Below the pieces are notes generated by a model. It saw only the letters and a list, made by a program, of their open reading frames with translations, did no database searches and was not told the origin of the DNA. The translations under genes and the position numbers were made by a program. A DNA stretch of 47,303 bases, from the IMG/VR virus record IMGVR_UViG_3300024432_000020, positions 1-47,303 of that record, one strand, 5' to 3'. This DNA is from a virus. The stretch's first letter is position 1, and every line of letters begins with the position of its first letter. Shown here in pieces: positions 1 to 47,303 of this stretch.

Positions 1-144
1 ATGAGCGGCCAACAGACCGGTCTCAAGAACAAACTCATGCAGGGTCTCGGGTGGATCAATGGCGGTGGTAATTTTGTGAGGGCACCACACCATGAGCAGT
101 TCATCGAAGACGACGACAACGGACAGCATTCCCGCGTGGCTTGA
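1..144 (+). CDS. 3' end of an upstream gene (partial)
   Basis: Frame 1 is open from the first base to a TGA at 142-144, and the other two forward frames are closed early. It is probably the C-terminal tail of a virion gene cut by the window edge; an ATG happens to sit at base 1, so a 47-residue complete ORF cannot be excluded. The tail is Gly/Asn-rich and then acidic (EDDDNGQ). It overlaps the next gene by 53 bases. No function can be assigned. Confidence 0.4.
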   Translation: MSGQQTGLKNKLMQGLGWINGGGNFVRAPHHEQFIEDDDNGQHSRVA

Positions 145-1186
145 AGCAGGTAGCGAACAGGCTGTAGGAATTGCCCGAAGAGTTGCTGATCGGGAATACA
201 CGCCGTATGAAGAACAGCGAATTGCCGATCTCTCGGAGGGCGAGCGAGTCGCCGGGGAGCGGGCGCTTGGCATGGGTCAGGACTATCAGTCCGACCTGGA
301 GCGATCCCGTGAACTGACCGAGCAGGGCGTCCAGGGATTCACCGAGGCCGACATGCAGGGCTACATGAGTCCCTACATTGAGGGCGCACTGGATCCGGCG
401 GCGCGTGAGCTTCGCGAAGAAATCGCCAGGCAGCAGCAGGCGATCGGTGGCAAAGCCGGCATGTCCGGTGCGTTCGGTGGCGCTCGTCACGGCATCGCCG
501 AGGCCGAAGGACGCCGCGGCGGCCTCGAGGCCATGAGCGACCTGTACGGGCGTGGCTACCAGCAGGCCTTCGAATCTGCCCGTGACCAGTTCAATCGCGA
601 TCGCGATGTGTTTGCTCGAGGAGCGGAGCAGTTCCGGGCGACGGGTCAGGCAGGCCAGCAGATGCTGACGCAGGACATCCAGAACCTGCTGACAACCGGC
701 GGCGTTCAGCGCCAGCTGGAGCAGGCAGGCCTTGACTTCGATTACGGCCAGTTCATCGAGGCCAGGGACTGGGACGTCAACAACCTGAAGCCACTGCTCG
801 ACACGCTGTCGACAGTTCCTCACACCAAGACCCGGACGCAGAAGGAGAAGAAGGGCGCCCTGGGTACCGTCCTCGGCGTGGCAGCCACGGTTGCCGGCGC
901 CTACTTTACCGGCGGCGCATCACTTGCTGCCTCTGGCGCGAGCGGCGGATTCCTGAAGAAGGTCGGTGTTGGATTCGGCGACATGCTGGGCGGTGAAGGC
1001 GCAGGCATGGCGGCCTTTGGCGGAGGCGGAGGCGGAGGCGGCGGCAGCGGAGGCGGAGGCTGGGCTGGCTGGTCAGATCCATGGGCCGGCGGTTATGGCG
1101 GCGGTGGCGGCGGCGGTGGCGGCGGTGGTTCCTTTGGTGGTTGGAATGATCCATATGGTACCGGCGGCATGGTTCCAGAGTACTAG
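92..1186 (+). CDS. Gly-rich virion (internal/ejection-type) protein
   Basis: 364 residues. The N-terminal two thirds are helical, Gln/Glu/Arg-rich and resemble podovirus structural proteins (signature GMSGAFGGARHGIAEAEGRR near residues 122-141). A small hydrophobic Ala/Gly segment follows (about 255-285). The C-terminus is a glycine tract with Trp-Ser/Asn-Asp-Pro repeats (WSDPW, WNDPY). A GAGGG lies 8-9 bases before the ATG. It sits directly before a Pro-rich protein and the giant polyvalent gene, which is where podoviruses place proteins ejected with the DNA. The structural role is inferred from context and composition; an enzymatic role is not apparent. The reverse-strand ORFs across it are shadows. 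Confidence 0.7.
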   Translation: MSSSSKTTTTDSIPAWLEAGSEQAVGIARRVADREYTPYEEQRIADLSEGERVAGERALGMGQDYQSDLERSRELTEQGVQGFTEADMQGYMSPYIEGALDPAARELREEIARQQQAIGGKAGMSGAFGGARHGIAEAEGRRGGLEAMSDLYGRGYQQAFESARDQFNRDRDVFARGAEQFRATGQAGQQMLTQDIQNLLTTGGVQRQLEQAGLDFDYGQFIEARDWDVNNLKPLLDTLSTVPHTKTRTQKEKKGALGTVLGVAATVAGAYFTGGASLAASGASGGFLKKVGVGFGDMLGGEGAGMAAFGGGGGGGGGSGGGGWAGWSDPWAGGYGGGGGGGGGGGSFGGWNDPYGTGGMVPEY

Positions 1187-1195
1187 GAGATAATC

Positions 1196-2575
1196 ATGGG
1201 CGACAAATTAAACGAATGGATCAACGCGAACTCCGCCACGCTGCAGGCGCTTTCTGGACCAGGGCAACCGGGCATACCGCCATCAGCGATACCTGGTGCG
1301 CCAGGCGCGCCCGGTGCGCCACCGCCAGGATTCCCGCCGGCAGACCCTGCAGCAGCAGGGGGGTTTCCCCCGCCGCAGGCAGGACCGCCGGCAGGCCCAC
1401 CGCCTGGTGCTACTGACTACTCAGGTGCGTTCCCTGGTCCAGCGCCAGCCGCAACACCGCAGCCGCCTGCCTTCGACATGCCGATGATGCAGCCACAGGC
1501 CGCACCGGTCGAAGTCGGCGGACCAACACCAGGCGCGCCACCGCCAGAGGCGGCACCGAAGCCGAAGCCCAAGGACGCCGTTGGATTCGAAGATGTAATG
1601 AAGGACGCCGATCCCAAACAGATCGACGAGGCGATCAAGGTCATGGAGACAGCCTCTGGCAAGTCGGTCGAGGAACTCTATACCGCGCAGACTGGCGCAC
1701 CGCCACCGGAGGGCATGGGCAAACGGAAGCTCGGTCAGGCCTTATTCGAATTCGGACTGAACCTAATGGCGGCGCCAGCAGGCTTGAGCGATGTCGAGAC
1801 GATCGGCCGGGCTGGACAGGCCACCATTGCCCAAAGGACTCAGCGCGAAGAGAAGGAGGAGCAGAAGGCCTTGGCTGCTGAGGAACGGCGTGCTGCCGCA
1901 CACGAGCGCGCTATGGGTCGCCTTGATCGCAAGTTCGATCGTGCTGCCACGCTGGAGCGCCTGTCGATGGAACGACAGCGCACGCAGGCAGCGCTTGATA
2001 AACCGATCGGCGAGTTCACGAACTATGTTGGCCCTGGTGGCTACATGTATGAGTGGAACCCGGAGACTCAGGAAGGTCGCCAGATCATTATCAATGGCAA
2101 GCCGATGAAGGCTACTGACCAGGCGATCGCAGGTAAGCAGCAGCGCTTCGATACCGAGGTTCGTTTCAACATGTACATGGGTGTCTACGGCAAGGATTCC
2201 GATGGCAATCCTCTCACTGGTGAAGCGTTCAGCCTGGCTCAGAAGGAAGCACTCAAGTTTGCCAATCGCCAGAAGCCATACACCAGAGCGGAGGCGAATC
2301 GATCAGCGGTAGATGGTGCGACATCACTGTTCAAGAACGATTCGAACTACGCGCTGGCGACGCCTGAAGAGCAGCGCACGATGTTCAAGGCCAAGGTTGC
2401 CGAACTGACCGAGATGTACATGGCTGGCTATGGCAATGGCGGTGGCGAACCTGATGCATCGAAGCTAGTCGAGGGGGTTGCCACTGCGATCACAAATGAC
2501 AATGGCATCACCGAGTACTGGATGCTGAAGAACGGCGAGAAAGTCAAGGTAAACGAGAGTCAACTGGTGCGATAG
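1196..2575 (+). CDS. Pro-rich virion-associated protein
   Basis: 459 residues, preceded by AGGAGATAATC. Residues about 20-125 are a disordered Pro/Gly/Ala region with short collagen-like stretches (GAPGAPGAPPPG). Residues about 130-160 hold an acidic helix, followed by a charged coiled-coil-like stretch at about 205-265 (REEKEEQKALAAEERRAA). The C-terminal half contains aromatic/Gly segments and ends in a small beta-rich part (WMLKNGEKVKVNESQLVR). Its stop abuts the ATG of the 4513-residue gene, so the two are probably co-translated and may act together in the virion. No enzymatic motif was recognised. Confidence 0.65.
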   Translation: MGDKLNEWINANSATLQALSGPGQPGIPPSAIPGAPGAPGAPPPGFPPADPAAAGGFPPPQAGPPAGPPPGATDYSGAFPGPAPAATPQPPAFDMPMMQPQAAPVEVGGPTPGAPPPEAAPKPKPKDAVGFEDVMKDADPKQIDEAIKVMETASGKSVEELYTAQTGAPPPEGMGKRKLGQALFEFGLNLMAAPAGLSDVETIGRAGQATIAQRTQREEKEEQKALAAEERRAAAHERAMGRLDRKFDRAATLERLSMERQRTQAALDKPIGEFTNYVGPGGYMYEWNPETQEGRQIIINGKPMKATDQAIAGKQQRFDTEVRFNMYMGVYGKDSDGNPLTGEAFSLAQKEALKFANRQKPYTRAEANRSAVDGATSLFKNDSNYALATPEEQRTMFKAKVAELTEMYMAGYGNGGGEPDASKLVEGVATAITNDNGITEYWMLKNGEKVKVNESQLVR

Positions 2576-5500
2576 ATGGCCTGGACCTACGGCGCACAAT
2601 TTCAAGTTCGAGATCCTGACGAGCAGGACGAGAACGGCCTGACGTACGGCGAGCAGGTGCCGGTAGCATTCGGCGACTACTCGAAGGCTACCTATGGCGA
2701 GCGGTTCGATGTGCATGACCTTGATCCTATTCAGGGTGCTGAACCAGGCCTTCGCCAGCGACTGCTGTCCAGCGTCGATCTTGCATCTGAACCTGCCAGC
2801 GAGTTCCAGCCCGGTGATCGCAGGTGGGCAGAAAGCAGGTTCGAAGAGGACCAAGAGCGGCCCAAGGTCTACATCAATCACCAGAAATTTCAGGATGCCG
2901 GTGCCAGCGGCTACGAAGGCAAGATGCTGCTGGCCGAGTCGCTGCATAACCTGAAGAACGTCGATCCCGCCCGATACCGAAGACTGCAGCGAGCAGCGGC
3001 AGAAAGCCCTGAGTACATGAAGTGGGCCAAGGAATCGTATCGTCTATCTCAGGACGAGGGCGAGGAACGGTCATTCGAAGACTGGCACAGGGTTTCGCGT
3101 TTCGACCAGGTCATCGGCGGTTACCTGTTCGCTCAGGATCCCAGCATCCCGACCATGGCCGAGTGGTCCCGTACTGATCTGCCGTTTGGCGAGGGGCTGA
3201 CAAAGGAACTGGACGATCTTGAGAAGGCGCTCGGGGCTGAACAGCCGAAGCAAAGCCAGTCGTTCATCATCCGGCGCCCGAGTCCGGAAGAAGCCGCAGA
3301 GTTGCGAGAACGATATGAGACCAAACCATGGGAGCGAATTACATCCGAGGCTGCCGGTGGCGGCATCCTGGGACTGCCATCCAAGCAGGAAATAATGGAG
3401 CGGAAGTATCCGCGTGCCAAGGAGAAAATGCAGGCGATTGAAGATGCGTCCTGGGAAGGTGTCGAAGAAACTGGCTGGGGCGAGGGATTCTCAAAAACAA
3501 TGGAGAAGCAACTGCCGAACTACAGGCGGCAGGTGTTCGGCGGTATGCGCGGTGGCAATCCGGTAACCGTCGCAGACCTCGAGCAAAATGCGATGGCCGA
3601 GCAGATGATTACCGGCACCGGACGTATCCAGGATTCAATTGAGAATAACCGCATCGCCAAGGAGTGGGGATTCGAGGAGGGATCTGATCGGGTGCCTGAG
3701 GGCGTTCATCCAGTCGATGCCTTTGTGGAATGGCTCGGGACTGCTGATGGCCGTGGTGAAACGGAGTTGGTGGCAGCGAGTACTCCGGTTGCAGTCATAG
3801 CCCAAGATATCTGGGATGCCGAAACACAGACCTGGGACGATGCTGCGCTTCTCGTTAAGCCACACAGCCTGAAATACTATGCGTTCGGATCGCTGGATGC
3901 CTTTCTCAATATGGGCCCAGCGGTGGCGGCCACGTTTTTGACAAAGAATCCCATGGTCGGTGCTGCCATCATGGGAACCCAGGTCTATGGCCAGACATAC
4001 GGGACGATGCTGGATCGCGGATATTCGCCAGATCAGGCGAGGGCAGCCGCCGTTTTCTCAGCGCTTGCCGAAACAGTAACCGAGCGGGTCTCGCTTGGAG
4101 TTCTCACCAAGAATAATTTCACCGGGCTGAAACGAATCTTTGCCGGTGCCGGTGCTGAAGGCCTGCAGGAACCAATCACTGAAGCCCTGCAGATGGGTTA
4201 CGACGTGGGAATCCTCGGCGATGACATAGGCATGGGCGAGGCCTTCATGCGCCTAGTCGATGCCGGCATCATCGGCTTTGGTGTTGGCGGCGGCATGGGG
4301 GCCACCGTCGAGGCGCTCAATCGTGCGAGTACTCCAGCCGCCCAGGAGGAAGCCAAATACGAACAGCACATGGATGCGCTGCATCTCGACCTAACCAAGG
4401 CAAATCAAGAGGCGCAGGCGCTTGAAGTCCTCGAGGGGAATACCGAGCTCCTGGATAAGGTGATCAACAATCAGTTGGCAGATGTTTCGAATGAGGAACT
4501 TGCTGAGCTTGAAGAGCAGAAACTGATCAGGATCGAAGACGATGGCACGATCAAGGCGCTGCCGAAAGCTCGGCGCCAGGTAGCCAAGGCACAGGTCGAA
4601 GTCAGACAGAAGCGCAAGAAGGAGGCACTCAAAGCTCGAGGTGTTAGTGAAGCCGAGGCAGGCCCGACCGTCGAAATCTTGGACATGGCGCCTGCGTTTG
4701 CAGCGGCCGAAGTCGAGACTGAAATCGACCCGACCGATGCGCAGAAATCTGCTGGCAATTACCGCAAGGGACGTTTCACGTGGAACGGTGTCGAGGTTGC
4801 AATCGAAACGCCAGCTGGCGCAACAAGGTCTGGCGTCGACGAGCAGGGGCGTCCCTGGTCGCAGGTCATGAACTCTGGGTACGGTTACTTCACATCGAAA
4901 CCCGGCGCCGACACCGTCGATGGAGAACCGACCGAAGGGGTCGACGCTTACATCGGACCCGACCTGACAGTCCCCACCGTGTATGTGATCAACCAGGCGA
5001 AGAACCCTCGCCGGGAAGCCGTCGGCGAGAACTTCGATGAACACAAGGTCATGGTCGGCTACCAGTCGCAGCAAGCGGCTCTCAATGCTTACGCAGAAGA
5101 CTTTGCGCCGGTTCGTGTAGTCGAGGGCGAAGTCGTTGGCAAGTACCCTGGTGAGCCGCTGGCAGATAACGAGATGGTCGACCTGTGGTTCGACGATCTT
5201 GCGCGCATGACAGAACGCGCGACAGACCTTGAGACGCGCGCCGAGCCGCTCAATTCCGTGGAGGAACTGGAGCTCGAGGAGCTTCGCGAAGATATCGAGA
5301 CGCGCCGGACTGACATTGCCGGCGAAGGCTATGACCCAGCCGCGTTGCTTGCCGCACCTAAAGTATCCGTACTCCCCATGCAGCCGCAGCAGTTCAAGGC
5401 GTGGCTCGACAGACCATCGCATGCGCTGCCGGTTTCCCTGGATGATCGTGCCGGCTACGACAAGCTGCCGGTATTCGCTACCGTCGAGGCAACTGACCCG

Positions 5501-8500
5501 ACACCTGAGCGCTACCCATCGCGTGGCAAGAAGGTCACTGGAGCGCCACCAGGGAGACGCTCCTTCAAAGACATCGACAAACTGATCGAGAAAACCGTGG
5601 CGATCCTCGAGGATTCGAAACTGATTCCGCCTGAGGCCTGGACCTGGTACGAGGACTCTGGGCGAAAGATTCGAGAGATCACCCGCAACGACCCGGAACT
5701 GATGCACTCCGTGGTCCAGATCCTGGCGGCCACATCGCAGGGTGCTGGCGTAGGCGCGAACACAACCTTCATGATCAAGGGTGCCTACGCGATCGCCAAG
5801 GGCGAGACCAAACCAGAGACCGGCATGTATCCGCAGACCGCCAGCGCGAACATCGAAACGATGGCTAAGCTTGAAACCCAGGAGATCACCAACCAGCAGC
5901 CTGGCATTGGCTCCAAGGTGATGAGCTTCTACCGCAACCTGTACGACGCCACATTCAACACCAACCTGTATCCCGACGATGTCACGATTGATCGGTGGAT
6001 GGTCAGGAATCTGGGCTACACCGCTGGCGATTCGGTCGAGGGTACGCAATACGATTACGCCCGGAAGATATTTCAGGATGCCACCGCGCGTTACAACGCG
6101 AGGAACGGAACGAACTGGCTGCCGCGGAATGCTCAGGCAGCGCTGTGGGTACACGAGCGATCAAAGGCATCGATGTCGAAGACGGGCAAGGTGACCCCGG
6201 TCGATGCATTTGCCGAACACATCGAGGCCGTGACCGCAAGAGTCACGCACGAGGCAGTGCCATCGAAGACTACCGAGCAGGGCCGTCAGGTCGATGTCTT
6301 ACCGCGGGAAGAGAAGCAGGAACTCGGGCGGCGCCAGCGCGAGGCCTTGGCGGAGAACAATACGCATGTCGTGATGGAAGCACTCGGCGTGCCGCTCTAC
6401 AACGTCGCCACAGCGATCGGCGGTTACGAGGGCATGATCAACCCGAACGAGATTTCGAACATCGTCATGGTCGGTGGCGCTGAACTTGACCGGCCGAGGG
6501 CAGATGTCTTCTCGCGGATCATGCAGTACATCTATACGCAGGATGCGGTGCCCTGGTTCCGAGCGGAGCGGAAGGCCGCAACCAGCGAGAAGACCGGCAA
6601 CTTCGGGCGGAGATACACGCAGGGTATCAACTGGGATCTTCAGGGGCCGCTCAACGAGGATCAGGAAACCATGCTCTTCGATGCCCTGCGAAAGGCGCTG
6701 GGTCCAGACGCTGGGTTCAGCATGGTTGGTGAAGATCAACTAGTAATAATCGATTTCAAAGATGAGAAGGGCGTCACATTTTCTGGACTTAAACCTGCTG
6801 AATTCATTGAAAAAATCGACCAGATAGGGGAAAATATCGGAGCCGATCTTGGAGTTGTTAACAGCCACACTTTCGGCGCTGAGGGTAACTATTTAACACA
6901 GGACTGGGAGACTGACCCCAATGGCCAAAGACTCGAAGAAGCGATTCAAGAGTACGCCAGCACCCGCGGACCACCGGATCTTCTCGAACGGGTTCGTGCT
7001 TGGCGGGAAAGTGCGCAAGGCATCACCCGCGAGTTCCTCAAAGCCGATACCAGGCCGAGGGCGGGGGCAGCCGCACCGATATCCGTGGCTCGACTCGACG
7101 ACCGATCCGCGACCGAAGACGCCGTCTTCCAAAGATTCGGGTCAGTAGATCGCACACGAGATACGACCGAAGAGCTTAAGTTCTATGACCTCACCCCGGT
7201 CGTAGAGAATCCCGAACTCACTGATCGCCTGGCCGATTCCTTCGGCTATACGATCGAAGTATTCTCGTTCGAAGCCGATAACTTCAAGCTGCCCAGACTG
7301 GGCAAAAAGAACTACGAGGAAGGGACGGTCTACATCTATGATCCGGCGGCCGCTCACGGGTCATTCAAAGACGAGACCTATACCCGCGCCTGGCGAGTCA
7401 GCCACGAGATTGCGCACGGCATAACCGAACGCCTGATGCAGGAACGCTACGGTGACTCGAGGCGCTACGGTCGTCTCGGTCGGCCGATGATGGGCGAGCG
7501 CGGTGTGCCGCCGAAGCGCGTGGAGGTCGAGCTCGAGCCGCTGACACTGCTGCAGGCCCAGCGCGCAGTGGAGTGGGAAGATGTGGCGTTTCGTGTGCAG
7601 CGAGTCCTGCTCGACAAGATGGGCATCTCGATCCCTGACTCGGTCTTCAACCAGGAATACAACACCAACATTGCCGACGCCACCTTCCGTACTGTGACCG
7701 GAGACTTCGCCGATGCTGGCGAGTTCGGATTCAAGCCGTCGGTGTTCAAGCCGACCATCAAGTCGATACTCACCGGGCTGGAGCGTACCGAGCAGGCCTT
7801 GGCCGAAGACCAGGGACGCGAGGCAACCGAGGGCATCGATCTCGCAACCTACAACCAGATCAGCGATGAGCAACTGCAGGAGGCGATCGATCTCCAGAGC
7901 AGGGAGCCAGCCGACAAGCCGCTCTTCTCTGTCGTACCTGGAGTGCCGGCGGACACGAAATGGTACCGCGGCTCGCAGCATGAGGAGATCAGGCTGCACA
8001 GGGAGACCGGCATCGTGCATGCCTCGACCTCTGAGAAAACGGCAAGCGCCTTCGGCCCAGTCAGCGAGGTGACGCTGCATGTGCAGAACCCGTTCGACTA
8101 TGAAAACCCGGCGCATGCCAAAGCGCTGAAGGCACAGTTCAGGACCAATGCCCAGCTGATGAAATTCGCGCAGGCACTGGATGTGGTGCATGGCGGCGAG
8201 CGCACCTGGTTGGGCGGTGAAGGCACGCTCGAGGATGTGCGCGAGTATTTCAATGTCGGCCTTGAGATGGGCAACTACCAGACGCTCGAGTCGCCGGCAG
8301 TGCTGGAGGCTATCCGGGCGATGGGCCATGACTCTGTGTACATGGTCGAGGATGACTTCGGACCCAAGGGCATAGCTGTCTTCGATGCTGCCCTGATGAC
8401 CAGGGACGCACCGCTCTTTGCCGTGATCGAGGACGAGGTGTTCCCCGGGTTCTACTCCGGGCTTGCTCGAGCGGCCCGAAACCTGAAGCAGGACAAAGGA

Positions 8501-11500
8501 ACCGGCAAGCAGATGCTGGCCATGCTGACCAAGATGCCAGGTGTCAAGGCTGAGGAGCTTGACTGGACCGGCGTACCTGAATACCTGAGGGCCAAGGAGA
8601 CCGTCACCAAGGACCAGTTGATCGCGTTCATCGACGCCAACGGTGTGCGGATCGAAGAAACCAATCTCGGTTACAGAGGGATTGGGCGTGGTGACATGCC
8701 TGAAGATGTCAACTGGAAGAAGGTGCAGGATGCCTACGAAGCCGGCGAGGCCGGAGGCATCATGGACTTGCCGGCTACCCAGCAAGACATCGGCGGAACG
8801 ACATTAACCGAAGAACAAATCGAGGTGATTGAGGACAGGGGTTCTGAGTACGTTACCTGGGAGAGCATGACCCCAGGCCAGAAGAACCAATTCGCCCAGA
8901 TCGTTTACAAAGTGGACACGACAGGCGCAGCCGTACTCGGGACCGAATATGGTGGCGACAGCGTAACGCTGCCCGGTGGCAAGAACTATCGCGAGATTCT
9001 GCTGAGGCTGCCCGAAAAATCCATCGACATACCGGATGTCTCCAGGGCAGTAGGCTGGCCAACCGATGCAACCATTCGCGATCTTGATCGGCAGATGCGA
9101 GAAAAGTTCAACGAAGGCCTGACGCTCGAGCAGCGCGACTTTCTGCAGGGCGGGGCGCCTGCACAAATCATCGACATGCTGGATGACTGGGATGCCAGGC
9201 TTGGCATCGATGTGACAATGGCGAGAAGTCAGGTCGCACCGCCTCCTGTATCGATGACGGTACTGCAACTGGAAGAAGGCCCGGCGACAGAGGACCTTGC
9301 CGATGTCCTCATGACCGAACTGCACGAGACGGATATCCCCGTAGAAAAATGGGGTTGGTATAGCGAAGAGGGTCGATTCGAATTCGAGAATCTTGATGCC
9401 GACGAGTACGACATTGTCTATGAACTGTCGCGAGCGAATGGGGTGCAACTTATCAGCGGCGCACCGGAAGGGGCAGTGCCTCGCGCCGGCAGGGTCAATG
9501 GAGTTATTCAGTTAGGCCCAGGCATCAGCCAAAATGTGTGGAACCAAATCAATAAGCAACTCTATGAGATCGGGCTGAGCGATCAGGATGTCACCTGGGA
9601 AGATGACGAGCGTCGTTTTTATCTTAATGACGTGTCGCCCACCATGCTGGATCGCGCTAATACCATGGTCGGAAACTATGGCCTTGCAGCCCTGCAGCAG
9701 CCATCAGCAACGACCCCGGTTAAGCGAGCGCCTGCTGGCCGCCGACCGATAGAAACTTACTACGCTGCACACTGGAGCAGCTGGGCGAACATCCTTGCGA
9801 GCATTCGCATCACCGAGCGTATCGGTGAAGATGGCGAGCGCATCATGTTCATCGAGGAGATCCAGAGCGACTGGCACCAGACGGGCAGGGATGTCGGATA
9901 TCGGGATCGACCCAGGGGCATGACGCCTGAGAGAGACGACCTCAAGGCAATCAAGAAACCGCTCACCGACACGGCCGACTACTGGGAAATCAGAACGAAG
10001 ATCGGGCAGTTTGTTGTCAACGTCACCGCGGTGGATGGCGTCCTCCCAGACGAGAGCGCCGCCATTGATGAGGGCTATCGGCGACTGACCCAGGAAACGG
10101 AGATTCGCCGTCGAATTGAAAGGGAAGAACGGGGAGCCGTACCCGATGCGCCGTTCAAAGGTAATGCCTGGGCTGAACTCGCGATCAAACGAGTCATGCG
10201 CCTTGCGGCCGAAGAGGGATTCGATTCGGTTGCCTGGACCACAGGCGAGCAACAGTCAGCGCGGTATAGCCTGAGCAGGGTGCTTAACAGTCTTTCTGTC
10301 TCACCGAGCGCGCTCGAGGGCCGCCCGGATGTCCGTATCGTCTGGCTGGATCCACACATGGGAGATTCGATACAGCTTCAGGTTAATGCCGATGGCATGA
10401 TCGAAGACTCGGGCAGGCATGAATTCAAGAACAAAAAACTTTCGGATGTCGTCGGCACTCCCATGGCGAAACAGATCATGGAGACCGATAAGCGGATAGA
10501 GATCGACGCCGAGAACCTTGACATCGGTGGCCAAGGAATGAAGTCGTTCTACGACAGGACGATTCGCAACCTGGTCAGCAAGGTCATCAAGAAGCTCGAC
10601 AATACGATAAAGACCAGCAGCACCAGGATCGACACAAGCGAAGGTCGCGGCGGGCCATACACGGTAGGCCGGTGGCCTGGATCACCTCCGCCCGGAACAC
10701 CTGTGGCCCAAGTAGTTGAAGTCCAACACGCTCAACTGGCAGACCTTGCGGCAGCGGCAAGGCCGATCGACGAAGCTGACTATGGTTCGGACAGGCAGAT
10801 CAACGCCCAGAACAATTTCACGTATACGCTGCAACAGATTTTGCCGAGCGAGCAATGGGAGAACTTTGAAGACTACGCACATCGGGCTACCCCAGAGGAG
10901 ATGATCTCCTACGGCATGAGCCTGGCTGCCGCGGATGCTCCGCCGGTTATTATCACTCACGCAGAGATGGGGACGCTTACGGCCATGGCCGAAGAAGCGC
11001 GACGAGAGGCAGAGCAAGGCGCAGATGTGGGTCCTTATCCCACGGCCGATGAAGTTTTCTTTACGGAACTCTATGAATACATAAGCGAAGACCAGAAGGG
11101 CGTGCTTGATGACATAGCTTCTGATCCCGACACTGATCCGGGCGATGTCATCGACACCGGCCTTGGGATGGTCGTCGGGCAGTCACCAGATGTGGAAGTA
11201 CCAGTTGCGCCACGAGAAACGGTAGTCTCAGAAGACGAGTTACGCGAGCTTCGAGAACTAGGACGAGCCGCAAGGCCAGCGGAAGCTGCTGATGAGGGAA
11301 CGCCAGAACAACAAGACGCGTGGAATACCTTCGTTCGGAAGCTATCGGATACCTTGCCCTCATATGCCTGGGAAACATGGGAAGAGCGTGACGCCGAAGA
11401 AGCCCCCGGCGTTTACGAACTAATTACCTATGGCATTGCCTTGGCAGAAGAGGAGGCATTTACGATAACGCCAGAGATGGTGGCCAGACTTGAAAACACA

Positions 11501-14500
11501 GCGCAAAACGCGAAGCGAATAAACAATGAAGAACCCGACTCACAAAGAGCGCGGAATTCGATGGAAGCATTCTCTGCCGAGCTTAATGATCTGCTGCCCA
11601 GTTTGTCGTGGCAACGATGGTTAGAGCGGGAACCCCGAGGTGTTGACGACGACATTGACTCAGGCCTCAGAATGGCAAGGATGTTTGCGGGTATGCCTGA
11701 CGTGGCTGTGGCTGCGCCCGTGCGCGTGGTTGGCGACCAGTGGGGTATTCAAAATACGCAGGGTGAGTGGACAGGTCCGTACGAGAGCGAAGAGGCTGCG
11801 ATTGAGGGAGCGGCCCGACGAGACCTCGAGGATCTTGAGGCCGTCCATTTAGTCGACATCTCTGATCAGATGCGAGAGCGCCTGATCACGGATGGCCTGT
11901 CACTGTTTGCCGTGACGCGGCAGCCTGCTGCTGGTGTGCCAGTCGCTAACCTGCAGAGCGTGATCAGCGAGATCCTGGACCTGTACCCAGGGTCGCCGAA
12001 CGTGAAGATCGCAGCGACCGAGGGTCACATGCCGAACAAGCAACTGCTTGAGATCAAGCACGCCGGCATGGAAGGCAAGGTCGGTGGCATGTTTGACCCG
12101 GAGACCGGCGATGTCTACCTGATTGCCAGCAACCTGAAGAATATGAAGCAGGCCGTAGAAATCTACCTGCACGAAACGGTGGGTCACTACGGCGTGCGGT
12201 CTATCCTGGGCGCCGAGTACGACACGATCATGGACCAGGTCTGGAAGTCTCACAAAGAGAAGGTCAGGGCGGCCGCTCGGCGGAATGGCCTGGACGTTAG
12301 GATCCCGTCGCAGCGGCGCATCGCCGCGGAAGAGTTCATCGCGTACAGGGCGCAGCGTGTGCTCGCAGGGGAGAAGATACCAGCCCGTGAGGCATCCTTA
12401 CTCAAGCGCCTGGTCGAGGCCATACGGATCGCCATAGCGCGCCTGAGGGGCGTCCAGATGTCTGACGCTGACATCCAGCGGCTGATCAGAAAGGCGCGGA
12501 TGTTCGTGGCCACGCCGGCAAACAAATCACCGGGGCTGCTGCCTGCTCGCAAGGCGCCGGTCATGTTCGCCAACCTGTGGAAAGCGATCAACAACGATCG
12601 CGTTCCGAACTCCGGGTCGGCCGCGATGTATCGCAAGGAACTGAATGCGCAGGTCCGCGCCGGCAATATCACCGAGGAGGATGCCGAGCCGCTTGTCTTC
12701 TACCTGGCGGAGGCCGCGCACATCGATAAGGGTGGGCTGCTGAACCAGATACGCGAACTCGGAAATCGCAATGCATTCCATGTCGACGAGTACGAGGGTA
12801 GGGCAAACGCTATTGAAACCGGTGACCTCCATGAAAGCTTCACCATGGACGAGGGGTCGCTAACCAGCCGGAGATGGAATTACCTGGTCTTCAAAGCGCA
12901 GGACAAGTTCATCGACCTGCTGAATGTGCAGAAGGCGATCGAGCTACAGACCGGGCGGCCGATCGATGAGAGTCTTGATGCCTACCTGGCTGAGGAATTG
13001 TTCCATGGTCAAGTGAAGTCACGAGTTGATCGCTTCGAGAAGGACTACATCCGGCCGCTCACTGAAGCGATCGATGATAGCGAGTACACCTGGGACGAGG
13101 TCGAGTGGTTCCTGTATGCCAGGCACGCACCAGAGGCCAACCGTCGGCTCTATCGCATCAACCGATCTGCCGTTCTGCGACGCGCGCGTAACAAGGCGAA
13201 GCAGAAAGCCGAGGCAAAACTTGAGAAGCGCATTGCCCGGATAGATGCGAACAAAGCCACGCAGCGAAACAAGATCGAAGCCGAGCATGCCAAGCGACTG
13301 GCTGTCATCGAGTCCGAGTACCGGTCACAGATGCGCCGCTCGAAAGAGAGCCAGAAGAAACGGCGTGAGAAAATCGAGACGGCCAAGGCCAACAAGATCA
13401 AGCGCGCCGATGCGAGCAAGAACCAGCGCATCGACAAGCTGGAAACGAAATACAAATACGTTCGTGCCGACTACGAACTCACCTACCAGGCCGAGATCGA
13501 AGAGGCCGATGTATCGTTCCGCGAACGCGAACAGGAGCGGGTCAAAGAAGACCCCGGGCTGCTGGCATTGTCCGGCATGAGCAACGCGGATGCAGCCTGG
13601 GCGATGGAGGCGCTCGGGGAGAAGGGCGACATCAGTGAGCTTGAAGCGATCGCTGCCCAGGTCGATGCGATGACCGCGCGCAACCGAGAGATCATGGTCA
13701 ACGAAGGCCTCGAGGAGCAGTCGACGATCGACGCCTGGGAGAAGGCCTATCAGTTCTACGTGCCGCTGAAGGGGTTCAAGGACGGCCCGATGAACACGAC
13801 GTTCTTCCCGAAGAAAGGCAAGGGCTACGATACTGGCGGCAAACTGAATCAGCGCCGGCTTGGGCGCCGATCGATGGCGGCTAACATCCTGGCCAACATC
13901 GTGGCTCAACATCAGTCGGCGGTGGTCGTGGCCGAGAAGTCGAAGGTCGGACGCACGCTTCTTGAGATGGTGAAGAAGCATCCGAATCCAGACCTCTGGA
14001 CGGCCAACGAGATCGAGACCAAGAAGCGACTAGATCCGAAGACTGGCCTGGTGATCACTGCAGTAGACCCGACTTACAAGCTCAGGGACAACGTACTCCG
14101 GGTGAAGGTCGACGGCAAGGATTACCACATTACTTTCAATGAAGAGAGCGATGTGGCAATGCGGATCGCCAAGTCGATGAAGAACCTGAGTTCCGATGAA
14201 ATCAACTGGCTGTTCAGGAGCATGCTATCGCTGAACCGAATCCTGTCCGCGGTCAATACGAGCTACAACCCGGAGTTCATCGTGTCGAACCTGGCGCGTG
14301 ACCTGCAGACGGCGATGATCAATCTCAATGCCACCGATGCTCAGAACATGAAGATGACGATTCTCAAGGATGTGTTCAAAGCGCACCGCGGCATCCGGAG
14401 ATTCCTCGAGCTGCCTAGTTTCAAGGACCCTGAGTCTGCCGACTACTGGAAGCAGCAGTTCGAGGAGTATCGGGATCTCGGTGGTCAGGTCGGGTGGCTT

Positions 14501-16117
14501 GACAATTACAAGGACGTTCAGGATCTTGAGACCTCGCTCTATCGTGATATGCAGGACAAGACTGCCGGCACGCTTTCATGGGCCACGCTCAGGAAGATGG
14601 GCAAATTCATCGAGGCAGAGAATCAGGCGGTCGAGAACGCAGTACGCCTGTCCGCCTTCGTGCATGCAAAGACCGCAGGCCTGTCTCCTCGGAGGGCGGC
14701 ATCGCTATCCAAGAACCTGACCGTCAACTTCAATCGTAAGGGCGATATCGGTACGCAACTAAACGCGGTCTACCTGTTCTACAACGCATCGATCCAGGGC
14801 ATGGCCGTCATATGGAATGCGGCCAAGTCACCGAAGGTTCGCAAGATAATGTACGGGATTGTCGCCTTTGCAGCTGGTCTCGAGATACTCAATCGCATGC
14901 TTGCCGGCGACGACGATGATGGCGAGAACCGCTACGACAAGATTCCGGCTTGGGTGAAAGAACGCAACATGATCATCATGATTCCAGAGCGCTTCCGCAG
15001 TCAGTCTCCAGATGATTTCACCGAGCACTACATCACGATTCCGCTGCCTTATGGTTACAACATGCTGCACACTATCGGGCAGAAGATCGGCGGCATCATC
15101 GATTACACGGGGATCGGCAACAAGCGGGAATGGTCGCCGCTTCAGGACAGCTTCGAAATTCTGGCGGCTGCGCTTGGCAGCTTCAATCCAATCGGCACCG
15201 GACCTACTCCGCTGCAGACGATATCGCCAACCGTGCTGACTCCGTTTGTGCAGGTCTCTGAGAATGTCGCCTGGCACGGTGGTCCGGTCATGCCGTCGGG
15301 GAATAAGTACGACCCGGCACCAGAGCCTGAATCGCAGCAGTACTATCGCAGCGTACCCAAGCACGCGATCGCCTTGGCCGAGTTCCTGAACAAGCTCGGC
15401 GGCGGAACGAAAGCACGGCCGGCACCGATCTCACCATTAGACATCTCCCCCGAGACCATTCAGTTAGTCGAAGACTTCCTGACTGGCGGTGCCGGTCGCT
15501 TCGTTACCAATATGGTCGAGCTCGGGGTCATGGCCAAGGAACGGGAAGTCGACATGCGCAAGGTGCCGTTTGCTCGGCGCTTCGTTGGCGTGACCGATGA
15601 ACGGGCCGTGAGCAACAGGTACTACGAGAACCGCACCAGGATCGAGTACGCCATTCAGGAAATCAAGGTCGCCGAGGAAGAGATCAAGGTATCCGGTACT
15701 CAGGCCGAGCGGGAGGACGCCATCAAGAATCGGGCGCGCATCCTCGAGCAGTACCGTCCAGATGCTGCAATGAAGGAGGCGCTGCGATTAGTGCAGAAAG
15801 GCCTCAGGGATTTGAATGCCACGCGCAAGGCAGTGCGACAAAGCACCCGTGATGAGGACTGGAAGAAGGAGCGGGAGGAGCAGATCGAACTGCAGAAGAC
15901 CAAGCTGATGAACAAGTTCAACAAGCGCTACAACCAGATTCTCGAGAAGCGCCGACAGACCAAGGAAGAGACTGCCATGAATCCGCAGTTACCAGGTAAG
16001 CAGCGACTGGCCGCAGTCCAGCAATTCAACAAGGCCGGCTATCCAGCGACGGCCCGACTGGTCGGATCCCTGCCGGTGAATCCCGGCACTGACTTCGTGG
16101 AGCGATTAAATGCTTGA
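2576..16117 (+). CDS. Giant polyvalent virion protein, 4513 aa
   Basis: Probably packaged and injected with the DNA, acting in the cell envelope or early in infection. Domains in order (residues approximate): three TYGxxF/V repeats 4-44; a conserved helical module 103-208; a hydrophobic Ala/Gly region 440-595; inorganic-pyrophosphatase-like domain 731-850 (GRFTWNG...EHKVMVGY); a DUF7178-like domain 995-1197; zincin domain with HEIAH at 1610-1614; ADP-ribosyltransferase-like (ART-PolyVal type) 1793-1945 starting at WYRG; a TLPGGKNYRE / EIQSDWHQ / WTTGEQQ module 2078-2680; four degenerate repeats 2718-3040; a second zincin-like domain 3121-3312 (HETVGHYG at 3199, EEFIAY downstream); charged coiled coil 3530-3660; LPD38-like region 3722-4110 with a hydrophobic helix near 4090; a PLxRFG-like motif (VPFARRFVG) near 4330. 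This order fits known phage polyvalent proteins. Domain names come from memory of family motifs, not a search. The frame is unbroken. Confidence 0.9.
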   Translation: MAWTYGAQFQVRDPDEQDENGLTYGEQVPVAFGDYSKATYGERFDVHDLDPIQGAEPGLRQRLLSSVDLASEPASEFQPGDRRWAESRFEEDQERPKVYINHQKFQDAGASGYEGKMLLAESLHNLKNVDPARYRRLQRAAAESPEYMKWAKESYRLSQDEGEERSFEDWHRVSRFDQVIGGYLFAQDPSIPTMAEWSRTDLPFGEGLTKELDDLEKALGAEQPKQSQSFIIRRPSPEEAAELRERYETKPWERITSEAAGGGILGLPSKQEIMERKYPRAKEKMQAIEDASWEGVEETGWGEGFSKTMEKQLPNYRRQVFGGMRGGNPVTVADLEQNAMAEQMITGTGRIQDSIENNRIAKEWGFEEGSDRVPEGVHPVDAFVEWLGTADGRGETELVAASTPVAVIAQDIWDAETQTWDDAALLVKPHSLKYYAFGSLDAFLNMGPAVAATFLTKNPMVGAAIMGTQVYGQTYGTMLDRGYSPDQARAAAVFSALAETVTERVSLGVLTKNNFTGLKRIFAGAGAEGLQEPITEALQMGYDVGILGDDIGMGEAFMRLVDAGIIGFGVGGGMGATVEALNRASTPAAQEEAKYEQHMDALHLDLTKANQEAQALEVLEGNTELLDKVINNQLADVSNEELAELEEQKLIRIEDDGTIKALPKARRQVAKAQVEVRQKRKKEALKARGVSEAEAGPTVEILDMAPAFAAAEVETEIDPTDAQKSAGNYRKGRFTWNGVEVAIETPAGATRSGVDEQGRPWSQVMNSGYGYFTSKPGADTVDGEPTEGVDAYIGPDLTVPTVYVINQAKNPRREAVGENFDEHKVMVGYQSQQAALNAYAEDFAPVRVVEGEVVGKYPGEPLADNEMVDLWFDDLARMTERATDLETRAEPLNSVEELELEELREDIETRRTDIAGEGYDPAALLAAPKVSVLPMQPQQFKAWLDRPSHALPVSLDDRAGYDKLPVFATVEATDPTPERYPSRGKKVTGAPPGRRSFKDIDKLIEKTVAILEDSKLIPPEAWTWYEDSGRKIREITRNDPELMHSVVQILAATSQGAGVGANTTFMIKGAYAIAKGETKPETGMYPQTASANIETMAKLETQEITNQQPGIGSKVMSFYRNLYDATFNTNLYPDDVTIDRWMVRNLGYTAGDSVEGTQYDYARKIFQDATARYNARNGTNWLPRNAQAALWVHERSKASMSKTGKVTPVDAFAEHIEAVTARVTHEAVPSKTTEQGRQVDVLPREEKQELGRRQREALAENNTHVVMEALGVPLYNVATAIGGYEGMINPNEISNIVMVGGAELDRPRADVFSRIMQYIYTQDAVPWFRAERKAATSEKTGNFGRRYTQGINWDLQGPLNEDQETMLFDALRKALGPDAGFSMVGEDQLVIIDFKDEKGVTFSGLKPAEFIEKIDQIGENIGADLGVVNSHTFGAEGNYLTQDWETDPNGQRLEEAIQEYASTRGPPDLLERVRAWRESAQGITREFLKADTRPRAGAAAPISVARLDDRSATEDAVFQRFGSVDRTRDTTEELKFYDLTPVVENPELTDRLADSFGYTIEVFSFEADNFKLPRLGKKNYEEGTVYIYDPAAAHGSFKDETYTRAWRVSHEIAHGITERLMQERYGDSRRYGRLGRPMMGERGVPPKRVEVELEPLTLLQAQRAVEWEDVAFRVQRVLLDKMGISIPDSVFNQEYNTNIADATFRTVTGDFADAGEFGFKPSVFKPTIKSILTGLERTEQALAEDQGREATEGIDLATYNQISDEQLQEAIDLQSREPADKPLFSVVPGVPADTKWYRGSQHEEIRLHRETGIVHASTSEKTASAFGPVSEVTLHVQNPFDYENPAHAKALKAQFRTNAQLMKFAQALDVVHGGERTWLGGEGTLEDVREYFNVGLEMGNYQTLESPAVLEAIRAMGHDSVYMVEDDFGPKGIAVFDAALMTRDAPLFAVIEDEVFPGFYSGLARAARNLKQDKGTGKQMLAMLTKMPGVKAEELDWTGVPEYLRAKETVTKDQLIAFIDANGVRIEETNLGYRGIGRGDMPEDVNWKKVQDAYEAGEAGGIMDLPATQQDIGGTTLTEEQIEVIEDRGSEYVTWESMTPGQKNQFAQIVYKVDTTGAAVLGTEYGGDSVTLPGGKNYREILLRLPEKSIDIPDVSRAVGWPTDATIRDLDRQMREKFNEGLTLEQRDFLQGGAPAQIIDMLDDWDARLGIDVTMARSQVAPPPVSMTVLQLEEGPATEDLADVLMTELHETDIPVEKWGWYSEEGRFEFENLDADEYDIVYELSRANGVQLISGAPEGAVPRAGRVNGVIQLGPGISQNVWNQINKQLYEIGLSDQDVTWEDDERRFYLNDVSPTMLDRANTMVGNYGLAALQQPSATTPVKRAPAGRRPIETYYAAHWSSWANILASIRITERIGEDGERIMFIEEIQSDWHQTGRDVGYRDRPRGMTPERDDLKAIKKPLTDTADYWEIRTKIGQFVVNVTAVDGVLPDESAAIDEGYRRLTQETEIRRRIEREERGAVPDAPFKGNAWAELAIKRVMRLAAEEGFDSVAWTTGEQQSARYSLSRVLNSLSVSPSALEGRPDVRIVWLDPHMGDSIQLQVNADGMIEDSGRHEFKNKKLSDVVGTPMAKQIMETDKRIEIDAENLDIGGQGMKSFYDRTIRNLVSKVIKKLDNTIKTSSTRIDTSEGRGGPYTVGRWPGSPPPGTPVAQVVEVQHAQLADLAAAARPIDEADYGSDRQINAQNNFTYTLQQILPSEQWENFEDYAHRATPEEMISYGMSLAAADAPPVIITHAEMGTLTAMAEEARREAEQGADVGPYPTADEVFFTELYEYISEDQKGVLDDIASDPDTDPGDVIDTGLGMVVGQSPDVEVPVAPRETVVSEDELRELRELGRAARPAEAADEGTPEQQDAWNTFVRKLSDTLPSYAWETWEERDAEEAPGVYELITYGIALAEEEAFTITPEMVARLENTAQNAKRINNEEPDSQRARNSMEAFSAELNDLLPSLSWQRWLEREPRGVDDDIDSGLRMARMFAGMPDVAVAAPVRVVGDQWGIQNTQGEWTGPYESEEAAIEGAARRDLEDLEAVHLVDISDQMRERLITDGLSLFAVTRQPAAGVPVANLQSVISEILDLYPGSPNVKIAATEGHMPNKQLLEIKHAGMEGKVGGMFDPETGDVYLIASNLKNMKQAVEIYLHETVGHYGVRSILGAEYDTIMDQVWKSHKEKVRAAARRNGLDVRIPSQRRIAAEEFIAYRAQRVLAGEKIPAREASLLKRLVEAIRIAIARLRGVQMSDADIQRLIRKARMFVATPANKSPGLLPARKAPVMFANLWKAINNDRVPNSGSAAMYRKELNAQVRAGNITEEDAEPLVFYLAEAAHIDKGGLLNQIRELGNRNAFHVDEYEGRANAIETGDLHESFTMDEGSLTSRRWNYLVFKAQDKFIDLLNVQKAIELQTGRPIDESLDAYLAEELFHGQVKSRVDRFEKDYIRPLTEAIDDSEYTWDEVEWFLYARHAPEANRRLYRINRSAVLRRARNKAKQKAEAKLEKRIARIDANKATQRNKIEAEHAKRLAVIESEYRSQMRRSKESQKKRREKIETAKANKIKRADASKNQRIDKLETKYKYVRADYELTYQAEIEEADVSFREREQERVKEDPGLLALSGMSNADAAWAMEALGEKGDISELEAIAAQVDAMTARNREIMVNEGLEEQSTIDAWEKAYQFYVPLKGFKDGPMNTTFFPKKGKGYDTGGKLNQRRLGRRSMAANILANIVAQHQSAVVVAEKSKVGRTLLEMVKKHPNPDLWTANEIETKKRLDPKTGLVITAVDPTYKLRDNVLRVKVDGKDYHITFNEESDVAMRIAKSMKNLSSDEINWLFRSMLSLNRILSAVNTSYNPEFIVSNLARDLQTAMINLNATDAQNMKMTILKDVFKAHRGIRRFLELPSFKDPESADYWKQQFEEYRDLGGQVGWLDNYKDVQDLETSLYRDMQDKTAGTLSWATLRKMGKFIEAENQAVENAVRLSAFVHAKTAGLSPRRAASLSKNLTVNFNRKGDIGTQLNAVYLFYNASIQGMAVIWNAAKSPKVRKIMYGIVAFAAGLEILNRMLAGDDDDGENRYDKIPAWVKERNMIIMIPERFRSQSPDDFTEHYITIPLPYGYNMLHTIGQKIGGIIDYTGIGNKREWSPLQDSFEILAAALGSFNPIGTGPTPLQTISPTVLTPFVQVSENVAWHGGPVMPSGNKYDPAPEPESQQYYRSVPKHAIALAEFLNKLGGGTKARPAPISPLDISPETIQLVEDFLTGGAGRFVTNMVELGVMAKEREVDMRKVPFARRFVGVTDERAVSNRYYENRTRIEYAIQEIKVAEEEIKVSGTQAEREDAIKNRARILEQYRPDAAMKEALRLVQKGLRDLNATRKAVRQSTRDEDWKKEREEQIELQKTKLMNKFNKRYNQILEKRRQTKEETAMNPQLPGKQRLAAVQQFNKAGYPATARLVGSLPVNPGTDFVERLNA

Positions 16118-16571
16118 GCTACTGAACAGACGCATCTCATCTGGAGATGAGGCCACCCTGGGTACGCTGTTCGATGTGACGGCCGAGCCTGAGTTCCTGT
16201 GCTACGTCCTCGAGGACCAGTTCAACGAACCGAAGATCAAGGGCGAGACCCGCATCCCGCCGGGCAGGTACCAGATCAAGTTCCGTGACGAGGGCGGCAT
16301 GATCGTGCGCTACAAGAAGCGATTCCCCTGGCACCGCGGGATGCTATGGCTGCAGGATATTCCGGACTTCCAGTTTGTCTACATCCACGTCGGCAACAAG
16401 GACGACGATACCGATGGCTGCCTCCTGGTCGGCGATGGTCAGGTGTCGAACGTAGAAGAGCGTGGCATGGTCACGACTTCGGTGGCTGCTTATCGCAGGC
16501 TGTACGAAAGAATTGCAGCCCAGCTTGAGGTTGGTGCCGAGGCCTGGATCACGGTGGAGGACTATGCATGA
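16110..16571 (+). CDS. DUF5675 family protein, candidate lysis/cell-wall protein
   Basis: 153 residues. Family hallmarks are visible in order: a YVLED segment near residue 33, IKGETRIPPGRYQIKFR at about 43-59, a WLQDIPDF segment and VYIHVGNKDDDTDGCLLVG near 92-110. DUF5675 proteins are common in phages and often sit where an endolysin is expected; their biochemistry is not settled as far as I know. The start overlaps the end of the giant gene by 8 bases and its stop overlaps the holin-like gene by 4 (ATGA), making it the first gene of the lysis cassette. No signal peptide or canonical muramidase, amidase or endopeptidase motif is visible. Confidence 0.8.
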   Translation: MLELLNRRISSGDEATLGTLFDVTAEPEFLCYVLEDQFNEPKIKGETRIPPGRYQIKFRDEGGMIVRYKKRFPWHRGMLWLQDIPDFQFVYIHVGNKDDDTDGCLLVGDGQVSNVEERGMVTTSVAAYRRLYERIAAQLEVGAEAWITVEDYA

Positions 16572-16765
16572 GCAACGACGCTGGAAGATATCGAGGGAAA
16601 AGATTCCTGAGCTTTATCGTCGCCACTCTGGCACTGTGCGCAGGATTTTTTTGGGGCGATCCAGAAAGCTTCGGATCCTTTTCGACAGCGCTCGGAGTAG
16701 TATACGGCGCTTATCTGACCGGGCAGTCGGCGACCGACTGGCAGAAGGCGAAAAACGGGGGGTAG
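16568..16765 (+). CDS. Holin-like small membrane protein
   Basis: 65 residues with a basic N-terminus (RYRGKR), a first hydrophobic helix at about 12-28 and a second at about 36-54 separated by an acidic turn (GDPESFG), and a charged C-terminus (DWQKAKNGG). Size, topology and position between the DUF5675 gene and the spanins fit a class II holin that would permeabilise the inner membrane at lysis. Holins have no diagnostic motif, so the call rests on topology and context. The start ATG overlaps the upstream stop. Confidence 0.65.
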   Translation: MSNDAGRYRGKRFLSFIVATLALCAGFFWGDPESFGSFSTALGVVYGAYLTGQSATDWQKAKNGG

Positions 16766-16767
16766 TC

Positions 16768-17178
16768 ATGGCTCTTAATTATTCGAAACTGGCCGAGACC
16801 AAGGTCACAGTACCGTTGATACTGATCCTTGCGGTGGCGGTCGGCGCTTACAAAGCGCAGAGCTTTACGGTCGAGATTCTTGACGAGTTTTTCTTCACCG
16901 ATGCGGCAGCCTCGGAGCTTGCCAAAGCAGTGCAGGACAATACTGACGTGCTGTCTTCGTACATCCAGCAGCAGGAGATTCGCAACCTCAATGAGCAGAT
17001 AGCTCAGATCGGCGAGCAAATCACCGAGACCCAGTTGTGGATCGCAGCCAATGGGGAGAACCCGATCGCTACCGCAAGACTGAGCGACCTGGTGCAGCGC
17101 AGGACGCAACTGCAAAGCACGAAGGCCTGCCTGTTGAACGAGTCCATCACTGACAAGTCGGTGTGCGAAGATGCTTAG
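16768..17178 (+). CDS. Membrane-anchored coiled-coil protein in lysis cassette
   Basis: 136 residues from the ATG at 16768; an upstream in-frame ATG at 16462 would overlap two genes. One N-terminal transmembrane helix (VPLILILAVAVGAYKAQSF, about 15-33) is followed by a Gln-rich coiled coil (about 65-90) and a C-terminus with two cysteines (KACLLNES, SVCEDA). It starts three bases after the holin-like gene ends and overlaps the Rz ORF by 8 bases. It could be a second holin/antiholin component or an extra spanin-like protein. No family was recognised. Confidence 0.65.
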   Translation: MALNYSKLAETKVTVPLILILAVAVGAYKAQSFTVEILDEFFFTDAAASELAKAVQDNTDVLSSYIQQQEIRNLNEQIAQIGEQITETQLWIAANGENPIATARLSDLVQRRTQLQSTKACLLNESITDKSVCEDA

Positions 17179-17590
17179 CCAAGGCCTGGGGATCGGCCTC
17201 GGCATCTCCATTCTCATCACCGTGTTTCTATTCAACCAGAATGGAAACCTGAAGGAAGACCTGGGCACCTACAAGACAGCGATCGACCAGGCAGCCCTGG
17301 CCAACGAGAAAAACGTCGCCAACTTTGACCGGGTGAACGGTGAACTCACCGCATGCGTCAATCAGTCAGCGGTCGACAAGGCCGCAAACGAGGTGACCGT
17401 AGCCAACCTGGAGGCTCGCTATGCACGGCTCGAGATACGCAAGGACAGAATCGAAATCAGGCGCGAGGAGATTTTTAGGAATCCGGAGTGCGCCGAGCTT
17501 CGTGACCTGGACATGGCTGCTATTTGTCCTGACTGGGCTACTGAGTTGCGCCAGCGCGCCGCCACCCTTGGTGGAGACGGAGATACGTGA
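17171..17590 (+). CDS. Rz: Rz-like i-spanin
   Basis: 139 residues with the i-spanin layout: N-terminal signal-anchor helix (LGIGLGISILITVFLFN), then a periplasmic domain of coiled-coil character (about 25-60 and 75-100, ending RLEIRKDRIEIRREEIF), and C-terminal Cys residues. Spanins link inner and outer membranes and fuse them at the last step of lysis in Gram-negative hosts. The strongest support is that a lipoprotein ORF (Rz1) is embedded in another frame over its 3' part, the classic lambda-type arrangement. Confidence 0.8.
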   Translation: MLSQGLGIGLGISILITVFLFNQNGNLKEDLGTYKTAIDQAALANEKNVANFDRVNGELTACVNQSAVDKAANEVTVANLEARYARLEIRKDRIEIRREEIFRNPECAELRDLDMAAICPDWATELRQRAATLGGDGDT

Positions 17591-17801
17591 CGTCGAGGTT
17601 GCGGTGCGGGAGAAGATGCCCGACAAGTGTTTCAAGGACCACCAGCCCCCACAGCCTTTCTCGTCAGAGGGCAGGTTACCCGTGGGGCAACTTGACGATT
17701 GGGCTGAGGGGCTGGCGATCACACTGGAGAAAGAATGGGCTACGAACGCCGAGTGTCGCCTTCTAAATGACCAGCGGGGACCAGCTGAAGAGACTCCTTG
17801 A
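17502..17801 (+). CDS. Rz1: Rz1-like o-spanin lipoprotein, embedded in Rz
   Basis: In a second frame over the 3' end of Rz there is a lipoprotein signal: hydrophobic WLLFVLTGLLSC with lipobox LLSC, followed by CASAPPP, proline-rich as usual for Rz1. I chose the GTG at 17502 (99 residues; the cysteine is residue 16) because it gives a compact signal peptide; an in-frame ATG at 17421 would add 27 basic residues. The mature protein would be tethered to the outer membrane and bind Rz. It is longer than lambda Rz1 and extends about 210 bases past the Rz stop. Its 3' end overlaps a leftward gene tail-to-tail by 62 bases. Confidence 0.78.
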   Translation: MTWTWLLFVLTGLLSCASAPPPLVETEIRDVEVAVREKMPDKCFKDHQPPQPFSSEGRLPVGQLDDWAEGLAITLEKEWATNAECRLLNDQRGPAEETP

Positions 17802-17979
17802 GCTTGCCCATTGTTGCCCTGATCCGCGCTTGCACTTCTAAGGCCTCCACTCGGTTGCGTTTGAACGGCTGTTCGTAGTCACTCTCCTGTAAACCATCGA
17901 GGAAGTCCCGAATGTCTCGGGCCTCCTCCTCGTCGAACGTGACGAGATACTGCCGGCGAATTACCTGCTTAATCTCCAT
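17740..17979 (-). CDS. Small hypothetical protein, end of leftward unit
   Basis: 79 residues, charged and helical. It starts RRQYLVTFDEEEARDIRDF and has a basic middle (FKRNRVEALEVQARIRA). The start overlaps the upstream gene's stop by 11 bases, so it belongs to the same transcript. It is the last gene of the 19.4-17.7 kb unit and converges with Rz1. Not recognised; no membrane segment or metal-binding motif. Confidence 0.6.
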   Translation of the reverse strand: MEIKQVIRRQYLVTFDEEEARDIRDFLDGLQESDYEQPFKRNRVEALEVQARIRATMGKLKESLQLVPAGHLEGDTRRS

Positions 17980-18481
17980 CGACGTCGACGTCTATATCCT
18001 CTTCTTCGGATCCCTCGAAGAGGTCTCTGTTCTCTGATTCGATTTCTATCTCCGCGGTCTCGTCCATTAGCCGGCGCAATCGATTCATGGTGTCATCGGT
18101 TGGCTCGGCGATTTGGATCTTGGCGGTCATGGTTACCTGGGACGGCGTGCCGAGCACGATCTCAGGTGGTGTCAGCCGGCACCCTTTTAGTTCGATAGGC
18201 TCAGCCGGGTCATCAAAGATCCGCACCGTCAGGCCTTCTGGCTTTCGACCTGAGACCAGCTTCAATGTGGGGATGGTGACGTGCCCTTGCTCGCTGAATA
18301 CTGTCCTGGCCAGGGCGCCATCGTCTACCTCGTGGGGAAATAGCATGTCGAGGATCTCGGTGCCTCCGATGATTTTGAATGGCACGTCTTCGGCTTCGAC
18401 TGTCTCGTCTTTGCCGCGGCGTTCTTTCCGTACATTGATGATTCCGAATTCGGCGCTGGTGCGCGCTAGATCAAATTGCAT
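17969..18481 (-). CDS. Hypothetical phage protein, 170 aa
   Basis: 170 residues. The N-terminal half is beta-rich with conserved-looking stretches (EFGIINVRKERRG, VPFKIIGGTEILDMLFP), and the middle reads VTIPTLKLVSGRKPEGL then IELKGCRLTPPEIVLG. The C-terminus is strongly acidic (EGSEEEDIDVDVDGD), as in many phage DNA-mimic-like or disordered tails. It has no Cys pairs or membrane helix. It lies within the leftward unit led by the secreted protein. Function unknown. Confidence 0.7.
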   Translation of the reverse strand: MQFDLARTSAEFGIINVRKERRGKDETVEAEDVPFKIIGGTEILDMLFPHEVDDGALARTVFSEQGHVTIPTLKLVSGRKPEGLTVRIFDDPAEPIELKGCRLTPPEIVLGTPSQVTMTAKIQIAEPTDDTMNRLRRLMDETAEIEIESENRDLFEGSEEEDIDVDVDGD

Positions 18482-18502
18482 ATCGCTCTCCGTTTTTCTT
18501 GG

Positions 18503-18691
18503 TTAGTAAACCCTGGCTACTGTCTCGACTTTCCACATATCTTTATTGCGATCAGGAAACGAGCCTGCTTTTAGCTTGCGAAACGCCGCATCGACAGCGG
18601 CGTCATCATCCTCGGCCATCACTTCGACGGTGCCGGAATACTGCTCATAGAATCCCGGACGGCTGCGGATGGAAACTCTGTACTTATTCAT
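18503..18691 (-). CDS. Small hypothetical protein, 62 aa
   Basis: 62 residues; compact alpha/beta composition: a first strand MNKYRVSIRSRPGF, then SGTVEVMAEDDDAAVDAAFR and a basic/aromatic end (DMWKVETVARVY). This pattern (short strand, strand ending in an acidic turn, helix) is common in small phage proteins, but I cannot name a family. It overlaps its upstream neighbour by 8 bases. Confidence 0.6.
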   Translation of the reverse strand: MNKYRVSIRSRPGFYEQYSGTVEVMAEDDDAAVDAAFRKLKAGSFPDRNKDMWKVETVARVY

Positions 18692-18941
18692 CTGGATCGG
18701 GATCCTTCACTCGCCACACGCGCACGCGCTCGCGGCCTCGCTCCTTAACCTTCGCGTATCGGAAGCGCCAGGCCTTGTCTCGATTGAGATTGCCCACGGT
18801 ATTTCGGATTGCCTGGTACTCGTCAATAGGAAAGGCCTCGGTGTCACCAACGTCCCAGCTTCTAAACGGGTACGGCGAATAATTGCCACGTGTCTCCGGC
18901 GGTGGCGGTGCGCCCTTCCAGTCAATATCTTTCTCGCTCAT
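18684..18941 (-). CDS. Small hypothetical protein, 85 aa
   Basis: 85 residues. It has a Pro-rich N-terminus (WKGAPPPPETRGNY), then a segment WDVGDTEAFPIDEYQAIRN resembling small phage proteins that carry a helix-turn-helix-like or DNA-mimic core, and a very basic end (KVKERGRERVRVWRVKD). The basic C-terminus would suit nucleic acid binding, but this is inference. It sits one base after the secreted protein's stop, in the same unit. Confidence 0.6.
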   Translation of the reverse strand: MSEKDIDWKGAPPPPETRGNYSPYPFRSWDVGDTEAFPIDEYQAIRNTVGNLNRDKAWRFRYAKVKERGRERVRVWRVKDPDPDE

Positions 18942-18942
18942 G

Positions 18943-19416
18943 TTATTCCTCGTGGATGTAGGTGACCTCGTGAGTGCTCTCGTTGAGGTTCAGCACGTGC
19001 GTGATCGCGCTGTCCGGTGCATCGATGGTGGCGACGACAATGCCGCCTTCTTTGATTTCGATATTGGATGTGGTGCTGTAGATCTGGTTGAGATGGTTGC
19101 TGACCTTGGCAAAGTCTTGCTCGGTGGCTGACTTTAGAATGAAGGAACCGCCGACCAGCAGATTGTTGGTGAAGACGTAGCCAAGCTCGCAGTCGATGCC
19201 CAGGAATGTGGTCTCGTACCACAGCGCTGAGCCGGTACTGTCGATGAGCGTGTAGCCTTCGGACTCCATGTCTTTGGCGATGCCTTTGATTCCGGAGTCG
19301 TACTCGTAGCCGGCGAAGCCCATAACTGGAGCGACTGGGGGACGGCCCTGGTCGGCCGCGTAGGCGGCGAAACCGAGCGCCGTCAATATGAATATAGCGT
19401 TGAGTTTGCGTATCAT
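18943..19416 (-). CDS. Secreted/periplasmic protein heading a leftward unit
   Basis: 157 residues with a clear Sec signal peptide (MIRKLNAIFILTALGFAAYA, cleavage after AYA). The mature part is beta-rich and acidic, with GYEYDSGIKGIAKDMESEGY and two cysteine-poor strands; a single Cys lies in GIDCELGYVF. An SD-like GAGGG sits 7 bases before the ATG. As the first gene behind a promoter with the shared early motif, a periplasmic protein expressed early could act in superinfection exclusion or envelope modification; that is inference from position only. Confidence 0.7.
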   Translation of the reverse strand: MIRKLNAIFILTALGFAAYAADQGRPPVAPVMGFAGYEYDSGIKGIAKDMESEGYTLIDSTGSALWYETTFLGIDCELGYVFTNNLLVGGSFILKSATEQDFAKVSNHLNQIYSTTSNIEIKEGGIVVATIDAPDSAITHVLNLNESTHEVTYIHEE

Positions 19417-19479
19417 TTTGTTACCCTCAAATCAATGATTTACACGCCCCTTTTTACCACATCAACACTACAGCTACAA
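19415..19479 (-). promoter_or_regulatory. Early-type promoter with AGGGTAACAAA element
   Basis: On the minus strand, TTGATG (19465-19460), a 17-bp spacer and TAAATC (19442-19437) form a sigma70-like promoter. Nine bases later comes AGGGTAACAAA, which touches the start codon of the secreted protein. An alternative pair is TTGTAG/TAAAAA (19479-19474 and 19456-19451). A GCTGTAGTG copy lies upstream of the -35. The region overlaps the end of the DEDD exonuclease gene. Confidence 0.55.
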
Positions 19480-20046
19480 GGGTATATTTAACTTAATTTT
19501 CATACCAGTTCTCGGATCCTTGATATGGCCTGTGTCGACGATCAGATCGATGCATTTCTTGGTCAGCCAGGTGTCGGTCAGACCGTAGTCGATGACCTGG
19601 CCTATCTTGCCCTGCTGCCATAGGATCGGGGCCATGGCGCCGCTGGACTTCTTGGTGATTTTGAAATTGACCTTCGCAAAGTCGTCGAGCTTATAGCCCT
19701 TGGCGTACTTGTCTGCGCCGGAAGCTTCCTTCGCTTCGACGTACAGGTCCCAGTTCTTGCGTGGATCGAACTCCACGCCGTGGGCACCGACCAGCTTGTT
19801 GTCGAAGTGAATGTGATTGAAGCCCATCACCAGGTCGGAGTCGTCAACCAGCGCGGCGAAGTCCGACAGGTTGTCTTCGCAAAAAATTCTGTACTGGCCG
19901 ACGTGGTAATCGTAGACCGTGATGACGGCAATCCCCATGCCGAGGAAATCCTGCCAGCCTTTGCAGTAGTGGATGTTTGGCCGGAGCGGTTCCTTCTGAT
20001 CCGGGACCGCGTTCTTAATTTCGCAGTCGTAGATTATTGCTTTCAT
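19474..20046 (-). CDS. DEDD-type 3'-5' exonuclease-like protein
   Basis: 190 residues. RNase H-like exonuclease motifs are present: Exo I as IIYDCEI with D7 and E9; Exo II around VMGFNHIHFDNKL (Asp after FNHIHF); a candidate Exo III Y-x3-D in DYGLTDTWL. The DEDD superfamily includes DnaQ proofreading domains and phage exonucleases that remove nucleotides 3'-5'. A middle part (KGYKLDDFAKVNF, then KKSSGAMAPILWQQGK) resembles phage ribonuclease-H-like nucleases. It is the last gene of the leftward recombination unit, fitting DNA processing. Exact substrate unknown. Confidence 0.7.
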   Translation of the reverse strand: MKAIIYDCEIKNAVPDQKEPLRPNIHYCKGWQDFLGMGIAVITVYDYHVGQYRIFCEDNLSDFAALVDDSDLVMGFNHIHFDNKLVGAHGVEFDPRKNWDLYVEAKEASGADKYAKGYKLDDFAKVNFKITKKSSGAMAPILWQQGKIGQVIDYGLTDTWLTKKCIDLIVDTGHIKDPRTGMKIKLNIPL

Positions 20047-20055
20047 TGTTACTCC

Positions 20056-20238
20056 TCAGTTCTGCGGTCCCAGCAGTTCGCCGATCGATTCCACAACCTC
20101 TGGCTTGATGCCCGAGTTATAGACCGAGGCCTCCTCGCCTTTGAACACGAGCACCAGCAATCCGGTGACCTCGTCGTCGCGGTGATTCACCAGGATCGAT
20201 TTCAGGATTCCCTCGAGGGATACTTCTTCTTCAGCCAT
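20056..20238 (-). CDS. Small acidic hypothetical protein, 60 aa
   Basis: 60 residues, acidic. The pattern is a helix (LEGILKSILVNH), then a strand GLLVLVFKGEEASVYNSG and a helix KPEVVESIGELLG. This is a simple alpha-beta-alpha fold seen in small phage-encoded modulators, but no family is recognised. It overlaps the upstream gene by 8 bases and lies in the recombination unit. Confidence 0.55.
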   Translation of the reverse strand: MAEEEVSLEGILKSILVNHRDDEVTGLLVLVFKGEEASVYNSGIKPEVVESIGELLGPQN

Positions 20239-20533
20239 CGTTGTCGGCCTCTAATATGCTGATTATTTTTTTCATGGTTTCCGGATGGGCAACCAGGCAC
20301 TGGCCATTCAAGTCGTCCTGCAATCTATAGAGGTGCGGGTCTGGTATCTGCGGCACGTACATCCAGGTCTTGATCCATGGTCGCCACGGCCAGGTGAACC
20401 AGCGATCACGAAACGTCCTCCCCACTTCCGTTGCCTCCCCGGCGACCGTCAGGTTTTTGTTCGTGTGCCACCTCATCCCGTTGATCATCAGCGGCGGCTT
20501 CGGGTGGCTCTTTGAATTGCTCGAGGTATTCAT
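20231..20533 (-). CDS. Hypothetical protein, aromatic-rich, 100 aa
   Basis: 100 residues. The core is rich in Trp/Pro (RWFTWPWRPWIKTWMYVPQ, then IPDPHLYRLQDDL), a distinctive conserved-looking segment. The ATG at 20533 has GGAG 9 bases upstream, but uses 128 bases of the preceding gene in another frame; ATGs at 20488 and 20476 would shorten that overlap. The first about 40 residues look poorly structured (TSSNSKSHPKPP). Function unknown. Confidence 0.55.
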   Translation of the reverse strand: MNTSSNSKSHPKPPLMINGMRWHTNKNLTVAGEATEVGRTFRDRWFTWPWRPWIKTWMYVPQIPDPHLYRLQDDLNGQCLVAHPETMKKIISILEADNDG

Positions 20534-20756
20534 CGCTTACATCTCCGAGTAGCGTGAAATGTTTCAGTGTGACGGTGTGCCCGGTCTGCTTTTTGATCGC
20601 TTCAGCGAAGGGAACCATCTGCTGTATCCGGATCAGGTCGGCTGCAACGAGCGGCATCATCGTATCGCTGCCGACCAGTTCCACAGCGACGACACCCTCG
20701 TCGCCTTCTCCATCGGTGGCGACAAAAGCGAATAGCTCGTCGACTACAAATCCCAT
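20406..20756 (-). CDS. Hypothetical protein with disordered C-terminus
   Basis: 116 residues. The N-terminal about 75 are folded in appearance (FVVDELFAFVATDGEGDEG, strands then a helix IQQMVPFAEAIKKQTG), and the last 40 are low-complexity and charged (PDGRRGGNGSGEDVS). That tail is exactly where the next gene starts in another frame, as expected if it is free to accommodate an overlapping gene. It overlaps its upstream neighbour by 13 bases. No family recognised. Confidence 0.55.
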   Translation of the reverse strand: MGFVVDELFAFVATDGEGDEGVVAVELVGSDTMMPLVAADLIRIQQMVPFAEAIKKQTGHTVTLKHFTLLGDVSDEYLEQFKEPPEAAADDQRDEVAHEQKPDGRRGGNGSGEDVS

Positions 20757-20965
20757 TCGGCTCTAATCTTGTTGATCAATTGTTCGGCCTCTTCTCGTGA
20801 TATGCGCAATTCGTAACTGCGCCACAGATTAGCGATTCCAATGACCAGGTGCTGGTCTGTGATCTGGAAGTCCCCATCCTCGGCCTCCGTTATCCAAGAT
20901 CCTTGCGGACGGTAGGCTTCGGCTCTCTGGCTGCTGCTCGCTATGGCTCGTATAAGTAGTTCCAT
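20744..20965 (-). CDS. Small hypothetical protein, 73 aa
   Basis: 73 residues: N-terminal helix, a middle with ITDQHLVIGIANLWRSYEL, and a C-terminal helix EEAEQLINKIRAEW. The start shares one base with the stop of the upstream gene. It is in the leftward recombination unit. No motif allows a functional call. Confidence 0.55.
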   Translation of the reverse strand: MELLIRAIASSSQRAEAYRPQGSWITEAEDGDFQITDQHLVIGIANLWRSYELRISREEAEQLINKIRAEWDL

Positions 20966-21273
20966 CAGCGCCCTCGGTTCAGGACCTGCTGGCCCTCGTA
21001 GGTCAGTTCGTATTGGATCCAGCCCATGCAGCCAACCTTGTTGGCGGTACCAATTGGCTGATCAATGAGTGCTCGGCGAACCAGCTGCTTCATCCAGGCC
21101 GGCGGGACTTTCTGACAGTGGCCTGACCTGGTCATGAGTGCGCCGGCACCGCCGGGCTTGACGGTGAAGAGCATGCTCCCAGGTTTAGCCAGGACAGCGA
21201 GCACTGCCATCAGCATTCGATCGAGTGGCTTCTCCGGCTCGATATCGATGGGACCTGGAGTCGGGTCAGTCAT
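20965..21273 (-). CDS. Hypothetical protein, winged-helix-like
   Basis: 102 residues. After a Pro-rich start, the order helix (RMLMAVLAVLAK), strand, helix (PPAWMKQLVRRALIDQ) and C-terminal hairpin (IQYELTYEGQQVLNRG) is like a small winged helix; the ending YELTYEGQQVL resembles the wing of MarR/PadR-like folds. It overlaps the upstream wHTH gene by 4 bases. The DNA-binding role is inferred from the predicted pattern only. Confidence 0.5.
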   Translation of the reverse strand: MTDPTPGPIDIEPEKPLDRMLMAVLAVLAKPGSMLFTVKPGGAGALMTRSGHCQKVPPAWMKQLVRRALIDQPIGTANKVGCMGWIQYELTYEGQQVLNRGR

Positions 21274-21626
21274 CGAACAGGTCGATTGGTGGCTCGGCGC
21301 ACACGCGATTGCCTGCCGCTTTTACCCTTGCGCGTTTCTCCGGTGTACTCGATCAAGCCCTTTTCTTCGAGCGCCTTGAACCGGGCTGTCACCGTCGAAT
21401 AGTCAACGTCGTTGCCATAGAGTTCACGGGTCCGCGCCAGCACGTCGCTCTGGATGCAGCCCCGCCAACCGTATTCCATGATGATGTTCAGAACGCGGCG
21501 CTCCCAGCGCCCGGTGTCAGTCGCGTGCGCGGCGGCTTTTGAAGTGTGCGGATCGTCCCGGCGGGCCAGCTTTTTCGGATCCGTCCCGAATGTCGGAACG
21601 TCGAATAGATCGTCCTGCTTACTCAT
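21270..21626 (-). CDS. Winged helix-turn-helix protein
   Basis: 118 residues. The segment DPHTSKAAAHATDTG followed by WERRVLNIIMEYGWRGCIQ, STVTARFKALEEKGLIEYTG and a basic tail (RKGKSGRQSRVRR) is the common phage/mobile-element wHTH pattern: paired helices with the recognition helix at STVTARFKALEEKG. It lies just downstream of ssb. It could regulate transcription or bind DNA during recombination. Function inferred from fold. Confidence 0.65.
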   Translation of the reverse strand: MSKQDDLFDVPTFGTDPKKLARRDDPHTSKAAAHATDTGRWERRVLNIIMEYGWRGCIQSDVLARTRELYGNDVDYSTVTARFKALEEKGLIEYTGETRKGKSGRQSRVRRATNRPVR

Positions 21627-21634
21627 GGCGCATC

Positions 21635-22114
21635 TCAGAAAGGTATGTCATCGTCGAAATCTTCGGAACCAGGATCGTCGAGATCCCGCGGCGGCGGTTC
21701 CCTGTCATCTGCATTCTGGCGTGACTGTGGTGGCATGCCGTCCTGGTCTCGATCAGCTGCATGCGGCGGCCGATCGCCGGCTCCTTTCTTCTCTATGAAT
21801 TCGAAGCGGTCGACTACGATGTCGGTGGTGTACCTGGTGACGCCATCCTTTTCGTACGAGTCGTATTTAAGCCGGCCCTCGAGCAAGATCCTGTGGCCTT
21901 TCTTAAAGTACTGCGCGATGTTTTCTCCCTGCTTGCCAAAGGCTACGCAGCGATGCCACGAGGTCTCGTCTTTCTGCTGGCCACTCTCTTTATCTTTCCA
22001 GGTGCGGTTGGTTGCCACGCTAAGCTGCACGACGGCCGTGCCTGACGGCATGTATCTGACGTCAGGATCCTGGCCGAGGTTGCCCATGATGATTACTTTG
22101 TTAAGGCTACCCAT
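21635..22114 (-). CDS. ssb: Single-stranded DNA-binding protein
   Basis: 159 residues. An OB-fold SSB core is recognisable from LNKVIIMGNLGQDPDVRYM through WHRCVAFGKQGENIAQYFKK to RYTTDIVVDRFEFI. A disordered Pro/Asp/Gln linker and the acidic tail ending DDDIPF follow; this tail is the docking peptide for partner proteins. It coats ssDNA during replication and recombination and will cooperate with the RecT and exonuclease genes upstream. Length and ending are typical of bacterial SSB. Confidence 0.95.
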   Translation of the reverse strand: MGSLNKVIIMGNLGQDPDVRYMPSGTAVVQLSVATNRTWKDKESGQQKDETSWHRCVAFGKQGENIAQYFKKGHRILLEGRLKYDSYEKDGVTRYTTDIVVDRFEFIEKKGAGDRPPHAADRDQDGMPPQSRQNADDREPPPRDLDDPGSEDFDDDIPF

Positions 22115-22505
22115 CGTTGCTTGTCTCCTCCGGAAACGGAATATCTATTTTCGCCATCTCTTCATTGATGCCGGCATGGAATAGATGTAGCTCGTGGTCG
22201 CCCTCTGGAGTCGGCACCCTGGCGCTCGAGATGTACTTGATGTCTGCATCCATCATCGGGAAGTCTTCGCCAGTGTTGACCATGACAAATTCGTGCGTCT
22301 CTTCCTGGTCGGTCTCGATGATCAGGCACCATACGAAGACAGCCACCTTCGTTTGCTGTTGGCCTTTCGATACGACGATCGCAGAGTCTTGGAATAGCTG
22401 CGCATCGAACTCCAGACAATCGACCAGGTGACCCTTGACCCTGATGGCGAAGTGCTTCGAGTTCGGCACCGGCACCTTCATCACTCGGAGCGCGCCCTCG
22501 CTCAT
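22107..22505 (-). CDS. Hypothetical protein between ssb and coiled-coil gene
   Basis: 132 residues, beta-rich: VMKVPVPNSKHFAIRVKGH, then VVSKGQQQTKVAVFVWCLI and EFVMVNTGEDFPMMDADIK, closing with an acidic end. The alternation of strands and the Gln-rich turn are reminiscent of small phage beta-sandwich proteins, but I recognise no named family. It overlaps ssb by 8 bases and the upstream gene by 4, so it is translationally coupled within the recombination unit. Confidence 0.65.
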   Translation of the reverse strand: MSEGALRVMKVPVPNSKHFAIRVKGHLVDCLEFDAQLFQDSAIVVSKGQQQTKVAVFVWCLIIETDQEETHEFVMVNTGEDFPMMDADIKYISSARVPTPEGDHELHLFHAGINEEMAKIDIPFPEETSNDG

Positions 22506-23221
22506 CTGACTGACAGCCTGGTCTCGCCCTTCACGGTGATGCCATGCTGCGCGATCTCTTCGGCGTCCGGGTTCTTCTCGTGCCAGTCCCTGGCCAGTTC
22601 ATTGAGCTTCGACTGCGAGAAGGTGACCAGGTCTGGCGGCAGCTGGCCCTTAGCGATCCCGAGGCAGGCGTGCAATACGTTATCGACCTGCCCCTTCCAG
22701 ACCAGGGTGGCCACGCTTGCGGCGCCTGTCAGTTCACCTCGGCCGATTGCCGGCTTGTGTTCCGGCTCCGGGGTCTCGGCTGCCATGTTCAGGATGGCTT
22801 CGGATGTGGCTGCCTCGCCTGACTCTTCGGCCTCCTCCGCGGCGGCCAGCGCAGTGTCCTCCGCTTCCTTGCGCTTGCGCTCGTTCTCTTCCCGGATCCG
22901 CTGTTGCTCGGCGCTGTACCAGAGGAGCATTTTGGTTTTGACTGACTCGTCGGCTTTGTCGAGGATGTCTCGGACCTTTTTGAATTCGGCATTGATAACG
23001 CGCACCCGGCCGCCGTACGGATCCACAAGCTCCTTCCGTTTGTCCTCGAGGCGCTTTCGGATTCCGGAGACGACCTTGCGGTAGTCGGTCCCGGTCTCGT
23101 AATTTTTCTGGGTTTCGATCTCGGCTTTGTCGGCCTGCGCAAGTAGGTCATTCGCTTTGGTCGTCAGGTCGGTGATCGTCACCGCCAGGTCCGCTGTCGA
23201 CACAATCAATTCTTGGCTCAT
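22502..23221 (-). CDS. Coiled-coil protein of recombination unit
   Basis: 239 residues. Residues about 15-150 are helical and highly charged (GIRKRLEDKRKELVDPYGG, then KRKEAEDTALAAAEEAEE), including a long coiled coil. The C-terminal part (about 165-239) is a compact domain (VWKGQVDNVLHACLGIAKG, PPDLVTFSQSKLNELARDW). Proteins of this layout are common beside phage RecT/exonuclease genes, but their role is not settled. A GAGGAATT SD precedes the ATG. It may act as a recombination accessory or host-nuclease modulator; inference only. Confidence 0.7.
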   Translation of the reverse strand: MSQELIVSTADLAVTITDLTTKANDLLAQADKAEIETQKNYETGTDYRKVVSGIRKRLEDKRKELVDPYGGRVRVINAEFKKVRDILDKADESVKTKMLLWYSAEQQRIREENERKRKEAEDTALAAAEEAEESGEAATSEAILNMAAETPEPEHKPAIGRGELTGAASVATLVWKGQVDNVLHACLGIAKGQLPPDLVTFSQSKLNELARDWHEKNPDAEEIAQHGITVKGETRLSVR

Positions 23222-23327
23222 TTTTATAATTCCTCATTCGATATTTCCAATTGACATAGGCCTCGGTGTTCTGGGCCTCGGTGTCGATTCGCTCCGCACT
23301 GAAGGCAGCCTCCTGTGCGATGGTCAT
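23148..23327 (-). CDS. Possible small gene (MTIAQEA...)
   Basis: A 59-residue ORF fills the 120-base gap after the exonuclease and runs 74 bases into the next gene in a different frame. The body (EAAFSAERIDTEAQNTEAYV, NWKYRMRN) looks protein-like, but the last part is composition-driven. No strong SD. An upstream ATG at 23417 would overlap the exonuclease end. Weak call. Confidence 0.35.
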   Translation of the reverse strand: MTIAQEAAFSAERIDTEAQNTEAYVNWKYRMRNYKNEPRIDCVDSGPGGDDHRPDDQSE

Positions 23328-23340
23328 CGGTTTGAGATTC

Positions 23341-24036
23341 TTAAAATAACTGAGGGACTCCCTCTGCGTTTTGGACGACCGCGTGCTGGAACCTGGTCCC
23401 TGCTTTGAGATGTTCATTGAACTCCCCCGCCTTCGATCTGAATCGCGCAATCCAATCTTCGCTGCGGTGTTGCAGCAGCGTGTGCAGTTGCTGTTTCGCA
23501 ATCGGATGTCGTGGATCGTAGCTCACAAAGATGAGCAGGTCCTGCTCGGGCGAGCACTCCAGCTGCAGCTGGGTCTGATCGACGTGCCACTTGCCCATGC
23601 CGTAGCGGATGGTCTTGGCGTGGTTTCCTTCTTTGCCTGGGCATTTGATCTCGCCTACCCAGTTCTCGGTCGTGTCGATGAAATCTATAGAGACACCGAA
23701 GCATGGAAATTCGGGGTGCTCCTTGAAGCCAGGCGAGTAGATGATGTCGGAGTTTGTCCGCATCTGATAGGCCTTGGCAGCCTCGAGTTCGTGCGCGGAT
23801 CCCCAGCGCATGTAATCATTCTGCTGTAGTTGTTCACGTTCGAACTGGTCGGCGATCTGCTGCTGCGACCAGGTCAATTCATCGGCAAGCTCGTCGAGCA
23901 GGCGGTTCAGTTCATGCGGGTTGCCGAGGTTCGCCATAAACCTGGTGATCCTGTCGGACCCGGTCGCATGGCCGATGCGGTCACCGAACCATTCCACGTT
24001 TCGTTGCTTGTCTTCGAGCGCTCCGAATTTAGCCAT
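23341..24036 (-). CDS. YqaJ/lambda-exonuclease-like recombination nuclease
   Basis: 231 residues from the ATG at 24036, which has GAGAG just upstream; the TTG at 24048 is less likely. Motifs of the PD-(D/E)XK viral recombinase family are present in order: GSAHELEAAKAYQ, GVSIDFIDTT with the catalytic Asp, GEIKCPGK (E-x-K) and a helix TQLQLECSPEQ. These 5'-3' exonucleases resect dsDNA ends to expose ssDNA for a RecT annealase, encoded two genes upstream. The unit is thus a Red-like recombination system with its own SSB. Confidence 0.87.
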   Translation of the reverse strand: MAKFGALEDKQRNVEWFGDRIGHATGSDRITRFMANLGNPHELNRLLDELADELTWSQQQIADQFEREQLQQNDYMRWGSAHELEAAKAYQMRTNSDIIYSPGFKEHPEFPCFGVSIDFIDTTENWVGEIKCPGKEGNHAKTIRYGMGKWHVDQTQLQLECSPEQDLLIFVSYDPRHPIAKQQLHTLLQHRSEDWIARFRSKAGEFNEHLKAGTRFQHAVVQNAEGVPQLF

Positions 24037-24268
24037 TGTCTCTCTCAAAATTGGGAATGTCCGTTAGGTCCGTGATCAGGTAGTGCGACTCGTTATAGAT
24101 CGCGCCTCTGATGCTGTGCTCCACCAGTTGGTAATTTCTTTTGCACCCGCCTTTCTGAGTAAAGCCCTGAGAACTAGCGCCTATGATTTTGCCGTTGCCT
24201 GCTACCAGTCGCCATCGATATTTGTGATCGCGATCTTTATATAGTTGGAGTTCAGTCAGTCCGTGCAT
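24029..24268 (-). CDS. DUF1508-like small protein
   Basis: 79 residues. The middle KYRWRLVAGNGKIIGASSQG, followed by FTQKGGCKRNYQL, matches the DUF1508 pattern (strand, NG-turn, strand, then a G-x3-K helix). DUF1508 proteins are small and of unclear function, found singly in bacteria and phages. It overlaps RecT's stop by 17 bases and the exonuclease start by 8, so the three are one translational cluster. Confidence 0.7.
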   Translation of the reverse strand: MHGLTELQLYKDRDHKYRWRLVAGNGKIIGASSQGFTQKGGCKRNYQLVEHSIRGAIYNESHYLITDLTDIPNFERDNG

Positions 24269-25328
24269 CGCGTTTACTCATTAAGGCTGCCTTCGATTCC
24301 ACGTCGGAAGCTATGTCGGTAAGCTCAGGCAGCGTGAGGCCGTAGTCACTGGCGTACACATGGGTGGCTTGCTCCGCTGTCTTCAGATCGTAATACGCGA
24401 CCGCCACTAGCAGCTGGGCATGGCAGTCTTTGAACTTGCCGATCGGAAGCTCTTCCATCACCCGGCATTCGAATTTTTCGTAGACTCGACTGACGCGCAT
24501 GCGCGCTCGTTTGCACAGCACGCGCAGCTGGTTGGCCTGCTCTTTGTTCACCAGTTCGACTGACTCGCCGACGATCGCCGGCTCGTCCGGATCCTTGTAC
24601 TCCTCCGCAACATTGGATAGATGGATCGCACGATCGAGTCGCTCGTTGCCACCAGGCCACTGCTTTCTGCCCCTCTTGATGGCGGTCTTGACACACATTT
24701 CCTGGAAATCGGTAACCCACGGCCCGCTCGGTTTTTTGCTCTTGTCCCGTGGGTTGTAAGCTTCGGATTTGTCCCTGGCTTTCTCGATGTCATCGATCGG
24801 CATCCAGGTGACGTGGGGCACTGGTGCGTGCTTGACGTAGGCGATGCAGTAGGCGCCGATGATCTCGCCCATATCCTCGAGCTTCTGCAGCGGATCCGTG
24901 TTGTGGATTACGGTCGGGTTCGTGCCGCGGGTGATGGTGAAGTTGCCGAGCCGCTCCTCCTCCTCATAGACGGCCGCGGCCTGGACCAGGGTGACGAGGC
25001 CGCCGTCTGTCGCGAGCTTGATCAGCCCTCGGTAACCCGGATCGAAGCAGCAGATCACATGGTTGCCCTGCCTTCGGGGGATAAGGAAGCCATGCTGCAG
25101 CACTGGGTTCAACGAGAGGCCGATAGCCGCGACATTGATGACGGCGTCCTCTATGGTCTGGGGAATGCAACGCTGCATGTAGGGGCTACGTCGCATGATC
25201 TGAAGGGCATATCCAGCCTCCTCCTGGTAGCGGACCAGGTTGCCCATCGGGCGGGCTATTTTCTCGAAGGCGGGCTGGACGTGGGCGATGGCCTTCTCGA
25301 CCACCACCATGGTATTTTGCTCAGCCAT
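24252..25328 (-). CDS. recT: RecT-family ssDNA annealing protein
   Basis: 358 residues. RecT-family signatures: a helical start (AFEKIARPMGNLVRYQEEA), TIEDAVINVAAIGLSLNP, then PRRQGNHVICCFDPGYRGLI and a GPWVTDFQEMCVKTAIKRG helix. RecT proteins anneal complementary ssDNA and promote strand invasion independently of RecA. An AAGGAG SD lies 5-6 bases before the ATG. It is the first gene of the leftward recombination unit, directly behind the promoter at 25343-25390. The C-terminal about 110 residues are more divergent and helical. Confidence 0.93.
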   Translation of the reverse strand: MAEQNTMVVVEKAIAHVQPAFEKIARPMGNLVRYQEEAGYALQIMRRSPYMQRCIPQTIEDAVINVAAIGLSLNPVLQHGFLIPRRQGNHVICCFDPGYRGLIKLATDGGLVTLVQAAAVYEEEERLGNFTITRGTNPTVIHNTDPLQKLEDMGEIIGAYCIAYVKHAPVPHVTWMPIDDIEKARDKSEAYNPRDKSKKPSGPWVTDFQEMCVKTAIKRGRKQWPGGNERLDRAIHLSNVAEEYKDPDEPAIVGESVELVNKEQANQLRVLCKRARMRVSRVYEKFECRVMEELPIGKFKDCHAQLLVAVAYYDLKTAEQATHVYASDYGLTLPELTDIASDVESKAALMSKRDARTD

Positions 25329-25342
25329 TGTCGCTCCTTATT

Positions 25343-25390
25343 CTTGTTACCCTCGACAGCAAAGATACAGCACACCACCGCATAGGGCAA
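25343..25390 (-). promoter_or_regulatory. Leftward promoter of recombination unit with shared element
   Basis: Minus strand: TTGCCC (25390-25385), exactly 17 bp, TATCTT (25367-25362), then after 8 bases AGGGTAACAAG. The RecT SD (AAGGAG) and ATG follow. GCTGT half-repeats flank the -10. The layout matches the promoters at 36526-36573 and 33417-33463. Confidence 0.65.
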
Positions 25391-25397
25391 CACGGAA

Positions 25398-25445
25398 TTG
25401 ATCTCTGCTGGGGTATCAGATAGATTGGATTCCCGAGGGTAACAG
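25398..25445 (+). promoter_or_regulatory. Rightward promoter of replication unit with shared element
   Basis: Plus strand: TTGATC (25398-25403), 17 bp, TAGATT (25421-25426), then 9 bases and AGGGTAACAG (25436-25445). It is back-to-back with the leftward RecT promoter, the two -35 boxes only 7 bases apart, so both units could be controlled by one bound regulator. Confidence 0.65.
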
Positions 25446-25467
25446 ATCAATAAAATTGGGCGATCAG

Positions 25468-26235
25468 GTGGCAAATAATTATCCGTATTTCCCCTTCTAT
25501 GTTTCGGATTTCGACGGCGACACTCGGCACATGTCGGTCGAGTCGATCGGTATCTACATCCGCCTGCTGATCTACCAATGGATCAATGGGAGGATCCCGG
25601 CTCACTGGCCGATGATGATCAGGATCGCTGGCTGCGAGCCGGAGCAGTTCATGACCTGCTGGGAAAACGAAATCGGCTCGTGCTTCGAAGAGATGGACGA
25701 CGGCCGTGGCCTGGCGTATCGAAACAAGCGGCTGCAGATCGAGCGCGAGAAAGTACTGGCGGCCACCGAACAACGTCGCCAGGCAGGCAAAAAGTCTGGG
25801 GAGTCACGCCGAAAATCCTCCAAGAAACAACAAGATCGAACGAGCGTTCAGCACCCGTTCGAACGGGAGAGCAACGAGACGGCAACGATCCAGAGCCATA
25901 ACCATAACCAGAGTAAAGACAAACCAATAGATCGATTCGAGGAATTCTGGCAGACCTACCCGAAGAAGGTCGGCAAAAAACCATGTTCGGCAAAATGGAA
26001 AGCGCGACGGTTAGACCGTCTTGCTGATCAAGTAATCCAGAACGTCAAGGATCGCATCGAAGGCGACAGTCAGTGGCTCCGAGGCTTCGTGCCAAACCCG
26101 CTGACGTTCATCAACCAGGACCGGTGGGACGATCCAATCCAGAAGGAAACCGCTGGTGAAAAAGCTCAACGAAATCGTACCGACAGCTTCGACGATATCC
26201 ACGCCAGGAACCGAGAGAAAGCCGGACTCGACTAG
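25468..26235 (+). CDS. DUF1376/O-like replication initiator
   Basis: 255 residues from the GTG at 25468 (GGG 7 bases upstream); a TTG at 25456 would add four residues. The N-terminus NYPYFPFYVSDFDGDTRHMS, followed by SIGIYIRLLIYQWINGRIP, is the DUF1376/YdaU winged-helix pattern common to phage replication initiators. A basic disordered linker (about 100-150) leads to a C-terminal domain (FEEFWQTYPKKVGKKPC, then WLRGFVPNPLTFINQDRWDD) typical of phage O-like and helicase-recruiting proteins. It probably recognises the phage origin and recruits the P-like loader encoded next. Confidence 0.83.
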   Translation: MANNYPYFPFYVSDFDGDTRHMSVESIGIYIRLLIYQWINGRIPAHWPMMIRIAGCEPEQFMTCWENEIGSCFEEMDDGRGLAYRNKRLQIEREKVLAATEQRRQAGKKSGESRRKSSKKQQDRTSVQHPFERESNETATIQSHNHNQSKDKPIDRFEEFWQTYPKKVGKKPCSAKWKARRLDRLADQVIQNVKDRIEGDSQWLRGFVPNPLTFINQDRWDDPIQKETAGEKAQRNRTDSFDDIHARNREKAGLD

Positions 26236-26239
26236 GGCG

Positions 26240-26560
26240 ATGCTGGTGTGGGTCCAGCTGGCGGAGATCTACGGCAAGGCGTTGTACCGCGAGCACGGGT
26301 CCGAGCCACCGATGCTCTGGCTCCAGGCTATCGATCGACTCAGTGACGCGGAGATCCAGCGCGGGCTTGCGAACCTGGCGGAGGAGGCGCTCGCGTATCC
26401 TGCCAATCTCGGGCAGTTCGTTGAGGCCTGTCAGCATATTCGTGAAGGGCGGCCGTGGATGAACCAGGCGAAGCAGATCGAGGACAACAGACCAACCGGC
26501 ACGATGTCATACGCCGAATGGAAACGACAGAATGGGATCCCAGAACCAACAGCAGATTGA
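26240..26560 (+). CDS. P-like replicative helicase loader
   Basis: 106 residues from the ATG at 26240, which starts 4 bases after the initiator's stop with TAGGGCG as SD; an in-frame ATG at 26156 would overlap it. The segment WLQAIDRLSDAEIQRGLANL then PANLGQFVEACQ is the conserved pattern of the phage P-like loader domain. Loaders of this kind bring host DnaB to the origin. It is shorter than lambda P and lacks the long C-terminal part, as in several phages with O/P-like pairs. The pairing with the DUF1376 gene supports the call. Confidence 0.7.
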   Translation: MLVWVQLAEIYGKALYREHGSEPPMLWLQAIDRLSDAEIQRGLANLAEEALAYPANLGQFVEACQHIREGRPWMNQAKQIEDNRPTGTMSYAEWKRQNGIPEPTAD

Positions 26561-27275
26561 GCCTCGCAAAGAGACGCTCCCGATCGTCGCCTACAAGGGC
26601 GGCTTCGAACTCCTGGATGCGAAATGGGATCTCACCTCCGGTCGGACGGTGAAGTTCAGGCTGATGGAAGAGCCAGGCAAGCCGATCCTGATGCACCCGT
26701 TCGTGAATTTTACGCGGCGCCGTGGCGGCCGGGTTGGCACCAGGTTTCACATGGTCATGACGGTGATCGGAAAGAGCGAGCCGATGTTCAACGGCGAGGT
26801 GATGCTGATGTCCGGCGGCCAGCCGCTGGGCCAGGGCTTCTGGGTTTCGTTCTGGCTCGATGACGAGGCCGACCACCATCCGTTTGCCGGCTACCGCGGC
26901 CGGAAAGGCGACAGACCTGGCGACATGTACTCGGCTGCGTTTGTCGAGCTTGATGACGATGACTCAGCGATCGACCAGGCCAAGCGCGACAAGGTCGAGG
27001 ACGCGCACGCACGCGCCGGCCAGAAGCTCAGCCAGTACTGCTACCTGCTGTGCAACAACGAGATGTTTATTCTCTACCTCGAGGAGCGAGCGCTGGTGCT
27101 CGGCGAAGCAAAAACAATCCATTGGTGGGCAAAAAAGAATCGAGTCGCCAGGTGGGTGCGTTGGCGGTGTAACATTGAGTCGCGAGCAGAACTCGACACC
27201 AACAAGGAAGCGGCAAAGATTTTCCACGAACAGATCCGCGAGCCTTACGCCGACTGGCGGAGCGTGCATGAATGA
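26532..27275 (+). CDS. Hypothetical protein of replication unit, 247 aa
   Basis: 247 residues, mixed alpha/beta. Notable stretches: PIVAYKGGFELLDAKWDL, GRTVKFRLMEEP, then RVGTRFHMVMTVIG and a C-terminal half with KLSQYCYLLCNNEMFILYLE and IHWWAKKNRVARWVRWRC. An acidic loop (DDDDSA) separates the halves. It overlaps the loader by 29 bases and the next gene by 8 (ATGAATGA). Phages often carry a gene of this size between replication and resolvase genes, but I do not recognise a family. A DNA-metabolism role is inferred from neighbours. Confidence 0.65.
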   Translation: MGSQNQQQIEPRKETLPIVAYKGGFELLDAKWDLTSGRTVKFRLMEEPGKPILMHPFVNFTRRRGGRVGTRFHMVMTVIGKSEPMFNGEVMLMSGGQPLGQGFWVSFWLDDEADHHPFAGYRGRKGDRPGDMYSAAFVELDDDDSAIDQAKRDKVEDAHARAGQKLSQYCYLLCNNEMFILYLEERALVLGEAKTIHWWAKKNRVARWVRWRCNIESRAELDTNKEAAKIFHEQIREPYADWRSVHE

Positions 27276-27657
27276 AACGAAACTCGTACCTGTCACCCGA
27301 CACGAGAAAAACCTCAGGCAATTACGATGCGTCGTAAGTCACCGAACACCTGTGACCCTGCACCACTGCCATGGCGGCAGTATGAAAGACCTGTTCCGAA
27401 ATCCCGGCATGGCGCAGAAGGCCTGCCCGTACCTGCAGATCCCGCTGCACTCGAACTATCACACCGGACAGTTTGGCATCGACTCCGGGGTTGGCGTGAC
27501 TGGCTGGGTAGATGAATGGGAGCGTACGTTCGGGCGACAACTCGACCATCTGACAGACGTAAGTGGGCAGCTTGGCTACGACGTAATCCGGAGCGCGAAG
27601 TTATGGATAGAGAAACACAACCATCGCTTGATCTCGGGACGCAATTTGAACCAGTGA
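27268..27657 (+). CDS. HNH-like/DUF968-Ref-like nuclease candidate
   Basis: 129 residues from the ATG at 27268, which overlaps the previous stop. The core TPVTLHHCHGGSMKDLF, then KACPYLQIPLHSNYHTG and a C-terminal WVDEWERTFGRQLDHL, resembles the zinc/HNH-like domains of DUF968 and Ref proteins: paired His-His-Cys-His, IPL, then an HSNYH histidine pair. Such proteins nick or cleave DNA and are common beside phage resolvases. The catalytic His/Asn set looks present, but the fold is inferred from motif order. It overlaps the RusA gene by 55 bases. Confidence 0.6.
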   Translation: MNETKLVPVTRHEKNLRQLRCVVSHRTPVTLHHCHGGSMKDLFRNPGMAQKACPYLQIPLHSNYHTGQFGIDSGVGVTGWVDEWERTFGRQLDHLTDVSGQLGYDVIRSAKLWIEKHNHRLISGRNLNQ

Positions 27658-28094
27658 ACCTGGATCTACCCTGGCCACCATCGATCAACAGTTACTTCAT
27701 GGAGTACGCGATGCCGCCGGCAGGCGGCCTGGTCCAGAAACAAATTAAGGACCACGGCTTCGAAGGCCTGCACGTGTGGCTGCGACAGAACACCAGGGTG
27801 ATGAAGCGAGTCGGCGACAAGGGTCACGCATATCGTGCTGACGTCCAGGAGTACGTGCTGCGCAACCGGCTGAACAAAGGCATCCGCGAACCGCTGGTGA
27901 TGAGCATGGACTTCTATGCGCCAGATCGGCGCGAACGAGATCTCGACAACCATTACAAACCGCTCATCGATGCGCTCGAGCATGCGTGCGTATTTCTCAA
28001 CGATAGCCAGATCAAGGGCCACGTCACCATCATGCACGAGGAAATAATTAAAGGCGGAAAAGTTGTCGTAGGCTTGCAGGAATTGGTATATTGA
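27603..28094 (+). CDS. rusA: RusA-like Holliday junction resolvase
   Basis: 163 residues from the ATG at 27603, with GGAG 9 bases upstream; the longer ORF from 27516 lacks support. RusA motifs: a first strand LDLPWPPSINSYF, then RADVQEYVLRN, and the signature RRERDLDNHYKPLIDALEH with the catalytic Asp residues, followed by DSQIKGHVTIMHEE. RusA homodimers cut four-way junctions, which here would resolve replication/recombination intermediates before packaging. It is the last clear gene of the rightward replication unit. Confidence 0.92.
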   Translation: MDRETQPSLDLGTQFEPVNLDLPWPPSINSYFMEYAMPPAGGLVQKQIKDHGFEGLHVWLRQNTRVMKRVGDKGHAYRADVQEYVLRNRLNKGIREPLVMSMDFYAPDRRERDLDNHYKPLIDALEHACVFLNDSQIKGHVTIMHEEIIKGGKVVVGLQELVY

Positions 28095-28221
28095 ATCAAG
28101 GCGGCCCGGGTAAGCACTCCGCAATTGCCGACTCCGTGTCGGGTACCCGATTGCAAACCTGCTCGCTCCTGGCCGATTTGTTACCCTCAAATTTACCTGA
28201 AAGGGCCGCCGTCTTCCTACC
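28095..28221. promoter_or_regulatory. Intergenic region with orphan early-motif copy and palindromes
   Basis: The 127-base gap holds ATTTGTTACCCTCAAAT at 28176-28192, a near-identical copy of the element at 19415-19432 in the same minus orientation, but no convincing -10/-35 lies upstream of it. It also holds a 5-bp stem CCGAC/GTCGG (28128-28142) and a 12-bp perfect palindrome TCGGGTACCCGA (28139-28150). No T-run follows, so a rho-independent terminator is not supported. Confidence 0.45.
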
Positions 28222-28371
28222 GTGACTGAATGCTCAATCTGTCGTGTCGAATTCGAACCTGACGACGAGTGCGTCGAGGGATTGATCGGGCTGATTCCGT
28301 TTGCTTTCTGCGTGACCTGCAAGGCCGGCATCTACGAATGGGCCTGCCAGCAATGGGGCGACGATCAGTAA
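28222..28371 (+). CDS. Tiny zinc-ribbon-like protein, 49 aa
   Basis: A GTG ORF of 50 codons. The protein carries two Cys pairs, ECSICRVEFEPDDE and FCVTCKAGIYEW, plus a further Cys (WACQQW), so it could bind one zinc ion. It is the only rightward ORF after RusA and converges with the leftward block, overlapping its last gene by 7 bases. No SD stronger than AAGGG at 28201 (too distant), so translation is uncertain. Similar tiny Cys4 proteins recur through the leftward block. Confidence 0.5.
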   Translation: MTECSICRVEFEPDDECVEGLIGLIPFAFCVTCKAGIYEWACQQWGDDQ

Positions 28372-28664
28372 GAGATCCCAGCTGCGTGGCACTTGGCCTG
28401 GTACCGGGACAGCACGTTGCCGAACTGCTCGAGCACGTCGCTGGGGTAGTCGGCGATGACCATCGCTGCGTAATCGTCCGGCTCGTGATGTGAGCCACCC
28501 GCGCCAGCTTTATATCCCCAGGAATCAGGCGGCCCGTCGCCACGGATAGCAAGCTCGATCGCGATGGGGAATGCCCACGCCATGCAATCACCGAAGCCAT
28601 CGCCGTCGCAGGACATGCGGTACTCGTCTTTCAGTCGCTTGTAGGTGTAGTCATCGTGATCCAT
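28365..28664 (-). CDS. Hypothetical protein, last gene of leftward block
   Basis: 99 residues from the ATG at 28664. N-terminal acidic/aromatic (MDHDDYTYKRLKDEYRMSC), then DGFGDCMAWAFPIAIELAIR and a C-terminal helix VLEQFGNVLSRYQAKCH. It overlaps the upstream zinc-ribbon gene by 14 bases and ends tail-to-tail with the 49-residue ORF. Not recognised. Confidence 0.6.
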   Translation of the reverse strand: MDHDDYTYKRLKDEYRMSCDGDGFGDCMAWAFPIAIELAIRGDGPPDSWGYKAGAGGSHHEPDDYAAMVIADYPSDVLEQFGNVLSRYQAKCHAAGISY

Positions 28665-28980
28665 TGTCGGCTCCCAGGTCGCCGCGGTTACTGTTGCGAT
28701 GGCCGCAGCCGGTGCAGCGCAGCCTATTGTGCTGATACTTGCCGCAGTCGGGGCAGATCCAGCCGACACGCAGATATTTCTTGATTGATTCGCGCAGCGG
28801 TCCTACGCCAGCGCATTGCATTTCGACATAGCGGTTGACGTGATCCAAAATGCACGGACCACCCGGAGACAGGGCATGCTCCGGATGGCCGTGCTCGCAT
28901 GGATGCGTAGCCGGCGTGTTGTGAAAACGCAGGGCCAGCCTTGTCACGGTGTCGTCCGACATGTCATCCACTTTGGTCAT
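28651..28980 (-). CDS. Zinc-ribbon protein, 109 aa
   Basis: 109 residues from the ATG at 28980 (ATGA overlap with the upstream gene). A C-terminal Cys4 ribbon is clear: WICPDCGKYQHNRLRCTGCG. The N-terminal half has a His/Cys cluster (ATHPCEHGHPEHALSPGGPC), possibly a second metal site. Such proteins often bind nucleic acid or a host protein. The role is unknown; metal binding is inferred from spacing. Confidence 0.65.
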   Translation of the reverse strand: MTKVDDMSDDTVTRLALRFHNTPATHPCEHGHPEHALSPGGPCILDHVNRYVEMQCAGVGPLRESIKKYLRVGWICPDCGKYQHNRLRCTGCGHRNSNRGDLGADNGSR

Positions 28981-29273
28981 TGGGTTACTTCTCGAAGTGC
29001 TCGGTACAGCGTCAGCTGATCCGGGAAAGACGGCCAGCCGTGGATGCGGTTGCCGGCGAAGTCTTCCGCTGGTCCGGATCGCGGGGCGTCTGGATCTACT
29101 TTCACCCAGGCCTGCCACAAAGTCGTGAAGCCATCCTTGCCGACGATCAACGAGTAGGCATCGTCCCAGGTCTCTTCGGTCGGGTTATCGAGCACTGCCT
29201 CGAGGCGTGCGCGGCACTCGGCGTCGAGCTTGCCGAACATGTTGCGACAGTCATCTACGAATGCGTTTGCCAT
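28977..29273 (-). CDS. Hypothetical protein, 98 aa
   Basis: 98 residues. Helical N-terminus (NAFVDDCRNMFGKLDAECRA), an acidic middle (NPTEETWDDAYSLIVG) and a C-terminal Trp/Pro part (HGWPSFPDQLTLYRAL). It overlaps both neighbours (4 bases downstream, 23 upstream). It resembles small phage proteins with the WDDAYSLIVG-type helix, but I cannot name a family. Confidence 0.6.
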   Translation of the reverse strand: MANAFVDDCRNMFGKLDAECRARLEAVLDNPTEETWDDAYSLIVGKDGFTTLWQAWVKVDPDAPRSGPAEDFAGNRIHGWPSFPDQLTLYRALREVTQ

Positions 29274-29493
29274 GGAGTCCCTTCATTGCGTCAACGGTGC
29301 TCTCGCGAACCCAGCGACGTCTGCCTTGGCCGATGTAGTAGATCGGCCGGGTGTGTGTTTGCCTGTTGCGATAGATGCAGACCTGGTAGGTATGCTCCAT
29401 AAGTCCGCGCTTGTTGCAGATGGCGACCAGGTCATCCTTGACGGCAACGAACCCTTCATCGGTTCGCACGTAGGTATCGAAGAATTCAATCAT
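29251..29493 (-). CDS. Small hypothetical protein, 80 aa
   Basis: 80 residues from the ATG at 29493 (ATGA overlap with the preceding gene). Beta-rich start EFFDTYVRTDEGFVAVKDD, a middle VAICNKRGLMEHTYQVCIYR and a strongly basic end (GQGRRRWVRESTVDA). The basic end could contact nucleic acid. No family recognised. Confidence 0.6.
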   Translation of the reverse strand: MIEFFDTYVRTDEGFVAVKDDLVAICNKRGLMEHTYQVCIYRNRQTHTRPIYYIGQGRRRWVRESTVDAMKGLHGKRIRR

Positions 29494-29717
29494 GATCGCC
29501 TCGCTATGAATTCCTTGCGGATGTCCATCCATTCCAGCTGCTCGATGTCGATCATGTCTCTCGCCGTGTCCCTGGTGGCTGTCGAGTAATCTTTTCTGAT
29601 TGACGCGGAGAAGTGGCCGTCGCCGCGGACAATGTTCTCGGGTCCATCGTACGGCGGCAGGCCTACGAGTTTTCGATACTGATCGGCGCACTCGATGATG
29701 TTGGTTCGGTCGCTCAT
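29490..29717 (-). CDS. Small hypothetical protein, 75 aa
   Basis: 75 residues from the ATG at 29717 (ATGA overlap). N-terminal helix MSDRTNIIECADQYRKLVG, then a polar middle (NIVRGDGHFSASIRKDYST) and a C-terminal helix DIEQLEWMDIRKEFIARR. Not recognised. Its position in an unbroken chain of overlapping small genes is the main support. Confidence 0.6.
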   Translation of the reverse strand: MSDRTNIIECADQYRKLVGLPPYDGPENIVRGDGHFSASIRKDYSTATRDTARDMIDIEQLEWMDIRKEFIARRS

Positions 29718-30325
29718 AATGTCCCTGCCTTCCGGATCCAGAACGGCTCGTAAGCGAATGGCACATCGAGCCACATCTCGCCATCGATCTCGCTCTTGAA
29801 TGGCCGTGCGTTAGTTGCGTTCATCGGAAATTCCTCGAGGATCGCGTGCACCATCTTGGAGTTTTTGACATAGAGGTCACTCTCGTGATGGTCGAACTCG
29901 ATGCCGGCCATTACGATTTTCTGGAACAGCGTCTCGGCGGTAAGCTCGCAGACAATGTACTTGGCGATCATCGTTGAGTCGGTGAAGAACAGCAGGATGC
30001 GCTCCGGATCCTTCCACCGTTTAATCTCGAAGGAACCGATACGGCCTTCGCAGCACAGCGGCTCGCAGGCCTTGACGATTTCTCGCGTTGGCTGCACGTA
30101 TCTGCAGTGCCAATCGCCCATGGTTCGAGTGCGGCCAGGCGCGGAGATCCAACCAGCCGCCGGGTGCAGGATGTCATTGTCGGCAACCAGGTAGTAAAAC
30201 CCTTGAGCCTTCAGGCCGTGATCGTCCGCGCTGTTGTGGCGGATCTTCTCGCGATCGCTTTTGACGTGCATCTGTACGAATGCCTTGGTGATTGGCATCG
30301 GATCCAATAGCGGTTTTCTGTTCAT
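29714..30325 (-). CDS. Hypothetical protein, 203 aa
   Basis: 203 residues, one of the larger genes in the leftward block. Mixed alpha/beta: a His/Lys-rich start (FVQMHVKSDREKIRHN), then GFYYLVADNDILHPAAGWI, a cysteine cluster (KACEPLCCEGRIGSF), RILLFFTDSTMIAKYIVCEL and GEMWLDVPFAYEPFWIRK. The CxxxxCC might bind metal. It overlaps both neighbours by 4 bases. No family recognised; a candidate host-interaction gene by position only. Confidence 0.65.
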   Translation of the reverse strand: MNRKPLLDPMPITKAFVQMHVKSDREKIRHNSADDHGLKAQGFYYLVADNDILHPAAGWISAPGRTRTMGDWHCRYVQPTREIVKACEPLCCEGRIGSFEIKRWKDPERILLFFTDSTMIAKYIVCELTAETLFQKIVMAGIEFDHHESDLYVKNSKMVHAILEEFPMNATNARPFKSEIDGEMWLDVPFAYEPFWIRKAGTL

Positions 30326-30657
30326 GATTTCTTACCCTTCTGGGAGGCTGCGTGGATCATGTCAGCGAACCACATGCAGCCGTCCATAGCTTTGAACACT
30401 TTCTCGCAGTGATCGCATAGCCTGATCAGGACCCCAGCTGTTGGGAATGCCGGCGCGAAGTCACCGCATCGCCGGCACCTGGCCATCGATGCCTCGACGT
30501 GTAGTTTCTGTTTTTCGACTTCCTTCATGCCAGGCCAGGGACCTTCCTCCATTTTCGTCAGTTGCTTGTTGGCGTTGTATAGCTCGTCCATGTTGGCGAT
30601 TGTTTTGTCTACCAAACCTTCGTTTGGGCGGGGAGTTTTCTGGTCGTCACTTGCCAT
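30322..30657 (-). CDS. Zinc-ribbon protein, 111 aa
   Basis: 111 residues. A Cys4 site is visible: ARCRRCGDFAPAFPTAGV followed 7 residues later by RLCDHCEKVF. The N-terminus is a charged helix (MDELYNANKQLTKMEEG) and the C-terminus a helix with MWFADMIHAASQKGKK. Likely a single zinc-stabilised domain plus a helical arm. Function unknown. Confidence 0.65.
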   Translation of the reverse strand: MASDDQKTPRPNEGLVDKTIANMDELYNANKQLTKMEEGPWPGMKEVEKQKLHVEASMARCRRCGDFAPAFPTAGVLIRLCDHCEKVFKAMDGCMWFADMIHAASQKGKKS

Positions 30658-30659
30658 GG

Positions 30660-30821
30660 TTAGAACCTCTTGAATCGCACGACCTTGCCGTGCTGGTAGA
30701 TGGGGATGGACCTGGTCTCGCCGTTGCGTTGCAGCATGCCGGCGTACAGCAGAGCCTCGACCACCCGGTCGAAGCCCTGCAGGTCCACGTAGTAGCGGTC
30801 GTCGTGCGGGATGACGTTCAT
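30660..30821 (-). CDS. Small basic hypothetical protein, 53 aa
   Basis: 53 residues from the ATG at 30821, in ATGA overlap with the upstream gene. HDDRYYVDLQGFDRVVEALL then a hairpin SIPIYQHGKVVRFKRF. Possibly a small alpha/beta fold with a basic last strand. Not recognised. Confidence 0.6.
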   Translation of the reverse strand: MNVIPHDDRYYVDLQGFDRVVEALLYAGMLQRNGETRSIPIYQHGKVVRFKRF

Positions 30822-31078
30822 GCCGCCGGCTTCACTGTTGCGGAGAGCCGGTCCCACTCGTCGCACATGTCGATCGTGGCCAGCTGGCCGTAAGCCTGGC
30901 CCATCAGGATCCAGAGGATTTTCTTGGCGTCATCTGACTTGATGGAGTCGGTACCGAACTCGCGAACATGCGCGGCCAGGGCGGTGGCAAACGGGATCGG
31001 ATTGCAGGGGAAGCAGTCGCCATCGAATGCGGTGTAGACTTTATCTTCCAACATCTCTTTTCGCTTTGCGTCATTCAT
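30818..31078 (-). CDS. Small hypothetical protein, 86 aa
   Basis: 86 residues, helical. Segments: NDAKRKEMLEDKVYTAFDGD, then CFPCNPIPFATALAAHV and KKILWILMGQAYGQLATID. A Cys pair (CFPC) could be redox-active or metal-binding, but there is no partner pair. It overlaps neighbours by 4 bases on each side. Not recognised. Confidence 0.6.
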   Translation of the reverse strand: MNDAKRKEMLEDKVYTAFDGDCFPCNPIPFATALAAHVREFGTDSIKSDDAKKILWILMGQAYGQLATIDMCDEWDRLSATVKPAA

Positions 31079-31560
31079 GCTGCTGCCTCCAGGTCAGGGG
31101 TGAATACCCACTCGTCGGGGTCCACCTCGATGATCGTGTAGCCGAATTCCTTGACGGCGATCTCTTCGGATCTCTCCCGGCCGAGCCTTCCATAGCTGGG
31201 AGTGTAGCCGGTCAGTTGGCGGAACAGATGTGCGCGGAATTGATTCGATGTGTGGGTGGCGGTCTTGCCGAGCGGGTACACGCGGATGGTTTTCTGTTTG
31301 GTCTTGATGATGTGCTCGGCCGCATCCTTCGCTAGATCTCGAACGTCCCTGACGCCAGGCGATTGTTTGCGGCAGGGCCGCGGGCCGCCGGCAAGCTCGC
31401 CACTCTTCAGGCGCTTGCGGTCAGATTTGAAAACGCGATGGCCGATGGCCTGGGCGTAGTGCTTGGCGACCTTCGCGTATTCGGCAAGCTTGAACGAGTC
31501 TTCGCCGATGCAGACACGGATCCAGCCGTTGTCTTTCCTTATCTCTAATTCGTAGTTCAT
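31075..31560 (-). CDS. Hypothetical basic protein, 161 aa
   Basis: 161 residues from the ATG at 31560 (ATGA overlap). Mixed: a beta-rich start (MNYELEIRKDNGWIRVCIG), a helix with Lys/Arg (FKLAEYAKVAKHYAQAIGH), a basic stretch (KSDRKRLKSGELAGGPRP) and a C-terminal domain (RAHLFRQLTGYTPSYGRLG). Overall strongly basic, which suits nucleic acid binding; no named family. Confidence 0.6.
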   Translation of the reverse strand: MNYELEIRKDNGWIRVCIGEDSFKLAEYAKVAKHYAQAIGHRVFKSDRKRLKSGELAGGPRPCRKQSPGVRDVRDLAKDAAEHIIKTKQKTIRVYPLGKTATHTSNQFRAHLFRQLTGYTPSYGRLGRERSEEIAVKEFGYTIIEVDPDEWVFTPDLEAAA

Positions 31561-31877
31561 TCCTTTGCCTCCGTGTTGTCGCCGAAACATGAGCGGTCAT
31601 CGTCTTTCAGCGCGCTGTACCAGGCGCCGCATTTAGTGCACGGATTGCCAGTGCAAACGCCGTGCGGGAATATGTTTTTCTCAGGGACCGGAAGTCCGGC
31701 CATCCTGGCGTAGTCTCTGAGCGAGTGCTGCAGGGCATTCCATGCGCCACGATAGGCTGCGCGACGGTATGCCCTTGGGGATTCCTTCACGCCGCTGGTG
31801 AGCCTGATGTGGCGTACCATGCTGCGGAATGATGAGTTGACCGGGCAGTCTCCGATTAGGTAGGCGTAGCCGTTCAT
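31557..31877 (-). CDS. Hypothetical protein with Cys cluster, 106 aa
   Basis: 106 residues from the ATG at 31877 (ATGA overlap). The N-terminal half has HIRLTSGVKESPRAYRRAAY, a basic helical surface. The C-terminal half holds GVCTGNPCTKCGAWYSAL and later SCFGDNTE, a likely zinc site. Function unknown. Confidence 0.6.
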   Translation of the reverse strand: MNGYAYLIGDCPVNSSFRSMVRHIRLTSGVKESPRAYRRAAYRGAWNALQHSLRDYARMAGLPVPEKNIFPHGVCTGNPCTKCGAWYSALKDDDRSCFGDNTEAKE

Positions 31878-32275
31878 GACTCTGCCTTTGGAATTGAATC
31901 GGTATCGATGAACGCGAGCCAGCGGCTGGCGATGATCTGGTCCCAGACAACGGTCACGAGCGACACGTTGTCGCCGCGGTCGGTGATCTGGAAATACTTC
32001 TCGCCACCGACCACGTCGGTGTCTGTGATGTAACGCATAACGCCATCGGTCGGCTGCACGTAGAAGCTCCGGTGCTTGCCGTCGATGTTGCCCCAGATCC
32101 AGCTGCGCGTGCCGTTGCCGCGGACCCTGCCGTCGCGGTCTTGGTAGGCGACGGCCTGGCTTTCGGTCGCGCCCTCGAGCACGGAGAACAGATCGCTGAA
32201 GCGCGTGGCTGAGGGGAAGCCCAGGTCTTTGCCAACGATCTTGGCGAGTTCGATTTTCTTCTGGGCGGTGTTCAC
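31874..32275 (-). CDS. Hypothetical protein, 133 aa, GTG start
   Basis: 133 residues from the GTG at 32275, which overlaps the previous TGA (GTGA). Segments: AQKKIELAKIVGKDLGFPSA, then a Trp/Arg-rich middle (GNGTRSWIWGNIDGKHRSFY) and strands (YITDTDVVGGEKYFQITDRG). The longer ORF from 32542 in this frame runs through two neighbours and is not the gene. No family recognised. Confidence 0.6.
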   Translation of the reverse strand: MNTAQKKIELAKIVGKDLGFPSATRFSDLFSVLEGATESQAVAYQDRDGRVRGNGTRSWIWGNIDGKHRSFYVQPTDGVMRYITDTDVVGGEKYFQITDRGDNVSLVTVVWDQIIASRWLAFIDTDSIPKAES

Positions 32276-32484
32276 GATGCGATCTCCAGGGTGAGCTTGT
32301 CTTCCAGGATCCCTTCGATGATGGGCTGGATGTAGCGGTGTTCGACGACGATGCCTTTCTGGCCCCAGGTCTGGGTCTCGTCGGTCGTAGGGATTTTCTC
32401 TTCCACCCAGGCATCGGCTGCCTCGGTGATGGGATTCAGAATGAAAATGTTGCCGGCATTCAGTACGGTGAAATCTGTGCTCAT
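32272..32484 (-). CDS. Small acidic hypothetical protein, 70 aa
   Basis: 70 residues: TDFTVLNAGNIFILNPITEA, then DAWVEEKIPTTDETQTWG and HRYIQPIIEGILEDKLTLEI. Acidic overall with a helix-rich C-terminus. Its start overlaps the upstream stop by 4 bases. Not recognised. Confidence 0.6.
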   Translation of the reverse strand: MSTDFTVLNAGNIFILNPITEAADAWVEEKIPTTDETQTWGQKGIVVEHRYIQPIIEGILEDKLTLEIAS

Positions 32485-33404
32485 GATGTCTCCTCGAGGG
32501 GCAGCTGATACGGGCGCTTGCCGAAGGCAAACTTCTCGTCATCGTCGCTGACTTCCAGGGTTGCGCGTAATGCGATGCGGTCGCCGACTTTGGTCTCGCC
32601 GGCTGAGGACGGGATGGTCAGATAAACTTTCCAGCCGTCATCAGTTTTGACGACGCCTTTCAGCTGATCGCCGTAGTAGCCCTCGACATATTTCTTGGAG
32701 AGCAGCGTACCTTCAAATTCAACGCGACCACTCGGCGCCGGCTTGGCCGCGGCGCTCTCTGCGTCCCACTTAGCCTGCGTCTCTTTGGCCTGGTCGATGT
32801 CGTTGATGAGCTTGTGCAGGTAGTCGCCTTGCGGATCGCTGAGGTTGCCGTAGCGGATGACATTGCGAACGATGTCGACCAGCGTGTAGGCATTGTTTTG
32901 GGTCCGTTGGCGCAACGATCCGTGCAGGCCTTCGAGTAGCTTATCGCGTGACTCGAGGTCATCGTCGGCGGTGTCCAGGATGTTGAACAATTCCCAGGCG
33001 CGGGGAAGCTCGGCCTCTTCCAGGATGTGCTCGGCCTTCAGCTTGCCGGACTGCAATTCGTGTGCGCCCTTGCGAGCGGTACGCCAGTTACGGAAAGCGC
33101 GAGCGTCTCCGATGGCCATTTTCTCAGCGCAGTCGAAGCCGATGGTCAGATAGGAATTCGTGCTGCGGTGGTAGTAGATAGCGTGATCGATGAACCAGGC
33201 GCCGCAGACGTGGCAGTTGCCACCGTGCTCGTGACCGGAGAACTTGCCGCCGGTCTCTTCCATGTGCCGGCGGAAAATTTCGCGCTCGTGTCTGAGCGCT
33301 GCGAAGTCGATGATGTCGCCACCCTTCGGGGTGTAATGGCAGGCTACGAAAACGTAGTCTTCCGGTTGGATGGCGCTCGGTCTGTGGATGTCTGTGCGTG
33401 CCAT
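32481..33404 (-). CDS. Zinc-binding hypothetical protein, 307 aa, first gene of unit
   Basis: 307 residues, the largest gene of the leftward block. N-terminal domain with GHEHGGNCHVCGAWFIDHA then YLTIGFDCAEKM, a plausible metal site (HEHxxxCxxC...DC); Cys/Trp-rich phage proteins with this arrangement recur near replication genes. The C-terminal part (about 225-307) is a beta barrel-like RVEFEGTLLSKKYVEGYYGD to GDRIALRATLEVSDDDEKF, which may be an OB-like fold. It lies 12 bases past the AGGGTAGCAAAT element. A nucleic-acid role is inferred only. Confidence 0.72.
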   Translation of the reverse strand: MARTDIHRPSAIQPEDYVFVACHYTPKGGDIIDFAALRHEREIFRRHMEETGGKFSGHEHGGNCHVCGAWFIDHAIYYHRSTNSYLTIGFDCAEKMAIGDARAFRNWRTARKGAHELQSGKLKAEHILEEAELPRAWELFNILDTADDDLESRDKLLEGLHGSLRQRTQNNAYTLVDIVRNVIRYGNLSDPQGDYLHKLINDIDQAKETQAKWDAESAAAKPAPSGRVEFEGTLLSKKYVEGYYGDQLKGVVKTDDGWKVYLTIPSSAGETKVGDRIALRATLEVSDDDEKFAFGKRPYQLPLEETS

Positions 33405-33416
33405 GATGCCCTGCTA

Positions 33417-33463
33417 ATTTGCTACCCTTGAGTGAATAATACAGCAATACTACAGCAAGTCAA
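33417..33463 (-). promoter_or_regulatory. Early-type leftward promoter with direct repeats
   Basis: Minus strand: TTGACT (33463-33458), 16 bp, TATTAT (33441-33436), then 7 bases and AGGGTAGCAAAT. Two GCTGTAGTA-like repeats (33456-33448 and 33445-33437, the second GCTGTATTA) are 11 bp apart and fill the spacer and -10, as an operator would. It drives the unit beginning with the 307-residue gene. Confidence 0.7.
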
Positions 33464-33473
33464 TGGACCTGGG

Positions 33474-33668
33474 TCACTCTTTGTACCAGCCATCGAACCA
33501 GGGTCCGCGCTTCTCGGTGCGTGCCTGGCCTTCGGCACTGGTGCATGTTTTCCACGAGGTCTCCGGATCGGCGCAGTGTTCCTCCACCTGCTCGAGAGTC
33601 AGGCCGGTCTCGAGGGTCTGCTTGTTGTCGTGGTCCTGGAAAAATCGAACGATCTTGTAAGTACTCAT
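33474..33668 (-). CDS. Small widespread phage protein, 64 aa
   Basis: 64 residues from the ATG at 33668 (ATGA overlap). The pattern TYKIVRFFQDHDNKQTLETG, then TLEQVEEHCADPETSWKTC and a GPWFDGWYKE end matches a small protein recurring in actino- and proteobacterial phages: two strands, a helix with HC, a Cys, a Trp-Phe-Asp-Gly end. Its job is not known to me. It closes the 36.5-33.5 kb unit. Confidence 0.75.
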   Translation of the reverse strand: MSTYKIVRFFQDHDNKQTLETGLTLEQVEEHCADPETSWKTCTSAEGQARTEKRGPWFDGWYKE

Positions 33669-34078
33669 AACATTCCACACCCGTCGCAGCGAGGGTACCC
33701 CTCGCCGGTATCTACAGTCCGGCTGCCGCCACACGGCACGCCGAAAAAGTTAACGTAGCAGCGATCAAATTGCTCACAGAAATCGAAGAGAGCTTCGATC
33801 TCGGTCGCTGCACAATTGATGATTTCGTTGTCGCCGTCCGGCGCACCGTCGTATGAATTGTCGTCCCAGCACGACCAGCCGATGGGGGTCTTTTCGGTGA
33901 GCAGGGATCCGGTGTGAGCGACCTTCGCATCGCGACCAGGGTCCACGGTCTCGGCGTACGCTGCCGCGGTCTCTCGAGTCGGGAACTTCTCACTCGTGGC
34001 GAACACGACGACCTGCTCGAGCACGCCATCCTTTTCGACCAGGTCGGTGCAGGTCACTCGGAATGGATTGATGCTCAT
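33665..34078 (-). CDS. Hypothetical protein with Cys residues, 137 aa
   Basis: 137 residues. Start NPFRVTCTDLVEKDGVLEQV, a helix (FPTRETAAAYAETVDPGRDA), an acidic middle with IGWSCWDDNSYDGAPDGD, and a C-terminus with several Cys (FGVPCGGSRTV, then YPRCDGCGML). The clustered C-terminal cysteines suggest a zinc site. No family recognised. Confidence 0.65.
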   Translation of the reverse strand: MSINPFRVTCTDLVEKDGVLEQVVVFATSEKFPTRETAAAYAETVDPGRDAKVAHTGSLLTEKTPIGWSCWDDNSYDGAPDGDNEIINCAATEIEALFDFCEQFDRCYVNFFGVPCGGSRTVDTGEGYPRCDGCGML

Positions 34079-34332
34079 CGCTGATAACTCCGGTAGGCTT
34101 CGTAGATCTGCTTTTTTTTCTGGATGCAGGCATCTGCGACCGCGTCAAAGCTTTCAAAGGCATGCCCATCGACGCCCTCGGTCCAGGCGATATCACGCAC
34201 CTGGTGACCGTATCGGATCGTGGAGCCGTCGCCGTAAAAGTTCATCAAGCAGGCGGCGGCTTCCGGCTCTTTGCAGGCGGCCTGGTACTTGCCCTTGTCG
34301 TCGAATACTTTCCATTCTGGTGATGCGGCCAT
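34075..34332 (-). CDS. Small hypothetical protein, 85 aa
   Basis: 85 residues: PEWKVFDDKGKYQAACKEPE, then MNFYGDGSTIRYGHQVRD and GHAFESFDAVADACIQKKK. A short strand-helix-strand-helix layout (WKVFDD...A..E, GHAFESFDAVADA) resembling small phage proteins that bind nucleotides or peptides, but no motif is diagnostic. Coupled to both neighbours by short overlaps. Confidence 0.6.
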   Translation of the reverse strand: MAASPEWKVFDDKGKYQAACKEPEAAACLMNFYGDGSTIRYGHQVRDIAWTEGVDGHAFESFDAVADACIQKKKQIYEAYRSYQR

Positions 34333-34730
34333 TACGCTACCTCCAATTCGTAGGGTTTATTCCAGCGGCCGACGTTGATCTCGACATACCAGCCAACGTC
34401 GTGGTAGTCAGACTGGAGATCGCTTCTGTTGTGGTTGCCGACGTTCATCGCGGCCTGGAGTTCGGTCAGGAACTCGAGCGCCTTGCCGGTCCAGTGATCC
34501 TTGATCCAGTACGGATTGATCTGCTCGTGGCCAGTCCACTGGACATCGCGCCTGGTGTTGGCGGGTGTCGGTGCCCGGCTGTTTCCGAAGTCGATCTCGC
34601 TGGACCTGATGTTGACGACCAGGGTGGAGTGATGGCGAACAGCAATCGAAGCCTTCACGCCGTACTTTTTCAGTGCGGCCTTGATGCCGGTCGATAGTTC
34701 TTTCTTGCGGTCCTGGCTCATGTAGGCCAT
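34332..34730 (-). CDS. Hypothetical protein, LPD29-like
   Basis: 132 residues from the ATG at 34730 with GAGGAG 7 bases upstream. The N-terminal KKELSTGIKAALKKYGVKAS followed by strands (RHHSTLVVNIRSSEIDFG) and the C-terminal YHDVGWYVEINVGRWNKPYE resemble LPD29-type phage proteins (helix, then beta-sheet, with a GRWNKPYEL end). I assign this from memory of the pattern, so treat as tentative. LPD domains occur alone or in phage polyvalent proteins; activity unknown. Confidence 0.6.
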   Translation of the reverse strand: MAYMSQDRKKELSTGIKAALKKYGVKASIAVRHHSTLVVNIRSSEIDFGNSRAPTPANTRRDVQWTGHEQINPYWIKDHWTGKALEFLTELQAAMNVGNHNRSDLQSDYHDVGWYVEINVGRWNKPYELEVA

Positions 34731-34731
34731 G

Positions 34732-34968
34732 TCAGATCTCCTCAAGCTCGTGGATGGGTGGGCAGAAGGTGTCGTAGTCCGGATACGGCCACCAGCCGGG
34801 GATCGAGTCGACCTTGATCTCCGCGGCGTCATCAGGGACTACTTTCTTGCCGTCGACATAGAATGGTTGCGACGGGTAGTGGGTGACCACCGTCCCGGTG
34901 ACGGTGCGCTCGGGCTTGTCTTCGCGAGTGAAGCGAACACGTGTTCCGATGTCAGGCATTTTGTCCAT
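34732..34968 (-). CDS. Small hypothetical protein, 78 aa
   Basis: 78 residues from the ATG at 34968 (GAGG SD). Beta-barrel-like: IGTRVRFTREDKPERTVTGT, VVTHYPSQPFYVDGKKVV, then a Trp/Pro-rich end (GWWPYPDYDTFCPP). The first strands resemble SH3-like small barrels of phage proteins. Unassigned. Confidence 0.6.
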   Translation of the reverse strand: MDKMPDIGTRVRFTREDKPERTVTGTVVTHYPSQPFYVDGKKVVPDDAAEIKVDSIPGWWPYPDYDTFCPPIHELEEI

Positions 34969-35191
34969 TGGGTTCCTCGTTGAGTTGCCATGCTTGTAAC
35001 TGCAGGATCGGATCGTTCGGGCGGAGGATGAAATTTTTCGCATTGGGCAGGCACGTCTGCTCCAGGGGTGTCATGCAGGTGTTGCAGCGTGCGTTATACA
35101 GCCGGCGCCCGTGGCCAGCTTTCCATCTGTAAGCCACGATGCGCTTGAAACGCTTCGAGCACTTCGGACATTTGCCGGTGGTCAGCTTCAT
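34952..35191 (-). CDS. Zinc-ribbon protein, 79 aa
   Basis: 79 residues from the ATG at 35191. A Cys4 ribbon: GKCPKCSKRFKRIVAY with the second pair in ARCNTCMTPLEQ, separated by basic residues (RWKAGHGRRLYN). The last third is hydrophobic/Gln-rich. The layout fits a nucleic-acid-binding zinc ribbon. Overlaps 4 bases upstream and 17 downstream. Confidence 0.65.
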   Translation of the reverse strand: MKLTTGKCPKCSKRFKRIVAYRWKAGHGRRLYNARCNTCMTPLEQTCLPNAKNFILRPNDPILQLQAWQLNEEPNGQNA

Positions 35192-35370
35192 TTGTCGTAG
35201 CTCCAGCGCCGATCGCCAGTGGCGGCGGCGCAATCTCGGTGTGCCAGGTCAGTCGAATCGACCAGCAACGTGTCGGTGTAATTCGTGTACTCGGCGAGGT
35301 CCGCGGCCGGCGTACCGGCCGGGATGATTTCCTCACACAGTGTGCAGCGGGTGTCATTCTCGAGGCTCAT
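35188..35370 (-). CDS. Small Cys/His protein, 60 aa
   Basis: 60 residues with RCTLCEEIIPAGTPAADL and a downstream LAHRDCAAATG: two Cys in CxxC plus His and Cys at HRDC make a plausible zinc site of the kind found in phage zinc-finger proteins (CxxC...HxxC). Function unknown. Confidence 0.65.
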   Translation of the reverse strand: MSLENDTRCTLCEEIIPAGTPAADLAEYTNYTDTLLVDSTDLAHRDCAAATGDRRWSYDK

Positions 35371-35633
35371 ACTGCTTCCTTGAGTGATACATTGCGGAGC
35401 CAGAACCAGCGCAATTCGCCTTGGGTGCCTCGCTGGAATGGACCGCCCCGTACTCCATTGATTCGTGTTCCGTAGATAAAGCCGTCGTCCTGATAAAATT
35501 GGTCGGTCCCGACTTCGATCACGTCGAGCGAGACCGCATATTCACAGCCGCTTCGAGTCACGACGCGAATGTGGTTCGCGTCATCCTTGTAGCGGGGATC
35601 GTCGAAAGCAGCGACCGCGTCTTTGGTTTTCAT
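35367..35633 (-). CDS. Small hypothetical protein, 88 aa
   Basis: 88 residues from the ATG at 35633 (TAATG overlap). Strand-rich: NHIRVVTRSGCEYAVSLDVI, FYQDDGFIYGTRINGVRGGP and a basic tail RWFWLRNVSL. The repeated strand pairs suggest a small beta barrel. Not recognised. Confidence 0.6.
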   Translation of the reverse strand: MKTKDAVAAFDDPRYKDDANHIRVVTRSGCEYAVSLDVIEVGTDQFYQDDGFIYGTRINGVRGGPFQRGTQGELRWFWLRNVSLKEAV

Positions 35634-36052
35634 TAGTAGCTCCCCACGTAGGTGTAGCCGCCGATGGTGGTCTGATAGCGCCAGGAACCCGTGAAGCCAG
35701 AGTTCGGCAATTCGTACTCGATGCGGCACCTGGTCGGCGTTACCTTGATTACCCAGCACTCGCGGATCGCCTGGTTGATTTCCTGCTCGAAGGTGTTGTC
35801 GCCCTCGTCAGTTCTGTGACCATTCAGGAAAACTGCGATCACGCGCTGGACGCGGTCGGCCGGCACGTCGTACAGGGTGCCGCCGTTCTTTTCCTGGCGC
35901 AGATCTATCTTCGGATCCGAGAAGTCCAGGTTGAAAGTGTCGGGCTTGTTGCCCGTGCGGATTGCAACGATGCGATCGTTGCGCGGGTTAGTAACGTGAG
36001 CCGGATGACCCGGCCCACATTCTTGGATTGCGTCAGTGATTTTCGTATGCAT
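35633..36052 (-). CDS. Hypothetical protein, 139 aa
   Basis: 139 residues from the ATG at 36052 (TAATG overlap). N-terminal MHTKITDAIQECGPGHPAHV, strands RIVAIRTGNKPDTFNLDF, then a helix EQEINQAIRECWVI and a C-terminal end TTIGGYTYVGSY. Beta-rich with small helices. The longer frame to 36271 runs through the neighbouring gene. No family recognised. Confidence 0.6.
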   Translation of the reverse strand: MHTKITDAIQECGPGHPAHVTNPRNDRIVAIRTGNKPDTFNLDFSDPKIDLRQEKNGGTLYDVPADRVQRVIAVFLNGHRTDEGDNTFEQEINQAIRECWVIKVTPTRCRIEYELPNSGFTGSWRYQTTIGGYTYVGSY

Positions 36053-36210
36053 TAGGCGGCTTCCTTGACGGTGTCCAAGTGCAACCCGAAATCCCGTGCG
36101 TGCCTCTGAGCGGCGGCCTTCGCAAACTGGAGGTTGTAGGATTCGAAGGTGACCCAATGGGCGGCGACCTTCCCGTAGACGTGACTGAACAGTGCTTTGT
36201 ATTCCTTCAT
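36052..36210 (-). CDS. Tiny hypothetical protein, 52 aa
   Basis: A 53-codon ORF in ATGA overlap with the upstream gene and in TAATG overlap with the downstream one, so it is locked in the chain although short. Sequence features: MKEYKALFSHVYGKVAAHWV then a basic amphipathic helix (FAKAAAQRHARDFGLHLD). Small, basic, possibly a peptide binding nucleic acid or a host protein. Confidence 0.55.
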   Translation of the reverse strand: MKEYKALFSHVYGKVAAHWVTFESYNLQFAKAAAQRHARDFGLHLDTVKEAA

Positions 36211-36503
36211 GACGTTTTCCTCGCTGAGACCTTGACGCTATCGACTTCGATAGTTGAGGTGTTACCGGCAATCAGCTGCTTCGATGCGCCGAGCTTCTCG
36301 GCAATGCGCTTCCAGGCAACTTGCTTGCGGGTGGCGTGAACGTGGACAGAGCGGAAGAGATCGCCTTCGATCTCGCCTACTCCAGATTTGATGATGATCG
36401 CCTCGAGGGCTTTCTTCTCTTCGTTAAGCTCAGCGATCTGAGCCTTCACAAGTCCGAGGTCATCGGAAGCTTTGATCAGCTTCGGTGTGATCCGTTTTGC
36501 CAT
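36207..36503 (-). CDS. Hypothetical coiled-coil protein, first gene of unit
   Basis: 98 residues from the ATG at 36503, preceded by AGGAG. A coiled coil (about 14-36, GLVKAQIAELNEEKKALEAI) leads into a small domain ending in VDSVKVSARKTS. Phage proteins with this layout are frequent and functionally undefined. It is the first of eleven genes in the 36.5-33.5 kb unit. Confidence 0.65.
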   Translation of the reverse strand: MAKRITPKLIKASDDLGLVKAQIAELNEEKKALEAIIIKSGVGEIEGDLFRSVHVHATRKQVAWKRIAEKLGASKQLIAGNTSTIEVDSVKVSARKTS

Positions 36504-36525
36504 GATTGGTCTCCTGTATACTGTG

Positions 36526-36573
36526 ATTTGCTACCCTGAAACCAACATTACTACAGCTTACTACAGCAGTCAA
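36526..36573 (-). promoter_or_regulatory. Early-type leftward promoter with perfect direct repeats
   Basis: Minus strand: TTGACT (36573-36568), 17 bp, TAATGT (36550-36545), 7 bases, then AGGGTAGCAAAT. The spacer is made of two identical GCTGTAGTA units (36567-36559 and 36557-36549), spaced 10 bp, one helical turn. This is the cleanest copy of the shared early-promoter layout. Confidence 0.75.
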
Positions 36574-36609
36574 GGGCATGGGGGGTGAAATTTGGAGGTC
36601 ATTCGTGGC

Positions 36610-36855
36610 ATGATCGTGACCAGCGTGAACGCTACTGTTGAGATCCTGGTGCCCAGCTACAAGGCACGGCTGCCAGGGTGGACCAGGATGGAGGCCGCCG
36701 GCAAAGTGCTCGAGGAGATCGGCCTGGAGGTTCAGGGTGCAAACAGAATCGAGATTAAGCCCGTCAGCGAGGGAGACTCCCTGATGATCTGGCATCAATT
36801 CCCAGGCGACGATAATCGCGCTTCCCAGGTATTCGGGTTCGGTACTGATGACTGA
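36610..36855 (+). CDS. Small hypothetical protein before TerS
   Basis: 81 residues from the ATG at 36610, with GGAGG 11 bases upstream; a TTG at 36592 is a weaker alternative. Strand-rich start (IVTSVNATVEILVPSYKARL), then LEEIGLEVQGANRIEI. It overlaps terS by 8 bases. Position directly before the small terminase suggests a packaging-associated or regulatory role, but nothing in the sequence proves it. Confidence 0.6.
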   Translation: MIVTSVNATVEILVPSYKARLPGWTRMEAAGKVLEEIGLEVQGANRIEIKPVSEGDSLMIWHQFPGDDNRASQVFGFGTDD

Positions 36856-37516
36856 GATCGATCGACACAATGGCCGCGGCTGGCCGAAGACCAAGCAGCA
36901 GGATCTGCTGTGCATGGCGATCGTCATCGAGGGATTGAGTCCTGTCGATGCCGGCCGCAAGGCGGGTTACTCAGAGACCACCGTCAGGAAGAAAATACCA
37001 TCGCTGGTGAAACAGCTGGCGCCCTACATTGCCCATCTCCGTGAGGCCAAGGCCGATGTCATCCAGCGCAATTTCGATGTCACGGTCGACGCCGTCGTCG
37101 AAGAGCTTGCGGCGATGGGGTTTGTCAATCCAAAGGATTACCTTAAGGTGGTCGAGTACCGCGGCGCCGGCATGGTGATCGGCAAGTCGCCACTCGAACT
37201 CACCGACGAGCAGGCGCGAGCCGTCGCCAGGTGGGACCGGGTCAAAGTGATCGTCGACGGTGGCTACGATTTTGATTACCAGTACACGTTCCACGACAAG
37301 CGCCAGTCGCTCCGCGACATGGGCCAGCACCTCGGAATGTTCAACGAGAAACTGATCCTCGAGCAGCGCATCACCAAGACCTACCGGGTGGATCTGTCCC
37401 AGGTGCCAGATGGCGTACTTGAGAAATGGATGGGCGAATTGAAGGAGCACGCAGCCCAGCTGCCAGATAAGGCCGCTCCGGCGACCATCGATAATGAGAC
37501 CGGTGCCCTATCGTGA
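36848..37516 (+). CDS. terS: Terminase small subunit
   Basis: 222 residues. The N-terminus WPKTKQQDLLCMAIVIEGLS followed by DAGRKAGYSETTVRKKI is the TerS helix-turn-helix (recognition helix at YSETTVRKKI), then a helical oligomerisation part (EELAAMGFVNPKDYLKV, QSLRDMGQHLGMFNEK). TerS binds the packaging site and directs TerL. The partner terL lies 6.6 kb downstream, an unusual distance: about 22 small genes are interposed. It overlaps the previous gene by 8 bases and is followed 10 bases later by an AGGAGG-led membrane peptide gene. Confidence 0.85.
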   Translation: MTEIDRHNGRGWPKTKQQDLLCMAIVIEGLSPVDAGRKAGYSETTVRKKIPSLVKQLAPYIAHLREAKADVIQRNFDVTVDAVVEELAAMGFVNPKDYLKVVEYRGAGMVIGKSPLELTDEQARAVARWDRVKVIVDGGYDFDYQYTFHDKRQSLRDMGQHLGMFNEKLILEQRITKTYRVDLSQVPDGVLEKWMGELKEHAAQLPDKAAPATIDNETGALS

Positions 37517-37526
37517 GGAGGAAATC

Positions 37527-37637
37527 ATGGCAAAATGGATAATCAGAATTGTGATCATCGTCCTGCTACTGGGCATGATCTATGTGTTTGGCACCGGAGC
37601 CTTAATGGCTCTCAAGGGAGGCCACCCGTGAAAATTA
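37527..37637 (+). CDS. Tiny single-pass membrane peptide, 36 aa
   Basis: A 37-codon ORF with a near-consensus SD (AGGAGG, 5 bases before the ATG). It is almost entirely one transmembrane helix: MAKWIIRIVIIVLLLGMIYV, then GTGALMALKG. The strong SD makes translation likely. Tiny membrane peptides in phages can modulate holins or host membrane enzymes; no specific role is evident. It overlaps the next ORF by 10 bases. Confidence 0.6.
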
Positions 37638-37909
37638 AGATCGCTTTACTCGCCTGTCTAAATTTAGTCTTCGGGCTAAATGTCGCGCATGCCGAGCACG
37701 ATTCCTTCTGGTATGCCTACCCGATGCCGCAGGCCTATCTCTATGTCCAGGATCCAACGCGGTACGCGCTGTGGAGCGCGCACTACGGCGATCGCCAGGC
37801 TCGCGTGCCGATCGGATATCCGCTCTATCTGCCTGTCGTGTCGACGCATGATCGTGGCCGGCTTCGCCGCCGGGCATGTGAGATCAGAATTTTGAGCGGC
37901 AGGCCATGA
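37628..37909 (+). CDS. Small secreted protein, 93 aa
   Basis: GTG start at 37628 with GGGAGG upstream. A Sec signal peptide is obvious: MKIKIALLACLNLVFGLNVA then HAEHDS, cleavage after AHA. The mature part is Tyr/Trp/Pro-rich (FWYAYPMPQAYLYVQDPT), with a basic end. It may be periplasmic, for example acting in exclusion or lysis control; inference only. Confidence 0.6.
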   Translation: MKIKIALLACLNLVFGLNVAHAEHDSFWYAYPMPQAYLYVQDPTRYALWSAHYGDRQARVPIGYPLYLPVVSTHDRGRLRRRACEIRILSGRP

Positions 37910-38115
37910 GCGAGCCTAGCAGGCATGACATGTTTGCGCTGGCGGAGACGCTGGAAATAGAGTCGCGATTTCTTCGCGGGATTGATACACTCCGGCAAAC
38001 GCACGGAGGGTACCGTGATGCCGAGCAGGTCGAACAAGCAAGCCAGATACATGGCGATGATTGCGCACAACCCGGAGAAGGCGCGCAACAAAGGCCCGTC
38101 CCAGGCAGTCGCTAA
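37906..38115 (+). CDS. Possible small gene coupled to upstream ORF
   Basis: 69 residues; starts in ATGA overlap with the preceding gene. The first 35 residues look helical (HDMFALAETLEIESRFLRG), but the second half overlaps the next gene for 98 bases and is low in complexity (PGEGAQQRPVPG). No recognised family; support is the coupled start and the otherwise empty stretch at 37910-38017. Confidence 0.4.
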   Translation: MSEPSRHDMFALAETLEIESRFLRGIDTLRQTHGGYRDAEQVEQASQIHGDDCAQPGEGAQQRPVPGSR

Positions 38116-38188
38116 AGAGTTCACCCAGGCCGACCAGCGATCCGGCCGACTATCCAAAGCAATGAGAGGATCCACACGTGGGCGCTAG
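38018..38188 (+). CDS. Small basic phage protein, 56 aa
   Basis: 56 residues from the ATG at 38018 with GGAGG 8 bases upstream. The sequence PSRSNKQARYMAMIAHNPEK, then AKEFTQADQRSGRLSKAM, is a common small phage pattern (SxKQARxM...HNPxxA...ADxR). It is basic and possibly binds nucleic acid, function unknown. It overlaps the next ORF by 11 bases. Confidence 0.65.
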   Translation: MPSRSNKQARYMAMIAHNPEKARNKGPSQAVAKEFTQADQRSGRLSKAMRGSTRGR

Positions 38189-38486
38189 TCGCGACTGCGG
38201 CGAGTTCACCGTGCGCCTGTCGGTCAGGGCCGGCATTCATGGCATCGGAATGCGTGGCATCGATCTCACCCTGGAAACCAAAGACGCTGCAGCCGCGGCG
38301 CTCGCCGAGCTTCAGGCGAAGCATGAAGAAAAATTACTGGATGAATTTTGCAAGGCGATCGGCTGGACCAAGGCCAAGAGCACGGCAGCGGCCAAGGCGC
38401 GGATTGCTGAAGAGGATGCGCTGCGTGATGCTGACGCAAAGGCGAGGAGGGAATACCGAGCGCGACGAGCGAAAGCTCGAGTTTAG
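38178..38486 (+). CDS. Hypothetical protein, Ala/Lys-rich C-terminus
   Basis: 102 residues from the GTG at 38178. N-terminal strands (GEFTVRLSVRAGIHGIGMRG), then a helix (ALAELQAKHEEKLLDEFCKA) and a basic helical end (DAKARREYRARRAKARV). It could be a small phage DNA-binding or structural protein. An overlapping minus-strand ORF (38266-38736) competes with it in the last two thirds; see the gap entry. Confidence 0.5.
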   Translation: MGASRDCGEFTVRLSVRAGIHGIGMRGIDLTLETKDAAAAALAELQAKHEEKLLDEFCKAIGWTKAKSTAAAKARIAEEDALRDADAKARREYRARRAKARV

Positions 38487-38521
38487 CGTGCTGACGCAGT
38501 GCCCAGTACTGCGTGAGCGCG
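38487..38521 (+). other. 14-bp hairpin just after a stop codon
   Basis: Left arm 38487-38500 pairs with right arm 38508-38521 around a 7-base loop; only one G-G mismatch and one G-T wobble. The stop of the preceding gene is at its edge. No T-run follows, so it is not a standard intrinsic terminator; it may stabilise mRNA ends or be part of an RNA element. Confidence 0.5.
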
Positions 38522-38753
38522 TTCGACGAGAGGCAAACAACTGCAACGGGCGATGAAGGGAGCGAGTAGCTCCTGGTAAAGAACGGTTCGGTGATGACCT
38601 GTGATGGCTTAGGCTGCGGCCAATGATAGCTGGAGGCACCGCGAGAGGCCGCTGGGGAAGGGAGACCGTACTGTACCCAGCCATCAGCCCACCTGAGATA
38701 CATGGCTCTCATACGCCGAACGCGCTCCTCGATCAACTGAAGGGGGACACGAC
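38487..38753. other. 267-base gap: structured RNA candidate or antisense gene
   Basis: No convincing rightward gene. Stems seen on the plus strand: 14-bp stem 38487-38500/38508-38521 with one mismatch and one G-T pair; GGAGC/GCTCC at 38568-38582; GCGGCC/GGCCGC enclosing about 25 bases near 38615-38651. A plus-strand ORF (ATG at 38622, 59 codons) and a long minus-strand ORF (38736 back to 38266) also cross it. The minus ORF begins with a plausible RxxRMxxMYLRWADGW helix and a Gly-Leu-Pro-Ser-Pro segment. I cannot decide between them. Confidence 0.35.
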
Positions 38754-38936
38754 ATGGACTTTTTCAAGAAATTTGGCAAGCAAGCAATCGCCGTCGCCGT
38801 AGTCGCTGGCATCATTTTCTTTGTCTGGCCAGGCGCCACGCTGCTGTTCTTCGGCGGCATGGCTGCCGGCGTAGTGCTGGGCAATCTATACGAGCCGCTC
38901 GAAGCAGCGGTGGAGAAATTTCTCAGCAGAATGTAG
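38754..38936 (+). CDS. Small membrane protein, 60 aa
   Basis: 60 residues with GGGGG a few bases upstream. Two adjoining hydrophobic stretches (AIAVAVVAGIIFFVWPGATL and LFFGGMAAGVVLG) suggest one long or two short membrane helices, with a basic N-terminus and an amphipathic C-terminal helix (LEAAVEKFLSRM). Small holin-like membrane proteins have such features, but the lysis cassette is elsewhere, so function is open. Confidence 0.65.
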   Translation: MDFFKKFGKQAIAVAVVAGIIFFVWPGATLLFFGGMAAGVVLGNLYEPLEAAVEKFLSRM

Positions 38937-38945
38937 GAGGGCATC

Positions 38946-39167
38946 ATGGGCCGCAGGAAAAACCTGAAGCAACGGCAAGCGAACGCTGCCGGACGGGCGC
39001 GCAACCGAGCGCGTGAGGCAGCAGCGCCAGCAGCGCCGGCAGAGGAGTCAGGTGGCGGCACCGATCCTGAGATGGAAAACGAATGTCCGAAGTGCGGTGC
39101 GCTACCCGGTCACCCTTGCGTGACGCCGAGCGGCAACCCGACCAGGACACACAAAGCTCGAGGGTGA
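38946..39167 (+). CDS. Phage zinc-finger protein, 73 aa
   Basis: 73 residues with a basic N-terminus (RRKNLKQRQANAAGRARN), an Ala/Pro linker and a C-terminal ECPKCGALPGHPCVTPSG then THKAR: CxxC, later Cys and His. This is the small zinc-finger pattern shared by many phage proteins (CPKCxAxxGxPC...HxxR). GGAGG precedes the start. Probably DNA/RNA binding. Confidence 0.72.
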   Translation: MGRRKNLKQRQANAAGRARNRAREAAAPAAPAEESGGGTDPEMENECPKCGALPGHPCVTPSGNPTRTHKARG

Positions 39168-39209
39168 TAGTATCCGCGAGTGATCACAAACCATTGTTGG
39201 AGGGCCACA

Positions 39210-39503
39210 ATGGACGAGCGATTAAAACCAGGGCAGCTACACGAGACGCCCGAGAAGGCCGATCCTTTGGACACGTATCCAGAGGAAGCCGGCGGCGAGA
39301 AACTTAACTGCGGATTCAGGAAGGAAGAGAACTGGCCGCACTACCCGCCTTATAACGATCTCGACGATCCCCCGTACAAGACACGAGCGGCCGATGAAGG
39401 CTCCTCAGCTACACTGCGGTCGGAGCGCCAGGGCAAAGCGGAGAGCGGTGGCTACGACGATTCCCGGTACGGGAAGGTTCGTGATTTGCCATCGCAGAAG
39501 TAA
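39210..39503 (+). CDS. Hydrophilic hypothetical protein, 97 aa
   Basis: 97 residues from the ATG at 39210 (GGAGGG 6 bases upstream); an ORF start at 39180 lacks an SD. Very polar and Pro/Asp/Tyr-rich: KPGQLHETPEKADPLDTYPE, PHYPPYNDLDDPPYKTRAAD. It appears intrinsically disordered. Its stop overlaps the next ATG (TAATG), starting a run of coupled basic genes. Function unknown. Confidence 0.6.
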   Translation: MDERLKPGQLHETPEKADPLDTYPEEAGGEKLNCGFRKEENWPHYPPYNDLDDPPYKTRAADEGSSATLRSERQGKAESGGYDDSRYGKVRDLPSQK

Positions 39504-39970
39504 TGCCTGAGAAACTGTCAGATCGTGCGGTGCAGCGTATCGCCAATGCGGTTGCTGCGGGTATCAGGGAAACCGTGGCCGAACCAATCCCCACCAAGAA
39601 ACTAGCGAAGAAAAAGTCAGTTGCCCAACGACGCACTGAACGCAGGACGGCTCAGTCGAAGAAGGCGCCAAAGGGTGCACGCGAGAAGATTGGTCGTGCT
39701 CTTGAGTCAGCCATGGCGACTGAACCGGGAAGGAAAGTTGCGCGTGCTGTTGGTGGATACGGCGGCAAGAAAAAGAAAAAGCAAACGCGAGGCGCTGGAT
39801 TCGGTGGAGCGATGCCGATACCTGGCCGCGGCGGCGAGGTCTCACGTGAGCATGGAACCGGCCTTACTCGTACGGAACAGTCGATGCCGCTGTACCATAG
39901 GAGCGAAAGGTTCGAGCCGATTCCCAAGAAGCGCAAGAAGCGCAAGAAGCGCGGCAAGGTCAAAGTGTAA
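39503..39970 (+). CDS. Highly basic protein, 155 aa
   Basis: 155 residues, Lys/Arg-rich: KKLAKKKSVAQRRTERRTAQ, KKKKKQTRGAGFGGAMPIPG and the end PKKRKKRKKRGKVKV. A short helix (RAVQRIANAVAAGIRETVAE) opens it. Probably disordered and nucleic-acid binding, for example DNA-condensing or virion-associated, as polybasic phage proteins can be; this is inference. TAATG coupling on both sides. Confidence 0.6.
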   Translation: MPEKLSDRAVQRIANAVAAGIRETVAEPIPTKKLAKKKSVAQRRTERRTAQSKKAPKGAREKIGRALESAMATEPGRKVARAVGGYGGKKKKKQTRGAGFGGAMPIPGRGGEVSREHGTGLTRTEQSMPLYHRSERFEPIPKKRKKRKKRGKVKV

Positions 39971-40131
39971 TGGGTGACCGCCGATCAGATCGTTTGGCTA
40001 ATGCTGGGCGCCAGATGGGCAAGCCGGTGCGGAAACCGAAACCTAAAAAAGAATTCGATCCGAAAGACATGTCGCCGGAGCGCAAAGCGGAGATCGCGAA
40101 GGCGGCCGAAGAACTTTGGGGTACCAAGTAA
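39970..40131 (+). CDS. Tiny basic protein, 53 aa
   Basis: 54-codon ORF whose ATG overlaps the previous TAA and whose TAA overlaps the next ATG. Basic N-terminal half (RRSDRLANAGRQMGKPVRKP), a Lys-rich linker and a C-terminal helix (SPERKAEIAKAAEELWGTK). Coupling on both sides is the main evidence that it is translated. Confidence 0.55.
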   Translation: MGDRRSDRLANAGRQMGKPVRKPKPKKEFDPKDMSPERKAEIAKAAEELWGTK

Positions 40132-40532
40132 TGCCACAGCACACAGATCGTAGAGCAGAGCGCAGGACCAACGCAGGCAGGCCCGACAAGCCTCCGAAGA
40201 AGCCGCCGGGGAAACCTCGGCCCCCCAGGATAGGGGCGCCGAAGAAACCACCGTCGTACGGTGCTCCAATGGATCCGCCAAAGCCCAAACCTCCAGGTGC
40301 GAAGCGCCCGAAACCGGGTCCTGCGAAACCTGAGGTCCGACGCCGCGAGATTGAACGTCGCGTCGAGGAGGGTGGACGCGCCAGCCAGGCGGCTCGCGCA
40401 GAGCAAGCCAAGCGGAGCACAGCACCGAAGCCAACGCCGGAGACTATCGGCAAGCCTGGTCGCTCCACGTATGATGTATTGCGTGAGCGAGGCAAGGACA
40501 TTGATGAGGCCGCGGAGAGGACGCAGAAATAA
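40131..40532 (+). CDS. Basic Pro/Lys-rich protein, 133 aa
   Basis: 133 residues from the ATG at 40131. A long Pro/Lys/Gly region (RPDKPPKKPPGKPRPPRIG, PPKPKPPGAKRPKPGPAKPE) precedes a helical C-terminus (ASQAARAEQAKRSTAPK, DVLRERGKDIDEAAERT). Disordered and basic; may tether to DNA or membranes, inference only. Starts and ends with TAATG overlaps. Confidence 0.6.
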   Translation: MPQHTDRRAERRTNAGRPDKPPKKPPGKPRPPRIGAPKKPPSYGAPMDPPKPKPPGAKRPKPGPAKPEVRRREIERRVEEGGRASQAARAEQAKRSTAPKPTPETIGKPGRSTYDVLRERGKDIDEAAERTQK

Positions 40533-40759
40533 TGCCCTCTTCGCGGTCAGCCAAAGAGATCTGCAGGGACTTCGGCGAGAAGGATGTTGCATGCAAGATC
40601 GCCAGGCGGCGTGAGAAACGCAAAAAGGAACGCGAGGCCGAGGAAGGTAAGACCGAGGCAGAAACACCTGAAGAGGTCGAAACGCCTGCCGATCCTGTGA
40701 AGGAGCGCGACAAGTACATCGAGGACATCGTCAGCGGATCTCAAACAGGGAAGACTTAA
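40532..40759 (+). CDS. Charged helical protein, 75 aa
   Basis: 75 residues: short N-terminus with SSRSAKEICRDFGEKDVACK, then a very charged helix (IARRREKRKKEREAEEGKTE) and an acidic end. It is the last of the four TAATG-coupled genes and is followed by the repeat region at 40764-40808. Function unknown. Confidence 0.55.
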   Translation: MPSSRSAKEICRDFGEKDVACKIARRREKRKKEREAEEGKTEAETPEEVETPADPVKERDKYIEDIVSGSQTGKT

Positions 40760-40763
40760 GCCC

Positions 40764-40808
40764 GAACGAAACGCGAACGAAACGCGAACGAGAAACGAAC
40801 GGTCGTTC
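40764..40808 (+). repeat. Iteron-like 11-bp tandem repeats with inverted end
   Basis: Four units: GAACGAAACGC at 40764-40774, an identical one at 40775-40785, GAACGAGAAAC at 40786-40796, and GAACGGTCGTTC at 40797-40808, whose halves GAACG/CGTTC form a short palindrome. The 11-bp period equals about one helical turn. It lies in a 70-base gap between the basic genes and the Tat-signal protein gene, the type of site bound by an initiator, a regulator or the packaging machinery. Confidence 0.6.
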
Positions 40809-40829
40809 AAGTCCAGACAAGGTCACGAC

Positions 40830-41183
40830 ATGAAGAGACGAGGATTCCTGAAGCGCCTGCTTGGCGTAGCCACCGCAGCCGTGGTGAGCGAGAAGGTCAT
40901 ACCTGATGACGGCGTAGCGCTGCAGAGCGCGGCGCATCCTGGCAGCCAGTCATTCGGCATGGCGCCACTGAAACCTGAAGGCGGCACCATCCCGTATGAT
41001 CTGAGCGAAGAGTCGCTCGAGGCTGCCTGCATTGAGATACAGAAACGGCGCCGATGGATACGGTCTGATCGGCTGTACGATTGGATGCGCCGCGTGATCG
41101 ACCCTGAGCAGATTGACGCACGCCAGGGAGACGATGGCGAGATGTATCACCTGCTGCAATTCAAGAGCCATGACGACGCATGA
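40830..41183 (+). CDS. Tat-signal-like secreted protein, 117 aa
   Basis: 117 residues. The N-terminus MKRRGFLKRLLGVATAAVVS has a twin-arginine motif (RRGFLK, similar to S/T-R-R-x-F-L-K) and a mild hydrophobic stretch, so it resembles a Tat signal peptide; no typical AxA site is certain. The mature part is polar with Trp/Arg helices (EIQKRRRWIRSDRLYDWMRR). It would be exported folded, or the N-terminus is simply a basic anchor. Overlaps the next ORF by 14 bases. Confidence 0.6.
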   Translation: MKRRGFLKRLLGVATAAVVSEKVIPDDGVALQSAAHPGSQSFGMAPLKPEGGTIPYDLSEESLEAACIEIQKRRRWIRSDRLYDWMRRVIDPEQIDARQGDDGEMYHLLQFKSHDDA

Positions 41184-41289
41184 CGAGAAGCCTCGAGCAC
41201 TAGCCGGCGTACCAGTACGCACCTGGATCTGGGTGGTGATCGTGATGGTGCTCTTCTGGCTGATGACGGGGTACCTGGTGCTACGATGA
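41170..41289 (+). CDS. Tiny membrane peptide, 39 aa
   Basis: 40-codon ORF. One transmembrane helix: VPVRTWIWVVIVMVLFWLMT then GYLVLR, with a polar N-terminus. It is placed between the Tat-signal gene (14-base overlap) and the next gene (ATGA overlap), so coupling supports it. Function unknown. Confidence 0.5.
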   Translation: MTTHDEKPRALAGVPVRTWIWVVIVMVLFWLMTGYLVLR

Positions 41290-41699
41290 AATGCCTGGTG
41301 ATCGTGAAGGATGGCCAGCTGGTACTGCGCAGCACGCCAGGCGTCGAGACCGCCTGCATCGTCGACGGGGAGGACGTCGACCTGCCTGATGACTGGGCAG
41401 ATCTACCCGTGAGAGTAGTGCACATCGTGCCCGTTAGGCTCGAAAAGGACGTTTTTGAGCAAAATGACCCTCAAAATTGGGCACCACAGTGCCCTGAAAC
41501 ACAACTCGCGGCACCCAACACCCAAGTACAGCACTCTACAGCCCGATTATCTGAGGAAGAGATCGAGGAACTGAACGAGAAGGAAGAGAAGACCAGGCGC
41601 CGCGTGTCCGCTAACCTGATGTTTCATCCCTACTGCTTCGACTGCGGTGATAACCATGCACCAGGTATGTGCCCGGGTGACTTCGAGATCCGCAAGTGA
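41286..41699 (+). CDS. Hypothetical protein with Cys-rich end, 137 aa
   Basis: 137 residues. Small beta domain (KCLVIVKDGQLVLRSTPG, CIVDGEDVDLPDDW), then a charged coiled part (RLSEEEIEELNEKEEKTRRR) and a C-terminal Cys cluster (FHPYCFDCGDNHAPGMCPG), a likely zinc knuckle. It overlaps the next GTG by 4 bases. Not recognised. Confidence 0.6.
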   Translation: MKCLVIVKDGQLVLRSTPGVETACIVDGEDVDLPDDWADLPVRVVHIVPVRLEKDVFEQNDPQNWAPQCPETQLAAPNTQVQHSTARLSEEEIEELNEKEEKTRRRVSANLMFHPYCFDCGDNHAPGMCPGDFEIRK

Positions 41700-41893
41700 A
41701 CTGGCTCAAGGTCGTAGTGGTCTATTACATCCTGGGCTACCTGTTGGTCGGTCGCATCCTGGTCGACGTGTTCGACCTGGTCACCTGGGGGAACATGATC
41801 GGTTTATTCATCGGTTGTTGTATCGGTCATTACTTAGGTAAAATAGACAGCGGTGGGTTACAGGTAGGCACAAGTAGGAGCCGGAAAGCGTGA
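41696..41893 (+). CDS. Small membrane protein, 65 aa
   Basis: GTG start overlapping the previous stop. Two hydrophobic helices (LKVVVVYYILGYLLVGRILV and MIGLFIGCCIGHYLG), a short basic tail (GTSRSRKA). Topology fits a small inner-membrane protein. Function unknown. Confidence 0.6.
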   Translation: MNWLKVVVVYYILGYLLVGRILVDVFDLVTWGNMIGLFIGCCIGHYLGKIDSGGLQVGTSRSRKA

Positions 41894-41912
41894 CACGCAC
41901 GACGGGAACACG

Positions 41913-42110
41913 ATGGAAGTACGGGGCAACGATCAGCATCGGGCTGAACTTAAGCAACTGAGCAGGCTGCTCGGAGGGTACGCTATTGTCATCGATGAAG
42001 AGATCCCGGAGGACGAGATCCACGTCATCCAGAAGCTCAACGGAGATCTGCCGGCCAAGCAGGTCATCTACCTGGAGGGATTCGATCACGAATTCGATGA
42101 GTGCGCGTAG
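41913..42110 (+). CDS. Small acidic hypothetical protein, 65 aa
   Basis: 65 residues: HRAELKQLSRLLGGYAIVID, an acidic turn (EEIPEDEIHVIQ) and QVIYLEGFDHEFDECA. Helix, strand, strand layout. Not recognised. A weak AACACG precedes the start. Confidence 0.5.
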   Translation: MEVRGNDQHRAELKQLSRLLGGYAIVIDEEIPEDEIHVIQKLNGDLPAKQVIYLEGFDHEFDECA

Positions 42111-42164
42111 CCCAGTCGTGTGAGCCTGGGTCCGGTCCAGAATCCAACTGTAGAGGTAAAGCAA

Positions 42165-42386
42165 ATGGCTGATGACTTAACATGGATCCGAGTAACGGCA
42201 CGTCTGCCTGCTTTCGGCCGGAAGGTAATGCTAACCAGGGACAAGGGCGGTGGTAATCTTGTCGTCGAGTCGGGATCACGTAAATGCACTGATCAGCGCG
42301 GCGAGGTTTGGGATTCTGCAGATCGTGGGCAGGAACTGACAGATGTGACCGCCTGGGCAGCGATGCCGAATCCTGCAGCGCCGTGA
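42165..42386 (+). CDS. DUF551-like small protein, 73 aa
   Basis: 73 residues from the ATG at 42165 with GAGG 8 bases upstream; a GTG at 42120 would add GPVQNPTVEVKQ. The start DDLTWIRVTARLPAFGRKVM and the end TAWAAMPNPAAP match DUF551-type phage proteins (W-I-x-V...RLP...V-x-x-W-x-x-x-P-x-P). A small beta domain of unknown function. Confidence 0.6.
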   Translation: MADDLTWIRVTARLPAFGRKVMLTRDKGGGNLVVESGSRKCTDQRGEVWDSADRGQELTDVTAWAAMPNPAAP

Positions 42387-42559
42387 TCACGCCGGCTGAG
42401 AAGGATGTCCTGATCGAGAAGTGGGGGCAGCCTCGAGTCGAGCATGCGATGGTGACGCTCGATCACGCTGTCGACACTCGCGGGATCCTGCAGCCGGCTG
42501 AAGTAACCTGGGCGAGGGTGGAGGCACTGTTGAGCGCGATCTACGAGGAGAAATCATGA
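42383..42559 (+). CDS. Small hypothetical protein, 58 aa
   Basis: GTG at 42383 overlapping the previous TGA. Helical, acidic: PAEKDVLIEKWGQPRVEHAM, then VTWARVEALLSAIYEEKS. It ends in ATGA overlap with the fibronectin-domain gene. Not recognised. Confidence 0.55.
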   Translation: MITPAEKDVLIEKWGQPRVEHAMVTLDHAVDTRGILQPAEVTWARVEALLSAIYEEKS

Positions 42560-43161
42560 TCAGCTATGGAGATCGAAAGCAACCAATCAGATGGAGGCGA
42601 TGGCTAAAGCTCGCCTTCTTGGCCTGGGTCATCGTTGTCGTCATTGGCGTAGGGAAGTTCGCGCAAGCCGGCGAGGCTGTGCTGACCTGGACGGCGCCGA
42701 CGCAGAACACTGACGGCACGCCGCTGACCGACCTGGCCGGTTTCAAGATCTACCTGGGCCAGGTGCAAGGCGGCCCGTACCCGGTGAGCGTCGACATCGC
42801 GGATCCGACAGCTACGACATTCACGGTGCCTGGCCTGACTGAAGGCCTGACGTATTTCTTTGTGTCGACGGCGTACAACAGCGCGGACCCAGTGCAGGAG
42901 AGCGACTTCAGCAACGAGGTCACCAAGCTCATACCGCCGCTGGTACCGATGCCGCCGACCATGCTGACGGTGCAGAACCTGACGGCGTTCGACATCGTGA
43001 AGCAGAAGGATAAGTACGTGCTGCTGGCCGTTGGTACAGTGCCGGCCGGCACGACGTGCGATCCGAATCAGACGGTCAACGGGCACTACGGTGTGCCGAG
43101 CGACCTGGTCGCCTGGTTCGGTAACGTGCAGCCGCCTGTGGTGGTGGCTGACTGTTCGTAA
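42556..43161 (+). CDS. Membrane-anchored/exported fibronectin type III protein
   Basis: 201 residues. A basic N-terminus (RKQPIRWRRWLKLAFLAWV) leads to a hydrophobic signal anchor or signal peptide ending near GKFAQA. The core EAVLTWTAPTQNTDGTPLTD to LAGFKIYLGQVQGGPYPVS and YFFVSTAYNSADP is a fibronectin type III beta-sandwich, common on phage tails and secreted bacterial proteins. A C-terminal beta part has two Cys, probably a disulfide. It may decorate the virion or act outside the cell. Confidence 0.72.
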   Translation: MISYGDRKQPIRWRRWLKLAFLAWVIVVVIGVGKFAQAGEAVLTWTAPTQNTDGTPLTDLAGFKIYLGQVQGGPYPVSVDIADPTATTFTVPGLTEGLTYFFVSTAYNSADPVQESDFSNEVTKLIPPLVPMPPTMLTVQNLTAFDIVKQKDKYVLLAVGTVPAGTTCDPNQTVNGHYGVPSDLVAWFGNVQPPVVVADCS

Positions 43162-43163
43162 GA

Positions 43164-43592
43164 ATGTGGGAGCGGATCCGTGCATGGCTGTGCCGATGGC
43201 TCGGCCTGTTCTGCAGGAAGGATCCGCTTGGACCAGTAGAGAACCCGAGGGTTGTGTGGAGGTTAGGACTGATGGCGAGAACAGCGACAGCGAAATGGGG
43301 AATACCGCTCGAACGTGAGAGCGGCCAGCCGGCGGATCCGGCAGACTACAAGGGCTGCGAGATTGCCCTGGCGGTCCTGGGTGGTCCGTTCTCGGTACTC
43401 CAGGACCTGGTGCCTGATGGCACGTTCGAGCTTGGGATGCCAGATCTTACGCCTGGCGACTATCAGTGCCGGTATGTGCCGATCGAGATCAATGACGACC
43501 GCGGCACCGCGGCGGTGGTTGATTTCAATATCCCGGATGACTCGCCGCTTGGCCAGGTCGACAATCCAACGGTAGAGGTGAGCGGCCCGTGA
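43164..43592 (+). CDS. Beta-sandwich protein with terminal NPxV motifs
   Basis: 142 residues. After a hydrophobic/aromatic N-terminus with two Cys (AWLCRWLGLFCRKD) comes LGPVENPRVVWRLG, then a beta-sandwich of fibronectin-like aspect (TATAKWGIPLERESGQPADP to FNIPDDSP) and the end LGQVDNPTVEVSGP. The N- and C-terminal LGxVxNPxV segments repeat a motif also found at 42134-42157. Likely exported and functionally related to the upstream fibronectin protein. Overlaps the next GTG by 4 bases. Confidence 0.6.
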   Translation: MWERIRAWLCRWLGLFCRKDPLGPVENPRVVWRLGLMARTATAKWGIPLERESGQPADPADYKGCEIALAVLGGPFSVLQDLVPDGTFELGMPDLTPGDYQCRYVPIEINDDRGTAAVVDFNIPDDSPLGQVDNPTVEVSGP

Positions 43593-43849
43593 TCGTTCTG
43601 TATGCACTGGCGCTGCTCCTGGTGGCGCCGGTCATCACGCTCGGGCTGTTCCTGGTGTACGCCGGCTATCGCTTCGTGCGACACAAGGGTAAGGGCATCA
43701 TCGACCAGAGCGCCGGCTTCCTGGGATTCCTATTCGCGATCTGGCTGATGACCACCAGGACAGAAGAGGTTGCCGAGTGCATGCCGTTCGTGGCTATGGA
43801 CCTGAGCGAGATGATACGGTGGCGGAAAGACGACGGGGAGATAACGTGA
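43589..43849 (+). CDS. Small two-helix membrane protein, 86 aa
   Basis: GTG start overlapping the previous TGA. Two transmembrane helices (LYALALLLVAPVITLGLFLV and QSAGFLGFLFAIWLMTTRT) separated by a basic loop (RFVRHKGKG), and an acidic C-terminus. Its stop shares one base with the next ATG. Holin-like topology, but the cassette position argues for another membrane function. Confidence 0.6.
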   Translation: MIVLYALALLLVAPVITLGLFLVYAGYRFVRHKGKGIIDQSAGFLGFLFAIWLMTTRTEEVAECMPFVAMDLSEMIRWRKDDGEIT

Positions 43850-44097
43850 TGGATTGGATTCTCGAGCACATGGGTACCGACGAGATTGGCTGGGTGCTGA
43901 TCATCATTCAGTTCTTTGCAGTCGAGTTCAAGGCGCTGTTCAACAAAGAGCAGGGCGATACCTGGAGCGAGGTGCTGCGGTTTATGTTCGGCTTCTCGAA
44001 GCGGCAGACCGCGCAAGGCTGGGGGATGCGTGCACGACGCGGATCCTTCTGGGCACTGGCGGTCTGGTTCACTGGGCACATAGCATTCGGATGGTAG
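43849..44097 (+). CDS. Small membrane protein, 82 aa
   Basis: 82 residues from the ATG at 43849 (TGATG overlap). An N-terminal hydrophobic helix (IGWVLIIIQFFAVEFKALF) and a C-terminal one (FWALAVWFTGHIAFGW), joined by a polar loop with RQTAQGWGMRARRG. Two-helix proteins just upstream of terL may be envelope-directed; the function is unknown. The 61 bases to terL hold a Gly/Cys-free GC-rich stretch without visible signals. Confidence 0.6.
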   Translation: MDWILEHMGTDEIGWVLIIIQFFAVEFKALFNKEQGDTWSEVLRFMFGFSKRQTAQGWGMRARRGSFWALAVWFTGHIAFGW

Positions 44098-44158
44098 ATT
44101 CGGGCGAGGGCGCACGGAGATCGGTCGGGGGTGGGGGCAGCCCTGACCGTGTTTGAGT

Positions 44159-45763
44159 ATGGCAATGAACCTGGCGCAGCAGCAGGCGACCTTCACGGAA
44201 ATGGAGGCCGAATGGCTGCGCCGGGATCTGCGCCGCTACGTGCCGGCAGTCTGGCCGCTGGTCGAATCGAGGCCGTTCAAGAATAACTGGCACATTGACG
44301 CCATCTGCGATCACCTGGCGTACGTCACGCTAGGTGACATCCGCAACCTGATCATCAACGTACCGCCGCGGCAAACCAAGTCGCTAACGGTCTCGGTCAT
44401 CTGGCCTACCTGGTGGTGGTCCGATGAGCCTGAGGTCCAGTTCATGTACGCCAGCTACTCGCATGACCTGGCGCTGCGTGATGCGGTCAAGGCCAGGGAC
44501 ATCATCCAGTCGGGCTGGTACCAGGAGCGCTACGGCGGCAAGTTCTACCTGGACCCTGGTCAGAATCAGAAGGCGCGCTACGTCAACGATAAGCACGGCT
44601 ATCGTATCTCGACGTCCTGCCTTGGTAAGACGACGGGCGAGGGCGGCGACGTGCTGTGCATCGATGACCCGCACAACATGGCAGATGTGCACTCGGATCC
44701 GAAGCGGCACTCTACCCTCAGCTGGTACGACAACAGCTGGCGGTCACGTCTTAATGACCCAACCACAGGCCAGAAGGTAATCATCTGTCAGCGGTCTCAC
44801 GACATGGACCTGGTCGGTCATATCCTCGACGGCGAAGCCGGCCGATGGGTAGTGCTGATGCTACCGAACGAGTACGACCCGAAGCGCCACTGCCGGACGT
44901 TCACCAATCCGAAGGGCCGCGATCTCGACTACAAGGAAATGGTCGAGAAAGAAGTCGAGCCGCTGTACCAGGATGAGCGCACCAAGCCGAAGACATTGCT
45001 GAACCCGCAGCGCTTTGGCGACGAGGAGACCAAGACCGAGAAGTCCGGCATGGGCACCGTCGACTACGAGGCCCAGTACAATCAGGATCCGGAGGCCGGC
45101 GGCGGTCTGATCCTGAAGCGCAAGTGGTGGCAGAACTGGGCGTACCCGCCGAACCATCCGAAGGCCGGCGAGCAGATGCCGTATCCCGAGTGGGAGCAGA
45201 TCATCACGGTGTACGACACCGCGTTCAAGAAAGGCCAGGAGAATGACTACTCGGCACGCACCAGCTGGGGGCTGTTCTGGCATTCGATGTCTGGCCGGCG
45301 GGAGGACCTGGCGCTCAACGCCATGCTGCTCGAGCGCATGAATGAGCGGATGGAGTTCGGCGAGCTTCGCGAGTCAGCGATCCGCCACGAGAAAGGCTGG
45401 AATCCGGACCACACGCTCATCGAGGACAAGGCGAGCGGCATCAGCCTGATCCAGGAGTTCGAGGCCGGCGGGATCCCGGTGTGGAAAGTGAAGGCCGGAC
45501 CTGAGGACCTGCCGTATCGAGCGCACATGGTCTCCGGGATCCTGCGTGCCGGCAGGATCTGGTACGTCTCGAGGGACTGGGCATTCGACGTGATCAGCCA
45601 ATGCGCCAAGTTCCCGATGGTCGAGCACGATGACCTGGTCGCCACCTGCGTCATAGCCTGGGCATTCATGCGGCGAATGGGTGACATGGAGCTACCGGAC
45701 GACGAGAAGGCCAACGAGCTTAGCCTCTGGACCAGGCCGAAGCCGAAGTCGCCGTATGGCTGA
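44159..45763 (+). CDS. terL: Terminase large subunit
   Basis: 534 residues from the ATG at 44159; the TTG at 44153 gives two more. ATPase motor: Walker A-like NVPPRQTKS (68-75, P-P-R-Q-T-K-S in place of the usual GKS), Walker B LCIDDPHN (about 166-173, D169/D170). Nuclease: VYDTAFKKGQENDYSA (D353), IEDKASG (E422/D423) and EHDDLVATCVIAW (D491/D492), an RNase H-like metal site. TerL translocates DNA into the prohead and cuts the concatemer. Length is typical. Confidence 0.95.
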   Translation: MAMNLAQQQATFTEMEAEWLRRDLRRYVPAVWPLVESRPFKNNWHIDAICDHLAYVTLGDIRNLIINVPPRQTKSLTVSVIWPTWWWSDEPEVQFMYASYSHDLALRDAVKARDIIQSGWYQERYGGKFYLDPGQNQKARYVNDKHGYRISTSCLGKTTGEGGDVLCIDDPHNMADVHSDPKRHSTLSWYDNSWRSRLNDPTTGQKVIICQRSHDMDLVGHILDGEAGRWVVLMLPNEYDPKRHCRTFTNPKGRDLDYKEMVEKEVEPLYQDERTKPKTLLNPQRFGDEETKTEKSGMGTVDYEAQYNQDPEAGGGLILKRKWWQNWAYPPNHPKAGEQMPYPEWEQIITVYDTAFKKGQENDYSARTSWGLFWHSMSGRREDLALNAMLLERMNERMEFGELRESAIRHEKGWNPDHTLIEDKASGISLIQEFEAGGIPVWKVKAGPEDLPYRAHMVSGILRAGRIWYVSRDWAFDVISQCAKFPMVEHDDLVATCVIAWAFMRRMGDMELPDDEKANELSLWTRPKPKSPYG

Positions 45764-46235
45764 TTGCTGGCTGCTCCATGTACCGACAATCGGCGAGCGG
45801 AAGTTCGTGAGATCGCGATCAGGCGTGAACCCTTCTTCGCGATTGCGTCAGCAGTTCGGGTTAGAAATGGCCCTGATCAAAGCCGAGGATTTTGAAGCTG
45901 GCTGGTCTACGCATCCAGCGTACATCGCACCAGATCTATCGAACGGCAAGAACGGCAGATGGCTTAAGGATGTTCGCTTCGAGCGCTTTGAGAAATTCCT
46001 TGCTGAGAATCAAGTCATCGAGATGGCCAACATCCACATCAATTCATACGACGGGCGCATTGGATTCAGGGACGGCCGCCACAGGACTCGAGTGCTGTTG
46101 AACCTGGGCATGGAGGCCATACCCGTGACCATGCCAAAGGCCTCTCTGGATCATCTCAAGCGGTGCTATACTGACCTGGCCCAAGCGAAGCAGGTGCCGG
46201 AGGTCCGGAACACACCAATATCTCCAGGCACTTAG
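45756..46235 (+). CDS. ParB-fold (Srx-like) protein next to TerL
   Basis: 159 residues from the ATG at 45756 (overlaps the terL stop by 8 bases); an ATG at 45864 would be shorter. The motif DGRHRTRVLLNLGMEAIPV is the hallmark of the ParB/sulfiredoxin fold (DGxHRxxA...G...IPV), preceded by the helix FLAENQVIEMANIHINSYDG. In phages such proteins occur as nucleases, CTP-dependent DNA-binding proteins or transcription regulators. The rest is not conserved enough to pick one. It is followed by a rho-independent terminator. Confidence 0.7.
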   Translation: MADCWLLHVPTIGERKFVRSRSGVNPSSRLRQQFGLEMALIKAEDFEAGWSTHPAYIAPDLSNGKNGRWLKDVRFERFEKFLAENQVIEMANIHINSYDGRIGFRDGRHRTRVLLNLGMEAIPVTMPKASLDHLKRCYTDLAQAKQVPEVRNTPISPGT

Positions 46236-46242
46236 GCACCAG

Positions 46243-46281
46243 GCGGCGCCGGATCCCGCAAGCTCTCCGGTGCCGCTTTTT
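46243..46281 (+). terminator. Rho-independent terminator
   Basis: Stem 46243-46253 pairs with 46266-46276 (11 bp with one G-T pair), 12-base loop, followed directly by TTTTT (46277-46281). It lies 7 bases after the ParB-fold gene stop and just before the SD of the next gene, so it may attenuate rather than end the transcript. Confidence 0.8.
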
Positions 46282-46293
46282 GAGGAGCACAAC

Positions 46294-46767
46294 ATGGAAC
46301 CACGCCGAAGCGGTCTGGTACATACGTGGGATGCGCCGAGGCGCTGCTTTCAGTACTCATTCATCCCGCGGTACAACGAGACTCTCGAAATCACTGAACT
46401 GCCGTTCAGCAGTATCAATCCACCTACGCCTGGCAATCGCCTGGCCATCGATGAGCTACCGCCCGAAGTCGCGGCCGAGATCAACATGTCGATGGGCCAT
46501 GCCGGCATGCAGTACTACACGCTGACCTGGTGGGAGCGCTGCCTGGTGAATGTTCGCTCTTGGGGTCCGCGGCTGAACCTACACCGCAGGATCTGGATAG
46601 CCAAGCTGGAGATCAAGCGCAACCAGGTTCGCATCGCCGGCATCGGCATTAAGTACTTTTTCCTGAAGCTGCCACTGAAGCTGAAGCTCGCACGTAACTG
46701 GCTGCGGCTGCGCTGGCAGGACTTCAAGATCGCGATCCTCGATGCGCTGATCGGTGATCGCAAGTGA
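46294..46767 (+). CDS. Hypothetical protein, basic C-terminus, 157 aa
   Basis: 157 residues from the ATG at 46294 (GAGGAG 6 bases upstream); the ORF begins at 46270 without an SD. N-terminal half polar with Trp and Pro (HTWDAPRRCFQYSFIPRYNE), the middle PEVAAEINMSMGHAGMQYYT, and the C-terminal half amphipathic and very basic with aromatics (IGIKYFFLKLPLKLKLARNW). The basic amphipathic end could bind a membrane surface. Not recognised. Confidence 0.62.
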   Translation: MEPRRSGLVHTWDAPRRCFQYSFIPRYNETLEITELPFSSINPPTPGNRLAIDELPPEVAAEINMSMGHAGMQYYTLTWWERCLVNVRSWGPRLNLHRRIWIAKLEIKRNQVRIAGIGIKYFFLKLPLKLKLARNWLRLRWQDFKIAILDALIGDRK

Positions 46768-47009
46768 GCCGCACCGAGAAGTTCATCAGTGAAGGTGAGA
46801 TCATGTTCGCACGGAGCAACGCGATCGTAGCGATGGAGGCAGTGCGCAGTTCCTGGCGTGAGATGTCCGATGAGTGGAAAGCGTACACGGGCGGCTGGTG
46901 CCTGGCGTACAGCATGAAGCTCGACAAGACCCTGGCCGTGTTCGGTGTGAAGCTCGAGGATGATCCCGAGCTTGAGCGCCACCTGAGCAAGATGTATGAG
47001 CAAGCCTGA
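46764..47009 (+). CDS. Hypothetical protein, 81 aa
   Basis: GTG start overlapping the previous TGA. Helical: SRTEKFISEGEIMFARSNAI, VAMEAVRSSWREMSDEWKAY, then a segment with GGWCLAYSMKLDKTLAVFG and an acidic helix (DDPELERHLSKMYEQA). No recognised family. Overlaps the next gene by 14 bases. Confidence 0.6.
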   Translation: MSRTEKFISEGEIMFARSNAIVAMEAVRSSWREMSDEWKAYTGGWCLAYSMKLDKTLAVFGVKLEDDPELERHLSKMYEQA

Positions 47010-47199
47010 CGCCGTAGGCCGCATGCTGACGGCAGACCAGAAGACCATACTGGCGCTTTCGAACCTGAAGCCGACGATGACATCCGATCTCGAGTTCCGC
47101 GACAGCCTCCTGGAACAGTACAATCGAAAGGGCGACCTATCGGCGAAACAATGGCACCATGCCAGGCAGCTAGTGAAACGCTATGTCCCTGACAAGTAG
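46996..47199 (+). CDS. Small hypothetical protein, 67 aa
   Basis: 67 residues: SKPDAVGRMLTADQKTILAL, MTSDLEFRDSLLEQYNRKGD, then SAKQWHHARQLVKRYVPDK. A helical protein with a basic end; the LSxxQWxxARxLVxR ending is a common small phage motif. It overlaps the next, incomplete gene by 17 bases. Confidence 0.6.
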   Translation: MSKPDAVGRMLTADQKTILALSNLKPTMTSDLEFRDSLLEQYNRKGDLSAKQWHHARQLVKRYVPDK

Positions 47200-47303
47200 A
47201 GCACCAGAAACCGAGCGACGTAAGAAAGCAGCTGCCCAGGCCGATCGGATCTCTGGCCGGCACGGCGGCCGGGTGCCGCTCGCCTACTGGCAGAAGTGTT
47301 TCC
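47183..47303 (+). CDS. 5' part of a gene running off the window
   Basis: ATG at 47183 begins an open frame to the window end (40 codons visible): basic and polar (TSRAPETERRKKAAAQADRI, then GGRVPLAYWQKCF). The position after TerL suggests the next virion or regulatory gene, but the fragment is too short to classify. Confidence 0.45.
   Translation, partial: MSLTSRAPETERRKKAAAQADRISGRHGGRVPLAYWQKCF

Follow-up and report, generated by a model that had tools for sequence, protein, structure and literature searches.

This locus raises two questions: whether an open reading frame of 4513 codons is a genuine gene and, if so, what a phage would do with so large a product. The DNA analysed (hereafter the window) is an IMG/VR record of 47,303 bases; it comes from a metagenome contig and the giant protein is known from sequence alone. 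Because the relatives L002 and L003 lie on contigs of ~69 kb, the window is probably a fragment of a larger genome. The genes concerned, with their positions in the window, are:

92..1186, + strand: DNA ejection protein, the upstream neighbour (PHROG phrog_4287, E 2.3e-18)
1196..2575, + strand: 459-aa ORF of unknown function, directly upstream of the giant ORF (ORF call)
2576..16117, + strand: predicted polyvalent protein, 4513 aa (ORF, Pfam, PHROG, orthologues)
16110..16571, + strand: DUF5675 gene (Pfam 8.4e-25)
22502-23221, − strand: exonuclease
24252-25328, − strand: RecT-like annealing protein
36848-37516, + strand: terminase small subunit
44153-45763, + strand: terminase large subunit

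The giant ORF (2576-16117, +) begins with ATG and runs through 4513 codons with 0 internal stops. A near-identical copy, L001, was found in viral contigs, together with full-length orthologues of 4441 aa (L002), 4521 aa (L003) and 3358 aa (L004), all three open across the same span at 76-84% identity; three further contigs carry the N-terminal part of the protein. L002, L003 and L004, on uncharacterised IMG/VR contigs, are true orthologues in which the shared modules stand in the same order. Pairwise dN/dS, calculated module by module, ranges from 0.07 to 0.29; only the K repeats (~0.5) and, in the comparison with L004, module E (0.405) exceed this, and every module of the giant ORF is under purifying selection. 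Therefore, given full-length open orthologues and low dN/dS, the giant ORF is a real, selected gene, and the start/stop check together with the open orthologues bears out the first-pass annotation, made from the letters of this DNA, in its claim of a single unbroken 4513-residue ORF.

The gene stands in a late, virion neighbourhood: the ejection protein gene adjoins it, and in L003 tail-fibre and virion structural genes are found 5′ of the giant gene. The 459-aa ORF (1196..2575) returned no family in Pfam or PHROG searches; its gene position equals that of the JC1 virion protein gp68, with no sequence match to JC1. At the other end, the DUF5675 gene shares 8 bases with the end of the giant ORF.

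At its C-terminus the giant protein carries a set of parts, here called the chassis, in common with known phage proteins:

12779..13165, + strand: chassis part M, aa 3402-3530 (JC1 gp69, E 2e-17)
13169..13537, + strand: charged stretch resembling a coiled coil, aa 3532-3654, shorter in L004 (sequence; L004 alignment gaps)
13523..14920, + strand: chassis parts N and O, aa 3650-4115 (JC1 gp69, E 1.5e-29 and 1e-32)
14924..15571, + strand: LPD38, aa 4117-4332 (Pfam PF18857, E 1e-32)
15578..16114, + strand: charged C-terminal end, aa 4335-4513, with a match in Vibrio phage D171 as well

As a profile assignment LPD38 is certain (114 bits against a cut-off of 27), in agreement with the polyvalent-associated LPD38 claimed in the first pass. 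LPD38 also matches JC1 gp69 (E 4e-22), as do M, N and O, and all four parts recur in the distant giants L008, L011, L028, Vibrio phage D171 and PhiR12_3. The last two share 32-34% chassis identity with the giant protein and, like it, carry the second of the zincin domains described below; however, the profiles of InPase, the ART-like domain, HJ and DUF7178 all fail to match them. Moreover, aa 3649-4454 matches phrog_616 (length 2793) at E 1e-127. JC1 gp69 has been identified by mass spectrometry in CsCl-purified virions (PMC9144972), and deletion of the 2793-aa ORF80 of the Stx2-phage Sp5 abolishes tail formation (PMC5155283). Judging from the equal length and from Stx-phage and PhiR12_3 tblastn matches, ORF80 is a probable phrog_616 member and chassis homologue. 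By homology, then, a virion location of the giant protein is well supported.

JC1 gp69 and Bcep22 gp75 are DarB-like Lessievirus proteins of similar length to the giant protein (4515 aa in JC1), and gp69, too, is a late gene following small virion genes. The proposed comparison with Bcep22-type giants holds for the chassis shared with gp69, but only over the C-terminal ~900 residues, the cargo being entirely different: gp69 carries SLT, Eco57I-type methylase, SNF2 helicase and LPD3 and, unlike the giant protein, gives no InPase, ART, HJ or DUF7178 profile match. A role in antirestriction, with the giant protein as a counterpart of the DarB-like proteins of Bcep22/JC1 and P1, is suggested by the common chassis and by a match of aa 533-843 to the DarB-like PHROG 10089 (2e-29). 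However, this match spans the InPase region, and the pair of N6A methylase and SNF2 helicase that marks DarB proteins is present in JC1 gp69 and absent from the giant protein, in which no Pfam or PHROG scan found a methylase, SNF2 helicase or SLT domain. An antirestriction role of this kind is extremely improbable.

We consider it likely that the giant protein is a phage-type polyvalent virion protein, with a C-terminal chassis and exchangeable cargo delivered with the DNA. Its InPase, ART-like, HEXXXH zincin and LPD38 domains unite disparate biochemistry in one chain, and the phage polyvalent proteins of Iyer et al. 2017 (PMC5512222) likewise feature InPase, ART, HEXXXH zincin, GNAT and LPD38 and are encoded by late genes. 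The polyvalent kind itself is already known; new here are the architecture, the exchange of cassettes between orthologues and the HJ module. Beyond the proteins of that survey, the present one has an HJ module without a Pfam model, and fixed-slot exchange between its orthologues is documented here. In a tblastn search of phage records none spanned 80% of either half of the giant protein, and the earlier suggestion that the domain combination and order may be new stands for annotated phages, the same order being seen only in unannotated metagenome contigs. Overlooked in the first pass were the shared C-terminal chassis, on which tail construction probably depends, and the exchangeable cassettes upstream of it.

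We propose that the giant protein is incorporated into the virion through its chassis (~3402-4513, with LPD38), most likely to serve in the tail or in ejection, and that the N-terminal three quarters would form a train of predicted enzymes entering the host along with the DNA. Iyer et al. (PMC5512222) proposed pyrophosphate or nucleotide hydrolysis for InPase, modification of host proteins for ART and processing for the zincins. Here, InPase might clear pyrophosphate or split nucleotide signals, ART might modify host proteins, and the two putative metallopeptidases may sever the train into pieces or target host proteins; HJ would travel in the cargo train, its activity unassigned. Related phages swap cargo at fixed slots and retain the chassis. 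We infer injection, enzyme activity and self-cleavage, as well as the joint delivery of several activities that the first pass put forward. In such an arrangement delivery would fall to a chassis that tail assembly probably requires, separate from the exchangeable cargo; the natural slot junctions are ready-made for testing domain roles and the entry of cargo into the cell.

The predicted cargo is composed of the following modules:

3713..4375, + strand: conserved N-terminal domain, aa 380-600 (profile/homology matches)
4736..5110, + strand: InPase domain, aa 721-845 (Pfam PF18823, E 1e-31)
5642..6163, + strand: DUF7178-like domain, aa 1023-1196 (Pfam PF23802, E 5.8e-6, borderline)
6473..7090, + strand: domain E, aa 1300-1505, no assigned function (found in orthologues only)
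7091..7906, + strand: zincin-like domain 1, aa 1506-1777; motif HEIAH at 1610, and EWE conserved at 1666-1668 (motif, conservation)
7958..8410, + strand: ART-like domain, aa 1795-1945, with WYRGS, STS and VFD (hhalign via L110)
8444..11914, + strand: HJ module, aa 1957-3113 (H/J co-occurrence, end signature, relatives)
10694..11830, + strand: K insert of ~70-aa repeats (repeat z-scores 9.7-19.2, K1/K3/K4)
11933..12535, + strand: zincin domain 2, HEXXXH (HETVGH at 3199), downstream Glu 3252/3253 (profile, motif alignment)

The N-terminal domain is common to the giants L009, L010 and L012 and to Vibrio and Pseudomonas phages; the idea of a membrane helix within it was dropped, no stretch rising above the hydropathy limit. 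The inorganic-pyrophosphatase-like domain of the first-pass annotation is, by profile, a certain assignment (110 bits against a cut-off of 26.8): the family's invariant residues are present, D790, D821, E822 and K824 among them, and these four together with E744, R751, Y769 and D779 are kept across 33 sequences. The DUF7178 module also named there remains borderline, with E 5.8e-6 and a score 0.2 bit short of the Pfam cut-off (26.8 against 27); the L004 orthologue matches the family at E 0.0029. Viral-contig scans with the single segments A2-A5 returned only orthologues already known, and zincin 1, DUF7178 and DUF6782, when run against 274-369 genomes of the class to which Hahella belongs, yielded no relatives of use. 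The profiles of DUF7178 and L008, of the ART-like domain and ART-PolyVal, and of zincin 1 and zincin 2 were too shallow for their direct hhalign comparisons to be informative. DUF7178, zincin 1 and ART are without structural support because the AlphaFold model of aa 940-1960, built from 6 sequences, reached only pLDDT 35. A Pfam match to Arteri_nsp7a was taken as chance.

Aa 1795-1945 gave no direct Pfam match to PF18760 ART-PolyVal (Tox-ART-HYD2). The same residues align by hhalign with domain 2 of an L110 protein at E 9e-11; that domain passes the ART-PolyVal cut-off (E 6.9e-10) and bears the ART family ending IKSAIGNRGTYD, so homology to ART-PolyVal is supported through this intermediate. 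The H-Y-D active site of the HYD type is incomplete: R1798 of WYRGS takes the place of the ART-PolyVal His (YHGT) in the giant protein, L002 and L003, and the WYRGS Arg and the STS motif are conserved in the latter two. The ADP-ribosyltransferase-like domain put forward earlier is thus upheld in its homology via L110, but without a direct Pfam match, and activity is uncertain because the usual catalytic His is replaced by Arg.

Alignment of the giant protein with its orthologues revealed whole-module indels at five fixed slots (aa 53, 856, 956, 1777 and 3401), three of which are placed in the window as follows:

2732..3241, + strand: slot 1, cassette of 170 aa (aa 53-222), missing in L003 and L005 (orthologue alignment)
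5141..5377, + strand: slot 2, insert of 79 aa (aa 856-934), shared by the giant protein and L001 alone (orthologue alignment)
12776..12778, + strand: slot 5, aa 3401, empty in the giant protein (orthologue alignment, Pfam)

At aa 956, L004 and L006 carry a 134-aa GNAT (Acetyltransf_1, 2e-6). The block downstream of the slot at aa 1777 (1777-3120, ~1340 aa, including ART and HJ) is missing from L004. Slot 5 holds a 262-aa ART-PolyVal in L003 (5.8e-20; L003:10001-23566) and, in L004 (L004:10001-20074), a 186-aa block that lacks a Pfam match and that we read as ParB-like on the strength of its DGRHRAIAAREL motif. Relative to the giant protein, L003 adds ART-PolyVal, and L004 adds GNAT and the ParB-like block and lacks aa 1777-3120. 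Between the window and L003, dS is 0.21 in E, 0.29-0.30 in zincin 1 and ART and up to 1.72 in aa 223-600; such a range along one gene indicates that its parts have different histories. At the level of sequence alignment, natural cassette exchange between orthologues at defined positions is evident.

The same data bear on whether the giant protein is mainly a structural tail or ejection protein, whose enzyme-like domains are degenerate, spacers or folding units and deliver no host-directed activity. Tail formation depends on a probable homologue (PMC5155283), the ART-like domain is without its usual His, and L004 does without 1.3 kaa, ART and HJ included, all of which this explanation would accommodate. 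It is nonetheless unlikely, since conservation extends to the acidic residues of InPase and, in zincin 2, to the HEXXXH and Glu, most modules have a dN/dS of 0.07-0.29, and relatives swap recognisable enzymes (GNAT, ART-PolyVal), which would be needless for spacers.

Returning to the predicted polyvalent protein with enzymatic cargo, the two zincin-type motifs of the first pass fared differently. Zincin 2 belongs to a profile family occurring in 28 loci, in which H60, E61, H65 and E114 (A12) are invariant; HETVGH at 3199 followed by EE at 3252 corresponds to the HEXXXH form of polyvalent metallopeptidase described by Iyer et al. (PMC5512222). Zincin 1, by comparison, has the motif and four orthologous sequences only: HEIAH at 1610 is kept in all four that cover it, profile and database searches gave no match to known MPTases or to the HEXXH polyvalent metallopeptidases, and it is a motif-only candidate peptidase.

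Could these zincins act on the giant protein itself, as on a polyprotein whose recurring PLF[SA]V joints they cleave to release individual enzymes? Two such joints stand at module edges:

7919..7933, + strand: joint PLFSV, aa 1782-1786 (motif at module edge)
8411..8425, + strand: joint PLFAV, aa 1946-1950 (motif at module edge)

Across 73 giants PL[FY]S was observed 22 times against 2.0 expected (kinship not corrected for), and unrelated modules end alike (ART ‘..PDIRFSR’, HJ ‘..GQPLF’, Vibrio zincins ‘TPLYSR’). Outside HJ proteins, the tag is present in 13/19 with zincin 2 versus 7/79 without, again uncorrected for kinship. Moreover, P1 DdrB is processed (PMC5512222). The N4 vRNAP, however, is packaged uncut (PMC5512222), and stand-alone HJ proteins without a zincin keep the ending, which may thus mark no more than where the fold ends. 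Because of these stand-alone proteins, and because the tag counts ignore kinship, we advance a role of the joints in cleavage purely as a hypothesis and regard a self-cut polyprotein as quite unlikely. PLF joints as clamp-binding motifs were also considered and dropped, their spacing not fitting.

Within the cargo of the proposed polyvalent protein, HJ makes up about a quarter of the whole chain and went unremarked in the first pass. It is a very common phage module, as yet unnamed, and no Pfam model covers it (1957-3113). Two halves, H (1957-2165) and J (2390-2700), are accompanied by inserts I (2165-2390) and K (2707-3085), the latter fast evolving with a dN/dS well above the rest of the gene. 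The halves occur together in 86/88 ORFs, and both exceptions start at contig ends. The general end signature resembles ‘VHSLDITPEMRESVxxGQPLF’; its counterpart in the giant protein lies at 3089-3111, after both inserts, and reads DISDQM...LSLF (3094-3111). At least 567 viral relatives were found, and the module exists both as part of giants and as a free-standing protein of ~740 aa. The invariant residues (H, R, E, Q, S, Q, W, G, Y, D) look enzyme-like. An AlphaFold model, which stops short of the module end at 3085-3113, reaches ~90 pLDDT over much of 2394-2685, and a PDB fold search with it returned nothing at E <= 0.001; the best weak matches, small alpha-beta domains, were not believed, and a marginal Pfam match of J to P22_Tail-4 (0.011) was taken as chance. 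Matches to HJ in the viral library are large uncharacterised proteins, of which some bear ART-PolyVal, LT_GEWL or gene-product-88 annotations, and in PHROGs HJ lies inside a 2564-aa family labelled endolysin, a label that probably stems from a different domain of the family. The combined proposal that HJ is a phage-wide enzyme of new fold, and that the LF[SA][VR]-type endings of HJ, ART and zincin are a release signal for embedded metallopeptidases, which would make cargo modules portable ‘tagged’ units, is very doubtful. Given how often this unnamed module occurs in viral contigs, HJ is a worthwhile target. One protein, a Dolichospermum phage giant (L054:2403-9623), contains HJ twice and ART-PolyVal several times.
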